From positions 62,001 to 126,000 of the forward strand of contig JAFYMC010000035.1 in the NCBI GenBank assembly GCA_017556805.1: 64,000 bases of DNA, read 5' to 3'. The position numbers and the translations under genes are program-made. Positions within the stretch are counted from its first letter, which is position 1; every line of letters begins with the position of its first letter. This DNA comes from Lachnospiraceae bacterium. GTDB lineage: Bacteria; Bacillota; Clostridia; Lachnospirales; Lachnospiraceae. Shown here piece by piece: positions 1 through 64,000 of this stretch. Below the pieces are notes generated by a model, which saw only the letters and a list, made by a program, of their open reading frames with translations, had not been told where the DNA came from and made no database searches.

Positions 1-159
1 GGCTATGCCGTGTTCCGTCGGATTGAGCGTATTACGGATGTGGAGGATTATGTACTGGTGCGCGCGGATCAGGCAGGAGGTTTGTCGGTATATGACCATA
101 TTGTACTGGATGTTTCCGCGGTAACAAAGGATATTATTTTGATTGAAGGAGAGTCTTAG
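1..159 (+). CDS. C-terminal end of an HlyD-like membrane adaptor protein (partial)
   Basis: An open frame runs from base 1 to a TAG at 157-159 and gives the last 52 residues of a protein whose start lies outside the window. The stretch ending in GLSVYDHIVLD resembles the C-terminus of the HlyD-like protein that often precedes yggS and sepF in Lachnospiraceae. The next gene starts 1 base after the stop, and its ribosome site lies inside this frame, so the two are probably co-transcribed. The identification rests on this short tail and on gene order only. Confidence 0.5.
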   Translation, partial: GYAVFRRIERITDVEDYVLVRADQAGGLSVYDHIVLDVSAVTKDIILIEGES

Positions 160-160
160 G

Positions 161-874
161 ATGCAGGAGATAACAACGGTTCAGTCTGCTGTGGCAGATG
201 TGTCCGCTAGAATTGCGGCAGCCTGTGAGCGTGTGGGAAGAAATCCACAGGAGGTCACTTTAATTGCGGTCAGCAAAACTATGCCGGTAGAAGCTATCCG
301 TGAAGCAATGGCTTGCGGAACGGTGGATTTCGGTGAAAACCGTCCGCAGGAGTTGCGAGATAAGCAGGCGGAGATTAAAGAACCTCTTCGTTGGCATATG
401 ATCGGTGCCCTGCAGACAAATAAGTTAAAATATGTCATCGGAAAAACCACACTGATTCATTCTGTGGATTCCGTTCATTTGGCGGAAGCTATTGAGGAAA
501 TGTCTGCGAAGAAGGAGCTGGTGACGGAGATTTTGTTGGAAATCAACATTGCCGGAGAAGACACAAAGCACGGAATCGCACCGGAGGATTTGGAGTGTCT
601 GGTACGTGATGTGGCACAGTTTTCACACATCAAAATCCGTGGCTTAATGACGGTTGCACCTTACACGGAAAATGCAGAAGAAAATCGGGTTTATTTTAGA
701 AAAATGAAGCAATTAATGGTTGACATCAATTCCAAAAACATTGATAATGTATATATGGACGTGTTGTCTATGGGGATGACCGGTGATTATGAAATAGCGG
801 TAGAGGAAGGCGCTACCTTAGTACGTGTCGGCACCGGTATTTTCGGTCATCGTGTATATTTGCCAAAGGAATAA
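161..874 (+). CDS. YggS/YlmE family pyridoxal-phosphate-binding protein
   Basis: The 237-residue protein belongs to the PLPBP (YggS) family, which carries PLP without a known catalytic reaction and helps control PLP and amino-acid balance in the cytosol. The PLP lysine is in IAVSKTMP (about K39). Other family signatures are ENRPQEL, WHMIGALQTNK and the C-terminal LSMGMTGDYEIAVEEG. I chose the ATG at 161, preceded by AAGGAG at 146-151; an in-frame TTG at 143 lies in that ribosome site. The gene leads a run with sepF, ylmH and divIVA, the usual Firmicutes order. Confidence 0.95.
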   Translation: MQEITTVQSAVADVSARIAAACERVGRNPQEVTLIAVSKTMPVEAIREAMACGTVDFGENRPQELRDKQAEIKEPLRWHMIGALQTNKLKYVIGKTTLIHSVDSVHLAEAIEEMSAKKELVTEILLEINIAGEDTKHGIAPEDLECLVRDVAQFSHIKIRGLMTVAPYTENAEENRVYFRKMKQLMVDINSKNIDNVYMDVLSMGMTGDYEIAVEEGATLVRVGTGIFGHRVYLPKE

Positions 875-887
875 AGGAGATATTAGT

Positions 888-1523
888 ATGGGTAACTTTT
901 TAGAACGTATTCTGAACAAGATGAATGTTACGGATGAGGACGATTTTGACGACTTCGATGATTTTGATTCGGAGCTTCCTTCCAAAAAAGAAAGAAAAAA
1001 GGCAGAGAGTCCGGTTCGGGAAGCGGCTGTTGAAGAGACCCCGTCCTTCCGTAAAGAGCCTTCCCGCGTAGCGCCTGTGGCTGCTACAAAGACTGTAAAG
1101 CCGCAGAAGTCCTATGAAGAAGACAAGTTTGAGTATGACTATTCCGAAAGTAAAAAGGAGCGCACACAACGTCCGGAGCGTACCACTGCAAACAGAGTGG
1201 TTCCGCTTCGTTCCGCATCCGCATCTTCTTCCAGAACGTTAGAGGTCAGCATTATGAAGCCGACCCGTTTTGATGATTCTCAGGATATCTGCGATATGCT
1301 GGTGGATGAGCGTGCAACGGTGGTAAATCTGGAAGGAATCGATTTGGCACTTGCACAGCGTATTATGGACTTTATTTCCGGTGCGGTGTATGCGTTAAAC
1401 GGTAAGATTCATCAGATTTCCGGGTTGATTTTTATTGTTTCTCCGGAGAATGTCGATATTTCGGGAGATTATCTTTCCTATGTGGAGCAGAACGGATTTG
1501 AAGTTCCGACTTTGAATCAGTAA
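888..1523 (+). CDS. sepF: Cell division protein SepF
   Basis: The 211-residue protein is a SepF, which bundles FtsZ filaments and anchors the Z ring to the membrane. The N-terminal MGNFLERILNKMN fits the amphipathic membrane-binding helix. It is followed by an acidic patch rich in DDFDD and a long charged, probably disordered linker. The SepF (DUF552) domain fills about the last 85 residues, with MKPTRFDDSQDI, VVNLEG and IFIVSPENVDI. ATG 888 is used because GGAGA lies just before it; longer in-frame versions would overlap yggS. It stands between yggS and ylmH as in other Firmicutes. Confidence 0.96.
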   Translation: MGNFLERILNKMNVTDEDDFDDFDDFDSELPSKKERKKAESPVREAAVEETPSFRKEPSRVAPVAATKTVKPQKSYEEDKFEYDYSESKKERTQRPERTTANRVVPLRSASASSSRTLEVSIMKPTRFDDSQDICDMLVDERATVVNLEGIDLALAQRIMDFISGAVYALNGKIHQISGLIFIVSPENVDISGDYLSYVEQNGFEVPTLNQ

Positions 1524-1532
1524 GCAAAGGAT

Positions 1533-2276
1533 ATGGACGAGCTTTTATTAAAAAAGAGAATTATGGAGCTTCGGAAGCGTGCGGAGTTTTCCTATCGTAC
1601 GGAGTTTACCGACTTCCTGACGTTGAGTGAAATCGATACGGCAAAGACAGTACTTTCCGGCTCCAATTACATGTTTTACGGCGGATACCCGGATACGGAA
1701 CGGCAAATGCTTTGCATTGCACCGGAGGATGTTGAAATTACACCGGAGATGTTTCCGATTTGCAGACTCCGCATTTTGCCGAAGCATATGAAGTTTGCCG
1801 GGGAGTTTTCTCACAGGGATGTGCTGGGAAGTGTTTTAGGCCTTGGCCTTGACCGGGATGTCATCGGAGACATTTTTGTGAAGGATAAGGAGGCGTTTCT
1901 GCTTTGTGCGGAGCGCATTGCTACATTTTTAATCGAGCAACTTTCCCAGATACGTCATACCAATGTGGTGTGTGAGCTTGCGGGAGCGGAGGAATCCGGG
2001 TTTGAAAAGGAATTCCAGGTGGTATCCCGTACGGTTTCTGCTGTTCGTATTGATGCTATAGCGGCCGCTGCGTTCGGAGTATCCAGAAGCAGTGCGGCGA
2101 CGGCGGTCTCCGGTGGCAAGGTTTTTATTAACGGTTGCGAAATAACGAGTCCGTCCGCTTCGGTAAAGGAACTGGATGTGATTTCTTTTCGTGGGCTGGG
2201 AAAAGCCAGACTGAAAGAAATCGGCAACTTGACAAAGAAAGGGCGTATTTCGGTTACGTTAGAGCGTTACCAATAG
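1533..2276 (+). CDS. YlmH family S4-domain RNA-binding protein
   Basis: The 247-residue protein matches YlmH, a conserved cytosolic RNA-binding protein encoded in the division cluster of Gram-positives and linked to ribosome function. An N-terminal two-thirds of YlmH type is followed by an S4 RNA-binding domain over about the last 70 residues (RIDAIAAAAFGVSRS, GGKVFINGCEI, VISFRGLGKARL). The start ATG lies 9 bases after the sepF stop with AAAGGA ahead of it. Its place between sepF and divIVA supports the name. Confidence 0.92.
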   Translation: MDELLLKKRIMELRKRAEFSYRTEFTDFLTLSEIDTAKTVLSGSNYMFYGGYPDTERQMLCIAPEDVEITPEMFPICRLRILPKHMKFAGEFSHRDVLGSVLGLGLDRDVIGDIFVKDKEAFLLCAERIATFLIEQLSQIRHTNVVCELAGAEESGFEKEFQVVSRTVSAVRIDAIAAAAFGVSRSSAATAVSGGKVFINGCEITSPSASVKELDVISFRGLGKARLKEIGNLTKKGRISVTLERYQ

Positions 2277-2290
2277 AGAAAGGAGTAAGT

Positions 2291-2890
2291 ATGATTACAC
2301 CGATTGAAATTCAAAACAAGGTATTTAAGTCCGGCGGTTTAGGCTACGACAAGAAAGATGTTGACGGTTTCATGGAAGAGATTCTTGATAATTATGAAAC
2401 GTTGTATCGTGAAAGAATGGAAATGAATGACCGCATCAACGTATTAAATGAGGGCCTTCAGTATTATAAGACAATCGAAAAGACGTTACAGAAGGCATTG
2501 GTTCTGGCGGAGCGTACCGCAGAAGAGACCAAAGGTACCGCAATGAAGAATGCGCTGTTGATTGAGCAGGAAGCGGTTTCCAAGGCCAATATTATTTTAG
2601 AGGATGCAAAACGCGAGTTGGATTTGATCCGCAAGCAGACTATCGAACTGGTACGTCAGTACGATATGTACAAGGCAAAGTTTAAGAGCCTGGTAAATTC
2701 TCAGACGGAACTTTTGGACAGCCAGAGTTTTACTGTGAATCTGGATCAGCTTTCCATGTTCGAGACGGTTCCGGAATCGATTGATACGCCGGTTGGTTTA
2801 TTCGGTGAGAATAAAGAACCGATGGCAGAGAATCCGTTAGAGTTCCTTGAGAAGGATGATATTGAAATTATTAACTTGAATGAGGACTAA
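2291..2890 (+). CDS. divIVA: DivIVA-domain cell division / polarity protein
   Basis: The 199-residue protein starts with the DivIVA lipid-binding domain (ITPIEIQNKVF, GYDKKDVDGFMEE) and continues as a predicted coiled coil (about residues 30-130). DivIVA binds negatively curved membrane at septa and poles and recruits division or wall-growth factors. The C-terminal part is acidic and poorly conserved. ATG 2291 has AGGAG at 2281-2285; an in-frame upstream ATG inside ylmH has no such site. Confidence 0.94.
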   Translation: MITPIEIQNKVFKSGGLGYDKKDVDGFMEEILDNYETLYRERMEMNDRINVLNEGLQYYKTIEKTLQKALVLAERTAEETKGTAMKNALLIEQEAVSKANIILEDAKRELDLIRKQTIELVRQYDMYKAKFKSLVNSQTELLDSQSFTVNLDQLSMFETVPESIDTPVGLFGENKEPMAENPLEFLEKDDIEIINLNED

Positions 2891-2896
2891 TGGTAT

Positions 2897-3991
2897 ATGA
2901 AGGAAGAACTTATTGTACGCGGCGCAGATAATGCGCCGCTGTATTCCATTATTTTGGACAATTCATACGATGGACTGGTTTCGGTGGTTCGCTCTCTTCG
3001 GATGGAGGGACGGAAACTTTGCGTAGTCAGTGATTCCAATGTGGCACCGTTGTATGCAGGGACGGTATGCGGTCTTCTTGAAAAGGAAGGCTTTTTCTGC
3101 GTGTCCTATACCTTCCCGGCAGGAGAAGCCTCCAAGAATCTGGATACGGTGGCAGGACTGTATGAATTCTTAATTGAGCATTCTTTTGACCGAAACGATG
3201 TGCTTTTGGCATTGGGCGGAGGTGTAACAGGAGATTTAACCGGATTTGCGGCAGCTACTTATTTACGAGGGATTCGTTTTATCGGTATGCCGACCAGCTT
3301 GCTTTCCATGGTAGATTCCTCCATCGGAGGAAAGACCGGTGTCGATTATAAGGCTTACAAGAATATGGTAGGTGCATTTTATCAGCCGTCAGCAGTATAT
3401 ATTAACGTATCTGCATTGAATACCCTTCCGGAGCGTGAGTTTTTGGCCGGCCTCGGAGAAGTGGTAAAGCATGGTTTTATTTTAGATGCGGAGTATCACA
3501 GGTTTTTACAAGAAAATACCGCAATGATTTCCGCAAAGAACCCTGAGGTGCTTCGTTCCCTGATTTACCGGAGCCTTTGCATCAAACGTGGTGTGGTAGA
3601 ACGGGATCCGAAGGAAAAGGGAGAGCGCGCGCTTCTTAATTTCGGACATACCATCGGACATGCGGTGGAGAAATTAAATAATTTTGCATTGCTTCACGGG
3701 GAATGTGTTTCCGTAGGGATGATTGCCGCTGCTGAGATTTCCGTATTACGGGGAATTCTTACAAGAACAGAAGCAGATGAGGTAAAGGCACTTCTTTTGG
3801 AGCTTGGTATGATGACGGAGGTATCGCCTCTGGATAAGGAAGAGCTTTTGGCTGTGTGCCATCGTGATAAGAAGGCCGATGGTGCAAAGATTAAGTTTGT
3901 GCTGTTGAGAGCAATCGGCGAGGCTTTCCTTGATTCTGAAGTAACCGATGAAGAGCTTTGGGCAGGATTTCAGGCCATTTTGGCAAAGTAA
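2897..3991 (+). CDS. aroB: 3-dehydroquinate synthase
   Basis: The 364-residue enzyme converts DAHP to 3-dehydroquinate, step two of the shikimate pathway, using NAD and a divalent metal. Seen motifs are the nucleotide-binding LALGGGVTGDLTGF, PTSLLSMVDSSIGGKTGVD, the metal-ligand segments GEVVKHGFI and NFGHTIGHAVEKL, and the late LLHGECVSVGM. The length is normal for AroB. It starts 6 bases after divIVA, with GAGGA in the divIVA tail as a possible ribosome site. The first enzyme of the pathway, a DAHP synthase, is at 46004-47035. Confidence 0.96.
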   Translation: MKEELIVRGADNAPLYSIILDNSYDGLVSVVRSLRMEGRKLCVVSDSNVAPLYAGTVCGLLEKEGFFCVSYTFPAGEASKNLDTVAGLYEFLIEHSFDRNDVLLALGGGVTGDLTGFAAATYLRGIRFIGMPTSLLSMVDSSIGGKTGVDYKAYKNMVGAFYQPSAVYINVSALNTLPEREFLAGLGEVVKHGFILDAEYHRFLQENTAMISAKNPEVLRSLIYRSLCIKRGVVERDPKEKGERALLNFGHTIGHAVEKLNNFALLHGECVSVGMIAAAEISVLRGILTRTEADEVKALLLELGMMTEVSPLDKEELLAVCHRDKKADGAKIKFVLLRAIGEAFLDSEVTDEELWAGFQAILAK

Positions 3992-4014
3992 TAATTTTAA
4001 GAGTAGGTGGATGT

Positions 4015-4521
4015 ATGGAACGTAAGGTTTTTGTTCGGGATTGTATTTTTCATATGGCTTTATTGGTACTTGTATTGGTGGCGGACCAGTTGACGAAGTG
4101 GTGGGCGCGAACCTCGCTTCCGGGGAAACCGGTTGTTGTTTGGAAGGATGTATTATCTTTCCGGCTGATTTATAATACCGGAGCATCCTTCGGGATTTTT
4201 CAGGGAAAGACCCTGGCTCTTACTATTTTCTCCATTGTGGGAATGGCAGCTATTGCCGGGTTCTATTTCTGGCTTCCGAAAGAGAAAAAGATGCGTCCGA
4301 TGCGTCTGACCCTTGCCATGATTGTTGCGGGCGGAATAGGAAATATTATCGATCGTATCTGGATGGGGAAGGTGACGGACATGATTTCCTTTGATTTAAT
4401 TAATTTCCCGGTATTTAATGTGGCGGATATCGGCGTTACCTGCGGCGCTTTTGTTATGTGTGCATTGTGGCTGTTTTATTACAAGGACGAGGATTTTAAA
4501 TGGAAGAAATCAAATTCATAG
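4015..4521 (+). CDS. lspA: Lipoprotein signal peptidase (signal peptidase II)
   Basis: The 168-residue membrane enzyme removes signal peptides from prolipoproteins. Four hydrophobic segments fit LspA. The conserved NTGASFGIF, GGIGNIIDRI and FNVADIGVTCG are present, the last two holding the catalytic aspartate pair. ATG 4015 follows AGGTGG at 4005-4010. The last 22 bases overlap the next gene, which suggests translational coupling with the pseudouridine synthase; lspA followed by an RluD-type gene is a common pair. Confidence 0.96.
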   Translation: MERKVFVRDCIFHMALLVLVLVADQLTKWWARTSLPGKPVVVWKDVLSFRLIYNTGASFGIFQGKTLALTIFSIVGMAAIAGFYFWLPKEKKMRPMRLTLAMIVAGGIGNIIDRIWMGKVTDMISFDLINFPVFNVADIGVTCGAFVMCALWLFYYKDEDFKWKKSNS

Positions 4522-5423
4522 CAACGAAATCCGATGAGGGACTTCGTTTGGACAAATGTATTGCGGTGAATCATCCGGAGGTGTCACGATCCTACGTACA
4601 GAAGCTGATTGAGAGCGGAGGAGCGTGGATTAACGGTAATACCGGTCGTTGCAAGGATTTTGTAAAAGAAGGCGATGAGATTAAGGTGTTGATTCCGGCG
4701 CCGGAGGGGCTGGAGGTAGACGCAGAGGATATTCCTCTTGATATTGTGTATGAGGATGATGACGTAATCGTTGTAAATAAGCCGAAAGGAATGGTAGTAC
4801 ATCCGGCGGCGGGGCATTATACCGGCACGTTAGTCAATGGGTTGTTGTATCATTGTAAGGGCTCATTGTCCGGGATTAACGGTATATTACGTCCGGGAAT
4901 TGTGCATCGAATTGACAAGGATACTACCGGTATTATTGTGGCGTGTAAAAATGATGCAGCCCATCGTAACCTTGCGGAGCAGTTTAAGGAGCATTCCATT
5001 ACCAGACGTTACGAAGCACTGGTATATGGCGTATTTAAAGAACCGGAGGGGCGTGTGGAGTCGTTCATCAGCCGTAATCCCGAGGAGCGTATGAAAATGA
5101 TGGTAAATCCTCAGCGGGGCAAATATGCGGCTACTAACTATAAGGTAATAGAGCAGTTCGGTAACAAGTATTCTCATATTGTATGCAAACTTGAAACCGG
5201 ACGAACCCATCAGATTCGTGTTCATATGACAAGTCTGGGCCATCCGTTGTTAGGCGATACGGTATACGGTCCGAAAAAAGACCCGTTTCAGCTAACCGGA
5301 CAAACGTTACATGCGGGAGTGCTTGGATTCAATCATCCGATCAGCGGGGAATATATGGAATTTTCCGCAGGACGTCCGGATTATTTTAATGAGTTAATTG
5401 AGAAATTCCGGAATCAATTTTAA
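4500..5423 (+). CDS. RluA/RluD family ribosomal pseudouridine synthase
   Basis: The 307-residue enzyme converts uridines to pseudouridine in 23S rRNA, by family. An S4 RNA-binding domain (about residues 14-75) precedes the catalytic domain. The signature HRIDKDTTGIIV contains the catalytic aspartate (D139). The tail LETGRTHQIRVHM and GHPLLGDTVYG are typical of RluD-type enzymes. It overlaps lspA by 22 bases. Family is certain; the modified positions are not visible from sequence. Confidence 0.95.
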   Translation: MEEIKFIATKSDEGLRLDKCIAVNHPEVSRSYVQKLIESGGAWINGNTGRCKDFVKEGDEIKVLIPAPEGLEVDAEDIPLDIVYEDDDVIVVNKPKGMVVHPAAGHYTGTLVNGLLYHCKGSLSGINGILRPGIVHRIDKDTTGIIVACKNDAAHRNLAEQFKEHSITRRYEALVYGVFKEPEGRVESFISRNPEERMKMMVNPQRGKYAATNYKVIEQFGNKYSHIVCKLETGRTHQIRVHMTSLGHPLLGDTVYGPKKDPFQLTGQTLHAGVLGFNHPISGEYMEFSAGRPDYFNELIEKFRNQF

Positions 5424-5495
5424 TGCGTACGTGTTTTTGCAAGGTGCTTTCGAAGTGATTTGCATGAACAGGTGCAAGGAAGGAGTTTACGACAG

Positions 5496-6719
5496 ATGAA
5501 ACGTAATGCCGTAACAAATTTAATCGAATGGAAAGAAAGCGGAACGAAAGTTCCGTTTTTGTTGCTTGGAACAAAAGGAACCGGAAAAACGTATCTGGCA
5601 ATGGAATTTGCAGTATCCTATTTTCCGCAGTATTTATATGTGAATTTTGAATTAAATGCGGAAGCAAAGAGCTTTTTTGAAAATGGAATAGAAGGAGGAG
5701 CAACGGTTTCGGAGGTAATTGCGGCTTATTTTCAGTTGGATGAGCGATATTTGGCCGAACTGATTGTGATTCTGGATGAGGTTTCGTTCTGTCCGGCGCT
5801 ATGGACGGCATTGGCGGAGCCGGTTACGGTACCTATGATTGTTATTTCCGGAATATTGCCGGAGGAAATTGATAAGAACTGCTTTTTTGTCTGCAGACTT
5901 TATCCGTTGGGCTTTGATGAATTTCTTTCTGCGGTGGGAAGTGATTGGTATATTGATATTATTCAAGGTCATTTTCAAAATGCAAAGCCGGTGCCGGATA
6001 TTGTGCATCAGGAGCTCTTGGCACTGTTTGAGGAGTATCTGATTGTAGGGGGAATGCCGGCAGCTGTAAATGAGTATATCTCGTCTAAGTCGGTGTATAA
6101 TGTGGCAGAGGTGCATCATACGGTAATGTGCAGAATGAAGTCGGTCTTGGAAGGCTTATATGACGAAAAAGAAGCAGGGAAAGGTCTTCAGGTACTACAG
6201 GTATTGCCGGAGCAACTGAAAAAAGAAAATAAAAAGTTTCGTTTTAACTTAATTCGAAAAGGTGTAACCTATGCTCTGTATAAGGACAGCATGGATGCGT
6301 TGGTTCGATGCGGATTGGTGTTACGTTTGAATGAACAGAAGAGAGAATCTCACTTTAAATTGTATTTACCGGATGTGGGAATGCTGTCGTCGGCCTTTTA
6401 CGGAACAGATAGCGAAGAAACAAAGAAGGCGGTTTTGGAAAATTATGTGATGCAAACTCTGGTGGCAAACGGCAAAACATCCCTTTGTTTTTGGGAATCG
6501 GAAGCACAGGCAAAAGTAGATTTCATTCTTGAAGATAATGGACGTGAGACAGCAGTAGAACTTAGAGTTTCAACGAATGGGAAGGCAAAAAGCATTGCTT
6601 CCTATCAGGCGTTCAACAATAAAACAGGAGAGGAATATTATCGGTTCGGTTTCGAGAATTTTTATTCTACATCTGTAATGAGACAAATTCCGTACTATGC
6701 CGTTTTTTGCATAAAATAA
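5496..6719 (+). CDS. AAA (AAA_14) ATPase with DUF4143-type C-terminus
   Basis: The 407-residue protein has a Walker A GTKGTGKT (residues 25-32), a Walker B VILDE (91-95), and the family patterns YPLGFDEFL and VGGMPAAV. The C-terminal third has KLYLPDVGML and a nuclease-fold-like stretch (CFWESEAQAKVDFILE) typical of DUF4143. Such ATPases are widespread in anaerobes as single genes of unknown role, often counted as accessory genes. ATG 5496 follows AAGGAG at 5479; a TTG 36 bases upstream is in frame but lacks a site. It sits alone between the lspA/rlu genes and an orphan BlaI. Confidence 0.85.
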   Translation: MKRNAVTNLIEWKESGTKVPFLLLGTKGTGKTYLAMEFAVSYFPQYLYVNFELNAEAKSFFENGIEGGATVSEVIAAYFQLDERYLAELIVILDEVSFCPALWTALAEPVTVPMIVISGILPEEIDKNCFFVCRLYPLGFDEFLSAVGSDWYIDIIQGHFQNAKPVPDIVHQELLALFEEYLIVGGMPAAVNEYISSKSVYNVAEVHHTVMCRMKSVLEGLYDEKEAGKGLQVLQVLPEQLKKENKKFRFNLIRKGVTYALYKDSMDALVRCGLVLRLNEQKRESHFKLYLPDVGMLSSAFYGTDSEETKKAVLENYVMQTLVANGKTSLCFWESEAQAKVDFILEDNGRETAVELRVSTNGKAKSIASYQAFNNKTGEEYYRFGFENFYSTSVMRQIPYYAVFCIK

Positions 6720-6758
6720 ATGAGATGCCCTTTTTTGACAAATAATTCAATCTTCCTC

Positions 6759-6869
6759 TTGCAATTTAAATTCTAATATGGTAGAATAGTACTACACCGT
6801 CACTCAAAATGAGGTTTGCGGACACTGATAATACTCGATGGGGATATTACAGGTGTAGAATTAGGTGTA
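6759..6869 (+). promoter_or_regulatory. Promoter and candidate BlaI operator of the 6885 gene
   Basis: TTGCAA at 6759-6764 and TAGAAT at 6782-6787 are 17 bp apart, a good sigma-A promoter. CTACACC at 6792-6798 is the inverted partner of GGTGTAG at 6852-6858, and AGGTGTA occurs again at 6863-6869. BlaI/MecI proteins bind TACA/TGTA half sites, so these may mediate autoregulation. The half-site spacing is wider than in the classical operators. Confidence 0.55.
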
Positions 6870-6884
6870 AAGGGGTTGAATTTC

Positions 6885-7250
6885 ATGGGCGATATTCGAT
6901 TACATGAAGGTGAATTAAATATTATGGAATTACTTTGGTCCAATAAGGTGTTGGCAGCAAAGGATATCTCAAAAATCATTAAAGAATATGTCGGTTGGGA
7001 AAAGAATACGACGTATACGGTAATTAATCGTTTGATTGAAAAAGGAGCGGTTAAGAGAGAAGATCCGGGATTCATTTGTAAGGCATTGATTTCCAAGCGG
7101 ACAGTACAAAATATCGAGACAAAGGCTTTGTTGGACAAGGTATACAACGGTTCATTAAACAATTTTCTGGTAGAATATCTGAAGAATCAGTTATTGACAC
7201 CGACAGATGTGATGGAGCTGGAACGCATCATCAGTGATTATAAGATGTAA
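6885..7250 (+). CDS. BlaI/MecI/CopY family transcriptional repressor (orphan)
   Basis: The 121-residue protein has the winged-helix domain of the penicillinase-repressor family (LNIMELLWSNKVLAAKDI, KNTTYTVINRLIEKGAV), followed by a helical dimerisation tail containing NFLVEYLKNQLL and ELERIISDYK. ATG 6885 follows AAAGGGG at 6869-6875. Unlike the BlaI at 57773-58138 it has no BlaR1/M56 sensor next to it, so its signal is unknown. The next gene is convergent and encodes the XerS-like recombinase. Confidence 0.88.
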   Translation: MGDIRLHEGELNIMELLWSNKVLAAKDISKIIKEYVGWEKNTTYTVINRLIEKGAVKREDPGFICKALISKRTVQNIETKALLDKVYNGSLNNFLVEYLKNQLLTPTDVMELERIISDYKM

Positions 7251-7297
7251 CCGTTTGACAGGGCAGATACGATTGCCTACTTACATAGTAAATTACT

Positions 7298-8353
7298 TTA
7301 TTTTTTTTCACGCAGTGTAACAGCATTTTTTGCACTGCGACGTCTTTCTTCCTCAATATCTGCGTAGTGCTTACGAGTAGTATTTACATCCTTGTGACCG
7401 AGGACATCGGCTACCAAATATATGTCACCGGTTTCTTTGTAAAGTTCCGTACCGTAGGTGCTACGCAATTTGTGTGGTGTAATCTTTTTTACGGTCGTCA
7501 CGACTCTGGCATATTTCTTTACCAAAACTTCCACATTGCGCACACTGATACGTTGCATACGATTGGACAAAAAGAAAGCATTTTCGTGTCCTTCCTTCGG
7601 CACGAGCTTTTTTCTTTCTTCGTAATAGGAGAGAAGGGCATCTCTGACTTCATCCCCAAAGTACACAAAGGATTCATAACCTCCCTTGCGGACAATATTG
7701 ATTCGGTCGCTGGAAAAATCAATATCTTTGATATCGATTCCCACACATTCGGATACACGGATGCCCGTGCCTAAAAGTAACGTGGTAAGGGCTAAATCCC
7801 GTAATTTATTGGATTCATGGCGTACTTGTTGTTGCTTGGTAAGGCGGGCGCCGCTTTCTACCTGGTCTAAGAAATCTGCAGCTTCGTTTGGCTCGAAACG
7901 AATAATGTTTTTCTCGTGAATCTTCGGCATAGTCACCTGTAACGTCGGATTTTCGTCAATCATACGATTGGCATGAAAATACCGGTAGAAGGTGCGCAAG
8001 GAAGAAAGCTTACGCTTAATTCCTCGCTCGTTGTTCGTAATTTCTTTTCCTTCCCGGTTTGTATATAACTTTAAATATTCCAGATATTCTTCGATATCCA
8101 TCGGTGTTAATTTGGTAAGCAATTGAAAATCAATGTCCTTTAAGGGTTTTCCTTGGTACAACGGATTGGTGGCGGAAATATACTCGAAAAACACATGCAA
8201 ATCAAAAGCATATGCAATTCGCGTACGTGATGCGGTAACCGGTTCAATGCCACGGAAAAAAGTCGCAACATAAGACGGCAAATCCGAAATCAGTTCGCGA
8301 AGACGTTTGGTATTTTGAATTGTTGTTTGTTCATGATAGGTACGTTGTTCCAT
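7298..8353 (-). CDS. XerS-like tyrosine recombinase
   Basis: The 351-residue protein has all six catalytic residues of a tyrosine recombinase: R199 (GTGIRVSE), K223 (VRKGG), H294 and R297 (ITPHKLRS), H320 (VLGHKDV) and Y330 (RKHY). The N-terminal SAM-like DNA-binding domain is longer than in XerC/XerD (about 300 residues). Total length and the early LPSYVATFFRG segment resemble Streptococcus XerS (about 356 residues), which resolves chromosome dimers alone. ATG 8353 follows GGAGG; an upstream TTG lies in that site. Two inverted repeats lie within 130 bp upstream, as with difSL and xerS. It could instead be an integrase of another kind, but no element is around it. Confidence 0.82.
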   Translation of the reverse strand: MEQRTYHEQTTIQNTKRLRELISDLPSYVATFFRGIEPVTASRTRIAYAFDLHVFFEYISATNPLYQGKPLKDIDFQLLTKLTPMDIEEYLEYLKLYTNREGKEITNNERGIKRKLSSLRTFYRYFHANRMIDENPTLQVTMPKIHEKNIIRFEPNEAADFLDQVESGARLTKQQQVRHESNKLRDLALTTLLLGTGIRVSECVGIDIKDIDFSSDRINIVRKGGYESFVYFGDEVRDALLSYYEERKKLVPKEGHENAFFLSNRMQRISVRNVEVLVKKYARVVTTVKKITPHKLRSTYGTELYKETGDIYLVADVLGHKDVNTTRKHYADIEEERRRSAKNAVTLREKK

Positions 8354-8390
8354 ACAAACCTCCAAAAACCGTAGTAAAAAGTGAAAACGT

Positions 8391-8416
8391 GATAAGCTTT
8401 TGGGGAAAAACTTATC
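8391..8416. repeat. Inverted repeat, 11-bp arms, upstream of the XerS-like gene
   Basis: GATAAGCTTTT and AAAAACTTATC flank a GGGG centre; the arms match at 10 of 11 positions, and the mismatch would be a wobble pair in minus-strand RNA. On the minus strand it is followed by short T-runs, so it could be an attenuator in the recombinase leader as well as a protein-binding site. Confidence 0.6.
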
Positions 8417-8439
8417 GGAGAGAAGTACTTAATGCTACC

Positions 8440-8479
8440 TACTAAATTGCGCTAAACCATAGTTTAACGAAATTTAGTA
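8440..8479. repeat. Candidate dif-like inverted repeat, 18-bp arms
   Basis: The arms TACTAAATTGCGCTAAAC (8440-8457) and GTTTAACGAAATTTAGTA (8462-8479) are inverted copies at 16 of 18 positions around a 4-bp CATA centre. The site begins 86 bp upstream of the recombinase start. Imperfect inverted arms around a short AT-rich centre are the form of Xer recombination sites. AGTACTT occurs on both sides at 8424-8430 and 8500-8506. An operator or an RNA hairpin is the alternative; no U-run follows. Confidence 0.5.
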
Positions 8480-8550
8480 CCGATATAAAGCCAAATAGCA
8501 GTACTTTTATCCATATTATTATCCTTATGGCAAATATTCTATGTTATATG

Positions 8551-10323
8551 TTATTTGTTCAGTTCCTTAAACATATTGACGATTGCTTTGTTGTTTTCCT
8601 TTGAAATTAAATAATTATATCGATATAAAACAAAACCGTCTACATTATCTGTGTTTCTGGCATAACGAATCATATTGCGTAAAACATTATTATCTTTGTA
8701 CCAGGCAGTTCCTTCGTCTTTAAGGCCGGCCTTATAGGCAGCTACACCTACGTAGAATTTCACGTCCGGATTCTTTGGTACGGCAAGAAAACGATCTAAA
8801 ATATCGTTGTACGGGTAAACGCTGTGATCGTTGCTCCAATACAACTGCGGACACAAATAATCAATATATCCGTCGTGACCCAGCCAGGTTTCAAAATCTA
8901 CATAATATTTATCATCGGCCTTTAAGGCGTCCATAAAACCGCCCGGACTGATACCGAATACAACATCGGGATTAATCTTCTTTATAGAGGAATACACGCT
9001 CTTCACCAAGGTATTTACGTTTTCGCGTCTCCAGTCCGCGATGGATAAATACTCTTTATTATTTGTGATTTGTTTGTCCTTATAATCCTCGTATTCCGGT
9101 GCATCAAAATTGCTTGTGAAATTTTTGCCAAGCGACGGATAGAAATAATCGTCAAAGTGAATACCGTCTACGTCGTAATTTCGGACAATTTCCTTGATTC
9201 CGTTGGTAATCAGATTCTGAACCTGCTTTACGGACGGATTATAATATAAACTTCCGCTGTAAGTAAGCACATAACGGTCGTTCTTTTTGGAACTGTCGGT
9301 ACGGTAAACTCTGGCAGGATTGTCTTTGCTTAACGTCTTTACATCGGTAGAATTTGACGTTACACGATAAGGATTTAACCATGCATGAAACTCCAGACCC
9401 CTTGCGTGAGCCTCTTCTACCATGATTTCTAACGGATCAAAGCCCGGGGCTTTTCCTTGTTTGCCGGATGCATAGCGGGACCAAGGGAAATAATCGGACT
9501 CGTACATAGCATCACCAAACGGACGAACATGAACTACAACAGCATTCATATTACGTTCGCAGACCTCGTTAAACATTGTCTCGATATGCTTACGAAACTC
9601 TTTTTCGGTATAACCGGAGGATTTGAATTCCAAATAGGAAATCCATACTGCGCGGAATTCCTTCTCAGCCTCGGTATCATTTCCGAAACGACGAATGATA
9701 ATATGAGAATTACCTGCGGCATCTGTGGCTGCAAAGGTATATTTTCCTTCCTTTAACGGAAGCGTTACATAATCGGAAAAAGACGGCACATCCTTCCAAA
9801 CAGCATCCTCTAAGGAGGCATATGCACCTTCTACATAACGAATATCAACCGAATGGGATGTGGTATCGTCTGTAGCGGTTAATGTTACAAAATAGTAATC
9901 GTCTAACTTTTCTTCGCTGACAGTAAACTCCGGCGCTGTGGTGTCGATATTTCTGATTTTAAAGGTAATAAGGGACTCTTCCCCTTTTTCGTTTAGCGCA
10001 AAAACAGAATAATATCCGTTTTCCGTAACCGTAAAGGATGCCTCTCCGGCTTTGTTTGCTTTGAGTACAATACCGTTTTTCTCGTAATCGGTAAAATGTC
10101 TGCTGTATGCAACACGTTTGTTCGTATACTTAAACATGGTAAGCTCTGTGGAACTCTTTACCGATACCTTGATCTCCAATGACTGACTCGGAGTCGTCTT
10201 GTCGTAATCGACGGAAAGCTGTAAGGCTGCGGCATTTGCCGGTGTCAGATGTGGTAAGGCAAAGCTCAGTAATACCACAAGGACAAGTAACAGTGTCCAT
10301 TTAATACGCTTTAAAAATCTCAT
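8551..10323 (-). CDS. Exported glycosyl-hydrolase-like protein (GHL10/YngK family)
   Basis: The 590-residue protein has a signal peptide (basic start, hydrophobic core about residues 10-30, then ANAAA). Two beta-sandwich or Ig-like stretches occupy about residues 35-215. The GHL10 (DUF187) TIM-barrel domain follows, with EFRAVWISYLEF, VVHVRPFGDAMY, GLEFHAWLNPYR, VDGIHFDDYFYP and VVFGISPGGF. The family acts on extracellular or wall polysaccharides, but the substrate is not known. RBS GGAGA precedes ATG 10323. It lies 10 bp downstream of the amidase and is probably co-transcribed with it. Confidence 0.9.
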   Translation of the reverse strand: MRFLKRIKWTLLLVLVVLLSFALPHLTPANAAALQLSVDYDKTTPSQSLEIKVSVKSSTELTMFKYTNKRVAYSRHFTDYEKNGIVLKANKAGEASFTVTENGYYSVFALNEKGEESLITFKIRNIDTTAPEFTVSEEKLDDYYFVTLTATDDTTSHSVDIRYVEGAYASLEDAVWKDVPSFSDYVTLPLKEGKYTFAATDAAGNSHIIIRRFGNDTEAEKEFRAVWISYLEFKSSGYTEKEFRKHIETMFNEVCERNMNAVVVHVRPFGDAMYESDYFPWSRYASGKQGKAPGFDPLEIMVEEAHARGLEFHAWLNPYRVTSNSTDVKTLSKDNPARVYRTDSSKKNDRYVLTYSGSLYYNPSVKQVQNLITNGIKEIVRNYDVDGIHFDDYFYPSLGKNFTSNFDAPEYEDYKDKQITNNKEYLSIADWRRENVNTLVKSVYSSIKKINPDVVFGISPGGFMDALKADDKYYVDFETWLGHDGYIDYLCPQLYWSNDHSVYPYNDILDRFLAVPKNPDVKFYVGVAAYKAGLKDEGTAWYKDNNVLRNMIRYARNTDNVDGFVLYRYNYLISKENNKAIVNMFKELNK

Positions 10324-10333
10324 ATAATCTCTC

Positions 10334-12772
10334 CTATCTTGTTATACGTTTGGGCGGATATGTTTCAAAAATCTCGGTTACGGTATCAAATATAGCTTTT
10401 GCAGCTTTTTCTTGATAGGAGGAACTCTTGATTTTCTCAAAATCCTTATTGTTAGTTATAAATCCACACTCCACTAAAACCGCAGGAACGGTATTGTTAT
10501 GTATGACAATAAATTTGTCCGTTAGGACTCCGTTGTTTTTGGTTCCCCAGGCATTTGACAGTCGGTTGCAGATTTCAGTCGCCAAAAGGGAACTTCGCAA
10601 GCCGGAATCCGTAATGCCGTTGTTTGATTTGGAAAAATAAACGCTCGTACCGTTTACGGAGGAATTGGAATGGGCGTTTACGTGGAAACTGATAAATAAA
10701 TCAGCTCCTACAGTGGCCGCAAACGCCGCTCTGGTCTCGAGCGCAATTTTGGTGTCCGTGGTACGGGTAAAGTATACTTTGATATCGGAATCCTTAAAAT
10801 ACTCTTTTGCGTAAACATTGATTACGTTGTAGTTGATATTTTTCTCATAAACACTTCCGCGTAAGGTACCCGGATCAATACCGCCGTGCCCTGCATCCAG
10901 AACGATTATTTTGTCGTAAATCTCCTTGGGGTCTCCAATCTTAACAGCCAGGAAATCATCGGCCACCGTAAATTGATAGCCTTGAATTTTCGTAGTGTTA
11001 AAGGTAAGTATCGTGGTGTCGTTTGCCACCTTATAACTAAATTGGACATTCTTTAAAGTGGTTACCGGATTATAATAATCCTGCTCCGAAAGAAAACGCA
11101 TATGGTTGCCCGGAATAGCTATGGTAAAGCGATTCTTTTCATATTCGTCATTGTCGATTATGGCACTTTTTGCGATGCTTTCCGGGAGTTTTATTACGAA
11201 ATGATCTCTGGTAAAAACTGCATCCGGCAAATACTCCGATAAGTCTTCTCCTTCAAATACATCCGTATAATTCGATTCGGTATCCGTCTCCGGGGAAGCG
11301 ATATCATTTTGCTCCGTAAAACGCATATAATCCTCATACATACCGTTACTATCCGTAAAATGAACGACACAACCGTCCGGTGCGGAATAGGTATAGTACT
11401 GTAATTCCCGGTTTTTAATAATAAGAATCTTAATTGTATCGGTGCCGCTGATATAAAAATAATTTAAAAATGCAGCTTCCGGATTGAAATTTACCTTTCC
11501 GTTGTAGGGATTATGAACGCCGGATATTGTTAGTTCCAGGATGTCTTCTTTGTCGGTAAATTGCAGTTGACTGCTATCCACTCCTTTTATATACAGGGCA
11601 TCCGAATTAATGCAGGAATAAGCGGAAATCGCCTCCGGCACACGACAATCCCGTTGGGTAAAGTACTCCGTAATCTGCTCATGAGTCTCGTAAGAAAACA
11701 GACAAGAGCCGTAAGACGCGGAATCCGGCAACAACTCTGCAAGTGTATCCTGTTCTGCGGAAGTATCTGTATCAGGAGGTTCTACAGTACCGGTGTTCGG
11801 CTTAGGAAGGTCTCCTGTTACCTGAAAAACTTCGGTTGTAAGATCATAAGAAACGGTATATCCCAAAGCCTCCAGTACAAAGGCTACAGGAACATATACA
11901 CTCGGGCCGGATGCCTCCGGCGGAGTAATCAGACGAGGAACCGTGGGTAAAATATAGGCTTCTTCATCAATATAGGCCACCGGACTTTCCAAAACCAGAC
12001 GAACCATACGCTCTCCTGTCTTAAACAGAATCAGTCCACTGCCCTCTGCATAGGCAAAGGAAGCGAGGCCGGTATCCCTTATGTACTTTTCTGCGGAAAA
12101 TAAAACGGTGTTATCGAGAACATACCCCGGATAGTCTCCTTGTGTGACCGGACGGTCCTGTAACCAAAATGTCGGAGAATCACCGCTGTATTTGATACGT
12201 TCGTTACCGTCATAAATAATATTGGTCCGTCGGATAATAGCTGTGGAGGCCACCTCGTTCCAGGTATATTCAAAGCCGAAGGTCTCTGCCACGAAACGAG
12301 TCGGCACGTAAAGGTGCTTCTCTGTAGCATCCCCGAAGGAATACACCACCGGCGCGTTGTTCATCAGGCATTTGGTGCCGTTTACAACAGCTTCGCGATT
12401 GCCTAACGTCATCTCAATGGTATGCGGGCCGTAGGAAACCGTAAATTTTGTACGACCGTCGACATAATCGGTTTTTGCGCCTAAAGCTTCCTGAAAGACC
12501 TCACGAAACGGGCCTACCGCAGCACCGTTTGATAAAATCAGCCCCGGCGGAGCAGATTCCAAAAGGGAACCGTCTACTTTATAACGGACTGTCTCGCCGG
12601 TATAGGAAACGGTATCGTCGGTTACATAGTTATGTACTGATATTGTTGCAGCCGTTGCGGAGTAAACCGGCGGCCGTGCAAGTCCCGCGAAAAGTAGGGA
12701 GGTCATACAAAAAACGCTCAGAACACAGCGTACTATTTTTCTATTACGGATATTGTCTTTTGTTCTTTTCAT
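10334..12772 (-). CDS. N-acetylmuramoyl-L-alanine amidase with copper-amine-oxidase-type stalk domains
   Basis: The 812-residue exported enzyme should cut the bond between muramic acid and the stem peptide of peptidoglycan. A signal peptide fills about the first 40 residues. Two copper-amine-oxidase N-terminal-like domains, which serve as wall-binding modules, appear around residues 115-195 and 255-325 (KHLYVPTRFVAETFG, VYVPVAFVLEALGY). A long middle region of unknown fold follows. Amidase_3 lies at about residues 625-805 with the Zn-ligand motifs LDAGHGGIDPG, SFHVNAH and the glutamate in VLVECGF. AGGTGG lies 13 bases before ATG 12772. Confidence 0.93.
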   Translation of the reverse strand: MKRTKDNIRNRKIVRCVLSVFCMTSLLFAGLARPPVYSATAATISVHNYVTDDTVSYTGETVRYKVDGSLLESAPPGLILSNGAAVGPFREVFQEALGAKTDYVDGRTKFTVSYGPHTIEMTLGNREAVVNGTKCLMNNAPVVYSFGDATEKHLYVPTRFVAETFGFEYTWNEVASTAIIRRTNIIYDGNERIKYSGDSPTFWLQDRPVTQGDYPGYVLDNTVLFSAEKYIRDTGLASFAYAEGSGLILFKTGERMVRLVLESPVAYIDEEAYILPTVPRLITPPEASGPSVYVPVAFVLEALGYTVSYDLTTEVFQVTGDLPKPNTGTVEPPDTDTSAEQDTLAELLPDSASYGSCLFSYETHEQITEYFTQRDCRVPEAISAYSCINSDALYIKGVDSSQLQFTDKEDILELTISGVHNPYNGKVNFNPEAAFLNYFYISGTDTIKILIIKNRELQYYTYSAPDGCVVHFTDSNGMYEDYMRFTEQNDIASPETDTESNYTDVFEGEDLSEYLPDAVFTRDHFVIKLPESIAKSAIIDNDEYEKNRFTIAIPGNHMRFLSEQDYYNPVTTLKNVQFSYKVANDTTILTFNTTKIQGYQFTVADDFLAVKIGDPKEIYDKIIVLDAGHGGIDPGTLRGSVYEKNINYNVINVYAKEYFKDSDIKVYFTRTTDTKIALETRAAFAATVGADLFISFHVNAHSNSSVNGTSVYFSKSNNGITDSGLRSSLLATEICNRLSNAWGTKNNGVLTDKFIVIHNNTVPAVLVECGFITNNKDFEKIKSSSYQEKAAKAIFDTVTEIFETYPPKRITR

Positions 12773-12883
12773 AGAAAAAAGTAAACCACCTTTCCTAAGA
12801 ATCCCATAAGTGCATTGTACAGATTTATTGTAGATAAGAAAAGTGTTATAAGTGTGTCAAAATGTCCTATGAAAAGAAAAAAC

Positions 12884-12912
12884 TTGTCAAAAACCGCATG
12901 ATATGGTATAGT
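12884..12912 (+). promoter_or_regulatory. Sigma-A promoter of the TtcA-like gene
   Basis: TTGTCA at 12884-12889 and TATAGT at 12907-12912 are separated by 17 bp, with a 60-base leader and GGAAAGGA before the gene. The rest of 12773-12883 should hold the divergent amidase promoter; TTGACA occurs there on the minus strand, but no clear -10 was found. Confidence 0.75.
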
Positions 12913-12971
12913 TGATATGCCAAAAGTACTATATCTTAGAATTTGAGGAAAAGATTGGAAAGGAATAAGAT

Positions 12972-13712
12972 ATGAAGTTGCAGCAACTACTCAGCTATAC
13001 AAGAAAAGCGGTGGATGATTATCAGATGATTCAGCCGGGAGATAAAATCGCAATCGGTATCTCGGGAGGAAAAGACTCCCTCGCACTGCTCTATGCACTG
13101 GCGGGGCTGCGACGGTTTTATCCGAATCCTTTTGAATTGTGTGCAATTACCGTAGATTTGGGATTTGAAGGCTTTGATTTGAGTGAAATCAGAGCTCTGT
13201 GTGAGGAACTACAGGTGCCGTATTATGTACAGAAGACGGAAATCGGGGACGTGATTTTTAATGTTAGAGAAGAAAGCAATCCCTGTTCCCTATGTGCAAA
13301 GCTTAGGAAGGGAGCCTTTAACGATAAAGCCAAGGAACTGGGCTGTAACAAGTCTGCCTATGCCCATCACAAGGACGATGTGATAGAGACAATGCTGATG
13401 TCTTTGTTATATGAAGGAAGATACAACTGCTTCTCTCCCGTGACCTATCTGGACCGCTCGGACATTACGCTGATACGCCCGTTAATCTATGTGGAAGAGG
13501 CAGATATCATAGGCTTTCAGCATAAGTACAATCTTCCGGTAAAGAAGAACCCGTGTCCGGCGGACGGATTAACAAAACGTGCCGATACCAAAGACCTGGT
13601 AAAGCGCTTAAACGAGGAATATAAAGGATCCAAGGAGCGGATGTTCCATGCGATTACCGATGGTACGTTACCGGCCTGGAAAAAGGCGGAAAACGGTTCG
13701 AGAAGAAAATAA
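12972..13712 (+). CDS. TtcA/TilS-type PP-loop ATPase, tRNA 2-thiocytidine synthesis type
   Basis: The 246-residue protein has the PP-loop SGGKDSLALL and the TtcA-like order of cysteine motifs: CSLC in NPCSLCAKLRKG and the later NPCPADG. TtcA enzymes thiolate C32 of some tRNAs using an iron-sulfur cluster. YAHHKDDVIETMLMSLLY is the family's central motif. The ribosome site GGAAAGGA lies 7 bases before the ATG. A terminator follows. Firmicute members of this family have not all been tested, so the exact tRNA product is inferred. Confidence 0.85.
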   Translation: MKLQQLLSYTRKAVDDYQMIQPGDKIAIGISGGKDSLALLYALAGLRRFYPNPFELCAITVDLGFEGFDLSEIRALCEELQVPYYVQKTEIGDVIFNVREESNPCSLCAKLRKGAFNDKAKELGCNKSAYAHHKDDVIETMLMSLLYEGRYNCFSPVTYLDRSDITLIRPLIYVEEADIIGFQHKYNLPVKKNPCPADGLTKRADTKDLVKRLNEEYKGSKERMFHAITDGTLPAWKKAENGSRRK

Positions 13713-13731
13713 AGGATAACGAGTAGGTAAG

Positions 13732-13773
13732 AGACGTTGGCTTGTCGGAAAGGACTAAGACAGCGTCTTTTTT
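13732..13773 (+). terminator. Terminator of the TtcA-like gene
   Basis: AGACG (13732-13736) pairs with CGTCT (13764-13768), extended by GCTTGTC with GACAGC, and the plus strand continues with a T-run. It overlaps the last codons of the convergent LysM gene. Confidence 0.7.
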
Positions 13774-14150
13774 ACGTAGTACTGAACCACCAGATAGGTA
13801 TCCGGATAAATGGTGTCGCTCTCTAAATGATTCGTCTCCTTGATGGAACGGACAAACTCCGGGATACTCTCTTTCTCCTCACAATAAAAGCGCTCCGCAA
13901 TCTTCCAGAGGGAGTCATTCTCCGTAACACGTACGGAAACGATACGCTTCTCATAAGTAACGGTACTTTCGGCCTCTGCCTGGGCAGACGGTGCAAACAG
14001 TAAAATGGCAAGAATAATGACTGCAATGCTAAGCACAGCAATGGCAACCTTCTGTAAAACAGCTTTACGCTTCATGCTGCGACGGTCCTCGGCAATCTGC
14101 CGGTAAGAACGATACTCGTTTACAATCTCGTGATTTACTACTCTATCCAT
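13755..14150 (-). CDS. LysM-domain membrane protein, YneA-like SOS division inhibitor
   Basis: The 131-residue protein has a basic cytosolic N-terminus, one membrane segment (about residues 34-55) and an external LysM domain (SVRVTENDSLWKIAERFY to about residue 125). This is the layout of YneA, the Bacillus protein that blocks division during DNA damage. It is divergent from lexA, with LexA-box-like sites between the genes, which supports SOS control. I chose ATG 14150, seven bases after GGAGG; the ATG at 14156 sits against the ribosome site. The SOS role is inferred from context and architecture. Confidence 0.88.
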   Translation of the reverse strand: MDRVVNHEIVNEYRSYRQIAEDRRSMKRKAVLQKVAIAVLSIAVIILAILLFAPSAQAEAESTVTYEKRIVSVRVTENDSLWKIAERFYCEEKESIPEFVRSIKETNHLESDTIYPDTYLVVQYYVKKTLS

Positions 14151-14198
14151 ACTCATACCTCCTAAAAACAGAACAAACATTCCCGAACATCTGTTTAT

Positions 14199-14227
14199 AA
14201 TATAACATGCGAACAATTGTTTGTCAA
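14199..14227 (-). promoter_or_regulatory. Promoter of the LysM gene
   Basis: On the minus strand TTGACA (14222-14227) and TATATT (14199-14204) are 17 bp apart. The box at 14210-14223 covers the spacer and part of the -35, so bound LexA should block polymerase. Confidence 0.8.
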
Positions 14228-14257
14228 TAGGTTTTTATAAAAATTTCGAACAAAAGT

Positions 14258-14286
14258 TTGACAAACAGGTGTTTGATGTGTTATAC
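14258..14286 (+). promoter_or_regulatory. Promoter of lexA
   Basis: TTGACA at 14258-14263 and TTATAC at 14281-14286 are 17 bp apart. Boxes at 14247-14260 and 14262-14275 cover the -35 and the spacer, and one at 14297-14310 follows the start site, as expected for autoregulation. Confidence 0.85.
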
Positions 14287-14336
14287 TTGGTACAAGGAAA
14301 CAAAAGTTTGTTTTATGATAGAAGGAGGTAACGTCT

Positions 14337-14951
14337 ATGGGTTATGGTAAAATCACTGCAAAGCAGCAGGAAATCTTAGACTTTATGAAAGAACGTATTT
14401 TGAATAAGGGATATCCGCCGGCGGTGCGTGAGATTTGTGAGGCCGTTAAGTTAAAGTCCACTTCTTCCGTACATGCACATCTGGAAAGCCTGGAGAAGAA
14501 CGGTTACATTCGTCGAGACCCGGCAAAGCCACGTGCCATTGAGATTGTAGACGATAATTTCAATATCACCCGTCGTGAGATGGCGTATATTCCGGTAGTA
14601 GGTACCGTGACTGCAGGCCAGCCGATCTTAGCCGTGGAGAATGTTGAGTCCTACTTCCCTATCCCGACGGATTATTTGCCGAATGCGGAGACTTTTATGC
14701 TTCATGTGAAGGGCGACAGCATGATTAATGCCGGCATCTTTAACGGCGATCAGATTCTGATTAAGAAGCAGAATTATGCAAAGAACGGTGATTTTGTTGT
14801 GGCTCTTATCGAGGATTCTGTTACGGTAAAGACTTTTTATAAAGAAGACGGCTACTATCGTCTCCAACCGGAAAATGACACCATGGACCCGATTACCGTG
14901 AACGAAGTCGAGATTTTGGGTAAGGTTATCGGATTGTTCCGGATGTTCTAA
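14337..14951 (+). CDS. lexA: LexA repressor
   Basis: The 204-residue SOS repressor has the N-terminal winged helix (EILDFMKERILNKGYPPAVRE, written in LexA form over residues 9-30) and a C-terminal S24 self-cleavage domain. The Ala-Gly cleavage site is in VGTVTAGQPI, the serine in GDSMINAGI and the lysine in VTVKTFYKE. RecA filaments trigger self-cleavage and derepression. The ribosome site GAAGGAGGT is close to ideal. A strong terminator follows, so the gene is monocistronic. Confidence 0.98.
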   Translation: MGYGKITAKQQEILDFMKERILNKGYPPAVREICEAVKLKSTSSVHAHLESLEKNGYIRRDPAKPRAIEIVDDNFNITRREMAYIPVVGTVTAGQPILAVENVESYFPIPTDYLPNAETFMLHVKGDSMINAGIFNGDQILIKKQNYAKNGDFVVALIEDSVTVKTFYKEDGYYRLQPENDTMDPITVNEVEILGKVIGLFRMF

Positions 14952-14983
14952 ATCTGTCAAGTTCTTTGAATCAAAATCAATAT

Positions 14984-15027
14984 AAAACGAAGGAGAAGGT
15001 TCCATATGGTCCCTTCTCTTTCGTTTT
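14984..15027 (+). terminator. Rho-independent terminator of lexA
   Basis: AAAACGAAGGAGAAGG (14984-14999) pairs with CCTTCTCTTTCGTTTT (15012-15027) with one mismatch and a 12-base loop; the A and T tracts at the ends let it act in both directions. Confidence 0.88.
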
Positions 15028-15062
15028 GTTATAAGATTTGTAATGTACTTCTGTTTGAAATT

Positions 15063-15389
15063 TTACTTTTTACAAAGAACATTACCCAATATAATCCATA
15101 ACACACTTATTAGGATAACCAGAACAACACATATCTTTGCCATGATATCTACAACCGCTTTGGTACAAAAAGCTTCAGTTAACCCCATAATAATGCAGAT
15201 TGCAGCTATAATAAGTACGAAGATGCCGGTTCCGCGAGAAAGCTTTTTCTTGTCGTATTTTGCCTGTTCTTCCGGCTTCATGGTGTTATAGCCGGCAATG
15301 AAGCGGCTACCGTGGCCGGTACAAAGAACAATGCCTAGAATAAGTAAAAATGCTGCCACACAGAAAACACCGATTACTGTTCCCGACAC
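15063..15389 (-). CDS. Small membrane protein, DUF3784-like
   Basis: The 108-residue protein has three hydrophobic segments (about 5-25, 55-78, 82-104). The loop after the first has FIAGYNTMKPEEQAKYDKKK, the signature of DUF3784. The function of the family is unknown. The start appears to be GTG at 15389, seven bases after GGAGG. It is the last gene of a minus-strand block of membrane proteins running down from about 18769. Confidence 0.8.
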   Translation of the reverse strand: MSGTVIGVFCVAAFLLILGIVLCTGHGSRFIAGYNTMKPEEQAKYDKKKLSRGTGIFVLIIAAICIIMGLTEAFCTKAVVDIMAKICVVLVILISVLWIILGNVLCKK

Positions 15390-15402
15390 TGTTATCCCTC
15401 CT

Positions 15403-15993
15403 TTACCGTTTCTCTTTTAACGCTGCCACAACATAGTATGCCATTTCCGTATCAAATGATTTGAAACTGATATGATGTTCCTTGAGAAGTCTCATTAATT
15501 CCTCGGAATCCGGTGCACCGACTACTCCGGTAAAGTATCTGGATGTAGCATACACACCGGTTGCGCTACCCGGCACAATGATAATACCGCTTGATATAAC
15601 AAATTTCAAAACCTTAGTTACCTCATCGTATTCTATTGATTGAATTGTATAAAAGTTACCCGATTTTTCGGAAGAAATGAGCTGACAACGAACTTCTCCC
15701 GGAACGGTTTCAAAGTCAAATGCAACTGATTCGTCAAAACGGTACTTTGCCGGGCATCCCGGAAAGAGCTTATAGACAGTTTTGCTTCGGTTTATTGCAT
15801 AAATAATAAGATAAATGCACAACACTATAAAAGCAATGAACCCAATGATCCCCAATACCACGGTGAATGGAGACGGAATCATTACGAACAGCAAACTAAG
15901 AAACGGAATCATCGCCCAAAGCGCAAGCAGTATCCCAAGTTTGGTGCCGTACAAGCGGATGTGTTCAAAAAATACAACATTAGTTTCTTTCAT
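15403..15993 (-). CDS. Membrane protein, PGCP-motif family, paralog of the next gene upstream
   Basis: I do not recognise a named family. The 196-residue protein has two N-terminal membrane segments (about 18-40 and 44-68), then a soluble, probably beta-rich domain that starts with YKLFPGCPAKYRF. The same pattern and the C-terminal SEELMRLLKEH occur in the 16012-16851 product, so the two are tandem paralogs. The ribosome site GGAGT is good. No enzyme motif is visible. Confidence 0.75.
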   Translation of the reverse strand: MKETNVVFFEHIRLYGTKLGILLALWAMIPFLSLLFVMIPSPFTVVLGIIGFIAFIVLCIYLIIYAINRSKTVYKLFPGCPAKYRFDESVAFDFETVPGEVRCQLISSEKSGNFYTIQSIEYDEVTKVLKFVISSGIIIVPGSATGVYATSRYFTGVVGAPDSEELMRLLKEHHISFKSFDTEMAYYVVAALKEKR

Positions 15994-16011
15994 AATAACA
16001 ACACTCCTTTT

Positions 16012-16851
16012 CTACTTTTCATTGATTGCTTTTGCAATATAGGTTCCGTTAGAAATAGATAACTCTTGGATGTTTTGTACACCGTTCTCTTTTAATAGGC
16101 AGTACAACTCTTCCGATTGCGGCTGTGAAAGAGTAATTACTAAAGAATCTTGTTGAACGCCTCTGCCACTGTTTCTTTGTCTTATTTCGCCCCACATACA
16201 CACCAGTATTTTTGTGGTTGTGTTATAATAAACACCTTTCACTTCTTTTAATTGTTCGGTATGATAACCCGGTAAGGTAAATTTGCATAAGGCCTTCCCC
16301 GGAGTGTTTAAATCAAATTCCACCGATACCTCATGACGAAATTGATCCGGACAGCCCGGAAAATACTTATACTTTGTTTCTTCTTCATGAAACCAATATA
16401 AAAGGAATACGTGAAAGCCGACAAAAAGCAACAGTAGAAAAATTAAAACAATCCAAGCGGCTTCGAAATCGGTGATTGCCGAAAGCAGGATGCCAAGTAA
16501 AAATGTCGGAATCGTTGCGAGTCCGAGAATCAAGAGAATCATCTTCTTCCGGCGGATTTTCAACTGCTCGAATATTACGGTGTTTGCCTGATAAACCGTA
16601 TGGTCCGGTCTCTTTTGACGTTTAGCACCAGCCAGTTGCTTTTGACGAGCCACTTTCGTGCCTTTACTGAGGGCAATAATCGGTCCGATAATCAAGGCTA
16701 GTACCCAGATGGCAAATCCTATAATAGGTATAATAATAAGCGGTGACGGTTCTCCGGATATAATACAGAACATCAAGATCAAACACACCAACGGTAAAAA
16801 TGCATAAAAGTCAAACATAAATAATAATTTCTTTTTTAATTTCATATCCAT
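16012..16851 (-). CDS. Membrane protein, PGCP-motif family with extra N-terminal membrane pair
   Basis: The 279-residue protein has two membrane pairs (about 8-30 and 35-60, then 103-125 and 130-152) followed by the soluble domain with YKYFPGCPDQFRHE and SEELYCLLKENG, shared with the neighbour at 15403. The second pair plus domain aligns with the whole neighbour, so this gene looks like the neighbour with an added hairpin. The first ATG (16851) follows GAGG. Function unknown. Confidence 0.75.
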   Translation of the reverse strand: MDMKLKKKLLFMFDFYAFLPLVCLILMFCIISGEPSPLIIIPIIGFAIWVLALIIGPIIALSKGTKVARQKQLAGAKRQKRPDHTVYQANTVIFEQLKIRRKKMILLILGLATIPTFLLGILLSAITDFEAAWIVLIFLLLLFVGFHVFLLYWFHEEETKYKYFPGCPDQFRHEVSVEFDLNTPGKALCKFTLPGYHTEQLKEVKGVYYNTTTKILVCMWGEIRQRNSGRGVQQDSLVITLSQPQSEELYCLLKENGVQNIQELSISNGTYIAKAINEK

Positions 16852-16885
16852 AAGTTAATCCTCTGTTGTATTCGAATCAGTCATT

Positions 16886-17275
16886 TTAATCTGCTTTTTT
16901 TATATCATAAAGCACTTTATAAGAATTCCCTTTATAATAATACACAATTACACTATCATTTCCCTTTAGTACTGCTTTCGCATCTTCAAGGTTGTCATCG
17001 AAGATCTGAACCTCTATTGAAGTACCGTCTTCTGTTTTTCCTGTTAAATGGTTTACAAGTTGACCTGAACCATATCTGCTGTACCTGCGTTTTTGAACGA
17101 TCTCTGCATCTTCTAACACAATTTCCTGCGGACCTTTCACAAAATCATAGATTGCATTTGCTACAATTCTACCGGTCCAGATAAAAATGATACCTATAAG
17201 CAGTATGGCAACGATTTTTTGTAAAGAAGATTTTCTCTTTCGGAGCAAAATAGCTTTTCTGTAAGGATTTGTCAA
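16886..17275 (-). CDS. Single-pass membrane protein with small ectodomain
   Basis: The 129-residue protein has one membrane segment (about 20-42) and an ectodomain opening with KGPQEIVLEDAEI and closing with VIVYYYKGNSYKVLYDIK. This domain is shared with the gene just upstream (17295-17864) and more distantly with 29661-30275. The start is uncertain: the best frame opens with TTG at 17275, no ribosome site is seen, and the gene lies 19 bases after its neighbour, so translation may be coupled. Function unknown. Confidence 0.65.
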   Translation of the reverse strand: MTNPYRKAILLRKRKSSLQKIVAILLIGIIFIWTGRIVANAIYDFVKGPQEIVLEDAEIVQKRRYSRYGSGQLVNHLTGKTEDGTSIEVQIFDDNLEDAKAVLKGNDSVIVYYYKGNSYKVLYDIKKAD

Positions 17276-17294
17276 AGCAATCGAAATCAGTTGC

Positions 17295-17864
17295 TTAATC
17301 TTTCACTTTTATATCATAAAGTGTTTTAAGTGATTTATAATATGACACAATTACTTCATCACTTGTCTTTAATAAGGTGCGTGTCTTGCTTTCTGTCTCA
17401 TATTCTCTGATGCGAATTTTTATTGTTTCACCTGTTTTTGTTCTTCCGATTAAATAAGTCACGTCAGTTGAACCGTATTTGCGAAGTCCCTCTTTTATTG
17501 TCTTTACCTTTGCTTCTGTCAGCACAACTTCTTTTGTTCCCAAGGCTATATCGGATAAGGAAACCAATACACGGCTTCCCGCAAAGAAAAACAGGACGAT
17601 TGCCAACAGAACAACTTTTGTACGCTCGTATACCCTGTATGTTGTCGTGGATTCCTCTTTCGAATTTAATAGCGAATGAAGAAAAAGTGTAAAAAGCAGT
17701 AGAAAAATACCGCTAAACAGTAATAGTATCCCCAGTGGGTAGGAACGTTCAAAATCGGTGATATAGGTAAAGATTACACCTGAAATAAGTAATATCGGAA
17801 TTGATATATATGCTATCATTCGATATGTTTTGGCTATTTTCTTTTCTCTTTCTGTAAATTGCAT
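17295..17864 (-). CDS. Membrane protein with the same ectodomain as the next gene
   Basis: The 189-residue protein has three membrane segments (about 15-37, 42-65, 80-105). It then has an ectodomain beginning GTKEVVLTEAKV and ending VIVSYYKSLKTLYDIKVK, clearly related to the 16886 product. ATG 17864 follows AGAGGG; an upstream in-frame ATG (17879) lacks a usable site. No known family is recognised, and the role may be envelope-related by location only. Confidence 0.72.
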   Translation of the reverse strand: MQFTEREKKIAKTYRMIAYISIPILLISGVIFTYITDFERSYPLGILLLFSGIFLLLFTLFLHSLLNSKEESTTTYRVYERTKVVLLAIVLFFFAGSRVLVSLSDIALGTKEVVLTEAKVKTIKEGLRKYGSTDVTYLIGRTKTGETIKIRIREYETESKTRTLLKTSDEVIVSYYKSLKTLYDIKVKD

Positions 17865-17891
17865 AGTAAACCCTCTCATGCCCCTAAACAA

Positions 17892-17927
17892 TTTCCGGAA
17901 GCACTGTAGAATCCATGCTTCCGGAAA
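17892..17927. terminator. Perfect 12-bp hairpin between the P-loop gene and the membrane-protein genes
   Basis: TTTCCGGAAGCA (17892-17903) and TGCTTCCGGAAA (17916-17927) pair perfectly around 12 bases. Placed right after the stop of the 17939 gene, it probably ends that transcript, although the following T-tract on the minus strand is weak. Confidence 0.6.
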
Positions 17928-17938
17928 AATTATATCAT

Positions 17939-18769
17939 TTATACTTTATCGGTGTCAAATAGTAACAGTTCCTTTGACCATTTCTTTGACGGAAGTATCA
18001 CTGCATGCTCTCCCACCACTTCTTTTATAATGCGAAGCTCCAGCGCCTGTCGATGCTTTAAGTGTACTATCAAGTCATCAAAGCTTTCCAGGCCGTGTTT
18101 CATGCCGTATGGCGAGTGCTTTAGGTACTCCAACATCATGGGAAGCCACAACGGAGTACCGTCGGTGTCGCTGCGTTCTTTGCTGATGATACGGATGTTT
18201 TCTTCGACATCGTCGCTGTACAGATACACCAGTCGAAAACTATTTTTGTCAAGTGCATCGTACAATTCCCGGTAAAACGCGAGAATCTCCTCATCACTTT
18301 TCTCATGGAACAAAATCAGATCCTCCGTAAGATTCTGTAAAAAGGAACATTCAAATATATAGCCGGTATCCCGGAAGGTCTTGTAACGGGGGGTGACGAT
18401 TTTTTTTAACTCGTCAAAAGGTTTCCGACCGTTATAGATTTCATATTGCTCCAAATCCCTGTGAAAGCCCGGAATGTCTGTAAGAATTTGGGTGTACATT
18501 ACAATGTAGCGGTCACCTTCCTGTACCGTATACTGCTTGATTTCCTCGGAAATTGCCTCATAACGGGCCAGAACCGCTTCGTACTGTTCCTTATCCATCC
18601 ATGTGCACCAGGCCAGTTCTACCGGGGAATAGTCCCCCTCACGGCAGATTTTTAACTGAGGATTCATTGTGACAAGTTCTTGCAATAAGGTGGATTTTCC
18701 GGAACCTTGCAGGCCTTCAATCCAAAGATTGGTATTTAGATTAGTCTTTAAACTTATAGTATTTGTCAT
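17939..18769 (-). CDS. P-loop nucleoside/nucleotide kinase-like ATP-binding protein
   Basis: The 276-residue protein starts with beta-strand LWIEG and a Walker A GLQGSGKST (about residues 17-25), followed by a CREGDYSP segment. The overall look is of the AAA_33 / thymidylate-kinase-like fold, with FLVY-type strands and many acidic and aromatic residues. The substrate is unknown. ATG 18769 follows AAAGGAG. The gene is preceded by a promoter and a structured leader or small RNA that ends in a U-run, so it may be expressed by read-through of a conditional terminator. Confidence 0.75.
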   Translation of the reverse strand: MTNTISLKTNLNTNLWIEGLQGSGKSTLLQELVTMNPQLKICREGDYSPVELAWCTWMDKEQYEAVLARYEAISEEIKQYTVQEGDRYIVMYTQILTDIPGFHRDLEQYEIYNGRKPFDELKKIVTPRYKTFRDTGYIFECSFLQNLTEDLILFHEKSDEEILAFYRELYDALDKNSFRLVYLYSDDVEENIRIISKERSDTDGTPLWLPMMLEYLKHSPYGMKHGLESFDDLIVHLKHRQALELRIIKEVVGEHAVILPSKKWSKELLLFDTDKV

Positions 18770-18849
18770 AAAAATTCTCCTTTCAACAAAGTTGCCAAAG
18801 GATATACTTTCTGTTAGCATCTCAATTTTGATATAAGTATTTTTGCATA

Positions 18850-18990
18850 CAAAAAAGAGAGGTTATGAGAACATAATCCACTTTGGGCAACACGATAAAC
18901 AGTATCCGATGTCCGAAATACTGCGTTACTAACATTATCATGTAAACAAAAGTAAACTATCTTCTCATCTTTTCACCTCTCTCTTCGTGA
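18850..18990 (-). ncRNA. Candidate structured RNA or conditional leader
   Basis: On the minus strand four nested pairings are seen: AGAGAGGT with ACCTCTCT (plus coordinates 18975-18982 and 18856-18863), ATGAGAA with TTCTCAT (18962-18968 and 18865-18871), CATGATAA with TTATCGTG (18935-18942 and 18891-18898, one wobble) and CAGTAT with ATACTG (18918-18923 and 18900-18905). The outer stem is followed at once by a U-run (18851-18856), as in a terminator. A good promoter lies just upstream. I do not recognise an Rfam family. It may be a small RNA or an attenuator for the P-loop gene 80 bases further on; an AUG-AGA-AGA-UAG mini-frame follows an AGAGAGGU site in it. Confidence 0.55.
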
Positions 18991-18997
18991 TAATAGC

Positions 18998-19026
18998 ATT
19001 GTAACATATTGGGTTAGTAAAGTCAA
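18998..19026 (-). promoter_or_regulatory. Promoter of the structured RNA
   Basis: Read on the minus strand, TTGACT (19021-19026) and TACAAT (18998-19003) are 17 bp apart, placing the start near 18990, just before the first stem of the RNA candidate. Confidence 0.75.
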
Positions 19027-19051
19027 TTTCAGCAAATTTATAACATATAGC

Positions 19052-20128
19052 TTAAACCATCACCCTGTTTCTTCCGTTTTTTTTGCCTAGGTAAAGTAAG
19101 GCATCGGCGTCTTTAATCCATTCTTTTACTTCCTTTTCTTCTGTCACAAAGGTCAAACCGATGGTAATTGTAATCGGAATCTCTGCTTCTTCATAAGAAA
19201 TTTTATTGCTTTCTATGTCTTTTCGAAGCTGCTCAAAAAGGCTGATAACTGCGGCAGAATCCCCGTCATAACGGTATAATGCAAGGAATTCCTCGCCACC
19301 CCAACGGCTGATCCAAAAGTCGTGATTTGTTTCACTGAGCGTCTTAAAGTGCTTTGATAAATATTTTAATACCTTATCGCCTGCATCATGGCCGTAAGTA
19401 TCATTAACCGATTTAAAAAAGTCGACATCAAACATTGCAATGGCATAAGTACCGGTGCCCTCTCCGGATAACCGATGATTTAAAATTTGCAACATGGTTC
19501 TCCGGTTGTATAATCCGGTTAACGGGTCTCGTTCCGCTGTTTGCAAAAGTGCAGACTTCATATGATAGATGGCGCTGTAATATATCAGTAAAAACATAAT
19601 AAAAAAGCCGAAGCCCGCCAGTGAATTCATAATATATAAAACCCGGATGGCGATAACAGAGTCTATTTGGTAAACCGGTGCATATAATTGACTTTCCATG
19701 TACAAAAAGATATAAAGAAGTACATTAAACAGACTGAATATAATCTTTTTGGCTTTGGAATTTGACTTTGTATTTTGATAAAAGTCAACAAACAGGAAGG
19801 AGGATGTAAATGCGATACAGTAATTCTGGAACCCAAACTCCCATCCCAGATATACGATTGCTAGTATCATAAAAAAATACATCTCGACAAATATTGTAAT
19901 AATATATCTTTCTGAGTTTTCGTAGTTCCACTTCTTTAACAACAGAAAGGAGCATAAATAGACGACAATACTGAAACCATTATAAAGGAACATATACTCT
20001 GCGGAATTAAACCAAAAAAAGACAGCAAAAGAAACATGGAATACCAATAAGCTGATATTGATAATCCACGTTGCTCTTTTGAGATAGCGCTCGCTTAGCT
20101 CTTTCGGTAACAACTGTTGTTCATCCAT
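19052..20128 (-). CDS. Membrane-bound GGDEF diguanylate cyclase
   Basis: The 358-residue protein has six hydrophobic segments in its first ~190 residues, then a GGDEF domain with DPLTGLYNRR, FDVDFFKSVNDTYGHDAGD and the active-site WGGEEFL. It should make c-di-GMP from GTP. Its membrane part is of no named sensor class, so the signal is unknown. No RxxD inhibition site is obvious upstream of GGEEF. The ribosome site (GGGGAAGG) is somewhat far from ATG 20128. A PstS-like protein gene is directly upstream. Confidence 0.92.
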   Translation of the reverse strand: MDEQQLLPKELSERYLKRATWIINISLLVFHVSFAVFFWFNSAEYMFLYNGFSIVVYLCSFLLLKKWNYENSERYIITIFVEMYFFMILAIVYLGWEFGFQNYCIAFTSSFLFVDFYQNTKSNSKAKKIIFSLFNVLLYIFLYMESQLYAPVYQIDSVIAIRVLYIMNSLAGFGFFIMFLLIYYSAIYHMKSALLQTAERDPLTGLYNRRTMLQILNHRLSGEGTGTYAIAMFDVDFFKSVNDTYGHDAGDKVLKYLSKHFKTLSETNHDFWISRWGGEEFLALYRYDGDSAAVISLFEQLRKDIESNKISYEEAEIPITITIGLTFVTEEKEVKEWIKDADALLYLGKKNGRNRVMV

Positions 20129-20171
20129 AAATAAAATACCTTCCCCAATTTTTCAATACTATGAAATGCCG

Positions 20172-21188
20172 TTAGTGAATTCTCACATACCCTGTCTCTT
20201 CAATAATCTTCTGCCCCTCCTCGGACAAAATCCAATCGATGAGTACCGGGATATTTTCGTTGGTGTTATCGGCACGGTAGATAGCGTAAAACTTTGCAAT
20301 GACCGGATAGGTGCCGTTTTTGATGTTTTCTGTACTTGGGTAGACGCCGTTTAAGGACAACATCTTAACATTTTCGTTTCCTACCATGTCGTTCATATAA
20401 TAGCGGAAGGAAAAGCCGATGGAGCCGCCGGTCAGGGCAAAAGGGGATTTCCCTTTGATTTCCTGTCCCTTCATAAAGGAGTCCATGGCGCTTTGGCTGC
20501 CGCTTCCGGCTAAACGGGATACCGGATTAATCACACGGTTGCTGCCGCCTACGTCCTTCCAATTGGTGTATTCGCCGGAATAAATGCCACGAATTTGTTC
20601 TACAGTGAGGTTGTCCACCGGATTATCTTCATTTACAAAGAATACAAAACCCTCCAGACCTACCGGCACGTATACCAGTTCTACGCCCTTCTCCTCTGCG
20701 TATTTCTTCTGGTCTGCCGAAGGTGCGGCACAAAACAGAATGTCCGTGGTGCCGTCCACAATGGCCTCGTAGCCCCGTACGGTGTTTTTGTACTGCATTT
20801 TACTGTCCGTGGCAAAGTTTTCTCCGTAGAAATTATCATCGGAAAACACGCCTCCCTCAAAGGTCACGGAGCCTTCCGGGTAAACATTGTCTACAAATGC
20901 CGCATATACCGGAACAAGGGCTGCCGCGCCGTCCAGAACCGGCAGATTGTCGGTAAGCTTAAGAGAAGAATCGATGCGCACCAGATCCGAGTCCGGATTA
21001 TGAGGCAAATAAGCTGCCACATCCACCATTTTTGCCTGGGAGGTGTCACTGAAATTATTGGCCAGGCGTCTGGTCAGAACAAAGTAAATACTAAGGTTAA
21101 ATGCCGCGAATACAGCAACAATCAGCAACAATACCGTTATCTGTTTGCCTAACTTGCCTGACACATTTTTAGAAGATGTACCTTTCAT
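20172..21188 (-). CDS. Membrane-anchored PstS-like substrate-binding protein
   Basis: The 338-residue protein has one N-terminal membrane segment (about 16-38) with no lipobox cysteine. A periplasmic-binding fold of the PstS (PBP-like) type follows, with the typical LTVEQIRGIYSGEYTNW and the phosphate-site-like SRLAGSGSQSAMDSFM. No permease or ATPase genes are near, so it may sense rather than import phosphate or another anion. ATG 21188 is two bases after the stop of the small gene 21191-21331, and its ribosome site GGAG lies within that gene, which suggests coupling. Confidence 0.83.
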   Translation of the reverse strand: MKGTSSKNVSGKLGKQITVLLLIVAVFAAFNLSIYFVLTRRLANNFSDTSQAKMVDVAAYLPHNPDSDLVRIDSSLKLTDNLPVLDGAAALVPVYAAFVDNVYPEGSVTFEGGVFSDDNFYGENFATDSKMQYKNTVRGYEAIVDGTTDILFCAAPSADQKKYAEEKGVELVYVPVGLEGFVFFVNEDNPVDNLTVEQIRGIYSGEYTNWKDVGGSNRVINPVSRLAGSGSQSAMDSFMKGQEIKGKSPFALTGGSIGFSFRYYMNDMVGNENVKMLSLNGVYPSTENIKNGTYPVIAKFYAIYRADNTNENIPVLIDWILSEEGQKIIEETGYVRIH

Positions 21189-21190
21189 AC

Positions 21191-21331
21191 CTACCACAGC
21201 TCCTTTCCGATAAAATAGATAATGGAGCAATGCTGGTATGCATGTATTGCATAAATCATATGTACAATCGTGAAAATCAGACATAGACCTACAATGGCCA
21301 GCGCGATTTTTCGAAAGGTTTTGGATTTCAT
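21191..21331 (-). CDS. Small membrane protein (46 residues) upstream of the PstS-like gene
   Basis: This short frame starts at ATG 21331 seven bases after GGAGG and ends at TAG 21191-21193. It begins MKSKTFRKIALAIVGL, a basic start followed by a hydrophobic helix (about residues 8-28), then a histidine-rich stretch and a short hydrophobic tail. The strong ribosome site, the tight junction to the next gene and the sensible membrane profile make it a likely real gene. Function unknown. Confidence 0.65.
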   Translation of the reverse strand: MKSKTFRKIALAIVGLCLIFTIVHMIYAIHAYQHCSIIYFIGKELW

Positions 21332-21374
21332 AAATGTCCTCCTTAGCCGTAACTTAATATGCTTACGTGTTTGC

Positions 21375-21623
21375 CTACATATACGCCACAGCCGTATACA
21401 TAAGTGCGATGAAACCGATGATAACGGCCAACAGGACGCCCATGATAATTGAGGAAACGATGAGTAATGTCTTGGTCGTTTGTTTTTTATGAGCGTTTAA
21501 CTCGTTCGGTTCTGCTTTATAAGCTTTCTTGACAGCAACATAGTTGCAAAGGCTTACGATAAAAAAGACAATTGCCACTAACGGAATCAAATAAATCAAT
21601 GTCAAAAATAACATACCTGCCAT
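21375..21623 (-). CDS. Two-helix membrane protein, paralog of 22289-22549
   Basis: The 82-residue protein has two membrane segments (about 5-28 and 52-76) joined by a charged loop with HKKQTTKTLLIVSSIIMG. More than half the residues match the 86-residue product at 22289-22549, so one arose by duplication; rsfS lies between them. GGAGG precedes ATG 21623. No known family or enzyme motif. Confidence 0.75.
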   Translation of the reverse strand: MAGMLFLTLIYLIPLVAIVFFIVSLCNYVAVKKAYKAEPNELNAHKKQTTKTLLIVSSIIMGVLLAVIIGFIALMYTAVAYM

Positions 21624-21790
21624 GGTGGTATCCTCCTGAAATTATACATTGTATGGTCTTTTATGTAATGAAAATATTTTATCACATGATAAAGAAAATG
21701 TGAATAGTTATTCAATTCTTTCATAAAATCATAAGAATTATTCAAATGATGATTTGTTCAAAACAAGTTAACATAAATATTTTATAACAA

Positions 21791-21821
21791 CAAAAGGACG
21801 ACTGTTCAAAGAAAGTCGTCC
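21791..21821 (-). terminator. Terminator of the rsfS transcript
   Basis: GGACGACT (21796-21803) pairs with AGTCGTCC (21814-21821); the minus strand continues with TTTTGTTG. It lies 60 bases after the rsfS stop and closes the long rplU-to-rsfS block. The rest of 21624-21880 holds only the AT-rich promoter region of the 82-residue gene. Confidence 0.85.
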
Positions 21822-21880
21822 AAATATGATTTTTTATTTTTGCAATTTCAGAAAAGCATCCGTAAAGGCCTTTTCTTGTT

Positions 21881-22234
21881 TTATAAGCTTTCCGGCTCAA
21901 TGACCTTGCCGTCTCTCCAAATACGCTCTAAATCGTAGAATAAGCGGTCTTCTCTGGAGAAAATATGGATGACTACGTCATTGAAGTCCATCAAAATCCA
22001 GCCGGAGGAACGGATTCCTTCGATACGCTCGGCGTGAATTTTCTGCTTTGCCAGTGCGTCGGTTACCTCGTCTACCATTGCCTCTACCTGAGAGGAATTG
22101 GTGCCGTTTGCAATCACAAAGTAGTCCGCAATGACGGAAACCTCGGAAATGTCAATAATCTTGATGTCCTCTGCCTTCTTATCATCCAGCGCCTTGTAGG
22201 CGATTTTTACGATTTCTTTTGCTCGTTCGGTCAT
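21881..22234 (-). CDS. rsfS: Ribosome silencing factor RsfS (Iojap family)
   Basis: The 117-residue protein binds uL14 on the 50S subunit and blocks subunit joining in poor conditions. The Iojap pattern is clear: DIKIIDISEVSVIADYFVIA, DWIL-like GWILMDFNDVVIHIF and RLFYDLERIW. GGAGG lies ahead of ATG 22234. In most Firmicutes it directly follows nadD/yqeK; here an 86-residue membrane-protein gene separates them. Confidence 0.96.
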   Translation of the reverse strand: MTERAKEIVKIAYKALDDKKAEDIKIIDISEVSVIADYFVIANGTNSSQVEAMVDEVTDALAKQKIHAERIEGIRSSGWILMDFNDVVIHIFSREDRLFYDLERIWRDGKVIEPESL

Positions 22235-22288
22235 AGTTTGTTCCTCCGATTTCTCTTTTCTTTATTATACCCAATCTTTTTTGGGGAT

Positions 22289-22549
22289 TCAATGCGCTGT
22301 TAAATTTAATTGAACAGCCATGCACATTAACGCAATAAAGCCGATGACTACCGCCAACAAAATTCCCATAATAATCGAAGATACGATAAGTAAGATTTTT
22401 GATGTCTGCTTTTTTTGACCATTAAAATCACACGGGTCTGTGTTATACCGGTTTTTGGCAGAAATATAGCTGCAAAGACTCACGACAAAAAATGCGATTA
22501 CAGAAAGCGGAATCAAATAAATCAATGCCATTAATAAAATACGTGTCAT
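22289..22549 (-). CDS. Two-helix membrane protein, paralog of 21375-21623
   Basis: The 86-residue protein repeats the pattern of the 82-residue gene: helix, charged loop with GQKKQTSKILLIVSSIIMG, second helix. It carries a strong GGGGGG site before ATG 22549. It is inserted between nadD-yqeK and rsfS, genes that are normally adjacent. Role unknown. Confidence 0.75.
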   Translation of the reverse strand: MTRILLMALIYLIPLSVIAFFVVSLCSYISAKNRYNTDPCDFNGQKKQTSKILLIVSSIIMGILLAVVIGFIALMCMAVQLNLTAH

Positions 22550-22603
22550 AAAATCCCCCCGAAAATTATAATATAGCTAATCTATCCTTTGTATGTTCCA
22601 TAT

Positions 22604-23791
22604 CTATTCATACCTTGCCCGATACTCCTCGAACGTTTCCGCTGTGGTCTGATCCGTTTCCCGGCCGGTGCTTGCCAGATAGCGTAATGTATTCTTTAAT
22701 GCCAAATACACTGCCCTGTCAATGTCCTGAAAGGCTATCCTGCGGATTTCATTTAACGCAGGCTCTGTAGGCTGGGTACGGAACGGTTCCAAATAGTCCG
22801 CCAGAAATACTGCTTTTTCCAGGTCTGTCATGCCGGGGCGCCCTGTGGTATGATAAGAAATGGCGGAGAGTATCTCTTCGTCTGTAATAAAGTACTTGGT
22901 CCGTGCATAAAAGGCTCCAAGTTTTCCGTGAAGCAAAAAGCCGTTTCGACGCTCTATTTCGGTTACGGAAATGGCATATTTGTCGCAATCCGCCACCAGT
23001 TGTTCATCGGAATAGGCCTTGGCGCAATCATGTAGCACACCTGCAATCAACGCTCTCTCCGGATTATATCCTAAAGATGCCGCATAGGCTGCCGCTAAAT
23101 GAGCCACCGCCACGGAGTGCAAATACCGCTTTCTCGGCAAGGTCTGTGCCATCTCCGCGTCAAGCTCCGCAAATGTTATCCTTGAATACAGGCGGTTTTC
23201 TAACAAATAGTCCCAAACGGCCTCCGGTAAATACTGCTTTACACGTTCTGCTTCTCCGGTGTAAAAGGCTTCCCTGATTTCGTTGGAGGAAATCGGATGG
23301 TCGGAAAGCTCTACGGTGCCGATTTCTGCCTTCGGAAACTGCTCACGTAAGCCTTCTGCAGCCTCATTTACCGCCGCTACTTCATAGCCTGCCCTACCGG
23401 CTCCAAGTAACGTACAAAGCTCTAAAATCCGCTCCGGACGGCGCCAGCTTTTGAATTTAATCAGGGAATCCCCGCCCACAATAAAGTAGAACCTTACATC
23501 CGGGTATTCCTTGGTCAGAAGCTCCAGGGTATCTGCGGTAAAGGTAAGTCCTTCTCTTCTTAATTCAAAATCGGACGCCATGAAGCGGTCATCCGACTGC
23601 GCGGCAAGTGCTGTCATAGCCAGACGATGCTCCCCGGACAGCATGGCAAAATGCGACTTGTGAGGCGGAAGCTTCGACGGCATCAGCCATACTTCCTCCA
23701 AGTCGTATTGCTCTGCTGCGGCCAGGCCTAAGGCTAAATGGCCCTTATGAATCGGGTTGAAGGTCCCGCCTAAAATGCCTATTTTACGCAT
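22604..23791 (-). CDS. nadD: NadD-YqeK fusion: nicotinate-nucleotide adenylyltransferase plus HD hydrolase
   Basis: The 395-residue protein joins two enzymes that are separate neighbours in Bacillus. Residues 1-200 are NadD, which makes deamido-NAD from NaMN and ATP (GGTFNPIHKGHL, SKLPPHKS, HPISSNEIRE). Residues 205-390 are the YqeK HD domain, which in other species splits Ap4A (RYLHSVAVA, GVLHDCAKA, LHGKLGAFYA, ISYHTTG). ATG 23791 follows GGAG; a longer frame starts 30 bases upstream without support. The fusion is known in Lachnospiraceae. Confidence 0.94.
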   Translation of the reverse strand: MRKIGILGGTFNPIHKGHLALGLAAAEQYDLEEVWLMPSKLPPHKSHFAMLSGEHRLAMTALAAQSDDRFMASDFELRREGLTFTADTLELLTKEYPDVRFYFIVGGDSLIKFKSWRRPERILELCTLLGAGRAGYEVAAVNEAAEGLREQFPKAEIGTVELSDHPISSNEIREAFYTGEAERVKQYLPEAVWDYLLENRLYSRITFAELDAEMAQTLPRKRYLHSVAVAHLAAAYAASLGYNPERALIAGVLHDCAKAYSDEQLVADCDKYAISVTEIERRNGFLLHGKLGAFYARTKYFITDEEILSAISYHTTGRPGMTDLEKAVFLADYLEPFRTQPTEPALNEIRRIAFQDIDRAVYLALKNTLRYLASTGRETDQTTAETFEEYRARYE

Positions 23792-23866
23792 AACTGTCAC
23801 TCCGTTTCGTCGCTTCTGCAATCTACTTTTTTATACGAATTTGCCATAACCGGTAACTGCCCGGAA

Positions 23867-24163
23867 CTACTTCGGCAGCACAATCTTTCTCTTCTCCGGC
23901 TGTCTTGCCTCGCGGTACAATACAATCTTTCTTCCGATGACCTGTACTACCTCGGACATGGTATTTTCCGCAATGGCATATGCCAGTTCCTTCGGCTCAT
24001 CCAGGCAATTCTTTAATACATTGATTTTAATCAGTTCTCTTGCCTCAAGCGCCTCTTCCACGCCTTCCAGATACTCGGTGGTGAGTCCGCCCTTACCGAT
24101 CTGGAAAATCGGATCGATGTTCATGGCAAGTCCCTTTAAATATGCTCTCTGTTTTGTTGTCAT
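23867..24163 (-). CDS. yhbY: YhbY family RNA-binding protein (CRM domain)
   Basis: The 98-residue protein is a single CRM domain with the FQIGKGGLT loop and the preceding LKGLAMNIDP, as in YhbY/YqeI, which associate with the pre-50S subunit. It lies between obg and nadD-yqeK, the usual Firmicutes order, which supports a role in ribosome assembly. The C-terminus is basic. AGAGGG precedes ATG 24163. Confidence 0.94.
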   Translation of the reverse strand: MTTKQRAYLKGLAMNIDPIFQIGKGGLTTEYLEGVEEALEARELIKINVLKNCLDEPKELAYAIAENTMSEVVQVIGRKIVLYREARQPEKRKIVLPK

Positions 24164-24182
24164 AGTATCCCTCTTTTATGAA

Positions 24183-25472
24183 TTATTTATAATAATCGAA
24201 CTGTAAGCCGTACATACGTACCGTATCGCCGTCCTGAATGCCCATGGCCTCCAGCTCTTCCAAAATGCCGTTGTTCTTTAAGAAATTCTGGAAGAATTCG
24301 AAGCCCTTCTCGGAGTCGATGTTGGTGTAGCCGAGCATCTTTTCGATGCGCGGACCTTCGACTACGTACATCTTGTCCTTTTCGTCGTATTCCACCGTAT
24401 ACGGATCGTTCGGAAGGGTCAGATTGTCTAAGGAGAATTCTCTCTCAAATACAATCGGATCTTCCTTTGTTTCCGCTAAAAGCTTAGCTGCCGCATAAAG
24501 GAGCTCTTTTACCCCCTTGCCGCTGACTGCGGAGATGGAATAAATCGGATAGCCCTCCTCTTTAAATGCCTCACGAAGCTTGTTTACCGCTTCCGCTGCC
24601 TCTTCAGGAAGCATCACGTCTGTCTTATTGGCTGCGATAATCTGCGGCTTCTTGGCCAGATTCGGGTCATAGGCTGCCAGTTCTGCATTAATCGTTTTAA
24701 TATCCTCAATCGGATCACGGCCTTCCGTGGAAGCTACGTCTACCACATGAATGATGACGCGGGTGCGCTCCACATGGCGTAAAAACTCGTGACCGAGACC
24801 GATACCCTCGGAAGCCCCCTCAATCAGTCCCGGAATATCCGCAATCACGAAACCGTTGGCGCCGTCCATATCTACCACGCCGAGGTTCGGATTCAAGGTG
24901 GTAAAATGATAGTTTGCGATCTTCGGCTTTGCGTTGGTCACACGTGATAAGAAGGTAGACTTACCTACATTCGGGAACCCTACAAGACCTACGTCCGCAA
25001 TGACCTTGAGCTCCAGAATCACGTTTAACTCCTGGGCATCCTGGCCCGGCTGTGCGTACTTCGGTACCTGCATGGTTGCGGTGGCATAATGTTGATTGCC
25101 CTTACCGCCGCGACCGCCCTTTAAAATCACTTCACGACGGTTCTCATGGGACATGTCGGTAATGACCATGCCGGTCTCTTTTTCTTTAATAACCGTACCT
25201 TCCGGCACCTTTAAAATCTTGTCAGCGCCGTTTTTTCCGGTACAACGGTTGGTTCCTCCGTTTTCACCGTCTTCCGCACAGTATTTTCGAACAAAACGAA
25301 AATCCGCCAAAGTATTTAAGCCTTCGTCTACTTCGAAAATAATGTCGCCGCCCTTACCGCCGTCACCGCCGTTCGGGCCGCCGGCTGCTACAAAGAGCTC
25401 ACGACGGAAGCTTACACTGCCGTCACCGCCCTTACCGGAACGAATATAAATCTCAGCTCTATCTGCAAACAT
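24183..25472 (-). CDS. obg: Obg family GTPase (CgtA/ObgE)
   Basis: The 429-residue GTPase takes part in late 50S assembly and stress signalling. It shows the glycine-rich Obg fold (about 1-158, GGDGSVSF, GGPNGGDGGKGGD), the G domain (about 159-335: GFPNVGKST, DIPGLIEG, NKTD) and the C-terminal OCT domain (about 345-429), which is present in Gram-positive Obg proteins. GGAGG precedes ATG 25472. A terminator-like hairpin separates it from rpmA. Confidence 0.98.
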   Translation of the reverse strand: MFADRAEIYIRSGKGGDGSVSFRRELFVAAGGPNGGDGGKGGDIIFEVDEGLNTLADFRFVRKYCAEDGENGGTNRCTGKNGADKILKVPEGTVIKEKETGMVITDMSHENRREVILKGGRGGKGNQHYATATMQVPKYAQPGQDAQELNVILELKVIADVGLVGFPNVGKSTFLSRVTNAKPKIANYHFTTLNPNLGVVDMDGANGFVIADIPGLIEGASEGIGLGHEFLRHVERTRVIIHVVDVASTEGRDPIEDIKTINAELAAYDPNLAKKPQIIAANKTDVMLPEEAAEAVNKLREAFKEEGYPIYSISAVSGKGVKELLYAAAKLLAETKEDPIVFEREFSLDNLTLPNDPYTVEYDEKDKMYVVEGPRIEKMLGYTNIDSEKGFEFFQNFLKNNGILEELEAMGIQDGDTVRMYGLQFDYYK

Positions 25473-25485
25473 CTAAAACCTCCTG

Positions 25486-25534
25486 AAAAAACATAAACCC
25501 CAAATTCATTTGTGAAAAAGAATTCAGGGTTTAT
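25486..25534 (-). terminator. Terminator-like hairpin between rpmA and obg
   Basis: ATAAACCC (25493-25500) pairs with GGGTTTAT (25527-25534), extended by an inner AATTC/GAATT pair; the minus strand continues with T6. It should reduce read-through from the ribosomal-protein genes into obg; no separate obg promoter was found in the 83-base gap. Confidence 0.78.
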
Positions 25535-25555
25535 CGTGTCTCATTACATGGGGAC

Positions 25556-25843
25556 TTATTCAGCGTCTACCGGATATACGGAAGCCTGCTTCTTATCGCG
25601 TCCCTTTCTCTCGAACTTTAAAACACCGTCAACCAGTGCGTATAACGTATCATCGCCACCGCGACCAACGTTTACACCCGGATGAATCTTGGTACCACGC
25701 TGTCTGTAAAGAATGTTGCCGGCAAGTACGAACTGACCGTCAGCACGCTTAGCGCCGAGACGCTTGGACTCGGAATCTCTGCCGTTCTTCGTGGAACCTA
25801 CACCCTTTTTATGAGCGAAAAACTGAAGGTTCATCTTAAACAT
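25556..25843 (-). CDS. rpmA: 50S ribosomal protein L27, with Prp-type cleavable leader
   Basis: The 95-residue protein has the Firmicutes-type N-terminal extension [14 protein letters not shown]. In Staphylococcus the homologous extension is cut after the FFA motif by the protease Prp, and this is needed for ribosome function. The prp gene is directly upstream. The rest is a standard L27 ([23 protein letters not shown]-like [13 protein letters not shown]). ATG 25843 lies eight bases after GGAGG; an in-frame start further upstream would overlap prp. Confidence 0.97.
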
Positions 25844-25856
25844 GACCCATACCTCC

Positions 25857-26213
25857 TTATGAATTCTGAAAAACAATACGTAAATACTTCTTTCCATACT
25901 CATCTTGAATTCCCTTTAATCCAATCACTAAAGATTGAAATAATACTTTGGTCTCAGGACTTGTAGGATCTGAAATGATTCTGAAATCGCTGATTCCTTT
26001 TTCTTCATCTTCTTCGTAATCAAATACATCAGAAGATAAAAGTCGAATCGATTCCATTGTGTTCATTACCAGCGCCGAAACCGCCGCACATACAATATCT
26101 TCACCGTATTCGGCATACTCAGCATGTCCTTTGGTACGAAAACCGGTAATCGTCTCTAAATTGACTTTGTCTTTTTTCTCGATTTCTTTTGCGAAAAATG
26201 TAATCGTAATCAT
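25857..26213 (-). CDS. prp: Ribosomal-processing cysteine protease Prp
   Basis: The 118-residue protein has the family's catalytic histidine and cysteine in [20 protein letters not shown] and the following [10 protein letters not shown] helix. By homology it removes the L27 N-terminal leader encoded by the next gene. It is placed between rplU and rpmA as in other Firmicutes. The ribosome site before ATG 26213 is weak, so translation may be coupled to rplU, 12 bases upstream. Confidence 0.95.
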
Positions 26214-26225
26214 AAGATTCGAAAA

Positions 26226-26534
26226 TTAAGCATTAATCTTGTCAATCTTAACCTTGGTGTAAGCCTGTCTGTGACCATTCTTCTTATGGTATCCGGACTT
26301 TCTCTTATACCGATAAACAATAACCTTCTTTGCTTTGCCTTCCTCTACTACGGTAGCGGAAACGCTTGCACCGGCAACGGTCGGATTTCCTACGGAAAGG
26401 GAACCGTTATTCACAGCAAGAACACGATCAAAAGTAACCGTATTACCAGCTTCAACGCCGAGCTTCTCAACCTTAATTACGTCGCCTTCGGCAACTTTGT
26501 ACTGTTTACCACCTGTTGCAATGATTGCGTACAT
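26226..26534 (-). CDS. rplU: 50S ribosomal protein L21
   Basis: The 102-residue protein has the L21 pattern [23 protein letters not shown] and the C-terminal [17 protein letters not shown]. It starts the rplU-prp-rpmA unit. ATG 26534 lies nine bases after GGAGG; a longer frame would enter the structured leader. Confidence 0.98.
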
Positions 26535-26620
26535 CTGATGGCACCTCCTATTTAAATACTCGCCAACTGTGGTGTCTCTCCTAAAAAAGGACAGAACTTG
26601 AACCTCGTTGTGCGGCACAC
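26535..26620 (-). promoter_or_regulatory. Candidate L21 leader RNA
   Basis: The untranslated leader before rplU contains GTGCCGCACAA, AGGAGAGAC and TTGGCGAGTATT followed by the ribosome site. This resembles, from memory, the Firmicutes L21 leader element by which L21 may control its own mRNA. A covariance search would be needed to settle it. Confidence 0.5.
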
Positions 26621-26626
26621 TAGATT

Positions 26627-26655
26627 AATATAACACGGTTTACAAGGGATGTCAA
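26627..26655 (-). promoter_or_regulatory. Promoter of the rplU operon
   Basis: On the minus strand TTGACA (26650-26655) and TATATT (26627-26632) are 17 bp apart, a strong promoter that gives a leader of about 85 bases. Confidence 0.85.
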
Positions 26656-26676
26656 GCAGTTTTTCTACAATTTTAC

Positions 26677-26712
26677 AAAAAGAAGCCCACATATTTCTAT
26701 GCAGGCTCTTTG
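26677..26712 (-). terminator. Terminator of ddh
   Basis: On the minus strand AAAGAGCC-TGCATA pairs with TATGTG-GGCTTCTT, followed by TTTT. It isolates ddh from the rplU promoter just downstream. Confidence 0.75.
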
Positions 26713-26749
26713 GGGTGATATAAATCTTATTTCTGTTTTTATACTGTAA

Positions 26750-27733
26750 TTACAACAAACTTTTTCTCAGTTCTTCCCCACTCTGCGGATGCAAATATGC
26801 CGGAGCAATATCCAGAACGGTCTTACAACCGAACTGTCCTTCCTTTGCCATGCGGTATGCTGCTCTTGCGTAAGCAACCAATACACTGGAGGTGAATTCC
26901 GGATTGGAGTCAAGCTGCAGGCGGTACTCAATGACATGATGGTTCTCGTTGTTTGCGCCGGTGGTACCGGAACGGAATACCATACCGCCGTGAGCAATGC
27001 CGCTGTGGTCTTTCTTTAACTCTTCTTCACTGATAAAATGTACGGTAGTGTTATAGTCAGCGAAGTAATTCGGCATGGTAACGATGGCCTGCTCGATGGC
27101 CGCAAGGTCTGCTCCCTCTTCCGCTACCACAAAGCACTCTCTCGTGTGCTTTTCGCGGGTGGTAAGCTCCGGATTCTCGCCGGCACGTACGTTTGCTACT
27201 GCGGACTCTACCGGAATCGTGTACTGCTTTGCATCCTTTACCCCCGGAATCCGGCGGATGGCATCGGAATGGCCCTGGCTTACGCCCTTGCCCCAGAAGG
27301 TATAATCCTTGCCGTTCGGTAAAATCGCCTGACCGTAGCAACGATTTAAGGAAAACATTCCCGGGTCCCAGCCTACGGAAATGACACTGACTTTCTTTGC
27401 TGCTTTGCTTGCTGCATCAACATTTGCAAAATGCTCCGGAATGCGAGCATGGGTATCAAAGCTGTCAATTACATTGAAATACTTTGCAAACTCCGGCGTC
27501 TGCTCCGGCAAATCATTGGCACTGCCGCCGCATAATACCATAACATCTATCTGATCCTGCATCTTAACCGCATCTTCCATTTTATAAACCGGAATACCGG
27601 TGCGAGTCGTAATCGTACCCGGGTCTCTTCTTGTAAACAGTGCCACCAACTCACAATCGGAAGAAGCACTGACTGCATTTTCTACTCCACGGCCAAGATT
27701 ACCGTATCCTACGATTCCAATTCTAATCTTCAT
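26750..27733 (-). CDS. ddh: meso-Diaminopimelate D-dehydrogenase
   Basis: The 327-residue NADP-dependent enzyme makes meso-DAP from tetrahydrodipicolinate in one step, supplying lysine and wall precursors. It shows the Rossmann motif GIVGYGNLGRGVE, VLCGGSANDLPEQ, SVGWDPGMFSLNR, GKGVSQGHSDAIRRI and the late HHVIEYRLQLDSNPEFT. The length is typical. GGAGGG lies ahead of ATG 27733. It has its own promoter and terminator, so it is a monocistronic insert between the RNase E/G gene and rplU. Confidence 0.97.
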   Translation of the reverse strand: MKIRIGIVGYGNLGRGVENAVSASSDCELVALFTRRDPGTITTRTGIPVYKMEDAVKMQDQIDVMVLCGGSANDLPEQTPEFAKYFNVIDSFDTHARIPEHFANVDAASKAAKKVSVISVGWDPGMFSLNRCYGQAILPNGKDYTFWGKGVSQGHSDAIRRIPGVKDAKQYTIPVESAVANVRAGENPELTTREKHTRECFVVAEEGADLAAIEQAIVTMPNYFADYNTTVHFISEEELKKDHSGIAHGGMVFRSGTTGANNENHHVIEYRLQLDSNPEFTSSVLVAYARAAYRMAKEGQFGCKTVLDIAPAYLHPQSGEELRKSLL

Positions 27734-27762
27734 AATCGTTACCCTCCAAACAAGATGATTTC

Positions 27763-27808
27763 ATTATAGTCCTGTGAGAAATAAATGTCAACGAGAAATT
27801 GTATACAA
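27763..27808 (-). promoter_or_regulatory. Promoter of ddh with adjacent TTGTATACAA palindrome
   Basis: On the minus strand TTGACA (27786-27791) and TATAAT (27763-27768) are 17 bp apart. The palindrome TTGTATACAA (27799-27808) lies just upstream of the -35. It resembles GntR-family operators and recurs near 28253, 28321 and 61487. Confidence 0.7.
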
Positions 27809-27867
27809 GAATACACAAAATACATTTGATATTTGAATTTTTGCTGTCATAAGTTGTCATAAATCTT

Positions 27868-28215
27868 TTATGGCATCTTGCTTTTTTGTTCGCTCTGTAA
27901 TATGGAAAAATACAATCGCCCCACATATTCTCCGTTCATATAAAAGTAATCCCGTAGCATCCCTTCGTAAATAAAGCCGCACTTCTCTATGACACGTTTC
28001 GACGGTATATTGATTTCTTTGGTACATATCTGCACTTTATGTAGGTTCATTCGCTCAAAGCTGAATCGGATTATAGCCTTTGTTGCTTCGGTGGCATAGC
28101 CTTTACACTGAAACGCCGAACCGATACACTCTCCTGTTTCCTTTAAAACAATCGCCCAACGGTAAAGGAGTAATCGTTCGGTCTCGAAGGTGTTTGTACC
28201 TATGTGTGTCAGCAT
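27868..28215 (-). pseudogene. GNAT N-acetyltransferase remnant with internal deletions
   Basis: The frame gives 115 residues, against about 180 in the RimJ/RimL-like GNAT family. It opens normally (ETERLLLYR), jumps to WAIVLKETGECIGSAF, and then to KGYATEATKAII, missing about 50 residues after the first strand and about 30 before the acetyl-CoA loop. The C-terminal half (SKRVIEKCGFIYEGMLRD) is intact. The RxxGxG/A acetyl-CoA motif is broken: CKGYAT lacks its arginine side. Both deletions are in frame, and GGAGGG and a promoter remain, so a short product may still be made. Confidence 0.75.
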
Positions 28216-28252
28216 ACTATCCCTCCTTTTCATGAAAATACAATCTGAATAC

Positions 28253-28330
28253 ATGTATACAATCCGATTGCATGTGTTTATTATAACACCAAAACCGCAT
28301 TTGTCAATAGCTTTGTATTCGTGTATACAA
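28253..28330 (-). promoter_or_regulatory. Promoter of the GNAT remnant, flanked by TGTATACAA sites
   Basis: On the minus strand TTGACA (28302-28307) and TATAAT (28280-28285) are 16 bp apart. ATGTATACAA (28253-28262) lies after the start site and GTGTATACAA (28321-28330) before the -35, an arrangement that suits repression by looping. Confidence 0.65.
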
Positions 28331-28340
28331 TCTTGTGTAA

Positions 28341-28382
28341 AAGAAAAAGCATCGCATTCTGTTATTGTCAGAAACGATGCTT
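28341..28382 (-). terminator. Terminator of the RNase E/G gene
   Basis: AAGCATCG (28347-28354) pairs with CGATGCTT (28375-28382), and the minus strand continues with TTTTTCTTTT. Confidence 0.85.
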
Positions 28383-28428
28383 GCCTTACTTTTTTAAATA
28401 TCCGTTGCAAACTTCTTGTATACGTTCC

Positions 28429-29613
28429 TTACCCTTCAATCATCTCATGCAACGGCTTCTTTACCTTCTTTCTCGTCAGTTCCACAAGCCGAAGCCCCGT
28501 CATATCTACTACATTCACCGGAATCCGGTCCTTTGCCGCCAGCTCCTTTAACAGCTGCATCAGCCTTGTATTATACTCTTCGGATTCCATATTGATAAAG
28601 TCAATGAGAATCATACCGGACAGATTGCGAAGGCGCAACTGCCGCATACATTCTCTTGCCGCTTCTTCATTGATTTTATAGAAGGTCTCATCTCCTGCTT
28701 TCTTGCCGCTGATGGCCTTGCCGGTGTTGACGTCAATGACGGTCAAGGTTTCTGTCGGCTCGATAACCAAAGAGGCTCCGGATTTTAACCACACATGCTT
28801 AGACAGAGCTTCTTTTTCCCACTTTTGCAGGGAATACAACGCCGTCAGGGAAAGGTTCTCATCTTTATACAGGCGAAGTTTGGCCGTATCCTCCGGTTGG
28901 AATTGTGCGGTATAATCGGAAAATGCCGCAAATATCTCTTCCTCGTCTGTGACTACCTCGGTCAGTTGGTCCTGAGGCAAATCACGTAATAAATCAATGT
29001 ACCACGGATAGCTTTGATACAGCAAGCTTCCTTTGGACTTATGGACTCCGGTGGTGCAGATGTCATGGTACAAAGCGGCCAGTCGCTCCTCTTCTGCTTT
29101 CAGACGTTCATTCGACACCTGTAGTGCATTAGTCCTAACGATAAGACCGTAATTCTCATTCTCACAATTAGAAAATAGGACTTTTAGCCTATTGCTTTCC
29201 TCTTTGCCTTTGATTTTATTGGAAATCCGAACCTCCTTCATACCGTGCACCAATACCAGATATTTGCCGGTAAACTGCAGTTTTCCTGTAACGGAAGGCT
29301 GTTTTGTCTTAATATCCTCCCGTTCCACTTGGACCAGCACATAGTCTCCCATGCATAACCGGTCGTTGTTGGCGTGAGGGCCGAACAAATAGGAGGTCGC
29401 ATCCTTCAGAGAGTGGTAACACATACAGCCCCCTTCGGTCTCAATGAAGGCGGCATCGATGTTTTTCACAATATTGTTGACGTGACCGACGTAGATATTC
29501 CCGAGGCGTGACGGTGTATCCGCATGCTCTGCTGCCATTTCCAAGGGCTGATTGTTGTCATCAAACAACACAGAATAAATATAGCGGTCTTTTTTCGTTA
29601 CCACAAGGCGCAT
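28429..29613 (-). CDS. Ribonuclease E/G family protein, short form
   Basis: The 394-residue protein has the S1-like start (IYVGHVNNIVKNIDAAFI), the 5'-sensor region and both catalytic aspartates (VIDVNTGK, ILIDFINM), followed by VVDMTGLRLVELTRKK. It cuts single-stranded RNA at AU-rich sites by family. It ends soon after the DNase I-like domain and lacks the CPxCxG zinc link used for tetramers in the enteric enzymes, as do many clostridial forms. In Clostridia the gene lies between the TIGR03936-type gene and rplU, as it does here apart from inserts. Confidence 0.92.
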   Translation of the reverse strand: MRLVVTKKDRYIYSVLFDDNNQPLEMAAEHADTPSRLGNIYVGHVNNIVKNIDAAFIETEGGCMCYHSLKDATSYLFGPHANNDRLCMGDYVLVQVEREDIKTKQPSVTGKLQFTGKYLVLVHGMKEVRISNKIKGKEESNRLKVLFSNCENENYGLIVRTNALQVSNERLKAEEERLAALYHDICTTGVHKSKGSLLYQSYPWYIDLLRDLPQDQLTEVVTDEEEIFAAFSDYTAQFQPEDTAKLRLYKDENLSLTALYSLQKWEKEALSKHVWLKSGASLVIEPTETLTVIDVNTGKAISGKKAGDETFYKINEEAARECMRQLRLRNLSGMILIDFINMESEEYNTRLMQLLKELAAKDRIPVNVVDMTGLRLVELTRKKVKKPLHEMIEG

Positions 29614-29660
29614 AAAGGTTCTCCTGTCTTTGTTATGTAGTCGTGGCTTTGCCGGTGCAC

Positions 29661-30275
29661 TTACTCCGGTTCTATTTTCAGTACTTCTAAATCAACCAGA
29701 ATTTTAAGGTTTTCATAATAGTACAGCATATACCTATCCTCTTCTAATCCATAGACAGATTCACAGATATATGAACCAACCAGTCTGGTTGTATCTACTT
29801 TGTCTAACTTTTCTTCGTTCACCCGGACTTTCAGCAGCTCGTTTTTCTCATCAAGGGTATAGCAATACAAATAATAATGGGTGGTACTGGATCTTCTGTA
29901 GCGGTAAACGTGTCGGCTTTTGAGGTCAGTATTGTGGATCGGCTGCTCCACCGGTCCGTTTATCGTATCCTTCAAAGCCCTTGTAACGCGGATTCCTAAG
30001 GTTATGGTACCTGCAAGCCAAATCAGAGCGATAATTACCATAACAACGATTCCGCTGATATCCTTCTTTCTTTTGCGCCTTGTTCCTTTTATTTCCTGAA
30101 ACAAAGATGATAAAATGATAATAGCCACCGTCGTCGCCAAAATAAACAGGCACAGGCATACCGAAAAAGCACCAAGCGGTAGCGCACGGTCGTCCGGTAA
30201 CAGCTTATTCGCGATAATACTTGCAATAATGATGAGAAGGATGGCAATCCCTTCTCCAATCCAAACTTTTTTCAT
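29661..30275 (-). CDS. Membrane protein related to the 16886 and 17295 genes
   Basis: The 204-residue protein has three membrane segments (about 5-25, 35-60, 73-97), then an ectodomain opening with TINGPVEQP and closing with YMLYYYENLKILVDLEVL. The GP-E opening and the YYY...LKIL-DL ending match the proteins at 16886-17275 and 17295-17864. ATG 30275 follows GGGGAG. It is inserted between two normally adjacent genes (TIGR03936-type and RNase E/G). Function unknown. Confidence 0.7.
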   Translation of the reverse strand: MKKVWIGEGIAILLIIIASIIANKLLPDDRALPLGAFSVCLCLFILATTVAIIILSSLFQEIKGTRRKRKKDISGIVVMVIIALIWLAGTITLGIRVTRALKDTINGPVEQPIHNTDLKSRHVYRYRRSSTTHYYLYCYTLDEKNELLKVRVNEEKLDKVDTTRLVGSYICESVYGLEEDRYMLYYYENLKILVDLEVLKIEPE

Positions 30276-30352
30276 GATGTACTCCCCATAATTATAATTT
30301 TTCTCTATCGTAATACTGAAGTATTTCAAGGCCGGTTCCGCAATACGGATAG

Positions 30353-31174
30353 TTACAAGCGTTTCAACTCCGGATTCTCTCCGGTATACATATCCAGTCT
30401 GTGAATTTGAAACTTTAACGCTTCCGGTTCCTCACAGCCCAAGAACCGTGCAAATGCCTCCATTACCAGTTCCGGCTTAATATTGTCGGCACTGCCGGCG
30501 GATACACGTAAAAGTACGGAAAACAAGCCTTTTTCCGCACAAAGAGCCTTCTGTTCTGCAGCAAAGTCCGGAATTTCCGGAACTTCATAAAAAGTATGGT
30601 CGTTCTTATGTGTTGCTACCGTAGGTAAAGAGGCGGTTGTTCCCACCGCAGTATCGTACAAAAACGGCTTCAAATCAATGCTTGTCTCGGAATTGGACTT
30701 CTTTACTTTTTTAATCACGGAAATACTTTCCTGTCCAATAAAACGCACCCAGGCCTCGTTTAACTCTTCGAAAGACTTTGTTCCGAGGAACGTATCATTC
30801 TCCCTAACCGTCACCAAATAATCCGCCGCCGTTACCAAAGACATGGCTGTTTCTCTTTTTCGACCGTTTTCCGGGTCAGGAAGAATATGGGAGGAAAGCA
30901 CCGTAAAGCCCTCCACCATGGCCGTATTTAATGCGTCTACAATCTCCTGCGGTGTATACTCTGCCGTAAGCTCCATGTCCATATATTCGCCTTCACTGGT
31001 AATGCCTACACCAAGCGGTGACGCAAAGGACATTATCTGATGCGGGTGGAACCCCTGGGAATAAGCGATTTTCAGTCCCGAACGGCGGACTGCCTTCTGG
31101 AAATAACGCAGTACATCCAGGTGTCCGATGAATTTTACCGCACCGTATTTTGCAAAACGTACTCTGACATTCAT
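30353..31174 (-). CDS. TIGR03936 / DUF2344 family radical-SAM-associated protein
   Basis: The 273-residue protein matches the small partner usually encoded next to, or fused with, the large B12-binding radical SAM protein of the neighbouring gene: FAKYGAVKFIGHLDVLRYFQ, SQGFHPHQIMSFA, PLGVGITSEGEYMD. The pair may modify tRNA or another RNA, but the substrate is not established. The gene starts 22 bases after the radical SAM gene and is surely co-transcribed with it. Confidence 0.93.
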   Translation of the reverse strand: MNVRVRFAKYGAVKFIGHLDVLRYFQKAVRRSGLKIAYSQGFHPHQIMSFASPLGVGITSEGEYMDMELTAEYTPQEIVDALNTAMVEGFTVLSSHILPDPENGRKRETAMSLVTAADYLVTVRENDTFLGTKSFEELNEAWVRFIGQESISVIKKVKKSNSETSIDLKPFLYDTAVGTTASLPTVATHKNDHTFYEVPEIPDFAAEQKALCAEKGLFSVLLRVSAGSADNIKPELVMEAFARFLGCEEPEALKFQIHRLDMYTGENPELKRL

Positions 31175-31196
31175 AAAAAGTCTCCTTCTCTATCCT

Positions 31197-33128
31197 TTAA
31201 CAATCCGGGATTAAAACCTCATTTGAAATGCTCTCGCCTGCTTCATTCCGCGGCTCATAGCATACGCCACCGTGGAACTGTGCCGCACCGCAACCTGCGC
31301 AACCCTTACGACAGTTCGGAGTAACGATTCCCTGCTTACTCCTTTCATACTCTCTGTATAAAAAGCTTCTGGAAATACCTGCATCAATGAAATCCCACGG
31401 AAGTAATTCGTCCTTATCACGTTCTCTGGAGGTGTAAAAATCAAGGGAAAGTCCTGTCTTTTCAAACTGACTCATCCAGATATCGTTTCTAAAATATTCG
31501 GACCAGGAATCAAACAAGCATCCATCCTTATAAGCGCCTTCAATCAATGCTGCACAACGTCTGTCACCACGGGCAAATACACCCTCAAGCATGGTGACGT
31601 CCGTATCATGCCAGTTGTACTTGATACTCTTGGCGTTTAACTGCTCCTTAATGGCACCGGAAAGCACCTTTCTGGCGTCCATAAATTCCTCTGCCGTGGC
31701 CATGCGTACCCACTGGAACGGAGTAAACGGCTTCGGTACGAAGAAGGAGGTGCTGGTGGTAATCTGTACCTTTCCCTTACGCTCCGACTTCGGAATGGTA
31801 TCATAATAGGTCTTTGCAATCTCGTTAGAAAGCTCCGCAATGGCCTTAATATCCTCTTCCTGTTCATCCGGCAGACCCAGCATGAAATACAACTTCACCT
31901 TATTCCAGCCGCCCTTAAAGGCTTCCGTAGCACCGGCAAGGATTACGTCCTGTGTCAGTCCTTTATTAATCACATCACGCATCCGCTGACTGCCTGCCTC
32001 CGGCGCAAAGGTCAGACTGGACTTGGTAATATCCTGCACCTTATTCATTACATCCAGGGCAAAGGCATCGATACGCAGGGACGGCAGGGAAATATTCACT
32101 CCGTCGTTTTGGAAGGTATCGATTAAGTAATAAACCAGCTCCTTTAAACAGGAATAATCGCTGGAGCTTAAGGAAGACAAAGAAATCTCCTCGTGTCCCG
32201 TGGAACGAAGCATTTTCGTTGCCAAATTCTTTAAAAACTCCACATTACGCTCGCGAATCGGGCGATATAACATACCCGCCTGACAGAACCGGCAACCTCT
32301 GATACAACCACGCTGAATTTCCAGCACCACACGGTCCTGAATAGCACGGATAAACGGAACCAGTGGCTTCTCAGGGTAATAGGTATCGGAAAGCTCCATC
32401 TCTACCTGCTTGCGGATGGTCTTTTTTGCATGAACATTGTTCGGCTCAAAGGAGGCCAAAGTACCGTCCTCATTGTAAGTTACATCATAAAACTGCGGCA
32501 CATACATACCCTCGATATCCGCCACAATCTCAAGGAATTCAAGGCGGCTACCGCCCTTTGCCTTATGCTCTTTGTACTTGTCCAAAATCTCGTTATAAAC
32601 AGTCTCACCTTCACCCAAATAGAAGAAATCAAAGAAATCCGCCAAAGGCTCCGGATTATACGCACACGGACCTCCGCCGATGACAATCGGGTCCTCTTCC
32701 GTACGGTCGCTGGCATGAAGCGGAATCCCGGCAAGGTCCAGAATCTGCAAAATATTGGTATAACACATCTCGTACTGGAGCGTAATTCCGAGAAAATCAA
32801 AGTCCTTAAGAGGCTCCTGTGACTCTAACGCAAACAGCGGGATGTTTTGTTCTCTTAAAATCTTGTCCATATCCGGCCACGGGGAATACACACGCTCACA
32901 GTATGTATCCTCTCTCCGGTTAAACATATCATATAAAATTTGAATACCGAGATGAGACATACCTACCTCGTACACATCCGGAAAACACATGCAGAACCGG
33001 ATATCCACCTCTCGCGGATTTTTACGAACCATATTTACTTCCCCGCCGATGTAACGTGCCGGCTTATCCACCGCCATGAGAATGTCATCGGACAGAGCTA
33101 ATTTACGAGTAAAAGTTGTATCTGACAT
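31197..33128 (-). CDS. TIGR03960 family B12-binding-type radical SAM protein
   Basis: The 643-residue protein has an N-terminal B12-binding-like domain (about 20-230), then the radical SAM core with the cluster motif RGCIRGCRFCQAG (CxxxCxxC). Further family signs are LSLSSSDYS-like SLSSLSSSDYSCL, FAPEAGSQRMRDVINKG and YFMLGLPDEQEEDI. The C-terminus has a cysteine-rich CRKGCAGCGA. The reaction is unknown. GGAGG lies five bases before ATG 33128. A TATACT box lies about 70 bases upstream with a 17-bp spacer to TTTACG. Confidence 0.94.
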   Translation of the reverse strand: MSDTTFTRKLALSDDILMAVDKPARYIGGEVNMVRKNPREVDIRFCMCFPDVYEVGMSHLGIQILYDMFNRREDTYCERVYSPWPDMDKILREQNIPLFALESQEPLKDFDFLGITLQYEMCYTNILQILDLAGIPLHASDRTEEDPIVIGGGPCAYNPEPLADFFDFFYLGEGETVYNEILDKYKEHKAKGGSRLEFLEIVADIEGMYVPQFYDVTYNEDGTLASFEPNNVHAKKTIRKQVEMELSDTYYPEKPLVPFIRAIQDRVVLEIQRGCIRGCRFCQAGMLYRPIRERNVEFLKNLATKMLRSTGHEEISLSSLSSSDYSCLKELVYYLIDTFQNDGVNISLPSLRIDAFALDVMNKVQDITKSSLTFAPEAGSQRMRDVINKGLTQDVILAGATEAFKGGWNKVKLYFMLGLPDEQEEDIKAIAELSNEIAKTYYDTIPKSERKGKVQITTSTSFFVPKPFTPFQWVRMATAEEFMDARKVLSGAIKEQLNAKSIKYNWHDTDVTMLEGVFARGDRRCAALIEGAYKDGCLFDSWSEYFRNDIWMSQFEKTGLSLDFYTSRERDKDELLPWDFIDAGISRSFLYREYERSKQGIVTPNCRKGCAGCGAAQFHGGVCYEPRNEAGESISNEVLIPDC

Positions 33129-33211
33129 TTTATCCTCCAAATTCAAAGACTATCGACAGTATAGCACAAAATCTCCCTCGCGTAAAGAATAAGAATATGT
33201 CGGATTTTTTG

Positions 33212-33240
33212 TTGAATTTCTCTTCGGTTTACGGTATACT
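33212..33240 (+). promoter_or_regulatory. Promoter of the zinc-ribbon gene
   Basis: TTGAAT at 33212-33217 and TATACT at 33235-33240 are 17 bp apart, 68 bases before the start codon. Confidence 0.75.
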
Positions 33241-33308
33241 TGTTGTATGTGAAAAACAGTGTGTTTTATTCGCTTTTTCCTAAAACAGAAAATTGGAGGT
33301 TTGTTACT

Positions 33309-34214
33309 ATGCCGTGGTGTCCGAATTGTAAAACGGAATATCGTGAAGGGATTACTCATTGTGCCGATTGTAAGGTAGAATTGGTGAATGAATATAAGGA
33401 TGTTGTACTGAAAAATGCAACTGCTCTGCTGGTTCAGGTGGAAACGGAGCAAAAGGATTTTGTGACTAAGTTACAAAAGTTTTTGGAGTATTCCGGAATT
33501 ACTTCCGCTACTTTGGAGGAGGAAGGATTTACCGGTGTTTATGTGGTGCCGGAGGAGTTAAATAAGGCAAAGAAATGCTTTAAGGCCTTTTATTCCGTAG
33601 AAACGGAACGTGTAATGCAGCAGGCAGCCGAAGCTGCGTTTATGAAAGGCAAGGAATTTGATTATTTCGGAGATGATGACGAAGAAGATGCCGATGAAGA
33701 ATCGGCACGTGATCTTTTGAATGCGGATGATGAGGATGCGGAAAGCGTGGAAGAACGTGCTGCCGCTAAGTATGTCAGTGCAGCTTCTCGCTATGAGGAT
33801 TATCGTACCTCCGGTATCACTTTTACCGTATTGGGCGGCTTAGGTGTGATTTTTGCAGTGCTGAATTTTATGGAGGTTTTCACCCTGTTCGGATCTACCT
33901 TCTCTTCTGTTGTGTTATTTGTGATGTTCGGTATTTTCCTGGCACTTGGTATCTTCTCTTTTGTGAAGGCCGGTAAATTAAAGGAAAGTGCGGAAATTGA
34001 AAACAAGACCGTTGCAGAAGCAAAGGAATGGATGGAAAAGAATTTTTCTAAGGATATGTTAAATGATCTTTCTGTCGGTTCCGAGGATGAGGTAACTTCG
34101 GAAGAACTCCTCTACATAGAGCGCGTGGATCAGCTGGTAAAGCGACTTCTTGACGCATTTCCGGGTCTGAAGCACTCTCTTGCGGAACAGTTGGTAGAGG
34201 AATTCTTCGGTTAG
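33309..34214 (+). CDS. Zinc-ribbon membrane protein with DUF2007-like domain
   Basis: The 301-residue protein starts with a zinc ribbon (CPNCKTEYREGITHCADCK; residues 4-22), followed by a DUF2007-like alpha/beta stretch (about 35-95), an acidic linker (FGDDDEEDADEES) and two membrane segments (about 172-195 and 200-222). A helical tail follows. DUF2007 proteins are suspected signal proteins of unknown role. ATG 33309 follows GGAGG. It is convergent with the SNF2 gene, with only 18 bases between them. Confidence 0.8.
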   Translation: MPWCPNCKTEYREGITHCADCKVELVNEYKDVVLKNATALLVQVETEQKDFVTKLQKFLEYSGITSATLEEEGFTGVYVVPEELNKAKKCFKAFYSVETERVMQQAAEAAFMKGKEFDYFGDDDEEDADEESARDLLNADDEDAESVEERAAAKYVSAASRYEDYRTSGITFTVLGGLGVIFAVLNFMEVFTLFGSTFSSVVLFVMFGIFLALGIFSFVKAGKLKESAEIENKTVAEAKEWMEKNFSKDMLNDLSVGSEDEVTSEELLYIERVDQLVKRLLDAFPGLKHSLAEQLVEEFFG

Positions 34215-34232
34215 TTTAACGTGATTTTGTAT

Positions 34233-37200
34233 TTAGGTTTCCGGGTCTGCAAACAGCTCACGGATTTCCTCCTCCGTCAATTTGTTTAAGAAGGTTTCCC
34301 CTGCTTCAATGACGGCGTTGAACAAATCCTGTTTCTTTTGCTGCAACCGGAATATCTTTTCTTCAATGGTACCTTTGGTGAGAAGCTTAATGACATGTAC
34401 ATTCTTCTCCTGTCCGATACGATGGGCACGGTCGGAGGCCTGGTCTTCCACCGCAGGGTTCCACCAAGGATCAAAATGAATGACTGTGTCGGCGCCGGTT
34501 AAGTTAAGACCGGTGCCGCCTGCTTTTAAGGAGATTAAAAACAGGTCTCCTTCTCCCGCATTAAAACGTTTTACAAAATCTCTACGCTCTGCCGGCTTGG
34601 TGGCTCCGCATAAGTAAAAGAACGGAATCTCCGCCTCGGTCAGGGCGTCTTTTAATAATTCAAGCATGGTTGTAAACTGGGAAAATACAAGGATACGGTG
34701 TCCGTTTTCCCGCAGCTCGTCCATAATCTGTAAGAAAAGGGATACTTTTCCGCTTCCGCCCTCGTAATTTTCCAGAAACATCCCCGGATGACAGCAAATC
34801 TGACGCAGACGTGTCAAGGCTGCCAAAATCTGCATACGGCTCTTTTCGAAACCCACGCGGGAAATTTCGTCGGAAATCTCGTTGCGTGCCTGTGCGGCGT
34901 AGGACAGATACAGCTTTCTCTGCTCCTCAGTAAGCTCCGTTACCAGTTTTGTTTCAATCTTATCCGGAAGTTCCGCCAGTACATCTTTTTTCATACGGCG
35001 CAGTAAAAACGGCTTGATTCTGCGGCTCAACTGCTGTAAAACGGCGTTTTCTCCCTTGGAGGCAGGACGCTCGAATCGTTTTGCGAATCTTGTGTAAGAG
35101 AACAAATACCCCGGCATGATAAAGTCAAAAATGGACCAAAGCTCCGATAAGGAATTTTCAATCGGTGTACCGGTCAGGGCAAACCGGGTCTTTGCATGCA
35201 GTCCCTTTACGGAGCGTGCATTTCCGGTCATGGCATTTTTGATAAATTGTGCTTCATCGATAAATACGGTATGGAACTGCTTTTCGCTGTAGTATGCCAA
35301 ATCTCTGCGAAGAAGCGGATACGATGTAATATACAAATCACAATCTCCGGCTTCTGTCAGGTACGCTCTTCGATCCTCCGGTGTTCCCTGAATGATTTTT
35401 ACACGCAGGTGAGGAGCATAGGTCTCCACCTCGTCCAGCCAGTTGTATACCAGGGAGGTCGGACAAACCACAAGAAACGGTGTTTCGGAAAAATGTTCCG
35501 TCTTCAGTAAGGATGCCATATAAGTAATGGCCTGTAAGGTCTTACCCAGTCCCATATCATCCGCCAATATGCCGCCGAATCCGTTATCGGAAAGCATGCG
35601 AAGCCAGGAAAAGCCTACCTTCTGATAGCCCCGCAGCTCGATTTGAATGTTTTCCGGTACCGTATAATTTTGTGCCTCCGGGTCGTGGAGCTTTGCGAGG
35701 AAAGCGGAGAAATTTTTGCCTCTTGTCACCTCAAACCCGTACTCCTGCGGCGCAGCGTCCAGATAAACCGCGTGACTTTTGGAAATCTTTAATACACCGT
35801 TTTTATCAAAGTCACGGTAGGATAAATTCATATTATCCAAAAGCTCGGCTGCTTTAACAAACATATCGTCCGTTAAATCCAGGAAGCTGCCGTCGTTTAA
35901 GCGATGATAGGTCTTCTTCTGACGGTAAGAATGGAAAATCGCACGAAGTTCCTCGCCGGAAATATCATCGTACTGAAACTCTACCTTTAAGAAATCTTCT
36001 CCCGGCGGCATGGAAATGCCCATGTGTGCCGAAGTATTCCGGCGCAGACGCATTTTTGCAAAGGTATCCGAGGAAAACAGTTCCGCATAAGCGGAAAGGT
36101 CGGATAACCCCTCTGTCAGCAGGGTGTAAATGCCGTCCTCCTGCTTCAGCAAAAAGAAACCGTTATGAGGCTCGAAACCATACATAGACAGTGCGGTACA
36201 CACCTCTTCTTCCTTCTCTTTTTCCCGCACCAAAATATACCCGCCCTTTAAGTTCGGGGAGTCAAACATATTGAATTCATGGTCGCCGTACACAAAGGAT
36301 ACCTTTGCCTGTACGCCGTCATGGAATAAATCAAAGAAAATCTTCGCGGAAAACGGCAGGGTCAGGTAACGGTCCTGTACCTCCTCCGGAATTTCTACCT
36401 GCATGGAATCGTGAATGACCGGAAGTACATGCTCCAAAAAGGCGTCACGCTCGCCCTCTTCAAATACAAGGGCTTCTTTATCTTCACCCAAACTGGAATA
36501 AAACGGCAGGTAAGTCTTCATGAATCTTGCATCCGGCAAATAAAGTGCATTGTCCCGTAACAGAAGGGAACCGTCCGCGGTAATCGGAACCACTTTTTCG
36601 CTTTCCTTGTAATCCATGGTCAGGAAATCCTTCTGCATGGTAATGTCATATTCAATCATCGGATTGCCCTTTACAAAGCGTATCCCTTCCAGCTCCGTTC
36701 CGGATAATATTAACGAATAGGTAAGCCCCTTGCACTGGGACAAAATCTTGGCAAGAAGTCTTCGGTTTAACTGGATTTTGGCCTTTTGGAACAGCTGCAT
36801 ACTGCCGGAACCGTCCAATACTTCTAAGATTTCCAAATATGCCAAAAGTTCCTGTAAAAGCCGCTCCGATGCATGATCAAAGCTGCTTTCATTCGGCAAA
36901 TAACAGAACTCTTTCCCGAGAATAATGCTCTTTTTCTCTTTGTAATCCATTAAGAAACGCTTTAACATCTGGACGCGGTACATTTTGGTACTGCCCACAC
37001 GAAGGGATAAATACACCGGATCTGCGTCGGTACGGAGCAATCCCGGAATTTCGATACAGGGCTCGATATGATAAATGTCTTTGTCGTAATCCGGCTCTCC
37101 GGCATCTACAAAATACCGGATAATCCGCCCTGCTCTTGCATCTGCGGAAGCCGGTGCGGTACCGCTTTTCTTTTCCTTCTGCTCCAGATACTGCTGTAAA

Positions 37201-37469
37201 TATAAAAGTGCCGCTACGGAATGCTTGCAGGCGCCTTTCTGGCTGTACATGGCCGGACAATTACAAGAAAACTCCACATCCTGCTCCGGGGTCTCTTCCA
37301 CCGTGACCCGGTATTTCTGGTTTCCCTGGACCGTAAAAGTATATAATTTCTTGTTTTTTGCGCATGCGGCATGAATCACGCGCTTCTCCTTAAAGTAGGC
37401 AAGCCCGCGTTGAAATACCGCTTCGTTGGCGGCAAGATTTTGAATTTTACTTCTGGAAAGTCGTATCAT
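34233..37469 (-). CDS. SWIM zinc-finger SNF2 family ATPase
   Basis: The 1078-residue protein has a SWIM zinc finger near residues 60-90 (CNCPAMYSQKGACKHS), then an SNF2-associated region (about 100-600) and a full SNF2 motor: GILADDMGLGKTLQA (motif I), FIDEAQFIKN (II), ALTGTPIEN (III), then LRQICCHPG, LISLKAGGTGLNLT and DPWWNPAVEDQASDRAHRIG (V-VI). Such proteins move along double-stranded DNA; the bacterial role is poorly known, perhaps RNA polymerase recycling as for RapA. ATG 37469 follows GAGG. Confidence 0.93.
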   Translation of the reverse strand: MIRLSRSKIQNLAANEAVFQRGLAYFKEKRVIHAACAKNKKLYTFTVQGNQKYRVTVEETPEQDVEFSCNCPAMYSQKGACKHSVAALLYLQQYLEQKEKKSGTAPASADARAGRIIRYFVDAGEPDYDKDIYHIEPCIEIPGLLRTDADPVYLSLRVGSTKMYRVQMLKRFLMDYKEKKSIILGKEFCYLPNESSFDHASERLLQELLAYLEILEVLDGSGSMQLFQKAKIQLNRRLLAKILSQCKGLTYSLILSGTELEGIRFVKGNPMIEYDITMQKDFLTMDYKESEKVVPITADGSLLLRDNALYLPDARFMKTYLPFYSSLGEDKEALVFEEGERDAFLEHVLPVIHDSMQVEIPEEVQDRYLTLPFSAKIFFDLFHDGVQAKVSFVYGDHEFNMFDSPNLKGGYILVREKEKEEEVCTALSMYGFEPHNGFFLLKQEDGIYTLLTEGLSDLSAYAELFSSDTFAKMRLRRNTSAHMGISMPPGEDFLKVEFQYDDISGEELRAIFHSYRQKKTYHRLNDGSFLDLTDDMFVKAAELLDNMNLSYRDFDKNGVLKISKSHAVYLDAAPQEYGFEVTRGKNFSAFLAKLHDPEAQNYTVPENIQIELRGYQKVGFSWLRMLSDNGFGGILADDMGLGKTLQAITYMASLLKTEHFSETPFLVVCPTSLVYNWLDEVETYAPHLRVKIIQGTPEDRRAYLTEAGDCDLYITSYPLLRRDLAYYSEKQFHTVFIDEAQFIKNAMTGNARSVKGLHAKTRFALTGTPIENSLSELWSIFDFIMPGYLFSYTRFAKRFERPASKGENAVLQQLSRRIKPFLLRRMKKDVLAELPDKIETKLVTELTEEQRKLYLSYAAQARNEISDEISRVGFEKSRMQILAALTRLRQICCHPGMFLENYEGGSGKVSLFLQIMDELRENGHRILVFSQFTTMLELLKDALTEAEIPFFYLCGATKPAERRDFVKRFNAGEGDLFLISLKAGGTGLNLTGADTVIHFDPWWNPAVEDQASDRAHRIGQEKNVHVIKLLTKGTIEEKIFRLQQKKQDLFNAVIEAGETFLNKLTEEEIRELFADPET

Positions 37470-37560
37470 AGCAGCACCTCGCATAAACAAGTGATTCACC
37501 GTAACAATTCATTATAACACGGAATTTAACGGTTTTCCATAGTATTTTTATAAAAAACAC

Positions 37561-37589
37561 TTGAATTTTAGAAAAAACAGTATTACAAT
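37561..37589 (+). promoter_or_regulatory. Promoter of the SulP transporter gene
   Basis: TTGAAT at 37561-37566 and TACAAT at 37584-37589 are 17 bp apart, with a 28-base leader containing GGAGG. Confidence 0.75.
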
Positions 37590-37617
37590 TAAGCCCGCAT
37601 AAAGGAGGATATTTCAA

Positions 37618-39297
37618 ATGAAACCGAAACTGTTCAGTGTTTTGAAACACTACAATGCAAAACAATTTTTCTTAGATATGAAAGCCGGTATTATTGTGGC
37701 GATTATTGCTCTTCCGCTGTCTATTGCATTTGCGCTCGGCTGCGGTGTTTCTCCGGAAAAGGGCATTTATTCCGCGATTATTTCCGGTATTATTGTAGCA
37801 CTCTTAGGCGGTAGCCGTGTACAAATTACCGGACCGACGGGTGCGTTTATTGTCATTACGCAGTCTGTTATCACCGGTTACGGTACCCAGGGCTTAATCA
37901 TCGCAACGATTATGGCAGGTGCTATGCTGGTTTTGTTCGGTGTCTTCCATCTCGGAAAGCTGATTAAGTTTATTCCGTCTCCCATTACCATCGGATTTAC
38001 GGGCGGTATTGCTATTACCATTGCAACACTTGAAGTAAAGGACTTTTTAGGATTTGAAATCGCAAAGATGCCGACGTCCTTTCTTGGCAAATGGAGTACC
38101 TATATCACAAATTTCAAAAATATTAATTGGCAGGCACTGGTACTTGGTCTGGTAAGCATTGTGATTTTGGTAATCTGGCCGAAAATCAACAAGACCATTC
38201 CGAATTCCTTTGTGGCACTTGTAATCGGTACCGCCGCTACATATTTTCTGAAGCTTGATGTTGCACTCTTAGGTGATATTCCGAAGACTATTTCTATTGC
38301 AAAAATCGAAGGCGTACAGTTTGATGATTTGTTTCATTTGATGTCTCCGGCCTTTACCATAGCGATTTTAGTTGCTATGCAGGCGTTGTTATCCGCAGTT
38401 GTAACCGACGGCATGATTCACAGTAAACATAAGCCGAATGCGGAACTTCTCGGGCAGGGTGTGGCCAATATTGTCCTCGGTTTGTTCGGCTGTATTCCGG
38501 CAACCGGTGGTGTGGCACGTTCCATTGCTAACGCTAAGAACGGTGGACGTACCCCGATTGCACTTGTGTTCCATAGTGTAACTTTGCTTGCAATGCTGTT
38601 GTTCGGTATGCCGCTTATTAAACTTGTGCCGCGCCCGGTTCTGGCTGCCATTCTGTTGGTGGTATCCTACAATATGTTTAATGTAAAGGCATTCCTAGCC
38701 TATCGCAAGGCCCCGAAGTCCGATGCCATCGTGCTCATCACTTCCTGTGTGCTGACCTTTGCCTTTGACCTTGTCATTGCAATCGAAGTAGGTATTGTTC
38801 TCTCCTGCGTGCTGTTCATGAAACGTATGTCCGATGTTACCGATGTATCCGGTTGGAAATATGTACGTGATACCCATCTTCCGGAGGAAGAAAACGATCC
38901 GGAGCATATTTCCTTAAAGGAAGTTCCGGAAGGTACGGAAGTGTTCGAGGTAAACGGTCCGATGTTCTTCGGTGCGGTAGATAAACTGCTCCGTTTAAAG
39001 CATCAGACCATGAAAAAGGATACCAAGGTGGTAATTATTCGTATGCGTGGCGTTCCGGCTATCGATGTTACTGCGATGAATGCCTTAAAGGATGTCACCA
39101 AGGACTTAAAGGAATACGGAATTACCGTTATCTTCTCTCATGTCCTGGAACAACCGCGTTCCATTATGGAAAAGAACGGTTTTATTGCAAAAGTAGGTGC
39201 GGACAATTTCTGTGAAAACATTGATGCTGCGCTGGAACGTGCAAATGCACTGATATCCGCAAAGAATGCTATGGAAGAGGCTGCTGCAACGGTATAG
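37618..39297 (+). CDS. SulP (SLC26) family inorganic anion transporter with STAS domain
   Basis: The 559-residue protein has the SulP membrane core of many hydrophobic helices (IVAIIALPLSIAFALGCGVS, the GPTGAFIVI loop, ATGGVARS) and a cytosolic STAS domain from about residue 440 (VFEVNGPMFFGAVDKL, VVIIRMRGVPAIDVTAMNAL). Family members carry sulfate, bicarbonate or other anions; the substrate cannot be read from sequence. GGAGG precedes the ATG. It has its own promoter and is convergent with the carboxypeptidase gene. Confidence 0.94.
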   Translation: MKPKLFSVLKHYNAKQFFLDMKAGIIVAIIALPLSIAFALGCGVSPEKGIYSAIISGIIVALLGGSRVQITGPTGAFIVITQSVITGYGTQGLIIATIMAGAMLVLFGVFHLGKLIKFIPSPITIGFTGGIAITIATLEVKDFLGFEIAKMPTSFLGKWSTYITNFKNINWQALVLGLVSIVILVIWPKINKTIPNSFVALVIGTAATYFLKLDVALLGDIPKTISIAKIEGVQFDDLFHLMSPAFTIAILVAMQALLSAVVTDGMIHSKHKPNAELLGQGVANIVLGLFGCIPATGGVARSIANAKNGGRTPIALVFHSVTLLAMLLFGMPLIKLVPRPVLAAILLVVSYNMFNVKAFLAYRKAPKSDAIVLITSCVLTFAFDLVIAIEVGIVLSCVLFMKRMSDVTDVSGWKYVRDTHLPEEENDPEHISLKEVPEGTEVFEVNGPMFFGAVDKLLRLKHQTMKKDTKVVIIRMRGVPAIDVTAMNALKDVTKDLKEYGITVIFSHVLEQPRSIMEKNGFIAKVGADNFCENIDAALERANALISAKNAMEEAAATV

Positions 39298-39321
39298 TTT
39301 ATGAATACGTTATTGCATTAC

Positions 39322-40617
39322 TTAAAACGTTTTTGTCAGTGCATCGCCTGAGAAAAAACGGCCCAATAGTTGATTCCAATAATACTGAAAATCTACCGGT
39401 ACAACCGTTTCGGCGGTTTGTATCGGTATTTTTTTTATACATTCTCCGTCGATTGCGATAACAAGCTCTCCCACAATTGTCCCCGATTCCACCGGTGCAA
39501 TCAGCCTGTTTACGGAAAACTCCGTACAACAGGTAATCTCCTCGTCTCCGGTCCGAAGCAGTGAAAACTCCTTCGCCTGTTGCAGGGCATCCGGATTATA
39601 GGAAAGAGTTACGGAGCTTTTTTGCCCCTGTCCCACCAAAAGCATCGGCAGGTCCGGTAAAGATGCCGTATCATCTAACAAAGGAAGCTTTGTGAAATGT
39701 TCCAAACCGTAATTCATTAAAAGCATGGTATCGTTCCATTTGTAGGTTTTGTGAGGCGGCCAGCCGCTTGCCAGTACCACACTGATGAAAAGTCTGTCAT
39801 CACGCTCTAACGCCCCCACAAAGCAATATCCGGCCTTTCCGGTAAAACCGGTTTTTACTCCGATAGCACCGTCCATCATGGTCAGAAAGGCATCCTTGTT
39901 GTTGACGGTAAAGCTGCGTCCTTTCGTCAGCTCCGAAAAAGTATGGGACGCCGTAGTCGTAATTTTACGGAATTCCTCCTGCTTTACCGCATAAGCTGCA
40001 ATTTTAGCCAAATCGACAGCGGTAATGCCGTGCCCCTCCGCATCCAGTCCGTTGGGTGTCACAAAATTGGCGGAATAGGCACCCAGAGCCTTTGCTTTGG
40101 CATTCATCAAGGACGCAAAGCCTTCCACACTTCCTCCCACATGTTCCGCCAGGGCTACTGCCGTATCGTTATGGGATTCTAACATGAGAGAATAACACAA
40201 ATCTCCCACCGTATACTGCTCTCCGGTATTCATGTTAAGCTGCACATCCGGCTGTTTTGCGGCGTTTTGGGACACGATAACGATATCTGTCGGTTCTGTA
40301 TGCTCCAATACAACCAAAAGCGTCATAATCTTTGTGGTACTTGCCATAGGAAGCACCTCGTAGCCGTTTTTCTCATATAGCACCCGTCCGGCGTCTCCGT
40401 CGTAAAGTACGGCGGAATAAGCATGTAAGTCCCCGACAGCAGGGGTATCTGCCAATACCGAAATTGTGTTTGAAAATTGCACTGCCATACTTATCAGTAC
40501 CGTAAACGCAAAAAAGAAACCCATCCGCCGATGCGTTCCTTTTTTTGTTTGATAATGATTCATTTTATGTACATGACAGGTTCTTTGTTCCTTTGCTTTG
40601 CGCGTCCGAATGTTCAT
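39322..40617 (-). CDS. D-alanyl-D-alanine carboxypeptidase (DacF-like, S11)
   Basis: The 431-residue exported enzyme trims the terminal D-Ala of wall stem peptides. The active-site motifs are MASTTKIMT (SxxK), ESHND (SxN) and GVKTGFTG (KTG). A C-terminal beta domain (PBP5_C-like) follows. The first membrane segment is near residues 33-55. I chose ATG 40617, preceded by GGGGAA; several other in-frame starts exist, so the true N-terminus is uncertain. A second enzyme of the type is at 43001-44407. Confidence 0.9.
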   Translation of the reverse strand: MNIRTRKAKEQRTCHVHKMNHYQTKKGTHRRMGFFFAFTVLISMAVQFSNTISVLADTPAVGDLHAYSAVLYDGDAGRVLYEKNGYEVLPMASTTKIMTLLVVLEHTEPTDIVIVSQNAAKQPDVQLNMNTGEQYTVGDLCYSLMLESHNDTAVALAEHVGGSVEGFASLMNAKAKALGAYSANFVTPNGLDAEGHGITAVDLAKIAAYAVKQEEFRKITTTASHTFSELTKGRSFTVNNKDAFLTMMDGAIGVKTGFTGKAGYCFVGALERDDRLFISVVLASGWPPHKTYKWNDTMLLMNYGLEHFTKLPLLDDTASLPDLPMLLVGQGQKSSVTLSYNPDALQQAKEFSLLRTGDEEITCCTEFSVNRLIAPVESGTIVGELVIAIDGECIKKIPIQTAETVVPVDFQYYWNQLLGRFFSGDALTKTF

Positions 40618-40719
40618 TCCGTTCCCCGAAAACAGCTCTTTTTCAAAGGATATGCGGTATAGGCGCAAAATAATTCTATAAAAGCTACGCTACTGCTGTA
40701 TAAAGCGTTCGGAATAATA

Positions 40720-41289
40720 TTAGATTTCCAAGGACAACTGCATTTCTTCTTCTACCTCGAGCTTGAAATCCTCTACCTTTTCCGGATTGATGACCGGCAA
40801 ATCATCCAGGGAAACCAGTCCGAAGCAGCGTAAAAACTCTTCTGTCGTACCGAACAAAATCGGACGGCCCGGTGCATCCAGACGACCAACCTCCTGAATT
40901 AAATTATACTCTACCAGTTTATTGACCGCATGGTCGCAGGAAACGCCTCGGATTGCTTCGATTTCCTGACGGGTAATAGGTTGCTTATAGGCAACAATAG
41001 ACAAGGTTTCCAGTAAAACCTCCGTCAATACGTGCTTTTTCGGTACATGGGCAATCTTAATAATAGACTCGTACATAGACGATTTGGTACACATCTGGAA
41101 CGAACCGTCCAGCTCGATAATCTGAATGCCGCGATCGTCTGCTTCGTAGCGGTCCATCATATTCCGCAGTACTCTGCGTACCGTGTCCACATCATGCTCC
41201 AATGCCGTAGCCAGGCGGTCTACCTCCACAGCTTCACCCATGGTAAATAAAATAGCTTCTAATTGTGCTTCCAACTCTTGTAACTCCAT
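40720..41289 (-). CDS. scpB: Segregation and condensation protein ScpB
   Basis: The 189-residue kleisin partner binds ScpA and SMC in chromosome condensation. Two winged-helix domains are seen (LEAILFTMGEAVEVDRLA, LLETLSIVAYKQPITRQEIE, VSCDHAVNKL, GRPILFGTTEEFLRCFGL). It lies 12 bases after scpA and has a normal length. Confidence 0.97.
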   Translation of the reverse strand: MELQELEAQLEAILFTMGEAVEVDRLATALEHDVDTVRRVLRNMMDRYEADDRGIQIIELDGSFQMCTKSSMYESIIKIAHVPKKHVLTEVLLETLSIVAYKQPITRQEIEAIRGVSCDHAVNKLVEYNLIQEVGRLDAPGRPILFGTTEEFLRCFGLVSLDDLPVINPEKVEDFKLEVEEEMQLSLEI

Positions 41290-41301
41290 GATTTCCTCCG
41301 A

Positions 41302-42081
41302 TTAAAAATCCGAATCTTCGAAGTCAATGATATCCTCCGCTAAGTATTCGATTTCGATTTCATCAAAAATTTCTTCCTGCACTACGTGCATTCTGCCGAT
41401 TTTCATCAGCTCAAGTATACATAAAAATGTTACGACAACATCCATCTTGTCATACTGTTCCATCAACAGTGCGCGGAAGGAAAAACGCTTGTTGGCAAGG
41501 GCGTACTCCTGAATTTCCCGCATCTTTTTCGACATGCTGACTTCTTCTTTTTCGATACGACCGAATTTGCTTCGTACCGGGTCGATTTTCTCTACCTGCT
41601 TTTTCATCACCGATTCGAAAATCGAGTGTAGCTTTTGCAGGGTCAAATCCGACAATAATGCCTGAGTATCGATAGGCTCCTTGTAATCCGCGATTTCCGG
41701 CGGAAGGTTCGCCTCCTTAAACAACACTCGTCCTGCGTCCAATTGGCGGTCAGAAAGCTCCAAAGACGCATATTTGTACATTTTGTACTGCAATAAGCGC
41801 TCTACCAGCTCCTGACGCGGATCTACCGGCTCTTCCGTGTTCTCCGGCTCCTCTTGAGGAAGCAGCATCTTGGACTTAATGTTAAGCAGTGTGGCTGCCA
41901 TAACCAGAAACTCACTCATGATTTCCATGTCCTGTTCCTGCATCTGTCTGATATAGTCCATATATTGCTCTGTGATTTCCACAATCGGAATGTCGTAGAT
42001 ATTTATTTTGTTTTTTTCGATGAGGTGCAGCAATAAATCCAGCGGCCCCTCAAATTTTTCCAACGTAACGGACAAACTCAT
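41302..42081 (-). CDS. scpA: Segregation and condensation protein ScpA
   Basis: The 259-residue kleisin links SMC heads. The start FEGPLDLLLHLIEKNKINIY and IVEITEQYMDYI are diagnostic; the C-terminal winged helix (VTFLCILELMKIGRMHVVQE) binds SMC. ATG 42081 follows GAGGAA. The phosphoesterase gene ends two bases before it, so the three genes 42932-40720 form one unit. Confidence 0.97.
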   Translation of the reverse strand: MSLSVTLEKFEGPLDLLLHLIEKNKINIYDIPIVEITEQYMDYIRQMQEQDMEIMSEFLVMAATLLNIKSKMLLPQEEPENTEEPVDPRQELVERLLQYKMYKYASLELSDRQLDAGRVLFKEANLPPEIADYKEPIDTQALLSDLTLQKLHSIFESVMKKQVEKIDPVRSKFGRIEKEEVSMSKKMREIQEYALANKRFSFRALLMEQYDKMDVVVTFLCILELMKIGRMHVVQEEIFDEIEIEYLAEDIIDFEDSDF

Positions 42082-42083
42082 AG

Positions 42084-42932
42084 TTATTTCCTCGTTTTTG
42101 TATTGATGATACAATATTCTATCCGGTTAAACAAACGTGCCGGCAGGGAATGGGAACCGATTCCGGCGCTTACGACCATTGTAGAATCTCCTTCTTTATA
42201 GCAACCGCGGGTATAAGGCGGCAAATAAAGCTGAGGAGAAATCAAACCGCCCACCACCGGTAACCGGATAATGCCTCCGTGATTATGCCCGGACACCACA
42301 AGGGGCGCAAGCTTCGCGTAGGCCGGAAAATGATCCGGAAAATGTGCCAAAAGTACGGTGCTTTCCGGGTGTTCGATAAAAAGCTCCTCTGTCGCCCTTA
42401 GCGGCAGCTCCTGCCGTTTTCTTTTATAATAATACTCGTGCTTAAGGGTCAAGCCTGCAAATTCAATATTCTTCCCCCGTAGAACAAGAGAAACCGTCTC
42501 GTTATCAAGGAACGAAATCCCCATATCTTCCACGGTATTACGATATGCTTCAAACTGCTCCGGGAAATAGGCACGAAGCCGTTCTTCATGGTTTCCCATA
42601 CCGTATACCACCGGTGCGATTTCGGTTAGTTTCTTTAAAAAGGCCGGAACGCGTCGGTTTTCTTTTTTGCCGTACTTGCTGATCATGTCGCCGGCCAATA
42701 AAATCACATCCGGTGCTTCCTTCTTTAACTGTCGGAGTACCCGGGCATTGTTGCAAATCAAAGGATTGCAGTGTAAATCGGAAAGCATAAGAATCCGCAG
42801 ACCGGATAATCCTTCCGGTACCTCTGCGTCATATTCTCTTCTTACCGGCACGCCGTGTTCCGCAAGCTGATATATCGTTGCACCGATTGCCACTGCCGCC
42901 GTACCGAGAAAAAAAAGACTGCTGCGTTTCAT
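42084..42932 (-). CDS. YkuE-like membrane-anchored metallophosphoesterase
   Basis: The 282-residue protein has an N-terminal hydrophobic anchor (about 5-24) and a calcineurin-like phosphoesterase domain with metal-binding motifs MLSDLHCNP, LLAGDMIS, GMGNHE, LLAHFPDH and VSGHNHGG. YkuE-type enzymes act outside the membrane on lipid-linked or wall substrates. GGGAGG precedes ATG 42932. It is directly upstream of scpA. Confidence 0.92.
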   Translation of the reverse strand: MKRSSLFFLGTAAVAIGATIYQLAEHGVPVRREYDAEVPEGLSGLRILMLSDLHCNPLICNNARVLRQLKKEAPDVILLAGDMISKYGKKENRRVPAFLKKLTEIAPVVYGMGNHEERLRAYFPEQFEAYRNTVEDMGISFLDNETVSLVLRGKNIEFAGLTLKHEYYYKRKRQELPLRATEELFIEHPESTVLLAHFPDHFPAYAKLAPLVVSGHNHGGIIRLPVVGGLISPQLYLPPYTRGCYKEGDSTMVVSAGIGSHSLPARLFNRIEYCIINTKTRK

Positions 42933-43000
42933 TTACACACCTCCCGTCCCATAAAAATCCACATGTAATTCCTGTGATTTCTTCACTTCTCTATCATACT

Positions 43001-44407
43001 TTATTTTTGAGGTTGTGTCAATGAAAGTTTCTCTCCGTTTTCAGGTTCGTTCACACGAATTTCAGTTGGTTGCTTCGCTTCTTTTGCGCCGAAAAATAAG
43101 TCTTTGCATTTTAAAAAGCTGGTTCCGAAGCTTAATTTTTTTACCTCTTCCCTACAGATGATATCAACACTTCCCAATGACGTTCCGTTTAAGCTGTAGC
43201 GGTATTCTCCCACCACATCCCCTTTTGCTAAAGGTGCCTGTATTTTGTCTTTTAAGACGATTTCACGCTTAATTGCGGACAAATCCTCTCCGGCGGTAAA
43301 AACGTGGCTGAATTCGGATTTTAAGGCAACTGCAACGGTCTTCTCACACCCTTTTTTTACCTCAATCTCCGTAAGCGTGAACTCTGCCTCATCATCCCGG
43401 TATACGGTACACTTTGCAAAGCCGTAATCAAGTAAGGCCGCCGCTTCCCGGAACCGTGTCTTTGTATCCGGTGCCGCCAGTACCACCGCCACCAGCTTCA
43501 CACCGTTTCGCTCCGCTGTAGCGGAAAGACAATACTTTGCCTCATCGGTGGAGCCGGTTTTCAACCCCGTAATGCCGTTGTATTGCTTCAACAACTTGTT
43601 GGTATTGGCAAGTCCGAATTCGCTGCTTCCACGCCGTGTCGTATGAATAATGGTATCCATCCAGGTAGTGGTATACTTCGTAATCCACGGATGATTTTTC
43701 ATTAATTCCGCCGACATCAATGCCACGTCCCGTGCACAAGACACATGTCCGGTCACATCCAGACCGCAGCAATTGTGAAATGTAGTGTTGTTCATTCCAA
43801 GCTCCTTTGCTTTTGCGTTCATCATCTCCACAAAAGCCGCTTCACTGCCGGCCAAATGCTCCGCCATGGCCACACAGGCATCATTCGCGCTGGAAATACT
43901 GATGCATTTTATCATGGTTTCCACGTTTTGGGTTTCCCCCGGCTCCAAAAACACCTGGGAACCGCCCATGGACGCCGCATATTCGCTGACGGTTACGGTA
44001 TCCGTCAGTTTCAGTTTTCCGGAATCTATTGCCTCCGCAATAAAAAGTAAGGTCATAATCTTGGTTACACTGGCAATGGGACGCGCCTTGTCTGCTTCTT
44101 TTTCCGCAATAACAGTACCGGATTCCGTTTCCATCAGGATAACCGATTCCGAAGTAAGTGAAAGTCCTTCAGGGACATTGACAGCAAGACTTTCTGTATC
44201 GTTTTCATTTAAAACATCCGCTGACGTGTCCGCTATCGAAACATCCTCTCCTTCCGGAATTCCTCCCGCCGATACGCTTACGGTTCTTTCTAACGGTAAA
44301 AGAATCGTTTCCGCCAAAAGAAAAACAGAAAGGATACCGGCAAGTGCGCGTACTGCCCGTATCCCTTTTCCTGTTTTGTTTTGCGTTTTTAATTGGTTCT
44401 TATTCAT
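43001..44407 (-). CDS. D-alanyl-D-alanine carboxypeptidase (S11), second copy
   Basis: The 468-residue exported enzyme has a signal/anchor at about residues 15-38, then IASVTKIMT (SxxK), SSANDA (SxN) and GLKTGSTD (KTG), with the PBP5 C-terminal domain and a final basic, amphipathic segment likely to hold the membrane. GGAG lies seven bases before ATG 44407. It is similar in type to the 39322 enzyme but not close in sequence outside the motifs. One of the two may serve sporulation, but nothing here shows it. Confidence 0.92.
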   Translation of the reverse strand: MNKNQLKTQNKTGKGIRAVRALAGILSVFLLAETILLPLERTVSVSAGGIPEGEDVSIADTSADVLNENDTESLAVNVPEGLSLTSESVILMETESGTVIAEKEADKARPIASVTKIMTLLFIAEAIDSGKLKLTDTVTVSEYAASMGGSQVFLEPGETQNVETMIKCISISSANDACVAMAEHLAGSEAAFVEMMNAKAKELGMNNTTFHNCCGLDVTGHVSCARDVALMSAELMKNHPWITKYTTTWMDTIIHTTRRGSSEFGLANTNKLLKQYNGITGLKTGSTDEAKYCLSATAERNGVKLVAVVLAAPDTKTRFREAAALLDYGFAKCTVYRDDEAEFTLTEIEVKKGCEKTVAVALKSEFSHVFTAGEDLSAIKREIVLKDKIQAPLAKGDVVGEYRYSLNGTSLGSVDIICREEVKKLSFGTSFLKCKDLFFGAKEAKQPTEIRVNEPENGEKLSLTQPQK

Positions 44408-44457
44408 TGTAACGCTCCGAAACATCTCTTTTTACAAGATATTCGGAAAAGCCTAAA

Positions 44458-45768
44458 CTATGACTGTTCCACTACACCTAAAATATGCGGCGCCGGTGAA
44501 ACCGGTGTCTGTCCGATGACAATCGCCTTTTGCAGGCGTTCGATTGCAGCGGAAAGCTTCTCCTTGTCATTGGCATGAAGCACCGCAACGGTATCTCCCG
44601 TATTTACTTTAGCGCCGATTTTTTTCTCGAACACAATGCCTACGGTCAGGTCAATCTCACTCTCTTTCGTCTCTCTTCCGCCGCCCAGAACAAGGGAAGT
44701 CAGACCGATTTCTTCCGTATTCATGCCGGAGATAAAGCCCTCTGTCTGTGCCTTTACCTCGTAGGTCAGGCTTGCCTTCGGGAATCGGTCCGGTTCGTAT
44801 ACATAGCGTTTATCACCGCCCTGAGCCTCCACAAACTCGGCAAGCTTTGTCAGCGCAGTACCGGAACGAATTGTTTCCGCCAGAAGGTCTTTCGCCTCCG
44901 GAACGGAAGTTACCCTGCCCGCTCCCAATAACATATAAGAAGCCAGTGTCATACAGGCATCATTTAAATCCTCCGGTGCTCTGCCATTTAAGGCTTCGAT
45001 TGCCTCTTTGACTTCTAAAATATTTCCCACCGCAAAGCCTAACGGCTGATTCATATCGGAAATTACCGCATAGGTTTTTCTGCCGGCACCGTTACCGATG
45101 CGTACCATGGTTTCCGCCAGTTTTCTGGCATCTTCATAGGTTTTCATAAAGGCGCCGCTTCCGGCCTTTACATCCAGCACAATGACATCGGAGCCCGCCG
45201 CCAGTTTTTTACTCATAATACTGCTCGCAATTAAGGAAAGCTGATCCACCGTGGCGGTAACGTCACGAAGTGCGTACAGTTTTTTATCCGCCGGAGCCAA
45301 GTCTGCGGTCTGGCCGATGATCGCCAATTTCATTCGATTGACATTTTCGATAAATTTGTCGTTGGAAATGGATACGGAAAATCCCGGAAAACTTTCCAGT
45401 TTGTCAATGGTACCGCCGGTATGCCCCAAGCCCCGTCCGGACATTTTTGCCACCGGAACGCCGAGAGACGCTACCATGGGACCTAAAATCAGAGAGGTCT
45501 TGTCTCCTACGCCGCCGGTACTGTGCTTGTCTGCTTTCATTCCGTGAATCGCCGACAAATCAAGCATTTCTCCGCTTTCCGCCATGGCCATGGTAAGGGA
45601 AAGGGTCTCCGCCTCGTTCATGCCGTGAAAGCACACCGCCATAAGGAATGCCGACATTTGATAGTCCGGAATCTCTCCCTTTGTGTATCCGTTTACCAGA
45701 AAACGAATTTCCGCATCCGTCAAAGCATTGCCCTGTTTCTTTTTTGTAATTAAATCATACATTCGCAT
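44458..45768 (-). CDS. pdp: Pyrimidine-nucleoside (thymidine) phosphorylase
   Basis: The 436-residue enzyme splits uridine or thymidine with phosphate for salvage. Signatures are MYDLITKKKQGNALTDAEI, DKHSTGGVGDKTSLILGP (the phosphate loop) and SGRGLGHTGGTIDKLES. The length is normal. ATG 45768 has GGAG 11 bases upstream; the next in-frame ATG is six bases on. A much longer frame upstream has no homology. The gene appears to stand alone, without deoC or cdd nearby. Confidence 0.95.
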   Translation of the reverse strand: MRMYDLITKKKQGNALTDAEIRFLVNGYTKGEIPDYQMSAFLMAVCFHGMNEAETLSLTMAMAESGEMLDLSAIHGMKADKHSTGGVGDKTSLILGPMVASLGVPVAKMSGRGLGHTGGTIDKLESFPGFSVSISNDKFIENVNRMKLAIIGQTADLAPADKKLYALRDVTATVDQLSLIASSIMSKKLAAGSDVIVLDVKAGSGAFMKTYEDARKLAETMVRIGNGAGRKTYAVISDMNQPLGFAVGNILEVKEAIEALNGRAPEDLNDACMTLASYMLLGAGRVTSVPEAKDLLAETIRSGTALTKLAEFVEAQGGDKRYVYEPDRFPKASLTYEVKAQTEGFISGMNTEEIGLTSLVLGGGRETKESEIDLTVGIVFEKKIGAKVNTGDTVAVLHANDKEKLSAAIERLQKAIVIGQTPVSPAPHILGVVEQS

Positions 45769-45893
45769 CGTTTTTGCCACTCCTTCAGTCTTCCGTTTTC
45801 TATTGAAACCATATAAAATCTCACACGATAATTTCAAACTTCTATAATATAATATTAGTTTACCATATTCGAAAATATTCCGCAATACGCCTA

Positions 45894-45922
45894 TTGACAC
45901 AGCTTTCCACAAGTTTTATAAT
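45894..45922 (+). promoter_or_regulatory. Promoter of the DAHP synthase gene
   Basis: TTGACA at 45894-45899 and TATAAT at 45917-45922 are 17 bp apart, both at consensus. The 81-base leader shows no attenuator. The rest of 45769-45893 must hold the divergent pdp promoter; TTGCGG with TAAACT 17 bp on is a fair candidate on the minus strand. Confidence 0.88.
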
Positions 45923-46003
45923 GTCCTTTGTATATTGAAATAAACGTTTTTATGATAAAACACATAACATACCGCTATGCATTTTGTCAGGAAAGGACCT
46001 GCT

Positions 46004-47035
46004 ATGAGTTTCACAAAAATCAGAGAAGTAATTTCTCCGGAAGTATTAAAGGATTTGTACCCGCTGTCTGCGGAAGCAACTGCGGTAAAAGCAGCTCGTG
46101 ACGAGGAAATGAAGAAGATTTTTTCCGGAGAATCCGATAAGTTTATTGTTGTTATCGGTCCGTGTTCCGCAGATAACGAAACTGCGGTGTTAGATTACAT
46201 CCATCGTTTGGCAAAAGTACAGGAGCAGGTCGCTGATAAGTTGTTCCTGGTTCCGCGTATTTATACCAACAAGCCGCGTACCACCGGCGAGGGTTATAAA
46301 GGAATTGCCCATCAGCCGAATCCGGAACAGGCTCCGAATATGCAGGAAGGTTTGATTGCGGTTCGTAAGATGCATTTGCATGCTTTGGAGGAGACCCATC
46401 TTACTGCTGCGGATGAGATGCTTTACCCGGAAAATTGGCCGTATCTGGATGATATTCTCTCCTACGTTGCGGTAGGTGCCCGTTCCGTAGAGGATCAGCA
46501 GCATCGTCTGGCAGTCAGCGGTATGGATATTCCGGCCGGTATGAAGAACCCGACCAGCGGTGATTTCTCTGTTATGTTAAATTCCGTAACCGCAGCCCAG
46601 CACTCCCACTCCTTCCTGTTCCGTCAGTGGGAGGTACAGACCACCGGTAACCCGTATGCACATTGTATTTTACGCGGTGCCGTAAACTCTCATGGTCAGA
46701 GCATCACCAACTACCACTACGAGGATTTAGTCCGTCTCCTGTCCATGTATGCAGACCGTCCGCACCTTAAGAATCCTGCGGTTATCGTAGATGCCAACCA
46801 CAACAACTCCAACAAGAAGTTCGGGGAGCAGCCGCGTATCGTATCCGAAATCTTACACAGCCGTAAGGTAAATCCGGATGTGGCAAGCTTTGTAAAGGGT
46901 GTTATGGTAGAAAGCTACATTGAAGAGGGCTGTCAGAGAATCGGTGAGCACATTTACGGCAAGTCCATTACCGACCCGTGCCTGGGCTGGGATGATACCG
47001 AAAAGCTGCTCTACACCATGGCAGAACGTGTATAA
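46004..47035 (+). CDS. 3-Deoxy-7-phosphoheptulonate synthase (DAHP synthase, class I AroF/G/H)
   Basis: The 343-residue enzyme joins PEP and erythrose 4-phosphate, the entry to aromatic amino acids. Signatures are VVIGPCSADNE, VPRIYTNKPRTTGEGYKG, GARSVEDQQHR, MKNPTSGDF and VDANHNNSNKK. This is the enteric AroFGH type rather than the AroA/AroG-chorismate mutase type of Bacillus. ATG 46004 follows AGGAAAGGA. A consensus promoter and a strong terminator make it monocistronic. Confidence 0.96.
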   Translation: MSFTKIREVISPEVLKDLYPLSAEATAVKAARDEEMKKIFSGESDKFIVVIGPCSADNETAVLDYIHRLAKVQEQVADKLFLVPRIYTNKPRTTGEGYKGIAHQPNPEQAPNMQEGLIAVRKMHLHALEETHLTAADEMLYPENWPYLDDILSYVAVGARSVEDQQHRLAVSGMDIPAGMKNPTSGDFSVMLNSVTAAQHSHSFLFRQWEVQTTGNPYAHCILRGAVNSHGQSITNYHYEDLVRLLSMYADRPHLKNPAVIVDANHNNSNKKFGEQPRIVSEILHSRKVNPDVASFVKGVMVESYIEEGCQRIGEHIYGKSITDPCLGWDDTEKLLYTMAERV

Positions 47036-47041
47036 AAATCA

Positions 47042-47076
47042 AAGCCCGTCCCTAAGCTCTGGGATGGGCTTTTTTG
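47042..47076. terminator. Terminator shared by the DAHP synthase and XerD-like genes
   Basis: AAGCCCGTCCC (47042-47052) pairs with GGGATGGGCTT (47061-47071), followed by T5 on the plus strand. The right arm is inside the last codons of the XerD-like gene, which encode the conserved HPRA ending. Confidence 0.85.
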
Positions 47077-47933
47077 TACATCTCCGGCACCGACTGGGTC
47101 TGGCGCTCAAAGTTCATGGCCGCAGACAGACGCTTGGTTCCGAGGAGCTGGTGGACTCCCGCGTAGGAAGCACCGTTGCTCATTAAATGGTTTATCATGG
47201 AATTTCGCAGGATACGGGGCGTAATGTTCGGTAATCCTGCTTTTTTTGTATATTCGGTAATTCGCTTAAAGAACCCCTGCCTTGTCATTTCTTCCCCGGA
47301 TTTATTGTAAAATAACAGCTCCGGGTCCGAGTCCTGTTTCCGTAACGTTTCTCTTCCGCTCTCTAAATAGGCTTCCAGTGCGTCACAAGCCGGTTGGCCC
47401 AAAGGAAGTACCCGGTTCTGCTCTCCTTCACTTACAAGAAGAACTTTATATTTTAATTGAATTTGAGAAAGCTTTAAGGCAAGCAGGGAATTCAGATGAA
47501 TGCCGGTGGCATACAACACCTCTAACATGGCCCGGTCCCGGAGTCCCTTCGGCGTATCGTTATCCGGTGCTGCCAGTAAGGCTTCCAGTTCGTTTAAGGA
47601 AATAATCTCCTGCTGTGCCGGGTCCGCTTTCGGTGCTTTGATTCGTTCCGCCGGGTCATCCTTTAGGATTCCCTTTTTCGTTAAATAATCAAAAAAACTG
47701 TGGATGCTGGAAACCAGTCGCACAATGGAGGAGGCTTTCAGTCCCTCCCGTTCCGCGGAAAGAATAAAGGAATTTAACTGAGTTTCCGTTATTTGTTCCA
47801 CGGTAGCGACGCCGTTTCCGCGCAAATAGTTTACCATTCGTTGCAAATCCGATCGATAGGCAAGCATGGTGTTTTCGGAAACCTGCTTTTTCTCTTTTCT
47901 ATACTCACAAAACGTCTGTATATAAGCCTCCAT
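47052..47933 (-). CDS. XerD-like protein with degenerate tyrosine-recombinase active site
   Basis: The 293-residue protein aligns along its length with XerD, including the final HPRA. Five of the six catalytic residues are replaced: R to H146 (ATGIHLNS), K to E169, H to R240 (ITPRILRN), H to T266 (LLGTKR) and the tyrosine nucleophile to F275; only R243 remains. It can probably bind DNA but not cut it. Streptococci also have a XerD-like gene of this kind, near scpA. The frame is intact, with GGAGGG before ATG 47933, so it looks conserved rather than decaying. Confidence 0.88.
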   Translation of the reverse strand: MEAYIQTFCEYRKEKKQVSENTMLAYRSDLQRMVNYLRGNGVATVEQITETQLNSFILSAEREGLKASSIVRLVSSIHSFFDYLTKKGILKDDPAERIKAPKADPAQQEIISLNELEALLAAPDNDTPKGLRDRAMLEVLYATGIHLNSLLALKLSQIQLKYKVLLVSEGEQNRVLPLGQPACDALEAYLESGRETLRKQDSDPELLFYNKSGEEMTRQGFFKRITEYTKKAGLPNITPRILRNSMINHLMSNGASYAGVHQLLGTKRLSAAMNFERQTQSVPEMYKKAHPRA

Positions 47934-48002
47934 CCACGCCCTCCTTTCGGCAGAACAACTTGCTACATTTGTGCTATTCTTATGCTCGTTTCTGTTCCAA
48001 CG

Positions 48003-48545
48003 TTACATCTCTTTGTTTCTTTTTTGTTCCTGATAAGCAAACAAGCCCGCCACGGTCTTGGAATCGGAAATGGTTCCGTTCATAATCATCTCAATCAATT
48101 CTGTGAGCGAATACCGCTCAATGGTCACGTATTCGTTGTCATCCAGCTCCAGCTCTGCGTAGCCCGTTACCTTACAGTAAAACATATGAACCTTTTCATC
48201 GTTGTATGCCGGCGACGGCTGAATCATAAGAAGAGGCTTTGCTTCTTCGCACAAGGCGCCTGTCTCCTCACGAAGCTCTCTGATTGCTGCCGTCATCGGC
48301 TCCTCGCCTTGGTTGATTCCTCCGGCCGGCAGCTCTAAGATTTCTCCTTCCGCACCGGGACGCCATTGACGAATCATTACAATCCGTCCGTCTGCATCCT
48401 CCGCTACCATGGCTGCCGCACCGTTATGATGTATGAAATCCCAGTTCGCAAAATTACCGTTGGCAAAGGCCATGGAGTCGGTGTACATGGAAATCCAGGC
48501 TCCCTTATAGACCAACGAACGGTCAATACGCTTTATTTTCTCCAT
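48003..48545 (-). CDS. NUDIX hydrolase, ADP-ribose pyrophosphatase type
   Basis: The 180-residue enzyme has a full Nudix box (GGINQGEEPMTAAIRE followed by LREETGA) and the ELPAGG start seen in ADP-ribose pyrophosphatases. It would split ADP-ribose to AMP and ribose 5-phosphate. It lies between proC and the XerD-like gene, as often in Lachnospiraceae, and is 17 bases after proC. Confidence 0.92.
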   Translation of the reverse strand: MEKIKRIDRSLVYKGAWISMYTDSMAFANGNFANWDFIHHNGAAAMVAEDADGRIVMIRQWRPGAEGEILELPAGGINQGEEPMTAAIRELREETGALCEEAKPLLMIQPSPAYNDEKVHMFYCKVTGYAELELDDNEYVTIERYSLTELIEMIMNGTISDSKTVAGLFAYQEQKRNKEM

Positions 48546-48562
48546 TTTATGCTCCTAAACTT

Positions 48563-49360
48563 TTACTTCTGCATGGAATTTACTTTATCAAAGGTCGCGA
48601 TGCAAGCTTCCATTACCGCACTGCGGAATCCGTTTTCTTCCAAGGCACGGATGCCTGCAATGGTGGTTCCGCCCGGAGTACATACGTTATCCTTTAATTT
48701 TCCAGGGTGTTCGCCGGTCTCAAGCACCATCTTCGCAGCGCCAAGCACGGTCTGTGCCGTCATCTTATAGGCAGTATCTCTCGGAATGCCGCAGCAAACC
48801 GCCGCATCCGCCATCGCCTCGATAAACACATACACAAAGGCAGAGGAACTGCCGGAGGCCGGAATGGCCGCAGACTGCAAGGATTCCGGAAGCACTACAT
48901 ACTTGCCGAAGGAATCGAAAAAGTCACCGATGAGCTTCTTTTCCTCTGCAGAAAAATCGGACCCTTCGTCAAAGGTCACTGCAGTCATGCCTTCCCCTAC
49001 CATGGCCGGGGTATTCGGCATGATACGTACCACCTTAATTTGTCCTCCGAGGGCCTCTTTTATGTAAGAAATTGTAATTCCGGCAGCTACCGTTACCACG
49101 ATTGCGCCGTCCTTTACCTTTCCTTTAATCTCGGAAAGCACCGTCTCGTACACATACGGCTTAATAACCAGCACTACCATATCCGCCTGAGTAGCCAGCT
49201 CTGCATTGGTGTTACAATAGACTGCCCCTGCTGCTTTGCCTCTTTCCTTGTCAGACTCACTCATACAGGTGAAAAGAACATTCTCTCCTCCTGCTACCTT
49301 CACTGCTCCCTTTAACATCGGGTAACCCATGTTGCCCGCTCCGATAATACCGATTTTCAT
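48563..49360 (-). CDS. proC: Pyrroline-5-carboxylate reductase
   Basis: The 265-residue enzyme reduces pyrroline-5-carboxylate to proline. It shows the NADP motif IGIIGAGNMGYPMLKGA, VLVIKPYV, RIMPNTPAMVGEG, the family signature PASGSSSAFVYVFIEAMADA and CTPGGTTIAGIRALEE. Length and motifs are normal. It probably heads a proC-nudix-xerD-like operon. Confidence 0.97.
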   Translation of the reverse strand: MKIGIIGAGNMGYPMLKGAVKVAGGENVLFTCMSESDKERGKAAGAVYCNTNAELATQADMVVLVIKPYVYETVLSEIKGKVKDGAIVVTVAAGITISYIKEALGGQIKVVRIMPNTPAMVGEGMTAVTFDEGSDFSAEEKKLIGDFFDSFGKYVVLPESLQSAAIPASGSSSAFVYVFIEAMADAAVCCGIPRDTAYKMTAQTVLGAAKMVLETGEHPGKLKDNVCTPGGTTIAGIRALEENGFRSAVMEACIATFDKVNSMQK

Positions 49361-49421
49361 AGTGTTTACTTCCTTTCGTTTATATTGAAACTTTGATTTT
49401 AAATAATTACTTTAGCACATT

Positions 49422-52145
49422 TTAACGGATTTCTGCATGCTCCACCAGAAAATCCAGCCCCTTTTCTACCAGGAAAATGTCTTCCAATACCGGTCTGCTG
49501 TTCACCCTTAAGAATTCCTTTTTTGAAATTCCGAAGTCTTCACACATATCAGCCACATAGTAGTCGTAATCCGCCTCCGATACGGTCAGACCTTCCTCTT
49601 TTGCAACCACATAAGCCATCACAAACAGCTTTTCCCGTTCTCTTCGGTCTGCTTTGTACATGGTCAGAAGTTCTTCCTCCGTATGTTCGAACATGCCCAG
49701 ATATTCTTCCCATTCGATGCCCAGAGACTCCATTTTTTCCTTTTGACGGTACATGTCTATCTTGGCTTTTTCTGTTACTACATCCTCATCTACCTGTTCT
49801 GCTTCACCGTATTTCAGCATATAGTACATGATTGCATTGGTGTAAGAAAGTTCTTCGCAGTCCTCCCGTAGCTTCCGCTTATCCTTTTCCGAAAGAACCT
49901 TGCCTTCCAGCAAAGCATCCTCTTCCATTAAGGCAATATAGCTTTCGTATTCACTTTCCGTCACCCTGTCTACCGGAATTCCCACATACCGAGGCGGCAA
50001 AGTGACAAACATGGAGTAGAATTCATAATCCACCGGCATAAGCTGATATTCCGGTCGTGTCAACATGGCATCCATGCTTTCTTCTAACTTCTTTTCACAT
50101 TCCTTTAAGGCCTCCGCAGCCGGCGCATAGTCCTCTGCAATAGAAGAAAGCTTACTTTCCGCATCTTCATAGTCGCCGTTTCTCATGGAAAGCATGGCCA
50201 GGGAATAGTAATACTTCGTAAAGGCATCCTCGTATTCGGATGAATACAGGCTCTGACGATAATGAACAAATCTATAATAGTACTCTGCCTTTTCGTAGTT
50301 TTCTTCCGCCAGATACCGCTCTCCCAATGCATAGTAGCATTGGCATATTCCTGCATCCATATTCCATTGGTGAGTTTGGATTTTATCCAGAAGCTTTTCC
50401 GCTTCCTCCGGCTTTCCTGCCTCAAACAACAGCATGGCATCGCAAAACAGTATATAATCCGCGGAATCCTCGTAGTTATCGGATTTATCTAAGGCAAGAA
50501 ACAGCTCCTTTGCCTTTTTATAATTCTCCGCATCCACATACCCCAATGCAGCCATATACTTTAAATCATCCGGTTCAAACTCCACGCCGGCAAACAAAGA
50601 CTCCGGCAGCCCCGATGCCCGGAAACTGTCTAAAACCCCTTGCACATCCGTCTCCGCAAGCCATTCCACAAACTCAGACTCATTCTTAAACTCTACTGTA
50701 TTTTTATCCTCAGGGAATGTTACTTCCCCTCCGGGAAGCATTGTCTGTTCGAAAGAAATACCAAGTAAGAGTTCGTCGCCGGCCAAAAACTTATATGTTA
50801 CAGTTGATGTGTTTTCCTTAGTTTCAAAGGAAAATGAAAGATTTAAATCCTGAAATTTAAAGGATAGCTCTTTATATGCCTCCAGTTCCTCGTCCAGCTC
50901 CTTTAAAAGGTCCTTTGCTTTCCCTACCGGATACAAAGTAACGATTCCTTTTCCATTATTATGCAGTGCCGCCTTCACATCTGTTGAAAAGGTTCCTTCA
51001 AAGTAGCTTAATCCCTCGGCCAAAATCTTGAAATCACCGGCAAATTCGGATTTATTTACCGAACCGGTACCGGTAAGAGAAAGCTCTGTTCCGTCTGCTT
51101 CCAGTTCAAAGGTAAAGCCGATTTTGTTTTTCTCGCGTGGAGCTGCATAATAAAACCCGTTTTTCCGGCCTATGGACAGCTTATGCCCCACAACCGCGCC
51201 GGTTTTATCTACCCAAACGGTAATCTCGGACTCTTCATCAAAGCTTTTTAATTCTCTTGCGGAAAAACGCAATTCATTCAACGCCTTATAAATGTTGTCA
51301 TACAGCTCGCCTTCATCCATAAAATGCTGACTTTCGGTAAAGGTAACAATCAGTTCTTCCAGTTCCTTATCCTGTAGCATTTCCTCCACTGCCGACTCCA
51401 ATACCTTGGAAAGCTCCTCACCGTTTAATGTCGCGGTCAGCTTGGTACAGCGCATGTAAACACCTTCGGTGGAAAGAAGGGATGTTTCCTCCTCCACCTC
51501 TTTGATTTCGGAAAGCCCCGCACAATAATAGCGAAGCAGCATTGCCTCCAGTTTTTCCTTTTCCGGGAGCGTTGCGCTCCATTCCTTCAGAAATGCCATA
51601 AACTCATCCGAAGGAACAAGCATACTCTGTTCGGAATCCGTCATGGAAAACTTAATAATGTCCCCGGAAAGCTTCGGAATCTGCAGATAGCTGACGTTCT
51701 CCCAATTGTTCAGCCAGTAGGTGCCGTCAATTACTTCGTTATCGTTGATGAAGAGGGATACCTCGCTTTGCGATGTTCCTGCATCCGCTCCGCGTCCCCC
51801 GGAATATGTCATTCCCACCTTAGAAAGCGTCCCTGTCCCGGCATCCTCCTCGCCAAGAAAAAATGGCTGCAGTCCTTCTCCGAATTCCACTTCGGCAGCC
51901 CCCTCGTAAGAGAATGTTTCGCTTTCCTTTGCGGCGAATGATTCCGTCAAGCTTTCGTAAGAGGTCCCTACCACAGAAAACGCTTCCTTTGCGGAACGCT
52001 CCTCAATATAGTAAAAATACTCCTCTGGGGTACTCATAAGCTTACGAATACTGTTGGAAATGGTTCTAAAATTCCATACTCCGATACCGATGGCAACTGC
52101 ACCGATACAGCAAAGGACCCCTATTATAATCTTTTTCCCTTTCAT
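49422..52145 (-). CDS. Large membrane-anchored protein with TPR-like repeats and a trigger-factor-like C-terminus
   Basis: The 907-residue protein starts with one membrane segment (about 5-25). A large beta-rich outer domain follows (about 30-520) that is not recognised in detail, then TPR-like helices (about 530-690: GYVDAENYKKAKELFLALDK, EENYEKAEYYY, NGDYEDAESKL). The last ~150 residues (IEWEEYLGMFEHTEEELL, VAKEEGLTVSEADYDYYV) look like the helical C-terminal domain of trigger factor/SurA. It may be an exported chaperone or a sensor. It has its own promoter. Confidence 0.8.
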   Translation of the reverse strand: MKGKKIIIGVLCCIGAVAIGIGVWNFRTISNSIRKLMSTPEEYFYYIEERSAKEAFSVVGTSYESLTESFAAKESETFSYEGAAEVEFGEGLQPFFLGEEDAGTGTLSKVGMTYSGGRGADAGTSQSEVSLFINDNEVIDGTYWLNNWENVSYLQIPKLSGDIIKFSMTDSEQSMLVPSDEFMAFLKEWSATLPEKEKLEAMLLRYYCAGLSEIKEVEEETSLLSTEGVYMRCTKLTATLNGEELSKVLESAVEEMLQDKELEELIVTFTESQHFMDEGELYDNIYKALNELRFSARELKSFDEESEITVWVDKTGAVVGHKLSIGRKNGFYYAAPREKNKIGFTFELEADGTELSLTGTGSVNKSEFAGDFKILAEGLSYFEGTFSTDVKAALHNNGKGIVTLYPVGKAKDLLKELDEELEAYKELSFKFQDLNLSFSFETKENTSTVTYKFLAGDELLLGISFEQTMLPGGEVTFPEDKNTVEFKNESEFVEWLAETDVQGVLDSFRASGLPESLFAGVEFEPDDLKYMAALGYVDAENYKKAKELFLALDKSDNYEDSADYILFCDAMLLFEAGKPEEAEKLLDKIQTHQWNMDAGICQCYYALGERYLAEENYEKAEYYYRFVHYRQSLYSSEYEDAFTKYYYSLAMLSMRNGDYEDAESKLSSIAEDYAPAAEALKECEKKLEESMDAMLTRPEYQLMPVDYEFYSMFVTLPPRYVGIPVDRVTESEYESYIALMEEDALLEGKVLSEKDKRKLREDCEELSYTNAIMYYMLKYGEAEQVDEDVVTEKAKIDMYRQKEKMESLGIEWEEYLGMFEHTEEELLTMYKADRREREKLFVMAYVVAKEEGLTVSEADYDYYVADMCEDFGISKKEFLRVNSRPVLEDIFLVEKGLDFLVEHAEIR

Positions 52146-52176
52146 CCTCTTTCTCCTTCTATACGATACAAATATT

Positions 52177-52228
52177 ATGACAACTTCGTGTCATTGAAAA
52201 TTGTAGCACACTGCTGTTGTAAAGTCAA
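52177..52228 (-). promoter_or_regulatory. Promoter of the 907-residue protein with a leader palindrome
   Basis: On the minus strand TTGACT (52223-52228) and TACAAT (52200-52205) are 17 bp apart. ATGACA-N6-TGTCAT (52177-52194) lies just after the expected start site and may be an operator. Confidence 0.75.
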
Positions 52229-52229
52229 A

Positions 52230-52272
52230 CAAAAGAAAAACGTACCTAACGGATTTTTCGAAAGGTACGTTT
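52230..52272 (-). terminator. Terminator of the BlaI/BlaR1-like operon
   Basis: AAACGTACC (52238-52246) pairs with GGTACGTTT (52264-52272), followed on the minus strand by TTTCTTTTG. Confidence 0.87.
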
Positions 52273-52297
52273 CTTTGTTCTGAATCTGTTTTAATGA

Positions 52298-55200
52298 TTA
52301 GTTCATCCAATCCGGTTTCGGAAGCTTCGTTACATCTACCCAGACGGCCGGACGAATCAGTACATGCTGTTCCTTAATCGCCTCTTCCTCAAAGGAAATA
52401 CTTCCGTCCGGCATCACTCTTGCAAATTGTACCTCAGAAAAATCACCGTCGGTGGTTCCGGTTACAGTAACAATCCACGGAACCGCTACATCCGTAAACT
52501 TAATATTTTTATCCAGCCATGCACCCTTTTGTGCCGCAAAGGCAGTCGGAATCGTGATTCTGGCTTCTTCGGTCCGGAAATACGGTGTATCATCCTGACT
52601 TTTTCCATATAACACATCGTCGGTTTCCAATAAAAAGGTATAGCCCGGATAAAGCAAGCGTTCATTTGGGTACGCAACGGATTCGTTTTTCATCGGATTT
52701 GTCTTTATCAATGCCGCCCGCTCCTCTGCAGAAAAAGCCGCCTCATAAATCGTTCGATTCATCATCCGATACAAGTCATCCACTTCCCAAGACTCTAATG
52801 TTTTGTCTTTATCCCACAGTAAAGTTTCGATGCCGTATTTGGAAAGAAGCAATGCCCGGTCACTGTCCCTATCCAGAACCAGCCATTCTAACGGTTCCTT
52901 TCCGTTGGAATAATCTCCATCCTGTTCATAGGCTCCGAATATGATGGACCGATCCTTCTGTGGGTCGTAAGTAAAGCTGTTCGGCTTTGATGCATACGGG
53001 GCATGTTTCCATGTAATGCCGCCGTCCTCGGACACGAAACAGGAGCTTTGGGATGTAGTACCGCTGATTTCAAACCAGCATACAACCGTATCCTTCTCCG
53101 GAATCAGTATCCTTGCGATGCCTCCTTCCGCTACAGAAAAATCCTCAGCAACCAATCGCCAGCTTTGCCCGCTGTCATCACTGCGATAAATATTGTAATA
53201 TACACTGCCTGCTGCAGCCTCCTGAGGAAGGAATGCGATTCTTACTCCGATGGCTTCATTAATCCCTAAATTAGGGGAGCCTATCTCGATTGGCTGACCA
53301 TCAATCAAAAACGTCTCTGTACTGTTTCCTTTATATATTTGATGGATAGCTGCACAGGCCATAACCCGTTCAAACTGCTCTGGATCTACAGAGTCAAGAG
53401 GCTTAATCCCATGTCCGTCAAACACATCCGGCCAACCGTCTCCATACTCTATGGTGTAGTCCTTTGTATAATTACTATAAAAAAACATTTGTGAAAAGGA
53501 ATGTAAATTCCCTTCTAACTCCCCGAAGGAAGTTTCAAATACTTCGGAATCGTTAATAATCAAGTATGCATATGGATATAAATTTTTCTCTAAGTCGTGT
53601 TCCGATACAATGACCTCGATTTTTAAATGATCCCTGTAACCGTTTCGTTTTAAATCGGAGTATATTGAGGAAATCTCATTGGTCAAATCTACCGGATTTC
53701 CATAGGCAGGTTTTTTCGTGGCCGGTACATAGACTTTATCGCTTCCGATACTTACAATTTCACCGTTCTCCAATCTTTCCCTCATAATGTCTGTTCTCTG
53801 CGCAACAATCCGAGTCGGAGATGTCGCGACGTAATACTTTTCCGGTTTAAATTCAACCCAATATTCTGTATCCTTAATTACAGTTTTTAAGTATACATCC
53901 TTTGTATTAACGTCTTTTGCACTACTATAAAGCTCATAGGAACATGTATAGCCCTCCTGCGGATACTGTGACGGATACAACCATGCCTGATGATTCAGAT
54001 ACTCTAAAAATACAGTTTTAATTTCTTCGTAGTTGTAGCGCTCCGGTAATTCCTTTACGATTTCCGGTACCGCTCCCGCCATAAGTACCTTTCCGTTCTT
54101 TGTAATACCGACCGTGACGCTTCCGTTGGTATTTATCGCAATCACATTGGTCCAGTCGTCCACGTCGCATTGTCCTACATCGCTTCGTCCCGGACAAACC
54201 GCAACTACGGTACCGTCACCTCTTAAGCCGACTACGGTCTCGTTCCCGACCGCAATTTTAACGATGCCGCTCCATTGTTCGATGGTATTTATCAGATACT
54301 CCTGCTCCACACCCTCGGAAATCACAGTGCCATCGAGTTTCAGACCTACAAAGAAATTGTAGCCGGCTGCAATCTGCTTCAGCTTTTCCGGCCAGGTGTC
54401 CAGCTTTTTCTTGCGTAATACATCACTAACTTCTGTCATTACAAGGGTGCCGTCTTCTTTTAAACCGGCAATAACTCCGTTGGTTTTCGCCGTTATTTCT
54501 ACTACTCCTGTCAGTTCTTCTTTTTCTCCGAGATATAATACGGTTCCGTCTTCAAGCAGTGCCGTATACCTATCATACGGATAGGTAGAGAAAATTTGCT
54601 TCACCTCTGATATGGTTTCAAAGTCTTTTGCAATGGCCGGGTCAGGTTTCCCGAGTCCGTAATTACCTCCAGCTTCCGCTACCTCCTTTAGAATTTCTTC
54701 TAAGATGGCCTGCATTTCCGCTGCTGTCTCATAATAAGACACGGAAAGTCGTCCCTCTTCATCAATCGCTACCAGACGATACGGGTCGGTTCCCAGCGCT
54801 TTATAGGTTTTTGATGTGTCAATTCCTCGTGTAGCACCTACGGTGTCACTCTCTGTTACATAAGAAACGTCATACAACACATGCAGCTTTCCGTCCTCAT
54901 CCAGATATGCCGCATACTCGTCACCGATGGCAATGGAGAGGTTGGTGGTTTCAATCGCCGTTACCAGTTCACCTCTGTTTTTGTTATACTCATTTTTCAG
55001 GTTATAGCACCCTTCGATTACTACCTCTTCCACTACCGATAAATCAAGATCAATAACCTTTAGCTTCGGACAATTTTTAATAATGACTTTCTTTAAATCC
55101 GTCGCATCTCCTGCAATATATTCAAGAGACGGATGTCCGTCAATGACAAGAGAATCCGCGCTACTGATATATAGGTCCGTCAAATTCGGAAGATGGTCTA

Positions 55201-57769
55201 AGCCATCCATTCGTTCCTTGTACAGACTGACAGAGTTCAGATAGTTCAAATAGTATACGTTTTTACGTTCGGATTCGGACAAGCCCTCTTCTCCATCGGA
55301 ATTATAGTTCTTGTTCAAATAGTTTTGTAATGCCTTAGACGAAAAAAATACCTCCGGTTGTTCTATCCCGTTTGGATCCGGCGCCTGCTTTATCATATCA
55401 TAAAGCTCAGAGGCCCAATAAAACAGTCTGCCGTTATTGTTTTTATCGATATACACATAAAACCAAAAGTCATCTATGGTAGTAAGCGTTCGTTCTTCTC
55501 CGTTTTCTCGATACAAAATATCAAAGTTAACGCTTCCTCCTATTTTTAATCCTTTATCGGCCCACGCGGTAACAGAGACTACCTGATAATTTTGACCGGT
55601 TCTCAAATACAGGTCGTCCTCCGACAGCCCTTTCGGCAGATCCGGGACTTGTACATATAGATACTGATCCAACTCAATTTCGTCGTCTTCCGCAAGTATG
55701 ACTCCGTCATAAATCCATAGAAAGGTCGCAGTACTGTTCTCTTCTTCCTCCGTAAGAAACACATACTCGCTGTCTCTTTCCTTGTCATAAATACGGGCTT
55801 GTAAAAAGTCAACATCCTTTCCGACAAAGTACGTTTCAAACGGTTCCTTGTTAATTCCGACGCCGTTCTCTGTCCGCTTCAGCCATTCTACCGGAATTTC
55901 TTTGTAGTACCCGGAAGAATCGGTCTTTGTCGACCGGATTTCCTGAAATTCTTCTTTGTATTCCAAACGAATACTGCAACGCGAATTCAAAGGGATAATG
56001 TGTTTTTCTTCTCGACCGTTTAAATACTCTCCTTGATAAATACAGTCCTCTGCTACATCAGAAATGTAGAAAGAGCCTATCACTCCCCTTTTCGAAGAAA
56101 TCACCTGAAACTTCGGACAATCCTCCACGTGAAGGTATGCCAGGTCTCCATTGACTTCCACATAGCGAATGGACGGATGGTTGTTGAAAATCATCTGCTT
56201 CGCATTGTTAGTGTATACATATCGTAAATTCGGAAAGTATTCAAATCCGTCCAATACGTCAAAACCGTCTGATTTCATGTAATAAGGTACGACCGGTGCT
56301 TTTAGATACAAATAACGTACATCTGCACGCTCTTCCTCCGATAAATATCCGTTTTTATCGATATCACATTCCGCAGACAAGTACTCACGGAATTTTACGC
56401 TTGTAAAATGCTTTTCATCTAAAGGAATATCCGCTTCCGTCGGTGCAGGGGACACTTCCGGAGGCTCCGTAACTACAGGAGATGATGTTGGTATAGGCGT
56501 CGGCGTTATCTCCGGTGTTTCTTCCTTGCTCTTCGGATTCGTTAAAAAGCAGACTGCCATAACCACACAAACCAGTACCGATGCCACTAATACCCAAAAG
56601 GCCGGCTTTTTATAGTGCAGTACCGATTTTACCCGCCCTTTTACTCCGTTTTCTCCGAAGGCCAGCGGGCAGGCAGAAATCATTTTCCGTGATACGCTGC
56701 AATTAATTAATGCCGTAGAATAGGTCTTTTTCTGTTCTGCCCCCAGCTCCTTGATTACTTTTTCGTCACATGCAAATTCGATATCCTTACATAAAAGGAT
56801 ATATGCCACCAAAAGAAGCGGATGGAACCAATATACACTCAGTAAAAGGAATCCCAACGGCTTCCATATATGGTCAAGACGCTTTAAATGGGCTTTTTCG
56901 TGCGAAATTACGTACTCTCTGTCTGTTATGCTAATATCTGACGGCAGGTAAATCCGCGGACGTAACATACCTAAAATAAACGGGCTGTCAATCCGGTCGC
57001 ATACCCGTACCTTATCCTTTAGTGGTGCGGATTCCTTGACGCGGCGATAAACACTTATGTAACTGACAGCGGTATACAACAGCATAATTCCGATACCCAC
57101 TAACCATACAATCGCCGCAATTGCAAACCAATCGGTTCTCTTTATCGTAAAGTTGCTTCCGTTCGCTCCTACCTCGGTATAGGTTACGGATACCGGTGTT
57201 TTCTCCACGGTTCCGGCGTCTTCTTCCTTATCAGAGGTGGTCGTTTGCTCTCCCGGTGTTTCAAACTCTACAAACTCCACACCCTCCGGTAACTCATTCG
57301 GAATTATGACCGGTACCGGACCTCCTGCAACCGGTTCGTTCTCGCTTCCCGATAATGATTCGTCCGTCTTATCAGGCGAAATATTCATGTTTTCTTCCAG
57401 CATAAGATCACCGGCATCTATCGAAGGATTTCTTCCTGCGGAAACAGGAGTCTTTTCTTCGAAAGCTCCCGGCGCGTCCTTCTCCTGTGACGGATTCTCC
57501 TGTAAAGAATTCTCTTCCGGCAGTTCTACTTGAGAAAAAAAGTCCTCCGGCAGTTCTGTCTGTTCCAACGGCTCCGGATTCCGAATCAGGCTGAAGCTAC
57601 TTTCAAAGGTAACCGGACAAACAAGTCGAACCGCTACCAGCGCCCAAAGTATCGGAAATAACGCCTTCGGAGCCTTTTTCTTGAAAAGAAGGCGCACCAA
57701 TAACACCGCCAGCACAATCCATCCGGCCGTGAGACTCATATTTAATATCTTAACAAATACTGCTCCCAT
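52298..57769 (-). CDS. Giant BlaR1/MecR1-type M56 metalloprotease sensor with multi-domain extracellular part
   Basis: The 1823-residue protein has N-terminal membrane segments, a long acidic linker, then the M56 domain (about 215-345) with zinc motif SHEKAHLKR and FACDEKVI, and a last membrane helix near 395-415. Outside follow a TP-rich linker, an EF-hand-like DIDKNGYLSEEER with LRR-like repeats (twice, about 455 and 860), RCC1-like repeats (about 960-1290: LLEDGTVLYLG, GLKEDGTLVM, GLKLDGTVIS, GLRGDGTVVA), two Asp-boxes (SDDSGQSW, SEDGGITW) and a DUF6273-like end (EWLVLDRDSDRALLLS, HVLIRPAVWV). No penicillin-binding SxxK domain is seen. It starts 3 bases after blaI. Confidence 0.85.
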   Translation of the reverse strand: MGAVFVKILNMSLTAGWIVLAVLLVRLLFKKKAPKALFPILWALVAVRLVCPVTFESSFSLIRNPEPLEQTELPEDFFSQVELPEENSLQENPSQEKDAPGAFEEKTPVSAGRNPSIDAGDLMLEENMNISPDKTDESLSGSENEPVAGGPVPVIIPNELPEGVEFVEFETPGEQTTTSDKEEDAGTVEKTPVSVTYTEVGANGSNFTIKRTDWFAIAAIVWLVGIGIMLLYTAVSYISVYRRVKESAPLKDKVRVCDRIDSPFILGMLRPRIYLPSDISITDREYVISHEKAHLKRLDHIWKPLGFLLLSVYWFHPLLLVAYILLCKDIEFACDEKVIKELGAEQKKTYSTALINCSVSRKMISACPLAFGENGVKGRVKSVLHYKKPAFWVLVASVLVCVVMAVCFLTNPKSKEETPEITPTPIPTSSPVVTEPPEVSPAPTEADIPLDEKHFTSVKFREYLSAECDIDKNGYLSEEERADVRYLYLKAPVVPYYMKSDGFDVLDGFEYFPNLRYVYTNNAKQMIFNNHPSIRYVEVNGDLAYLHVEDCPKFQVISSKRGVIGSFYISDVAEDCIYQGEYLNGREEKHIIPLNSRCSIRLEYKEEFQEIRSTKTDSSGYYKEIPVEWLKRTENGVGINKEPFETYFVGKDVDFLQARIYDKERDSEYVFLTEEEENSTATFLWIYDGVILAEDDEIELDQYLYVQVPDLPKGLSEDDLYLRTGQNYQVVSVTAWADKGLKIGGSVNFDILYRENGEERTLTTIDDFWFYVYIDKNNNGRLFYWASELYDMIKQAPDPNGIEQPEVFFSSKALQNYLNKNYNSDGEEGLSESERKNVYYLNYLNSVSLYKERMDGLDHLPNLTDLYISSADSLVIDGHPSLEYIAGDATDLKKVIIKNCPKLKVIDLDLSVVEEVVIEGCYNLKNEYNKNRGELVTAIETTNLSIAIGDEYAAYLDEDGKLHVLYDVSYVTESDTVGATRGIDTSKTYKALGTDPYRLVAIDEEGRLSVSYYETAAEMQAILEEILKEVAEAGGNYGLGKPDPAIAKDFETISEVKQIFSTYPYDRYTALLEDGTVLYLGEKEELTGVVEITAKTNGVIAGLKEDGTLVMTEVSDVLRKKKLDTWPEKLKQIAAGYNFFVGLKLDGTVISEGVEQEYLINTIEQWSGIVKIAVGNETVVGLRGDGTVVAVCPGRSDVGQCDVDDWTNVIAINTNGSVTVGITKNGKVLMAGAVPEIVKELPERYNYEEIKTVFLEYLNHQAWLYPSQYPQEGYTCSYELYSSAKDVNTKDVYLKTVIKDTEYWVEFKPEKYYVATSPTRIVAQRTDIMRERLENGEIVSIGSDKVYVPATKKPAYGNPVDLTNEISSIYSDLKRNGYRDHLKIEVIVSEHDLEKNLYPYAYLIINDSEVFETSFGELEGNLHSFSQMFFYSNYTKDYTIEYGDGWPDVFDGHGIKPLDSVDPEQFERVMACAAIHQIYKGNSTETFLIDGQPIEIGSPNLGINEAIGVRIAFLPQEAAAGSVYYNIYRSDDSGQSWRLVAEDFSVAEGGIARILIPEKDTVVCWFEISGTTSQSSCFVSEDGGITWKHAPYASKPNSFTYDPQKDRSIIFGAYEQDGDYSNGKEPLEWLVLDRDSDRALLLSKYGIETLLWDKDKTLESWEVDDLYRMMNRTIYEAAFSAEERAALIKTNPMKNESVAYPNERLLYPGYTFLLETDDVLYGKSQDDTPYFRTEEARITIPTAFAAQKGAWLDKNIKFTDVAVPWIVTVTGTTDGDFSEVQFARVMPDGSISFEEEAIKEQHVLIRPAVWVDVTKLPKPDWMN

Positions 57770-57772
57770 ATC

Positions 57773-58138
57773 CTACTCCTCCTCATATTCCGCTACCATA
57801 CGCCGCAGCTCGTCAACCTCCGCTTTTGATAACTTTCCTCTTCTGGAGGTAAACGCCGCCAGAAAGGCCGGCAGAGACCCTGCAAAGGTGTCCTGTACAA
57901 ACTGTTCGCTTTGCATTGCAAAGAACTCGTCACGCTTGATAATAGACGTCACGATACAGTTATTATTTTCAAAGATTCCCTTGTCACAAAGGCGTTTTAA
58001 TACTGTATACGTCGTAGACTTCTTCCAGTCCAGCTTTTCTTCCGCCAGACGCACCAGTTCTCTGGAATGTACCGGCTCCAGCTCCCATATCATATCGGCA
58101 AACTGCGATTCCACCGCACCCATCTGTAATTCTGCCAT
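57773..58138 (-). CDS. BlaI/MecI family repressor paired with the M56 sensor
   Basis: The 121-residue protein has the winged-helix DNA-binding part (ADMIWELEPVHSRELVRLAEE, KKSTTYTVLKRLCDKGIF) and a helical tail with FAGSLPAFLAAF. By analogy it represses its own operon until the M56 sensor causes its removal. AAGGAGGG precedes ATG 58138. Three bases separate it from the sensor gene, and its last codons (GAG GAG GAG) form the sensor's ribosome site. Confidence 0.93.
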   Translation of the reverse strand: MAELQMGAVESQFADMIWELEPVHSRELVRLAEEKLDWKKSTTYTVLKRLCDKGIFENNNCIVTSIIKRDEFFAMQSEQFVQDTFAGSLPAFLAAFTSRRGKLSKAEVDELRRMVAEYEEE

Positions 58139-58156
58139 AGATAGCCCTCCTTACTC

Positions 58157-58209
58157 GACATCATGTAGATTGTAATTTCAGTCTACATCATGTGGAGTGA
58201 ATTTGTCAA
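58157..58209 (-). promoter_or_regulatory. Promoter and BlaI-type operators of the sensor operon
   Basis: On the minus strand TTGACA (58204-58209) and TAGACT (58180-58185) are 18 bp apart. GACATCATGTAGA (58157-58169) and TCTACATCATGTGG (58182-58195) are inverted to each other and have the TACA/TGTA form of BlaI operators. They cover the -10 and the start region. Confidence 0.75.
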
Positions 58210-58282
58210 GAGGGAAAGTTTTAAGTTTTTATTAAAAACTGCAGTGATTTCTCCTGACAGTTTTCTAAGTCACTTAATCTTC

Positions 58283-58311
58283 TTGCCAAGAGAACCAAAA
58301 TTCGATATACT
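58283..58311 (+). promoter_or_regulatory. Promoter of the 58342 gene
   Basis: TTGCCA at 58283-58288 and TATACT at 58306-58311 are 17 bp apart; the leader is about 25 bases. Confidence 0.72.
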
Positions 58312-58341
58312 TACTGTATCAACGATAGGGAGTGACGTATT

Positions 58342-59238
58342 ATGAGCAATCTTAAGACATACGCTGAATCGGAAGGTCTGATGCCCTTTAGAGAGGATCA
58401 CTTTTTCGGTAATCTGAAGGGTTATTCTTCCGCGCTTTTTACGAATCCCGCCGGGAAACAGCTTACGGTCAATATCCGTTTCTTTGATGCGGAACAGCAG
58501 GAAAAACTGCAAAGTCTCCTGCAAGCGGCAGATGTAAAGACAAACTATCACATTCACCGATATGAACTCACACAAGAAAAGCTTTATTTTCAATGGTGCT
58601 CTTTCGCCGAGAAATATTCTGTTGAGGATATTTCGGCCTTTGTTGCATGGTTTTTCCCACACTTAACGGAATACGGCATATCGGGAATCCGGGTTTGTCC
58701 GGAATGTGGCAAGGAAATCCTCCCTTTATCCGGACATTGGTATATGATGGCACATAATCGTACCGTACATTACATACATTCTTACTGTCGTGGCAGCCTC
58801 ATGCAAAAGGAACAACAGGCGACTTCCTGTTTTCGAAAAAACAAAATACCCACCTACAAGGCAGGCTTTCTTTGGGCGCTGCTCTTCAGTCTTCCGGGAA
58901 CGATTCTTTGGAGCATCCTTGTCACAAAAAGCGATGCAGTACCCATAATCGGTATTCTCATCGGTTTGCTGGGATACTTAGGGTATACCCTTGCGCCGGG
59001 ACGTCGCGGTGCCGCAAAGCTACCGCTTTTATTTGCCTCTACATTACTTTGCCTGCTGGCCGGCACCGGAATCGCCGGTCTTGTCTGCGCTATATCCGGT
59101 CAAACGGTAGATACTGTTCAATTATCTGCGTATACCTTTATCGGTTTTATCCTGGGAGTTGTGATCCTGCTTATACTTCAACTTGTAGCATTTATGTTCC
59201 GTGACAAAAAAATGACAGGCGTGATAGATTTGGAATAA
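58342..59238 (+). CDS. Membrane protein with cytosolic domain and zinc-ribbon-like CPEC motif
   Basis: The 298-residue protein has a soluble N-terminal part (about 1-175) with RVCPECGKEI and a later HSYCRGS that could complete a zinc site, then four membrane segments (about 176-198, 202-220, 232-253, 265-290). No named family is recognised. It has its own promoter and terminator, so it is a single-gene unit. AGGGAG precedes ATG 58342. Confidence 0.75.
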   Translation: MSNLKTYAESEGLMPFREDHFFGNLKGYSSALFTNPAGKQLTVNIRFFDAEQQEKLQSLLQAADVKTNYHIHRYELTQEKLYFQWCSFAEKYSVEDISAFVAWFFPHLTEYGISGIRVCPECGKEILPLSGHWYMMAHNRTVHYIHSYCRGSLMQKEQQATSCFRKNKIPTYKAGFLWALLFSLPGTILWSILVTKSDAVPIIGILIGLLGYLGYTLAPGRRGAAKLPLLFASTLLCLLAGTGIAGLVCAISGQTVDTVQLSAYTFIGFILGVVILLILQLVAFMFRDKKMTGVIDLE

Positions 59239-59245
59239 TCATGAA

Positions 59246-59285
59246 AGAGCCTCTGACTTCTGCATTTGCAAAAGCCGGAGGCTCT
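59246..59285. terminator. Terminator after the 58342 gene
   Basis: AGAGCCTC (59246-59253) pairs with GAGGCTCT (59278-59285). The T-tract is poor on the plus strand, but the minus side has TTTCAT, so it may serve both converging genes. Confidence 0.65.
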
Positions 59286-59294
59286 GATTATTCG

Positions 59295-60143
59295 TTATTG
59301 CCAATCCTTCCACCATTCCATCTCTTCATACCAATTCGTCTTTATCAAGCCCACATAAATATCATCATTGTATCGGTACAAATCGTCCTGTAAATAAAAT
59401 TCATAGGGAATCTCTACAATATAGCATCTTCTTTTTGTATCTACTTGATAAGAAAGCTTTTGCATATCACCCTCGTTCACATAGGTAGCCGGACAATAAT
59501 CCTCCAAGTTGTCCTCATATAAAAAAATCTCTACTTGAATGAAGTCGAATTTCACACCTTCCCCTGGTACGTTAGATCCGAAATTATCTATCGTAAAATG
59601 CAAGTAATCATTCATCAAGCCGTAATAATTATCTTGTTCATTTCTGGCATGTACATGCAAATAGTCTTCCTTACCGATTATTTTTATCACGACATCCTTT
59701 ACAATCGGATTGTTTTTCAAATCAATTTTTTTGATTTCATATGCTCTGGTTTCGTTGTTCTTCTTAAATTTATTTGTACCAACCTGTTCCTCGTAATAAT
59801 TGGATAGTCCGTCTCCGTCAAAATCGTATTTGTCTATGATATTGTTAAACGCAAATAAATTTATATTGTAAACAATGATTGCTGTCAGTATAATCACTAC
59901 AACGTTGCGCCCAAATTTAAAATCGGTCTCAGGTACTCTTTTTATCGCAAAAGAAACGATTACTGCAAATACAATATACCAAAAGATTCTGACGATTACA
60001 ATAAAACCATAGGGAATAAAACCACCACCGCTACCACTTTCTCCGAAATACTCCAAATTAAAAAGAATAATACACTGGCATGCAATGATGGTAACGATTG
60101 CGGAAACAATATTGACGATTCTATTCAGCCGTTTGCTATTCAT
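59295..60143 (-). CDS. Membrane protein with thrombospondin type 3-like calcium-binding motif
   Basis: The 282-residue protein has three or four N-terminal membrane segments (to about residue 105). An outer domain then begins with DFDGDGLSNYYEEQVGTN, a TSP3-type calcium loop. The remaining ~150 residues look beta-rich (VVIKIIGKEDYLHVHA, CYIVEIPYEFYL). ATG 60143 is nine bases after GGGAG. Function unknown; the calcium loop suggests an outer-face domain. Confidence 0.75.
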   Translation of the reverse strand: MNSKRLNRIVNIVSAIVTIIACQCIILFNLEYFGESGSGGGFIPYGFIVIVRIFWYIVFAVIVSFAIKRVPETDFKFGRNVVVIILTAIIVYNINLFAFNNIIDKYDFDGDGLSNYYEEQVGTNKFKKNNETRAYEIKKIDLKNNPIVKDVVIKIIGKEDYLHVHARNEQDNYYGLMNDYLHFTIDNFGSNVPGEGVKFDFIQVEIFLYEDNLEDYCPATYVNEGDMQKLSYQVDTKRRCYIVEIPYEFYLQDDLYRYNDDIYVGLIKTNWYEEMEWWKDWQ

Positions 60144-60191
60144 ATGTGTCATCTCCCTACCATACTTTTTTATGTACAAAACAGATTATAC

Positions 60192-60229
60192 CACAAAAAA
60201 CTGCCGCATGCAAAAACACACGGCAGTTT
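60192..60229 (-). terminator. Terminator of the aminotransferase gene
   Basis: AAACTGCCG (60198-60206) pairs perfectly with CGGCAGTTT (60221-60229), and the minus strand continues with TTTTGTGG. Confidence 0.87.
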
Positions 60230-60247
60230 GAAATTCTCAATCTGAAA

Positions 60248-61447
60248 TCACTGTAAATCCTTAATGAACTGCTCGATTCGATCCAAGCCCTTCTTAATCT
60301 GCTCCATGGAAATTGCATAGGACAGACGGATGTGATCGTCAAAACCGAAGTCTGCACACGGAATTACCGCGGTCATGTAGTCCTCGATAAGAATCTTTGC
60401 CAGCTTGCTGACATCCGCAATCTTCTCGCCCTTATAGGACTTCTCTAAAAGCTTGCTGACATCGATAAATACATAGAATGCGCCAAGCGGCTTTAAGGCA
60501 TCTACGAGATCCATCTTTGCCACACGCTCATACATATAAATACGACGCTTATCAAACTCCTTGTTCATCTCCTGTACCGTATCCTGCGGTCCTAAAAGCG
60601 CCTCTACGGTTGCTTTCTGTGCAATGGAGTTCGGATTGGAAGTCTGATGGCTCTGTACACTGCCCATGAGCTTTGCAATCTCAGCGGAGGAACCGGTGTA
60701 TCCGATTCTCCAACCGGTCATAGCGTAACTCTTTGCCACACCGCTACAGGTAATGGTTCTCTTATAAATCTCCTCGTTTAAGGAAGCAATGCTGACAGCC
60801 TCGTTTCCTTCGTAAATGAGGTTTTCGTACATTTCGTCGGCTACACAGTAGATGTCCTTCTCTACGATAACCTTAGCCAATGCCTCAAGCTCCTCGCGGG
60901 TATAAATCATACCGGTCGGGTTGTTCGGGGTGTTTAAAACCACTGCCTTGGTCTTCTCGGTGCATGCCGCAGCCAACTGTTCTGCGGTCATCTTGTAGCC
61001 CTGCTCCTTACCGCAACGAACGATTACCGGTACGCCGTCCTCCAGACGAACGATTTCCGGATAACTTAACCAGAACGGTGCCGGGATAATAACTTCATCC
61101 CCCGGATTTAAAATTGCGGAAAAAATATTGGTTAAAGAATGCTTTCCTCCGTTACTAACTACAATCTGATTCGGCTCGTAATGAAGCTTATTAAAAGTCT
61201 CGAACTTCTTGCAGATGGCCTGCTTTAACTCCACCGTACCTGCAGCCGGGGTATACTTGGTAAAACCGGCACGAATCGCATGAATTGCGGCATCGCAGAT
61301 ATTGTCCGGGGTATTGAAATCCGGCTCGCCTGCGCCAAAGCCTACAACATCAAGACCCTTTGCCTTTAATTCATTTGCCTTTGCGGTAATTGCAAGTGTG
61401 GAAGAAGGCTTTACAGCCTGCGCCTTTTTCGATAACGTGAGTGCCAT
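60248..61447 (-). CDS. PLP-dependent aminotransferase, aspartate aminotransferase (class I, subgroup I-gamma) type
   Basis: The 399-residue enzyme has the PLP lysine in SGVAKSYAMTGWRIGY and other class I signs: GFGAGEPDFNTPD, SNGGKHSLTN, PAPFWLSYPE, LNTPNNPTG, and the late FGFDDHIRLSYA. It should transfer amino groups between aspartate or similar acids and 2-oxoglutarate. GGAGA precedes ATG 61447. It stands between its own promoter region and terminator. Confidence 0.94.
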   Translation of the reverse strand: MALTLSKKAQAVKPSSTLAITAKANELKAKGLDVVGFGAGEPDFNTPDNICDAAIHAIRAGFTKYTPAAGTVELKQAICKKFETFNKLHYEPNQIVVSNGGKHSLTNIFSAILNPGDEVIIPAPFWLSYPEIVRLEDGVPVIVRCGKEQGYKMTAEQLAAACTEKTKAVVLNTPNNPTGMIYTREELEALAKVIVEKDIYCVADEMYENLIYEGNEAVSIASLNEEIYKRTITCSGVAKSYAMTGWRIGYTGSSAEIAKLMGSVQSHQTSNPNSIAQKATVEALLGPQDTVQEMNKEFDKRRIYMYERVAKMDLVDALKPLGAFYVFIDVSKLLEKSYKGEKIADVSKLAKILIEDYMTAVIPCADFGFDDHIRLSYAISMEQIKKGLDRIEQFIKDLQ

Positions 61448-61486
61448 ATCTTATCTCTCCTTCAAAGTACTGTGCAGAAATGTATC

Positions 61487-61498
61487 ATTGTATACAAT
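61487..61498. promoter_or_regulatory. ATTGTATACAAT palindrome upstream of the aminotransferase
   Basis: This perfect 12-bp palindrome lies 40 bases before the start codon. Its core TTGTATACAA is identical to the site next to the ddh promoter. On the minus strand it overlaps the likely -10 to start region. Confidence 0.5.
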
Positions 61499-61561
61499 CC
61501 TACAACGTATTCTTATGTATTGTAATATAAGACATTGGAAAATGCAAGCATTTTTTCTAAA

Positions 61562-61598
61562 AAAAGAGAAAAAAAGAGGGACCGATTTCTCGATCCCT
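61562..61598 (-). terminator. Terminator of rny
   Basis: On the minus strand AGGGATCGA pairs with TCGGTCCCT around a 4-base loop (61577-61598), followed by CTTTTTTTCTC. Confidence 0.88.
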
Positions 61599-61608
61599 TT
61601 TTCTTTCA

Positions 61609-63168
61609 TTACTTCGCGTAATCCGTAGCCTTTGTCTCACGAACCACGTTAATCTTAATCTGTCCCGGATATTCCAGTTCAGACTCGATCTTTTTCGATA
61701 AGTCACGAGCGAGTAATACTAAATCGTCATCGGATACCTGCTCCGGTACTACCATGACACGTACTTCTCGACCTGCCTGAATTGCAAAGGACTTATCTAC
61801 CCCCTTAAAGCTGTTGGCAATATCTTCTAACTGTTTCAATCTGTTGGTGTACGCTTCTAACGTCTCACGTCTTGCGCCCGGACGGGCTGCGGAAATCGTA
61901 TCGGCTGCCTGTACGATACATGCAACCAAAGTCTGCGGCTCTACATCACCGTGGTGAGATTCAACCGCATTGATAACATTTGCGGACTCCTTGTACTTCC
62001 GGCATAAGTCAACACCGATCTGTACATGAGTACCTTCCATTTCATGGTCAACGGACTTACCGATATCATGCAATAAACCTGCACGCTTCGCAAGTCGGGT
62101 ATCAACACCGATTTCGCCGGCAATGAGACCGGATAAAATCGCAACTTCAATGGAGTGCTTTAATGCATTCTGACCGTAGCTTGTACGGAACTTCATACGA
62201 CCAAGGAGTTTAATCAACTCCGGATGGATGCCGTGTACGCCTACCTCTAAAGCGGCGGATTCACCTTCTTCGCGAATCATGGTATCCACTTCCTTCTGCG
62301 CCTTCTCTACCATCTCCTCGATTCTAGCCGGATGAATACGGCCGTCAATAATGAGCTTTTCAAGCGCAATTCTTGCAACCTCTCTCCGAATCGGATCGAA
62401 CCCGGACAGCACTACTGCCTCCGGAGTATCGTCAATGATAAGTTCCACGCCTGTTAAGGTTTCCAATGTACGGATGTTACGGCCTTCACGACCGATAATA
62501 CGTCCCTTCATTTCGTCGTTCGGTAACGGAACAACGGAAATGGTAGATTCTGCCACATGGTCAGCCGCACACTTCTGAATCGCGGTTACGACGTATTCCT
62601 TCGCCTTCTTGTCCGCTTCTTCCTTTGCACGGGATTCCATTTCCTTAATCATAAGGGCAGTCTCATGCTTTACATCTTCCTCAACAGATTTAATAAGATA
62701 TTCCTTTGCTTGTTCGGAGGTTAAACCGGAAATCTTTTCAAGCTCCTGGAGTTGCTTCTGGTGGAACTCTTCCATTTCGGCCTTGAGTTTGTCCATTTCA
62801 GCTTCCTTGAGGCTTAACTTACTTTCCTTCTTTTCCAATGCGGTAGCCTTCTTATCGATGGCTTCTTCCTTCGACAAGACACGCTGCTCATAGCGATGTA
62901 AATCGGCGCGCTGCTCCTTTGCTTCTTTCTCAAGTTCGTTCTGCGTCTTCAACTTCTCTTCCTTGATCTCGAGCATTGCTTCCTTTTTCATCGCTTCTGC
63001 TGCCTTTAATGCATCATTCTTTATGTCTCTTGCCATGCTCTCTGCCGAACCGATTTTGGCTTCCACAATCTTCTTGCGGTAAGCAATTGCCAAAAACCAG
63101 CAAATCACACCGGCTAACACAGCAGCACCTGCACATGCAATAATAAGTACGATGATATCTACTTGCAC
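61609..63168 (-). CDS. rny: Ribonuclease Y
   Basis: The 519-residue membrane-bound endonuclease starts mRNA decay in Firmicutes. It has an N-terminal membrane helix (about 4-27), a long coiled coil (about 30-205), a KH domain ([15 protein letters not shown]) and an HD domain ([13 protein letters not shown]). The start is GTG 63168: GGAGGT lies six bases ahead of it, and the longer in-frame TTG would be upstream of that site. Confidence 0.97.
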
Positions 63169-63217
63169 GGAAACACCTCCTTTATTCAATTTTCATTGTA
63201 CAAAATACAACATAATA

Positions 63218-63246
63218 ATTTTATACTTTTTTAAACTTTATGTCAA
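63218..63246 (-). promoter_or_regulatory. Promoter of rny
   Basis: On the minus strand TTGACA (63241-63246) and TAAAAT (63218-63223) are 17 bp apart in an AT-rich region between miaB and rny. Confidence 0.75.
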
Positions 63247-63297
63247 GTGCTACATGAATTGTTTTTAATTTTTCAAATAATATTTTCAACTCCGAAA

Positions 63298-64000
63298 TTA
63301 TTCTGCCAGCTTTCCCATGTAGTAGAAGCCTTTACACTCTTCCAGTTTCACCTTCACAAGCTTACCGATTAACATCTCATCTCCCGGGAAATGCACCAAA
63401 AGATTGTTGGAAAGGCGGCCCGTCAAAAGACCGGCATCCTGCTCATTCCGCTCTTCTACCAGCACCTCCGCTACTTCACCGGTATGACGGGCGGTAAGCT
63501 TTGCGGACTGCTCCGACACCAGGGCAAGCAATCGGTTAAACCGCTCCTTTGCTACCTCGTCAGACACCTGATTCTCCATGGCAGCCGCCGGCGTGCCGGT
63601 GCGCTTGGAATACAGGAAGGTATAAGCAGAGTCAAAGCCTGCTTTTGCCACCACATCCAAAGTATCACAAAAATCCTCTTCCGTCTCTCCCGGAAATCCC
63701 ACAATAATATCCGTGGTCAAAGAAATCTCCGGCATAGCGGTCTTGATTTTGTCTACCAAGGCAAGATAATCGTCCTTTGTGTACTTGCGGTTCATCCGGC
63801 GCAAAATCTCCGTGCTGCCGGACTGCATCGGCAAATGCAGATGACGGCAAATCTTCTTGGAATCCTTCATGACTTCGATTAATTCATCGGACAAATCCTT
63901 CGGATGGGAGGTCATAAAGCGAATGCGCCTGATTCCATCCACCTTCTCCACCTCACGAAGAAGCTCGGCAAAGTTCATCGGGTTCTCCAAAGTCTTCCCG
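63298..64000 (-). CDS. miaB: tRNA-2-methylthio-N6-dimethylallyladenosine synthase MiaB, C-terminal part (partial)
   Basis: The frame is open to the window edge, so the N-terminal part with the cluster cysteines is not visible. Seen are the later half of the radical SAM domain (RRIRFMTSHPKDLSDELI, HLPMQSGSTEILRRMNRKY, TDIIVGFPGETEEDF) and the TRAM domain (TGRLSNNLLVHFPGD). These fit MiaB, which adds a methylthio group to A37 of tRNA. The sister enzyme MtaB is less likely given AYTFLYSKRTGTPAA. Confidence 0.92.
   Translation of the reverse strand, partial: GKTLENPMNFAELLREVEKVDGIRRIRFMTSHPKDLSDELIEVMKDSKKICRHLHLPMQSGSTEILRRMNRKYTKDDYLALVDKIKTAMPEISLTTDIIVGFPGETEEDFCDTLDVVAKAGFDSAYTFLYSKRTGTPAAAMENQVSDEVAKERFNRLLALVSEQSAKLTARHTGEVAEVLVEERNEQDAGLLTGRLSNNLLVHFPGDEMLIGKLVKVKLEECKGFYYMGKLAE

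Follow-up and report, generated by a model that had tools for sequence, protein, structure and literature searches.

The window analysed here is a 64,000-nucleotide stretch of a Lachnospiraceae bacterium (C37:62001-126000 of a 2.9-Mb assembly that is 86% complete). Near its left end, a gene for a long tyrosine recombinase is preceded by a large palindrome, in a region where the strand composition of the contig switches:

7298-8365, minus strand: XerS-like tyrosine recombinase, 355 amino acids from a TTG start, with an ATG at codon 5
8440-8479, no strand assigned: 40-bp imperfect palindrome with 18-bp arms, 16/18 matched, and a CATA centre
8443-8476, minus strand: dif-like site in the 34-bp frame common to relatives, with a proposed 11-6-11 core at 8446-8473 and its central 6 bp at 8457-8462
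7275-15000, no strand assigned: GC-skew switch of the terminus region, from the change point at window position 7275 to the cumulative maximum at 14,999

The recombinase keeps all six catalytic residues (R203, K227, H298, R301, H324 and Y334 in TTG numbering). The original prediction named the same residues with numbers four lower, because it counted from the ATG; none of the six varies in a 20-row alignment of XerS-like relatives. It conforms to the size of approximately 356 amino acids and the R-K-H-R-H-Y set expected of XerS. The best NCBIfam match is XerS (NF003462), at 200 bits versus 166 for XerC and 145 for XerD, and the same family gives the best E-value among all families for 20/20 relatives. 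The description 'XerS-like' therefore stands as a best family match but not as membership of the curated family, since 200 bits falls short of the NF003462 equivalog cut-off of 267 bits, which is passed in 6/299 genomes of the phylum and in 1/14 genomes of a control set. The closest named relatives of the protein are from Lachnospiraceae and allied MAGs, the best at 68% identity. We placed it in a tree of 54 rows that included XerD and other Xer proteins (13 of the 19 other Xer loci, the remaining six having yielded no row) and no XerH row, and in which L264, L256 and L255 are long branches. The window protein falls within a clade of 24 rows (support 99/93) and the over-cut-off XerS proteins form a second (100/98); this second, streptococcal clade and that of the window are together monophyletic (97/89). 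Given this joint support, and the 27-30% identity between window-clade recombinases and over-cut-off XerS proteins, the window protein is, as judged from sequence, of shared XerS descent with the streptococcus-like proteins, as a divergent sister clade. An AlphaFold model (pLDDT 79, pTM 0.48) aligned to XerA, XerD and XerH with a TM score of only about 0.3, and we accordingly draw no structural argument for the family. The gene evolves under strong purifying selection, with a median dN/dS of approximately 0.03 (0.031, from the 34/36 pairs that were computable), a rough ratio because dS is near saturation. Five further loci with over-cut-off XerS genes (L256-L260, in G327, G082, G165, G278 and G126) belong to genomes of 4.6-7.3 Mb, and in one relative (G012:C2:103222-108095) a tandem pair of XerS-like genes, whose products are 51% and 59% identical to the recombinase of the window, lies downstream of one site.

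The predicted inverted repeat upstream of the gene was recovered with the same arms and centre, and begins 87 bp from the recombinase ATG, or 75 bp from the TTG. A scan of the window for inverted repeats of this quality (17-bp arms, 6-bp gap, at least 15 matched) returned one, and none in each of 50 mononucleotide shuffles. At up to 3 mismatches the palindrome is found at one place in the genome, in agreement with the single-copy site that was anticipated. Its 34-bp form has the core TATTCGnnAAA-N6-TTTnnCGAATA. In an ungapped alignment (A1) of 21 sites lying beside xerS in the genus of the window and in other genera (within 1.5 kb of xerS in the latter), T6, C8, G9, A12-14 and T21-23 are invariant; and in 63 aligned sites (A4, made up of 16/21 A1 sites, the site of L262 and 46/54 sites of named loci, with near-copies and two weak sites omitted) the AAA-N6-TTT spacing is fixed at 6 bp and the arms are equal. 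Among 57 distinct sites, 9/14 arm positions vary on both sides, and 84.3% of arm cells pair, versus 36-48% when slid, in a count that treats G-U as paired although it is no dyad match in DNA. Such covariation and near-symmetry of the arms is the pattern expected if one protein binds both. The dyad is broken at positions 10/25 (T opposite G, 34/57 sites) and 11/24 (unpaired, 40/57 sites), and this asymmetry could confer polarity on the site.

The coding strand switches at approximately 7.25 kb of the window. Across the 215-kb contig, GC skew runs from +0.15 to +0.26 on the left, and to the right it drops to values between -0.05 and -0.25. The site begins at contig position 70,440; the change point of a two-segment split falls 1.2 kb away, at 69,275, and the cumulative maximum 6.5 kb away, at 76,999. 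The site thus sits at the skew switch of its own contig, in what appears to be the terminus region, as had been proposed. We also computed skew on contig stretches around 40 site regions of other genomes, demanding flanks of 2.5 kb or more on either side, which dropped G016, G037, G041 and G052 for their short flanks and left 36 places. At 32 of these the skew goes from positive on the left to negative on the right, as a terminus would show whichever way the contig is read; the flip was not seen at the second match of G022, nor in G035, G040 and G047. The cumulative peak is no more than 250 bp from the site at 10/36 places and no more than 3.5 kb from it at 28/36. Where the site is on another contig than xerS, the flip is present in five of seven testable cases (G045, G046, G049, G053 and G054) and absent from G040 and G047, such that it tracks the site rather than the gene. 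In G057, which consists of one contig, skew could be read in 19 of 20 sampled 20-kb pieces, and the site-bearing piece is the only one to flip, with its skew peak 154 bp from the site. In the window, a gene for a Penicillinase_R (BlaI-type) regulator (6816-7250) ends right before the strand and skew switch.

The gene and the site co-occur far beyond this genome. Of 61 sampled genomes of the order, 56 have a xerS match scoring 250 bits or more, and R1, a sequence-only search model (cmsearch, E<=0.1) built from 21 sites beside xerS, matches in 50 of the 61, including 48 of the 56 with xerS. G051, the sole genome of the 61 without a XerS match, likewise lacks a site match; G202, a further genome from the same family, has no strong XerS match. 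R1 found no site in G017, G023, G026, G029, G034, G044, G050 and G060, the remaining eight XerS genomes, and a position matrix suggests a site downstream of xerS in G050 (L265). Site and gene share a contig in 37 of the 48 genomes and occupy separate contigs in 11; the site is upstream in all 37 pairs, at a median distance of 776 bp (range 17 bp to 52 kb, sometimes with other genes intervening; within 2 kb in 27 pairs and 10 kb in 33). Because 21 of these pairs helped to build R1, the fairer figure comes from the other 27 genomes, 16 of which have both on a shared contig, with the site upstream in 16/16. A second collection of 80 named loci, each with at most 3 kb of flank, yielded a site in 54 (53 upstream, one downstream; 26 without a site within that flank), including those of Roseburia inulinivorans, Eubacterium uniforme and Enterocloster alcoholdehydrogenati. 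Within the genus of the window the site is no more than 80 bp upstream of xerS in 9/10 sampled genomes, and 3.8 kb upstream in G008. Of the expectation that the repeat would always be found beside the gene, the upstream position and its conservation in genus and order hold, but strict adjacency is not general. A PP-loop-family gene, as also found in the window, separates the site from xerS in L348 and, judging from translations of the DNA upstream of the gene, does so in several relatives too:

12972-13712, plus strand: PP-loop gene, which we take to be TtcA-like

One genome (G059:C23:118000-130000, L106) carries two sites 4.3 kb apart. Between them lie two metabolic genes, a gene for an AraC-type regulator and a truncated XerS paralogue, the second site being upstream of that paralogue itself.

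The site also occurs in phages. At least 120 stretches of viral contigs match its 22-base exact pattern, compared with none for a scrambled palindrome of like form. Among the 80 viral loci listed (L299-L378), four carry Zot-like and Rep-like filamentous-phage genes (L328, L347, L348 and L352); in a Pfam scan covering L328, L347 and L348, Zot is over the cut-off in L348 and L328 and just under it in L347, and Rep families are matched in L347 and L348. In three of the four, host xerS lies across the site from the inovirus-like genes. L347 and L352 are near copies (97-99%) and so count as about one case, and L328 has no DNA similarity to L347 other than the 34-bp site at its end, which is identical. 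L352 is the most detailed example: a 29-bp segment, made up of 8 bp of flank plus the site's left half and its centre, is present again as a direct repeat at a distance of 6.2 kb (2352-2380), and the inovirus-like genes lie between this repeat and the full site (8588-8621). Direct repeats at both ends of a provirus are a mark of site-specific integration, and filamentous-phage-like elements appear to integrate via the reaction proposed below for dimer resolution, with recombination presumably performed by host XerS. Beyond the half-site repeat is a second inovirus-like gene set, which suggests a tandem array of proviruses in this locus. The other 76 of the 80 listed loci are mostly tailed-phage-like, with the site intergenic in 74, and the commonest PHROG near the site in such loci is the terminase small subunit (14 of 99 frames, in a scan of 99 of the 136 nearest open frames from the viral loci listed). 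Among 131 host loci around sites or xerS, Zot and Rep profiles match only L149 and L170, both from G022. The second site match of that genome, around which the skew does not flip, runs into the 3' end of a Rep-like open frame belonging to an inovirus-like cluster, and may be phage-borne or a chance match.

Genome content bears on whether one recombinase or two act at this site. XerS is the sole Phage_integrase (PF00589) gene in G043, G045 and G050, which are 98, 95 and 100% complete, and XerD orthologues are missing from many well-completed genomes. The assembly of the window holds three Phage_integrase genes: the XerS-like gene, a degenerate XerD and a third, integrase-like gene with weak matches to Xer families. 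Intact xerC and xerD with a canonical dif had been named as counter-evidence to a single-recombinase system, and neither two catalytically intact Xer proteins of this kind nor a match to the B. subtilis-type dif at up to 3 mismatches was found in this genome, although at 86% completeness the absence of other Xer genes is provisional. The dif pattern used as query is one that we take to be the B. subtilis type. The FtsK gamma domain is present in 8/8 genomes searched.

The degenerate XerD lies between scpA-scpB and a NUDIX gene, all on one strand:

40720-41289, minus strand: ScpB
41302-42114, minus strand: ScpA (condensin kleisin), about 5 kb from the degenerate XerD
47052-47933, minus strand: degenerate XerD orthologue (box I Arg to His, HxxR His to Arg, second His to Thr, Tyr to Phe)
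48003-48545, minus strand: NUDIX gene adjoining the degenerate XerD

The loss of these catalytic residues bears out the earlier observation that the other Xer gene of the window has a dead active site. Farther along the window (52298-57769), an ORF of 1,823 amino acids gives the impression, from its sequence, of a M56/BlaR1-type membrane-peptidase-like start followed by a very long C-terminal part. A XerD orthologue is present in 9/10 genomes of the genus, and among these nine the HxxR His and the second His are lost in all, the box-I Arg in eight and the Tyr (to Phe) in six; by comparison, in other genera R, H, R, H and Y are all retained by 19/21 orthologues (Lys being left out of this count), those of L078 and L091 departing. 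The median dN/dS of XerD in the genus is 0.064, from 26/36 computable pairs, versus 0.031 for XerS, both rough given that dS is near saturation; on this estimate, a catalytically dead XerD evolves under purifying selection in the genus. Its distance from ScpA is 5-6 kb in the eight genomes of the genus that have both on one contig. As XerD of B. subtilis unloads SMC at the terminus, according to work cited in PMC12322038, a guess that fits is that the dead protein keeps a role of the SMC-unloading type. The joint reading, in which XerS alone resolves dimers and a dead but DNA-binding XerD encoded beside scpA-scpB acts on SMC condensin, for example by unloading it at the terminus, is one that we put forward tentatively and think rather less probable than otherwise. 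If true, a natural separation-of-function XerD exists, and the genus offers a natural test of whether the role of XerD in SMC handling is separable from recombination.

Taken together, gene and site very probably constitute the module that resolves chromosome dimers in this bacterium and in most members of its order, which would be the Lachnospirales. The best reading is that the module works like XerS/difSL, as a divergent sister variant. The XerS/difSL-like module of the original prediction is thus upheld by the gene, the site, its terminal position and their co-occurrence, but qualified by the sister-clade position of the enzyme, the symmetric arms and the looser linkage. By analogy with XerS/difSL and XerCD/dif, each site would be occupied by two recombinase monomers, one on either CGnnAAA half-site; at the division septum, FtsK would pair and activate the two sites of a chromosome dimer; and the recombinase would then, in two steps, cut and rejoin strands around the 6-bp centre, converting the dimer to monomers. 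The gene and its catalytic residues, the site with its copy number and position, the co-occurrence of the two, the phylogeny and the provirus boundaries were observed directly, whereas binding, strand exchange, FtsK control and dimer resolution are inferred.

Other explanations of the palindrome were considered. It might be an operator of xerS or a transcription terminator instead of a recombination site, a reading compatible with the covariation of its arms and with its position in the window, 75-87 bp ahead of the gene; a distance that ranges elsewhere from 17 bp to 52 kb with genes in between, a skew flip that follows the site onto contigs lacking the gene (5/7 testable), and the presence of the site in viral contigs make this very unlikely. 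That it is a replication fork-arrest (Ter-type) site, placed by chance at the terminus beside xerS, would account for its position at the skew switch, yet is scarcely credible: fork traps are usually several and polar, whereas this element occurs singly and is palindromic, shares its half-site core with difSL and forms the boundary of a phage provirus. Both the regulatory and the fork-trap readings were rejected on position, spread and phage use.

The remaining alternatives accept recombination and concern its owner. XerS and the site could be the integrase and attachment site of a mobile element that has settled at the terminus, to which the inovirus-like proviruses abutting the site and the XerS paralogue that accompanies a second site in G059 lend some colour; but a gene matched at 250 bits or more in 56/61 genomes, under strong purifying selection, which is the sole Phage_integrase gene of three small genomes and whose uninvaded host loci hold no phage gene by Zot and Rep profiles (131 loci, L149 and L170 excepted), is exceedingly unlikely to be such an element. 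We consider it just as improbable that XerS requires the degenerate XerD as an inactive partner in a two-protein system: the retention of that protein under purifying selection in 9/10 genomes of the genus would be explained, but G043, G045 and G050 have no XerD orthologue and retain XerS nonetheless, and the arms of the site are near-symmetric.

If gene and site do form a dimer-resolution module, a single-recombinase system would seem to be the default across a large order to which gut genera such as Roseburia, Enterocloster and Oribacterium belong, and chromosome separation by one enzyme looks far wider than the streptococci. The site may serve as a terminus marker for draft genomes, in that skew flips there, and offers a concrete target both for testing and for chromosomal integration tools. 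It would also explain where the filamentous phages of these hosts sit and, if the tentative joint reading of XerS and the dead XerD is true, the XerS-dif of Lachnospirales is a common docking site for filamentous and tailed phages.

Among known systems, XerS/difSL is the closest in kind, sharing a single recombinase of approximately 356 amino acids and a linked site at the terminus (PMC5357621, PMC2731167 and PMC3025954). In the literature consulted, XerS is described for streptococci and lactococci, with a xerS gene also in L. helveticus (PMC3025954). In contrast to difSL, which has unequal arms and a large central region according to PMC5357621, sites of the window clade are near-symmetric with equal arms; they do not always adjoin the gene, and the recombinases form a clade of their own (99/93). 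The difSL letters are found upstream of XerS in a streptococcus-like locus (L255), and difSL set ungapped in the 34-bp frame matches all nine A1-invariant columns. A cmsearch scan with R1 at E<=5 did not return the streptococcal difSL. A weighted position matrix made from the R1 sites ranks it first among all positions of L255 with 11.5 bits, against a 95th percentile of 10.3 and a maximum of 12.0 for the best scores in each of 100 mononucleotide-shuffled 4-kb sequences, a match that is suggestive, not conclusive. Matrix candidates were also seen in L256, L261, L262 and L265, and nothing above shuffle level beside the four over-cut-off XerS genes of L257-L260, nor in L264.

XerCD/dif, represented by CodV/RipX in B. 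subtilis, resembles the present system in its 11-6-11-type terminus site and in the use of that site by filamentous phages (for XerCD, PMC7307601), but differs in employing two recombinases rather than one and another half-site, XerD being absent or degenerate in many of the genomes considered here. XerH/difH of Campylobacter and Helicobacter likewise pairs a single long recombinase with a nearby site (PMC5357621 and PMC2731167), and the recombinase profile matches the solved structure of XerH, among others (E 1.4e-10); XerH and XerS are phylogenetically unrelated according to PMC2731167. The arrangement in L352, with an intact site on the host side and a half-site repeat at the other end, is like the integration of CTXphi-type inoviruses at dif, with the difference that the host enzyme would be a single XerS-like recombinase, and the hosts are of Lachnospiraceae type. 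In the open-licence literature, as far as titles and the opening lines of abstracts indicate (PMC8138268 among them), we found no treatment of XerS/dif in Lachnospiraceae or clostridia, nor, by title, of inoviruses at a clostridial dif. The kind of system is thus already known, and what appear to be new, within that literature, are the sister clade of recombinases, its site, their spread and the phages that use them.
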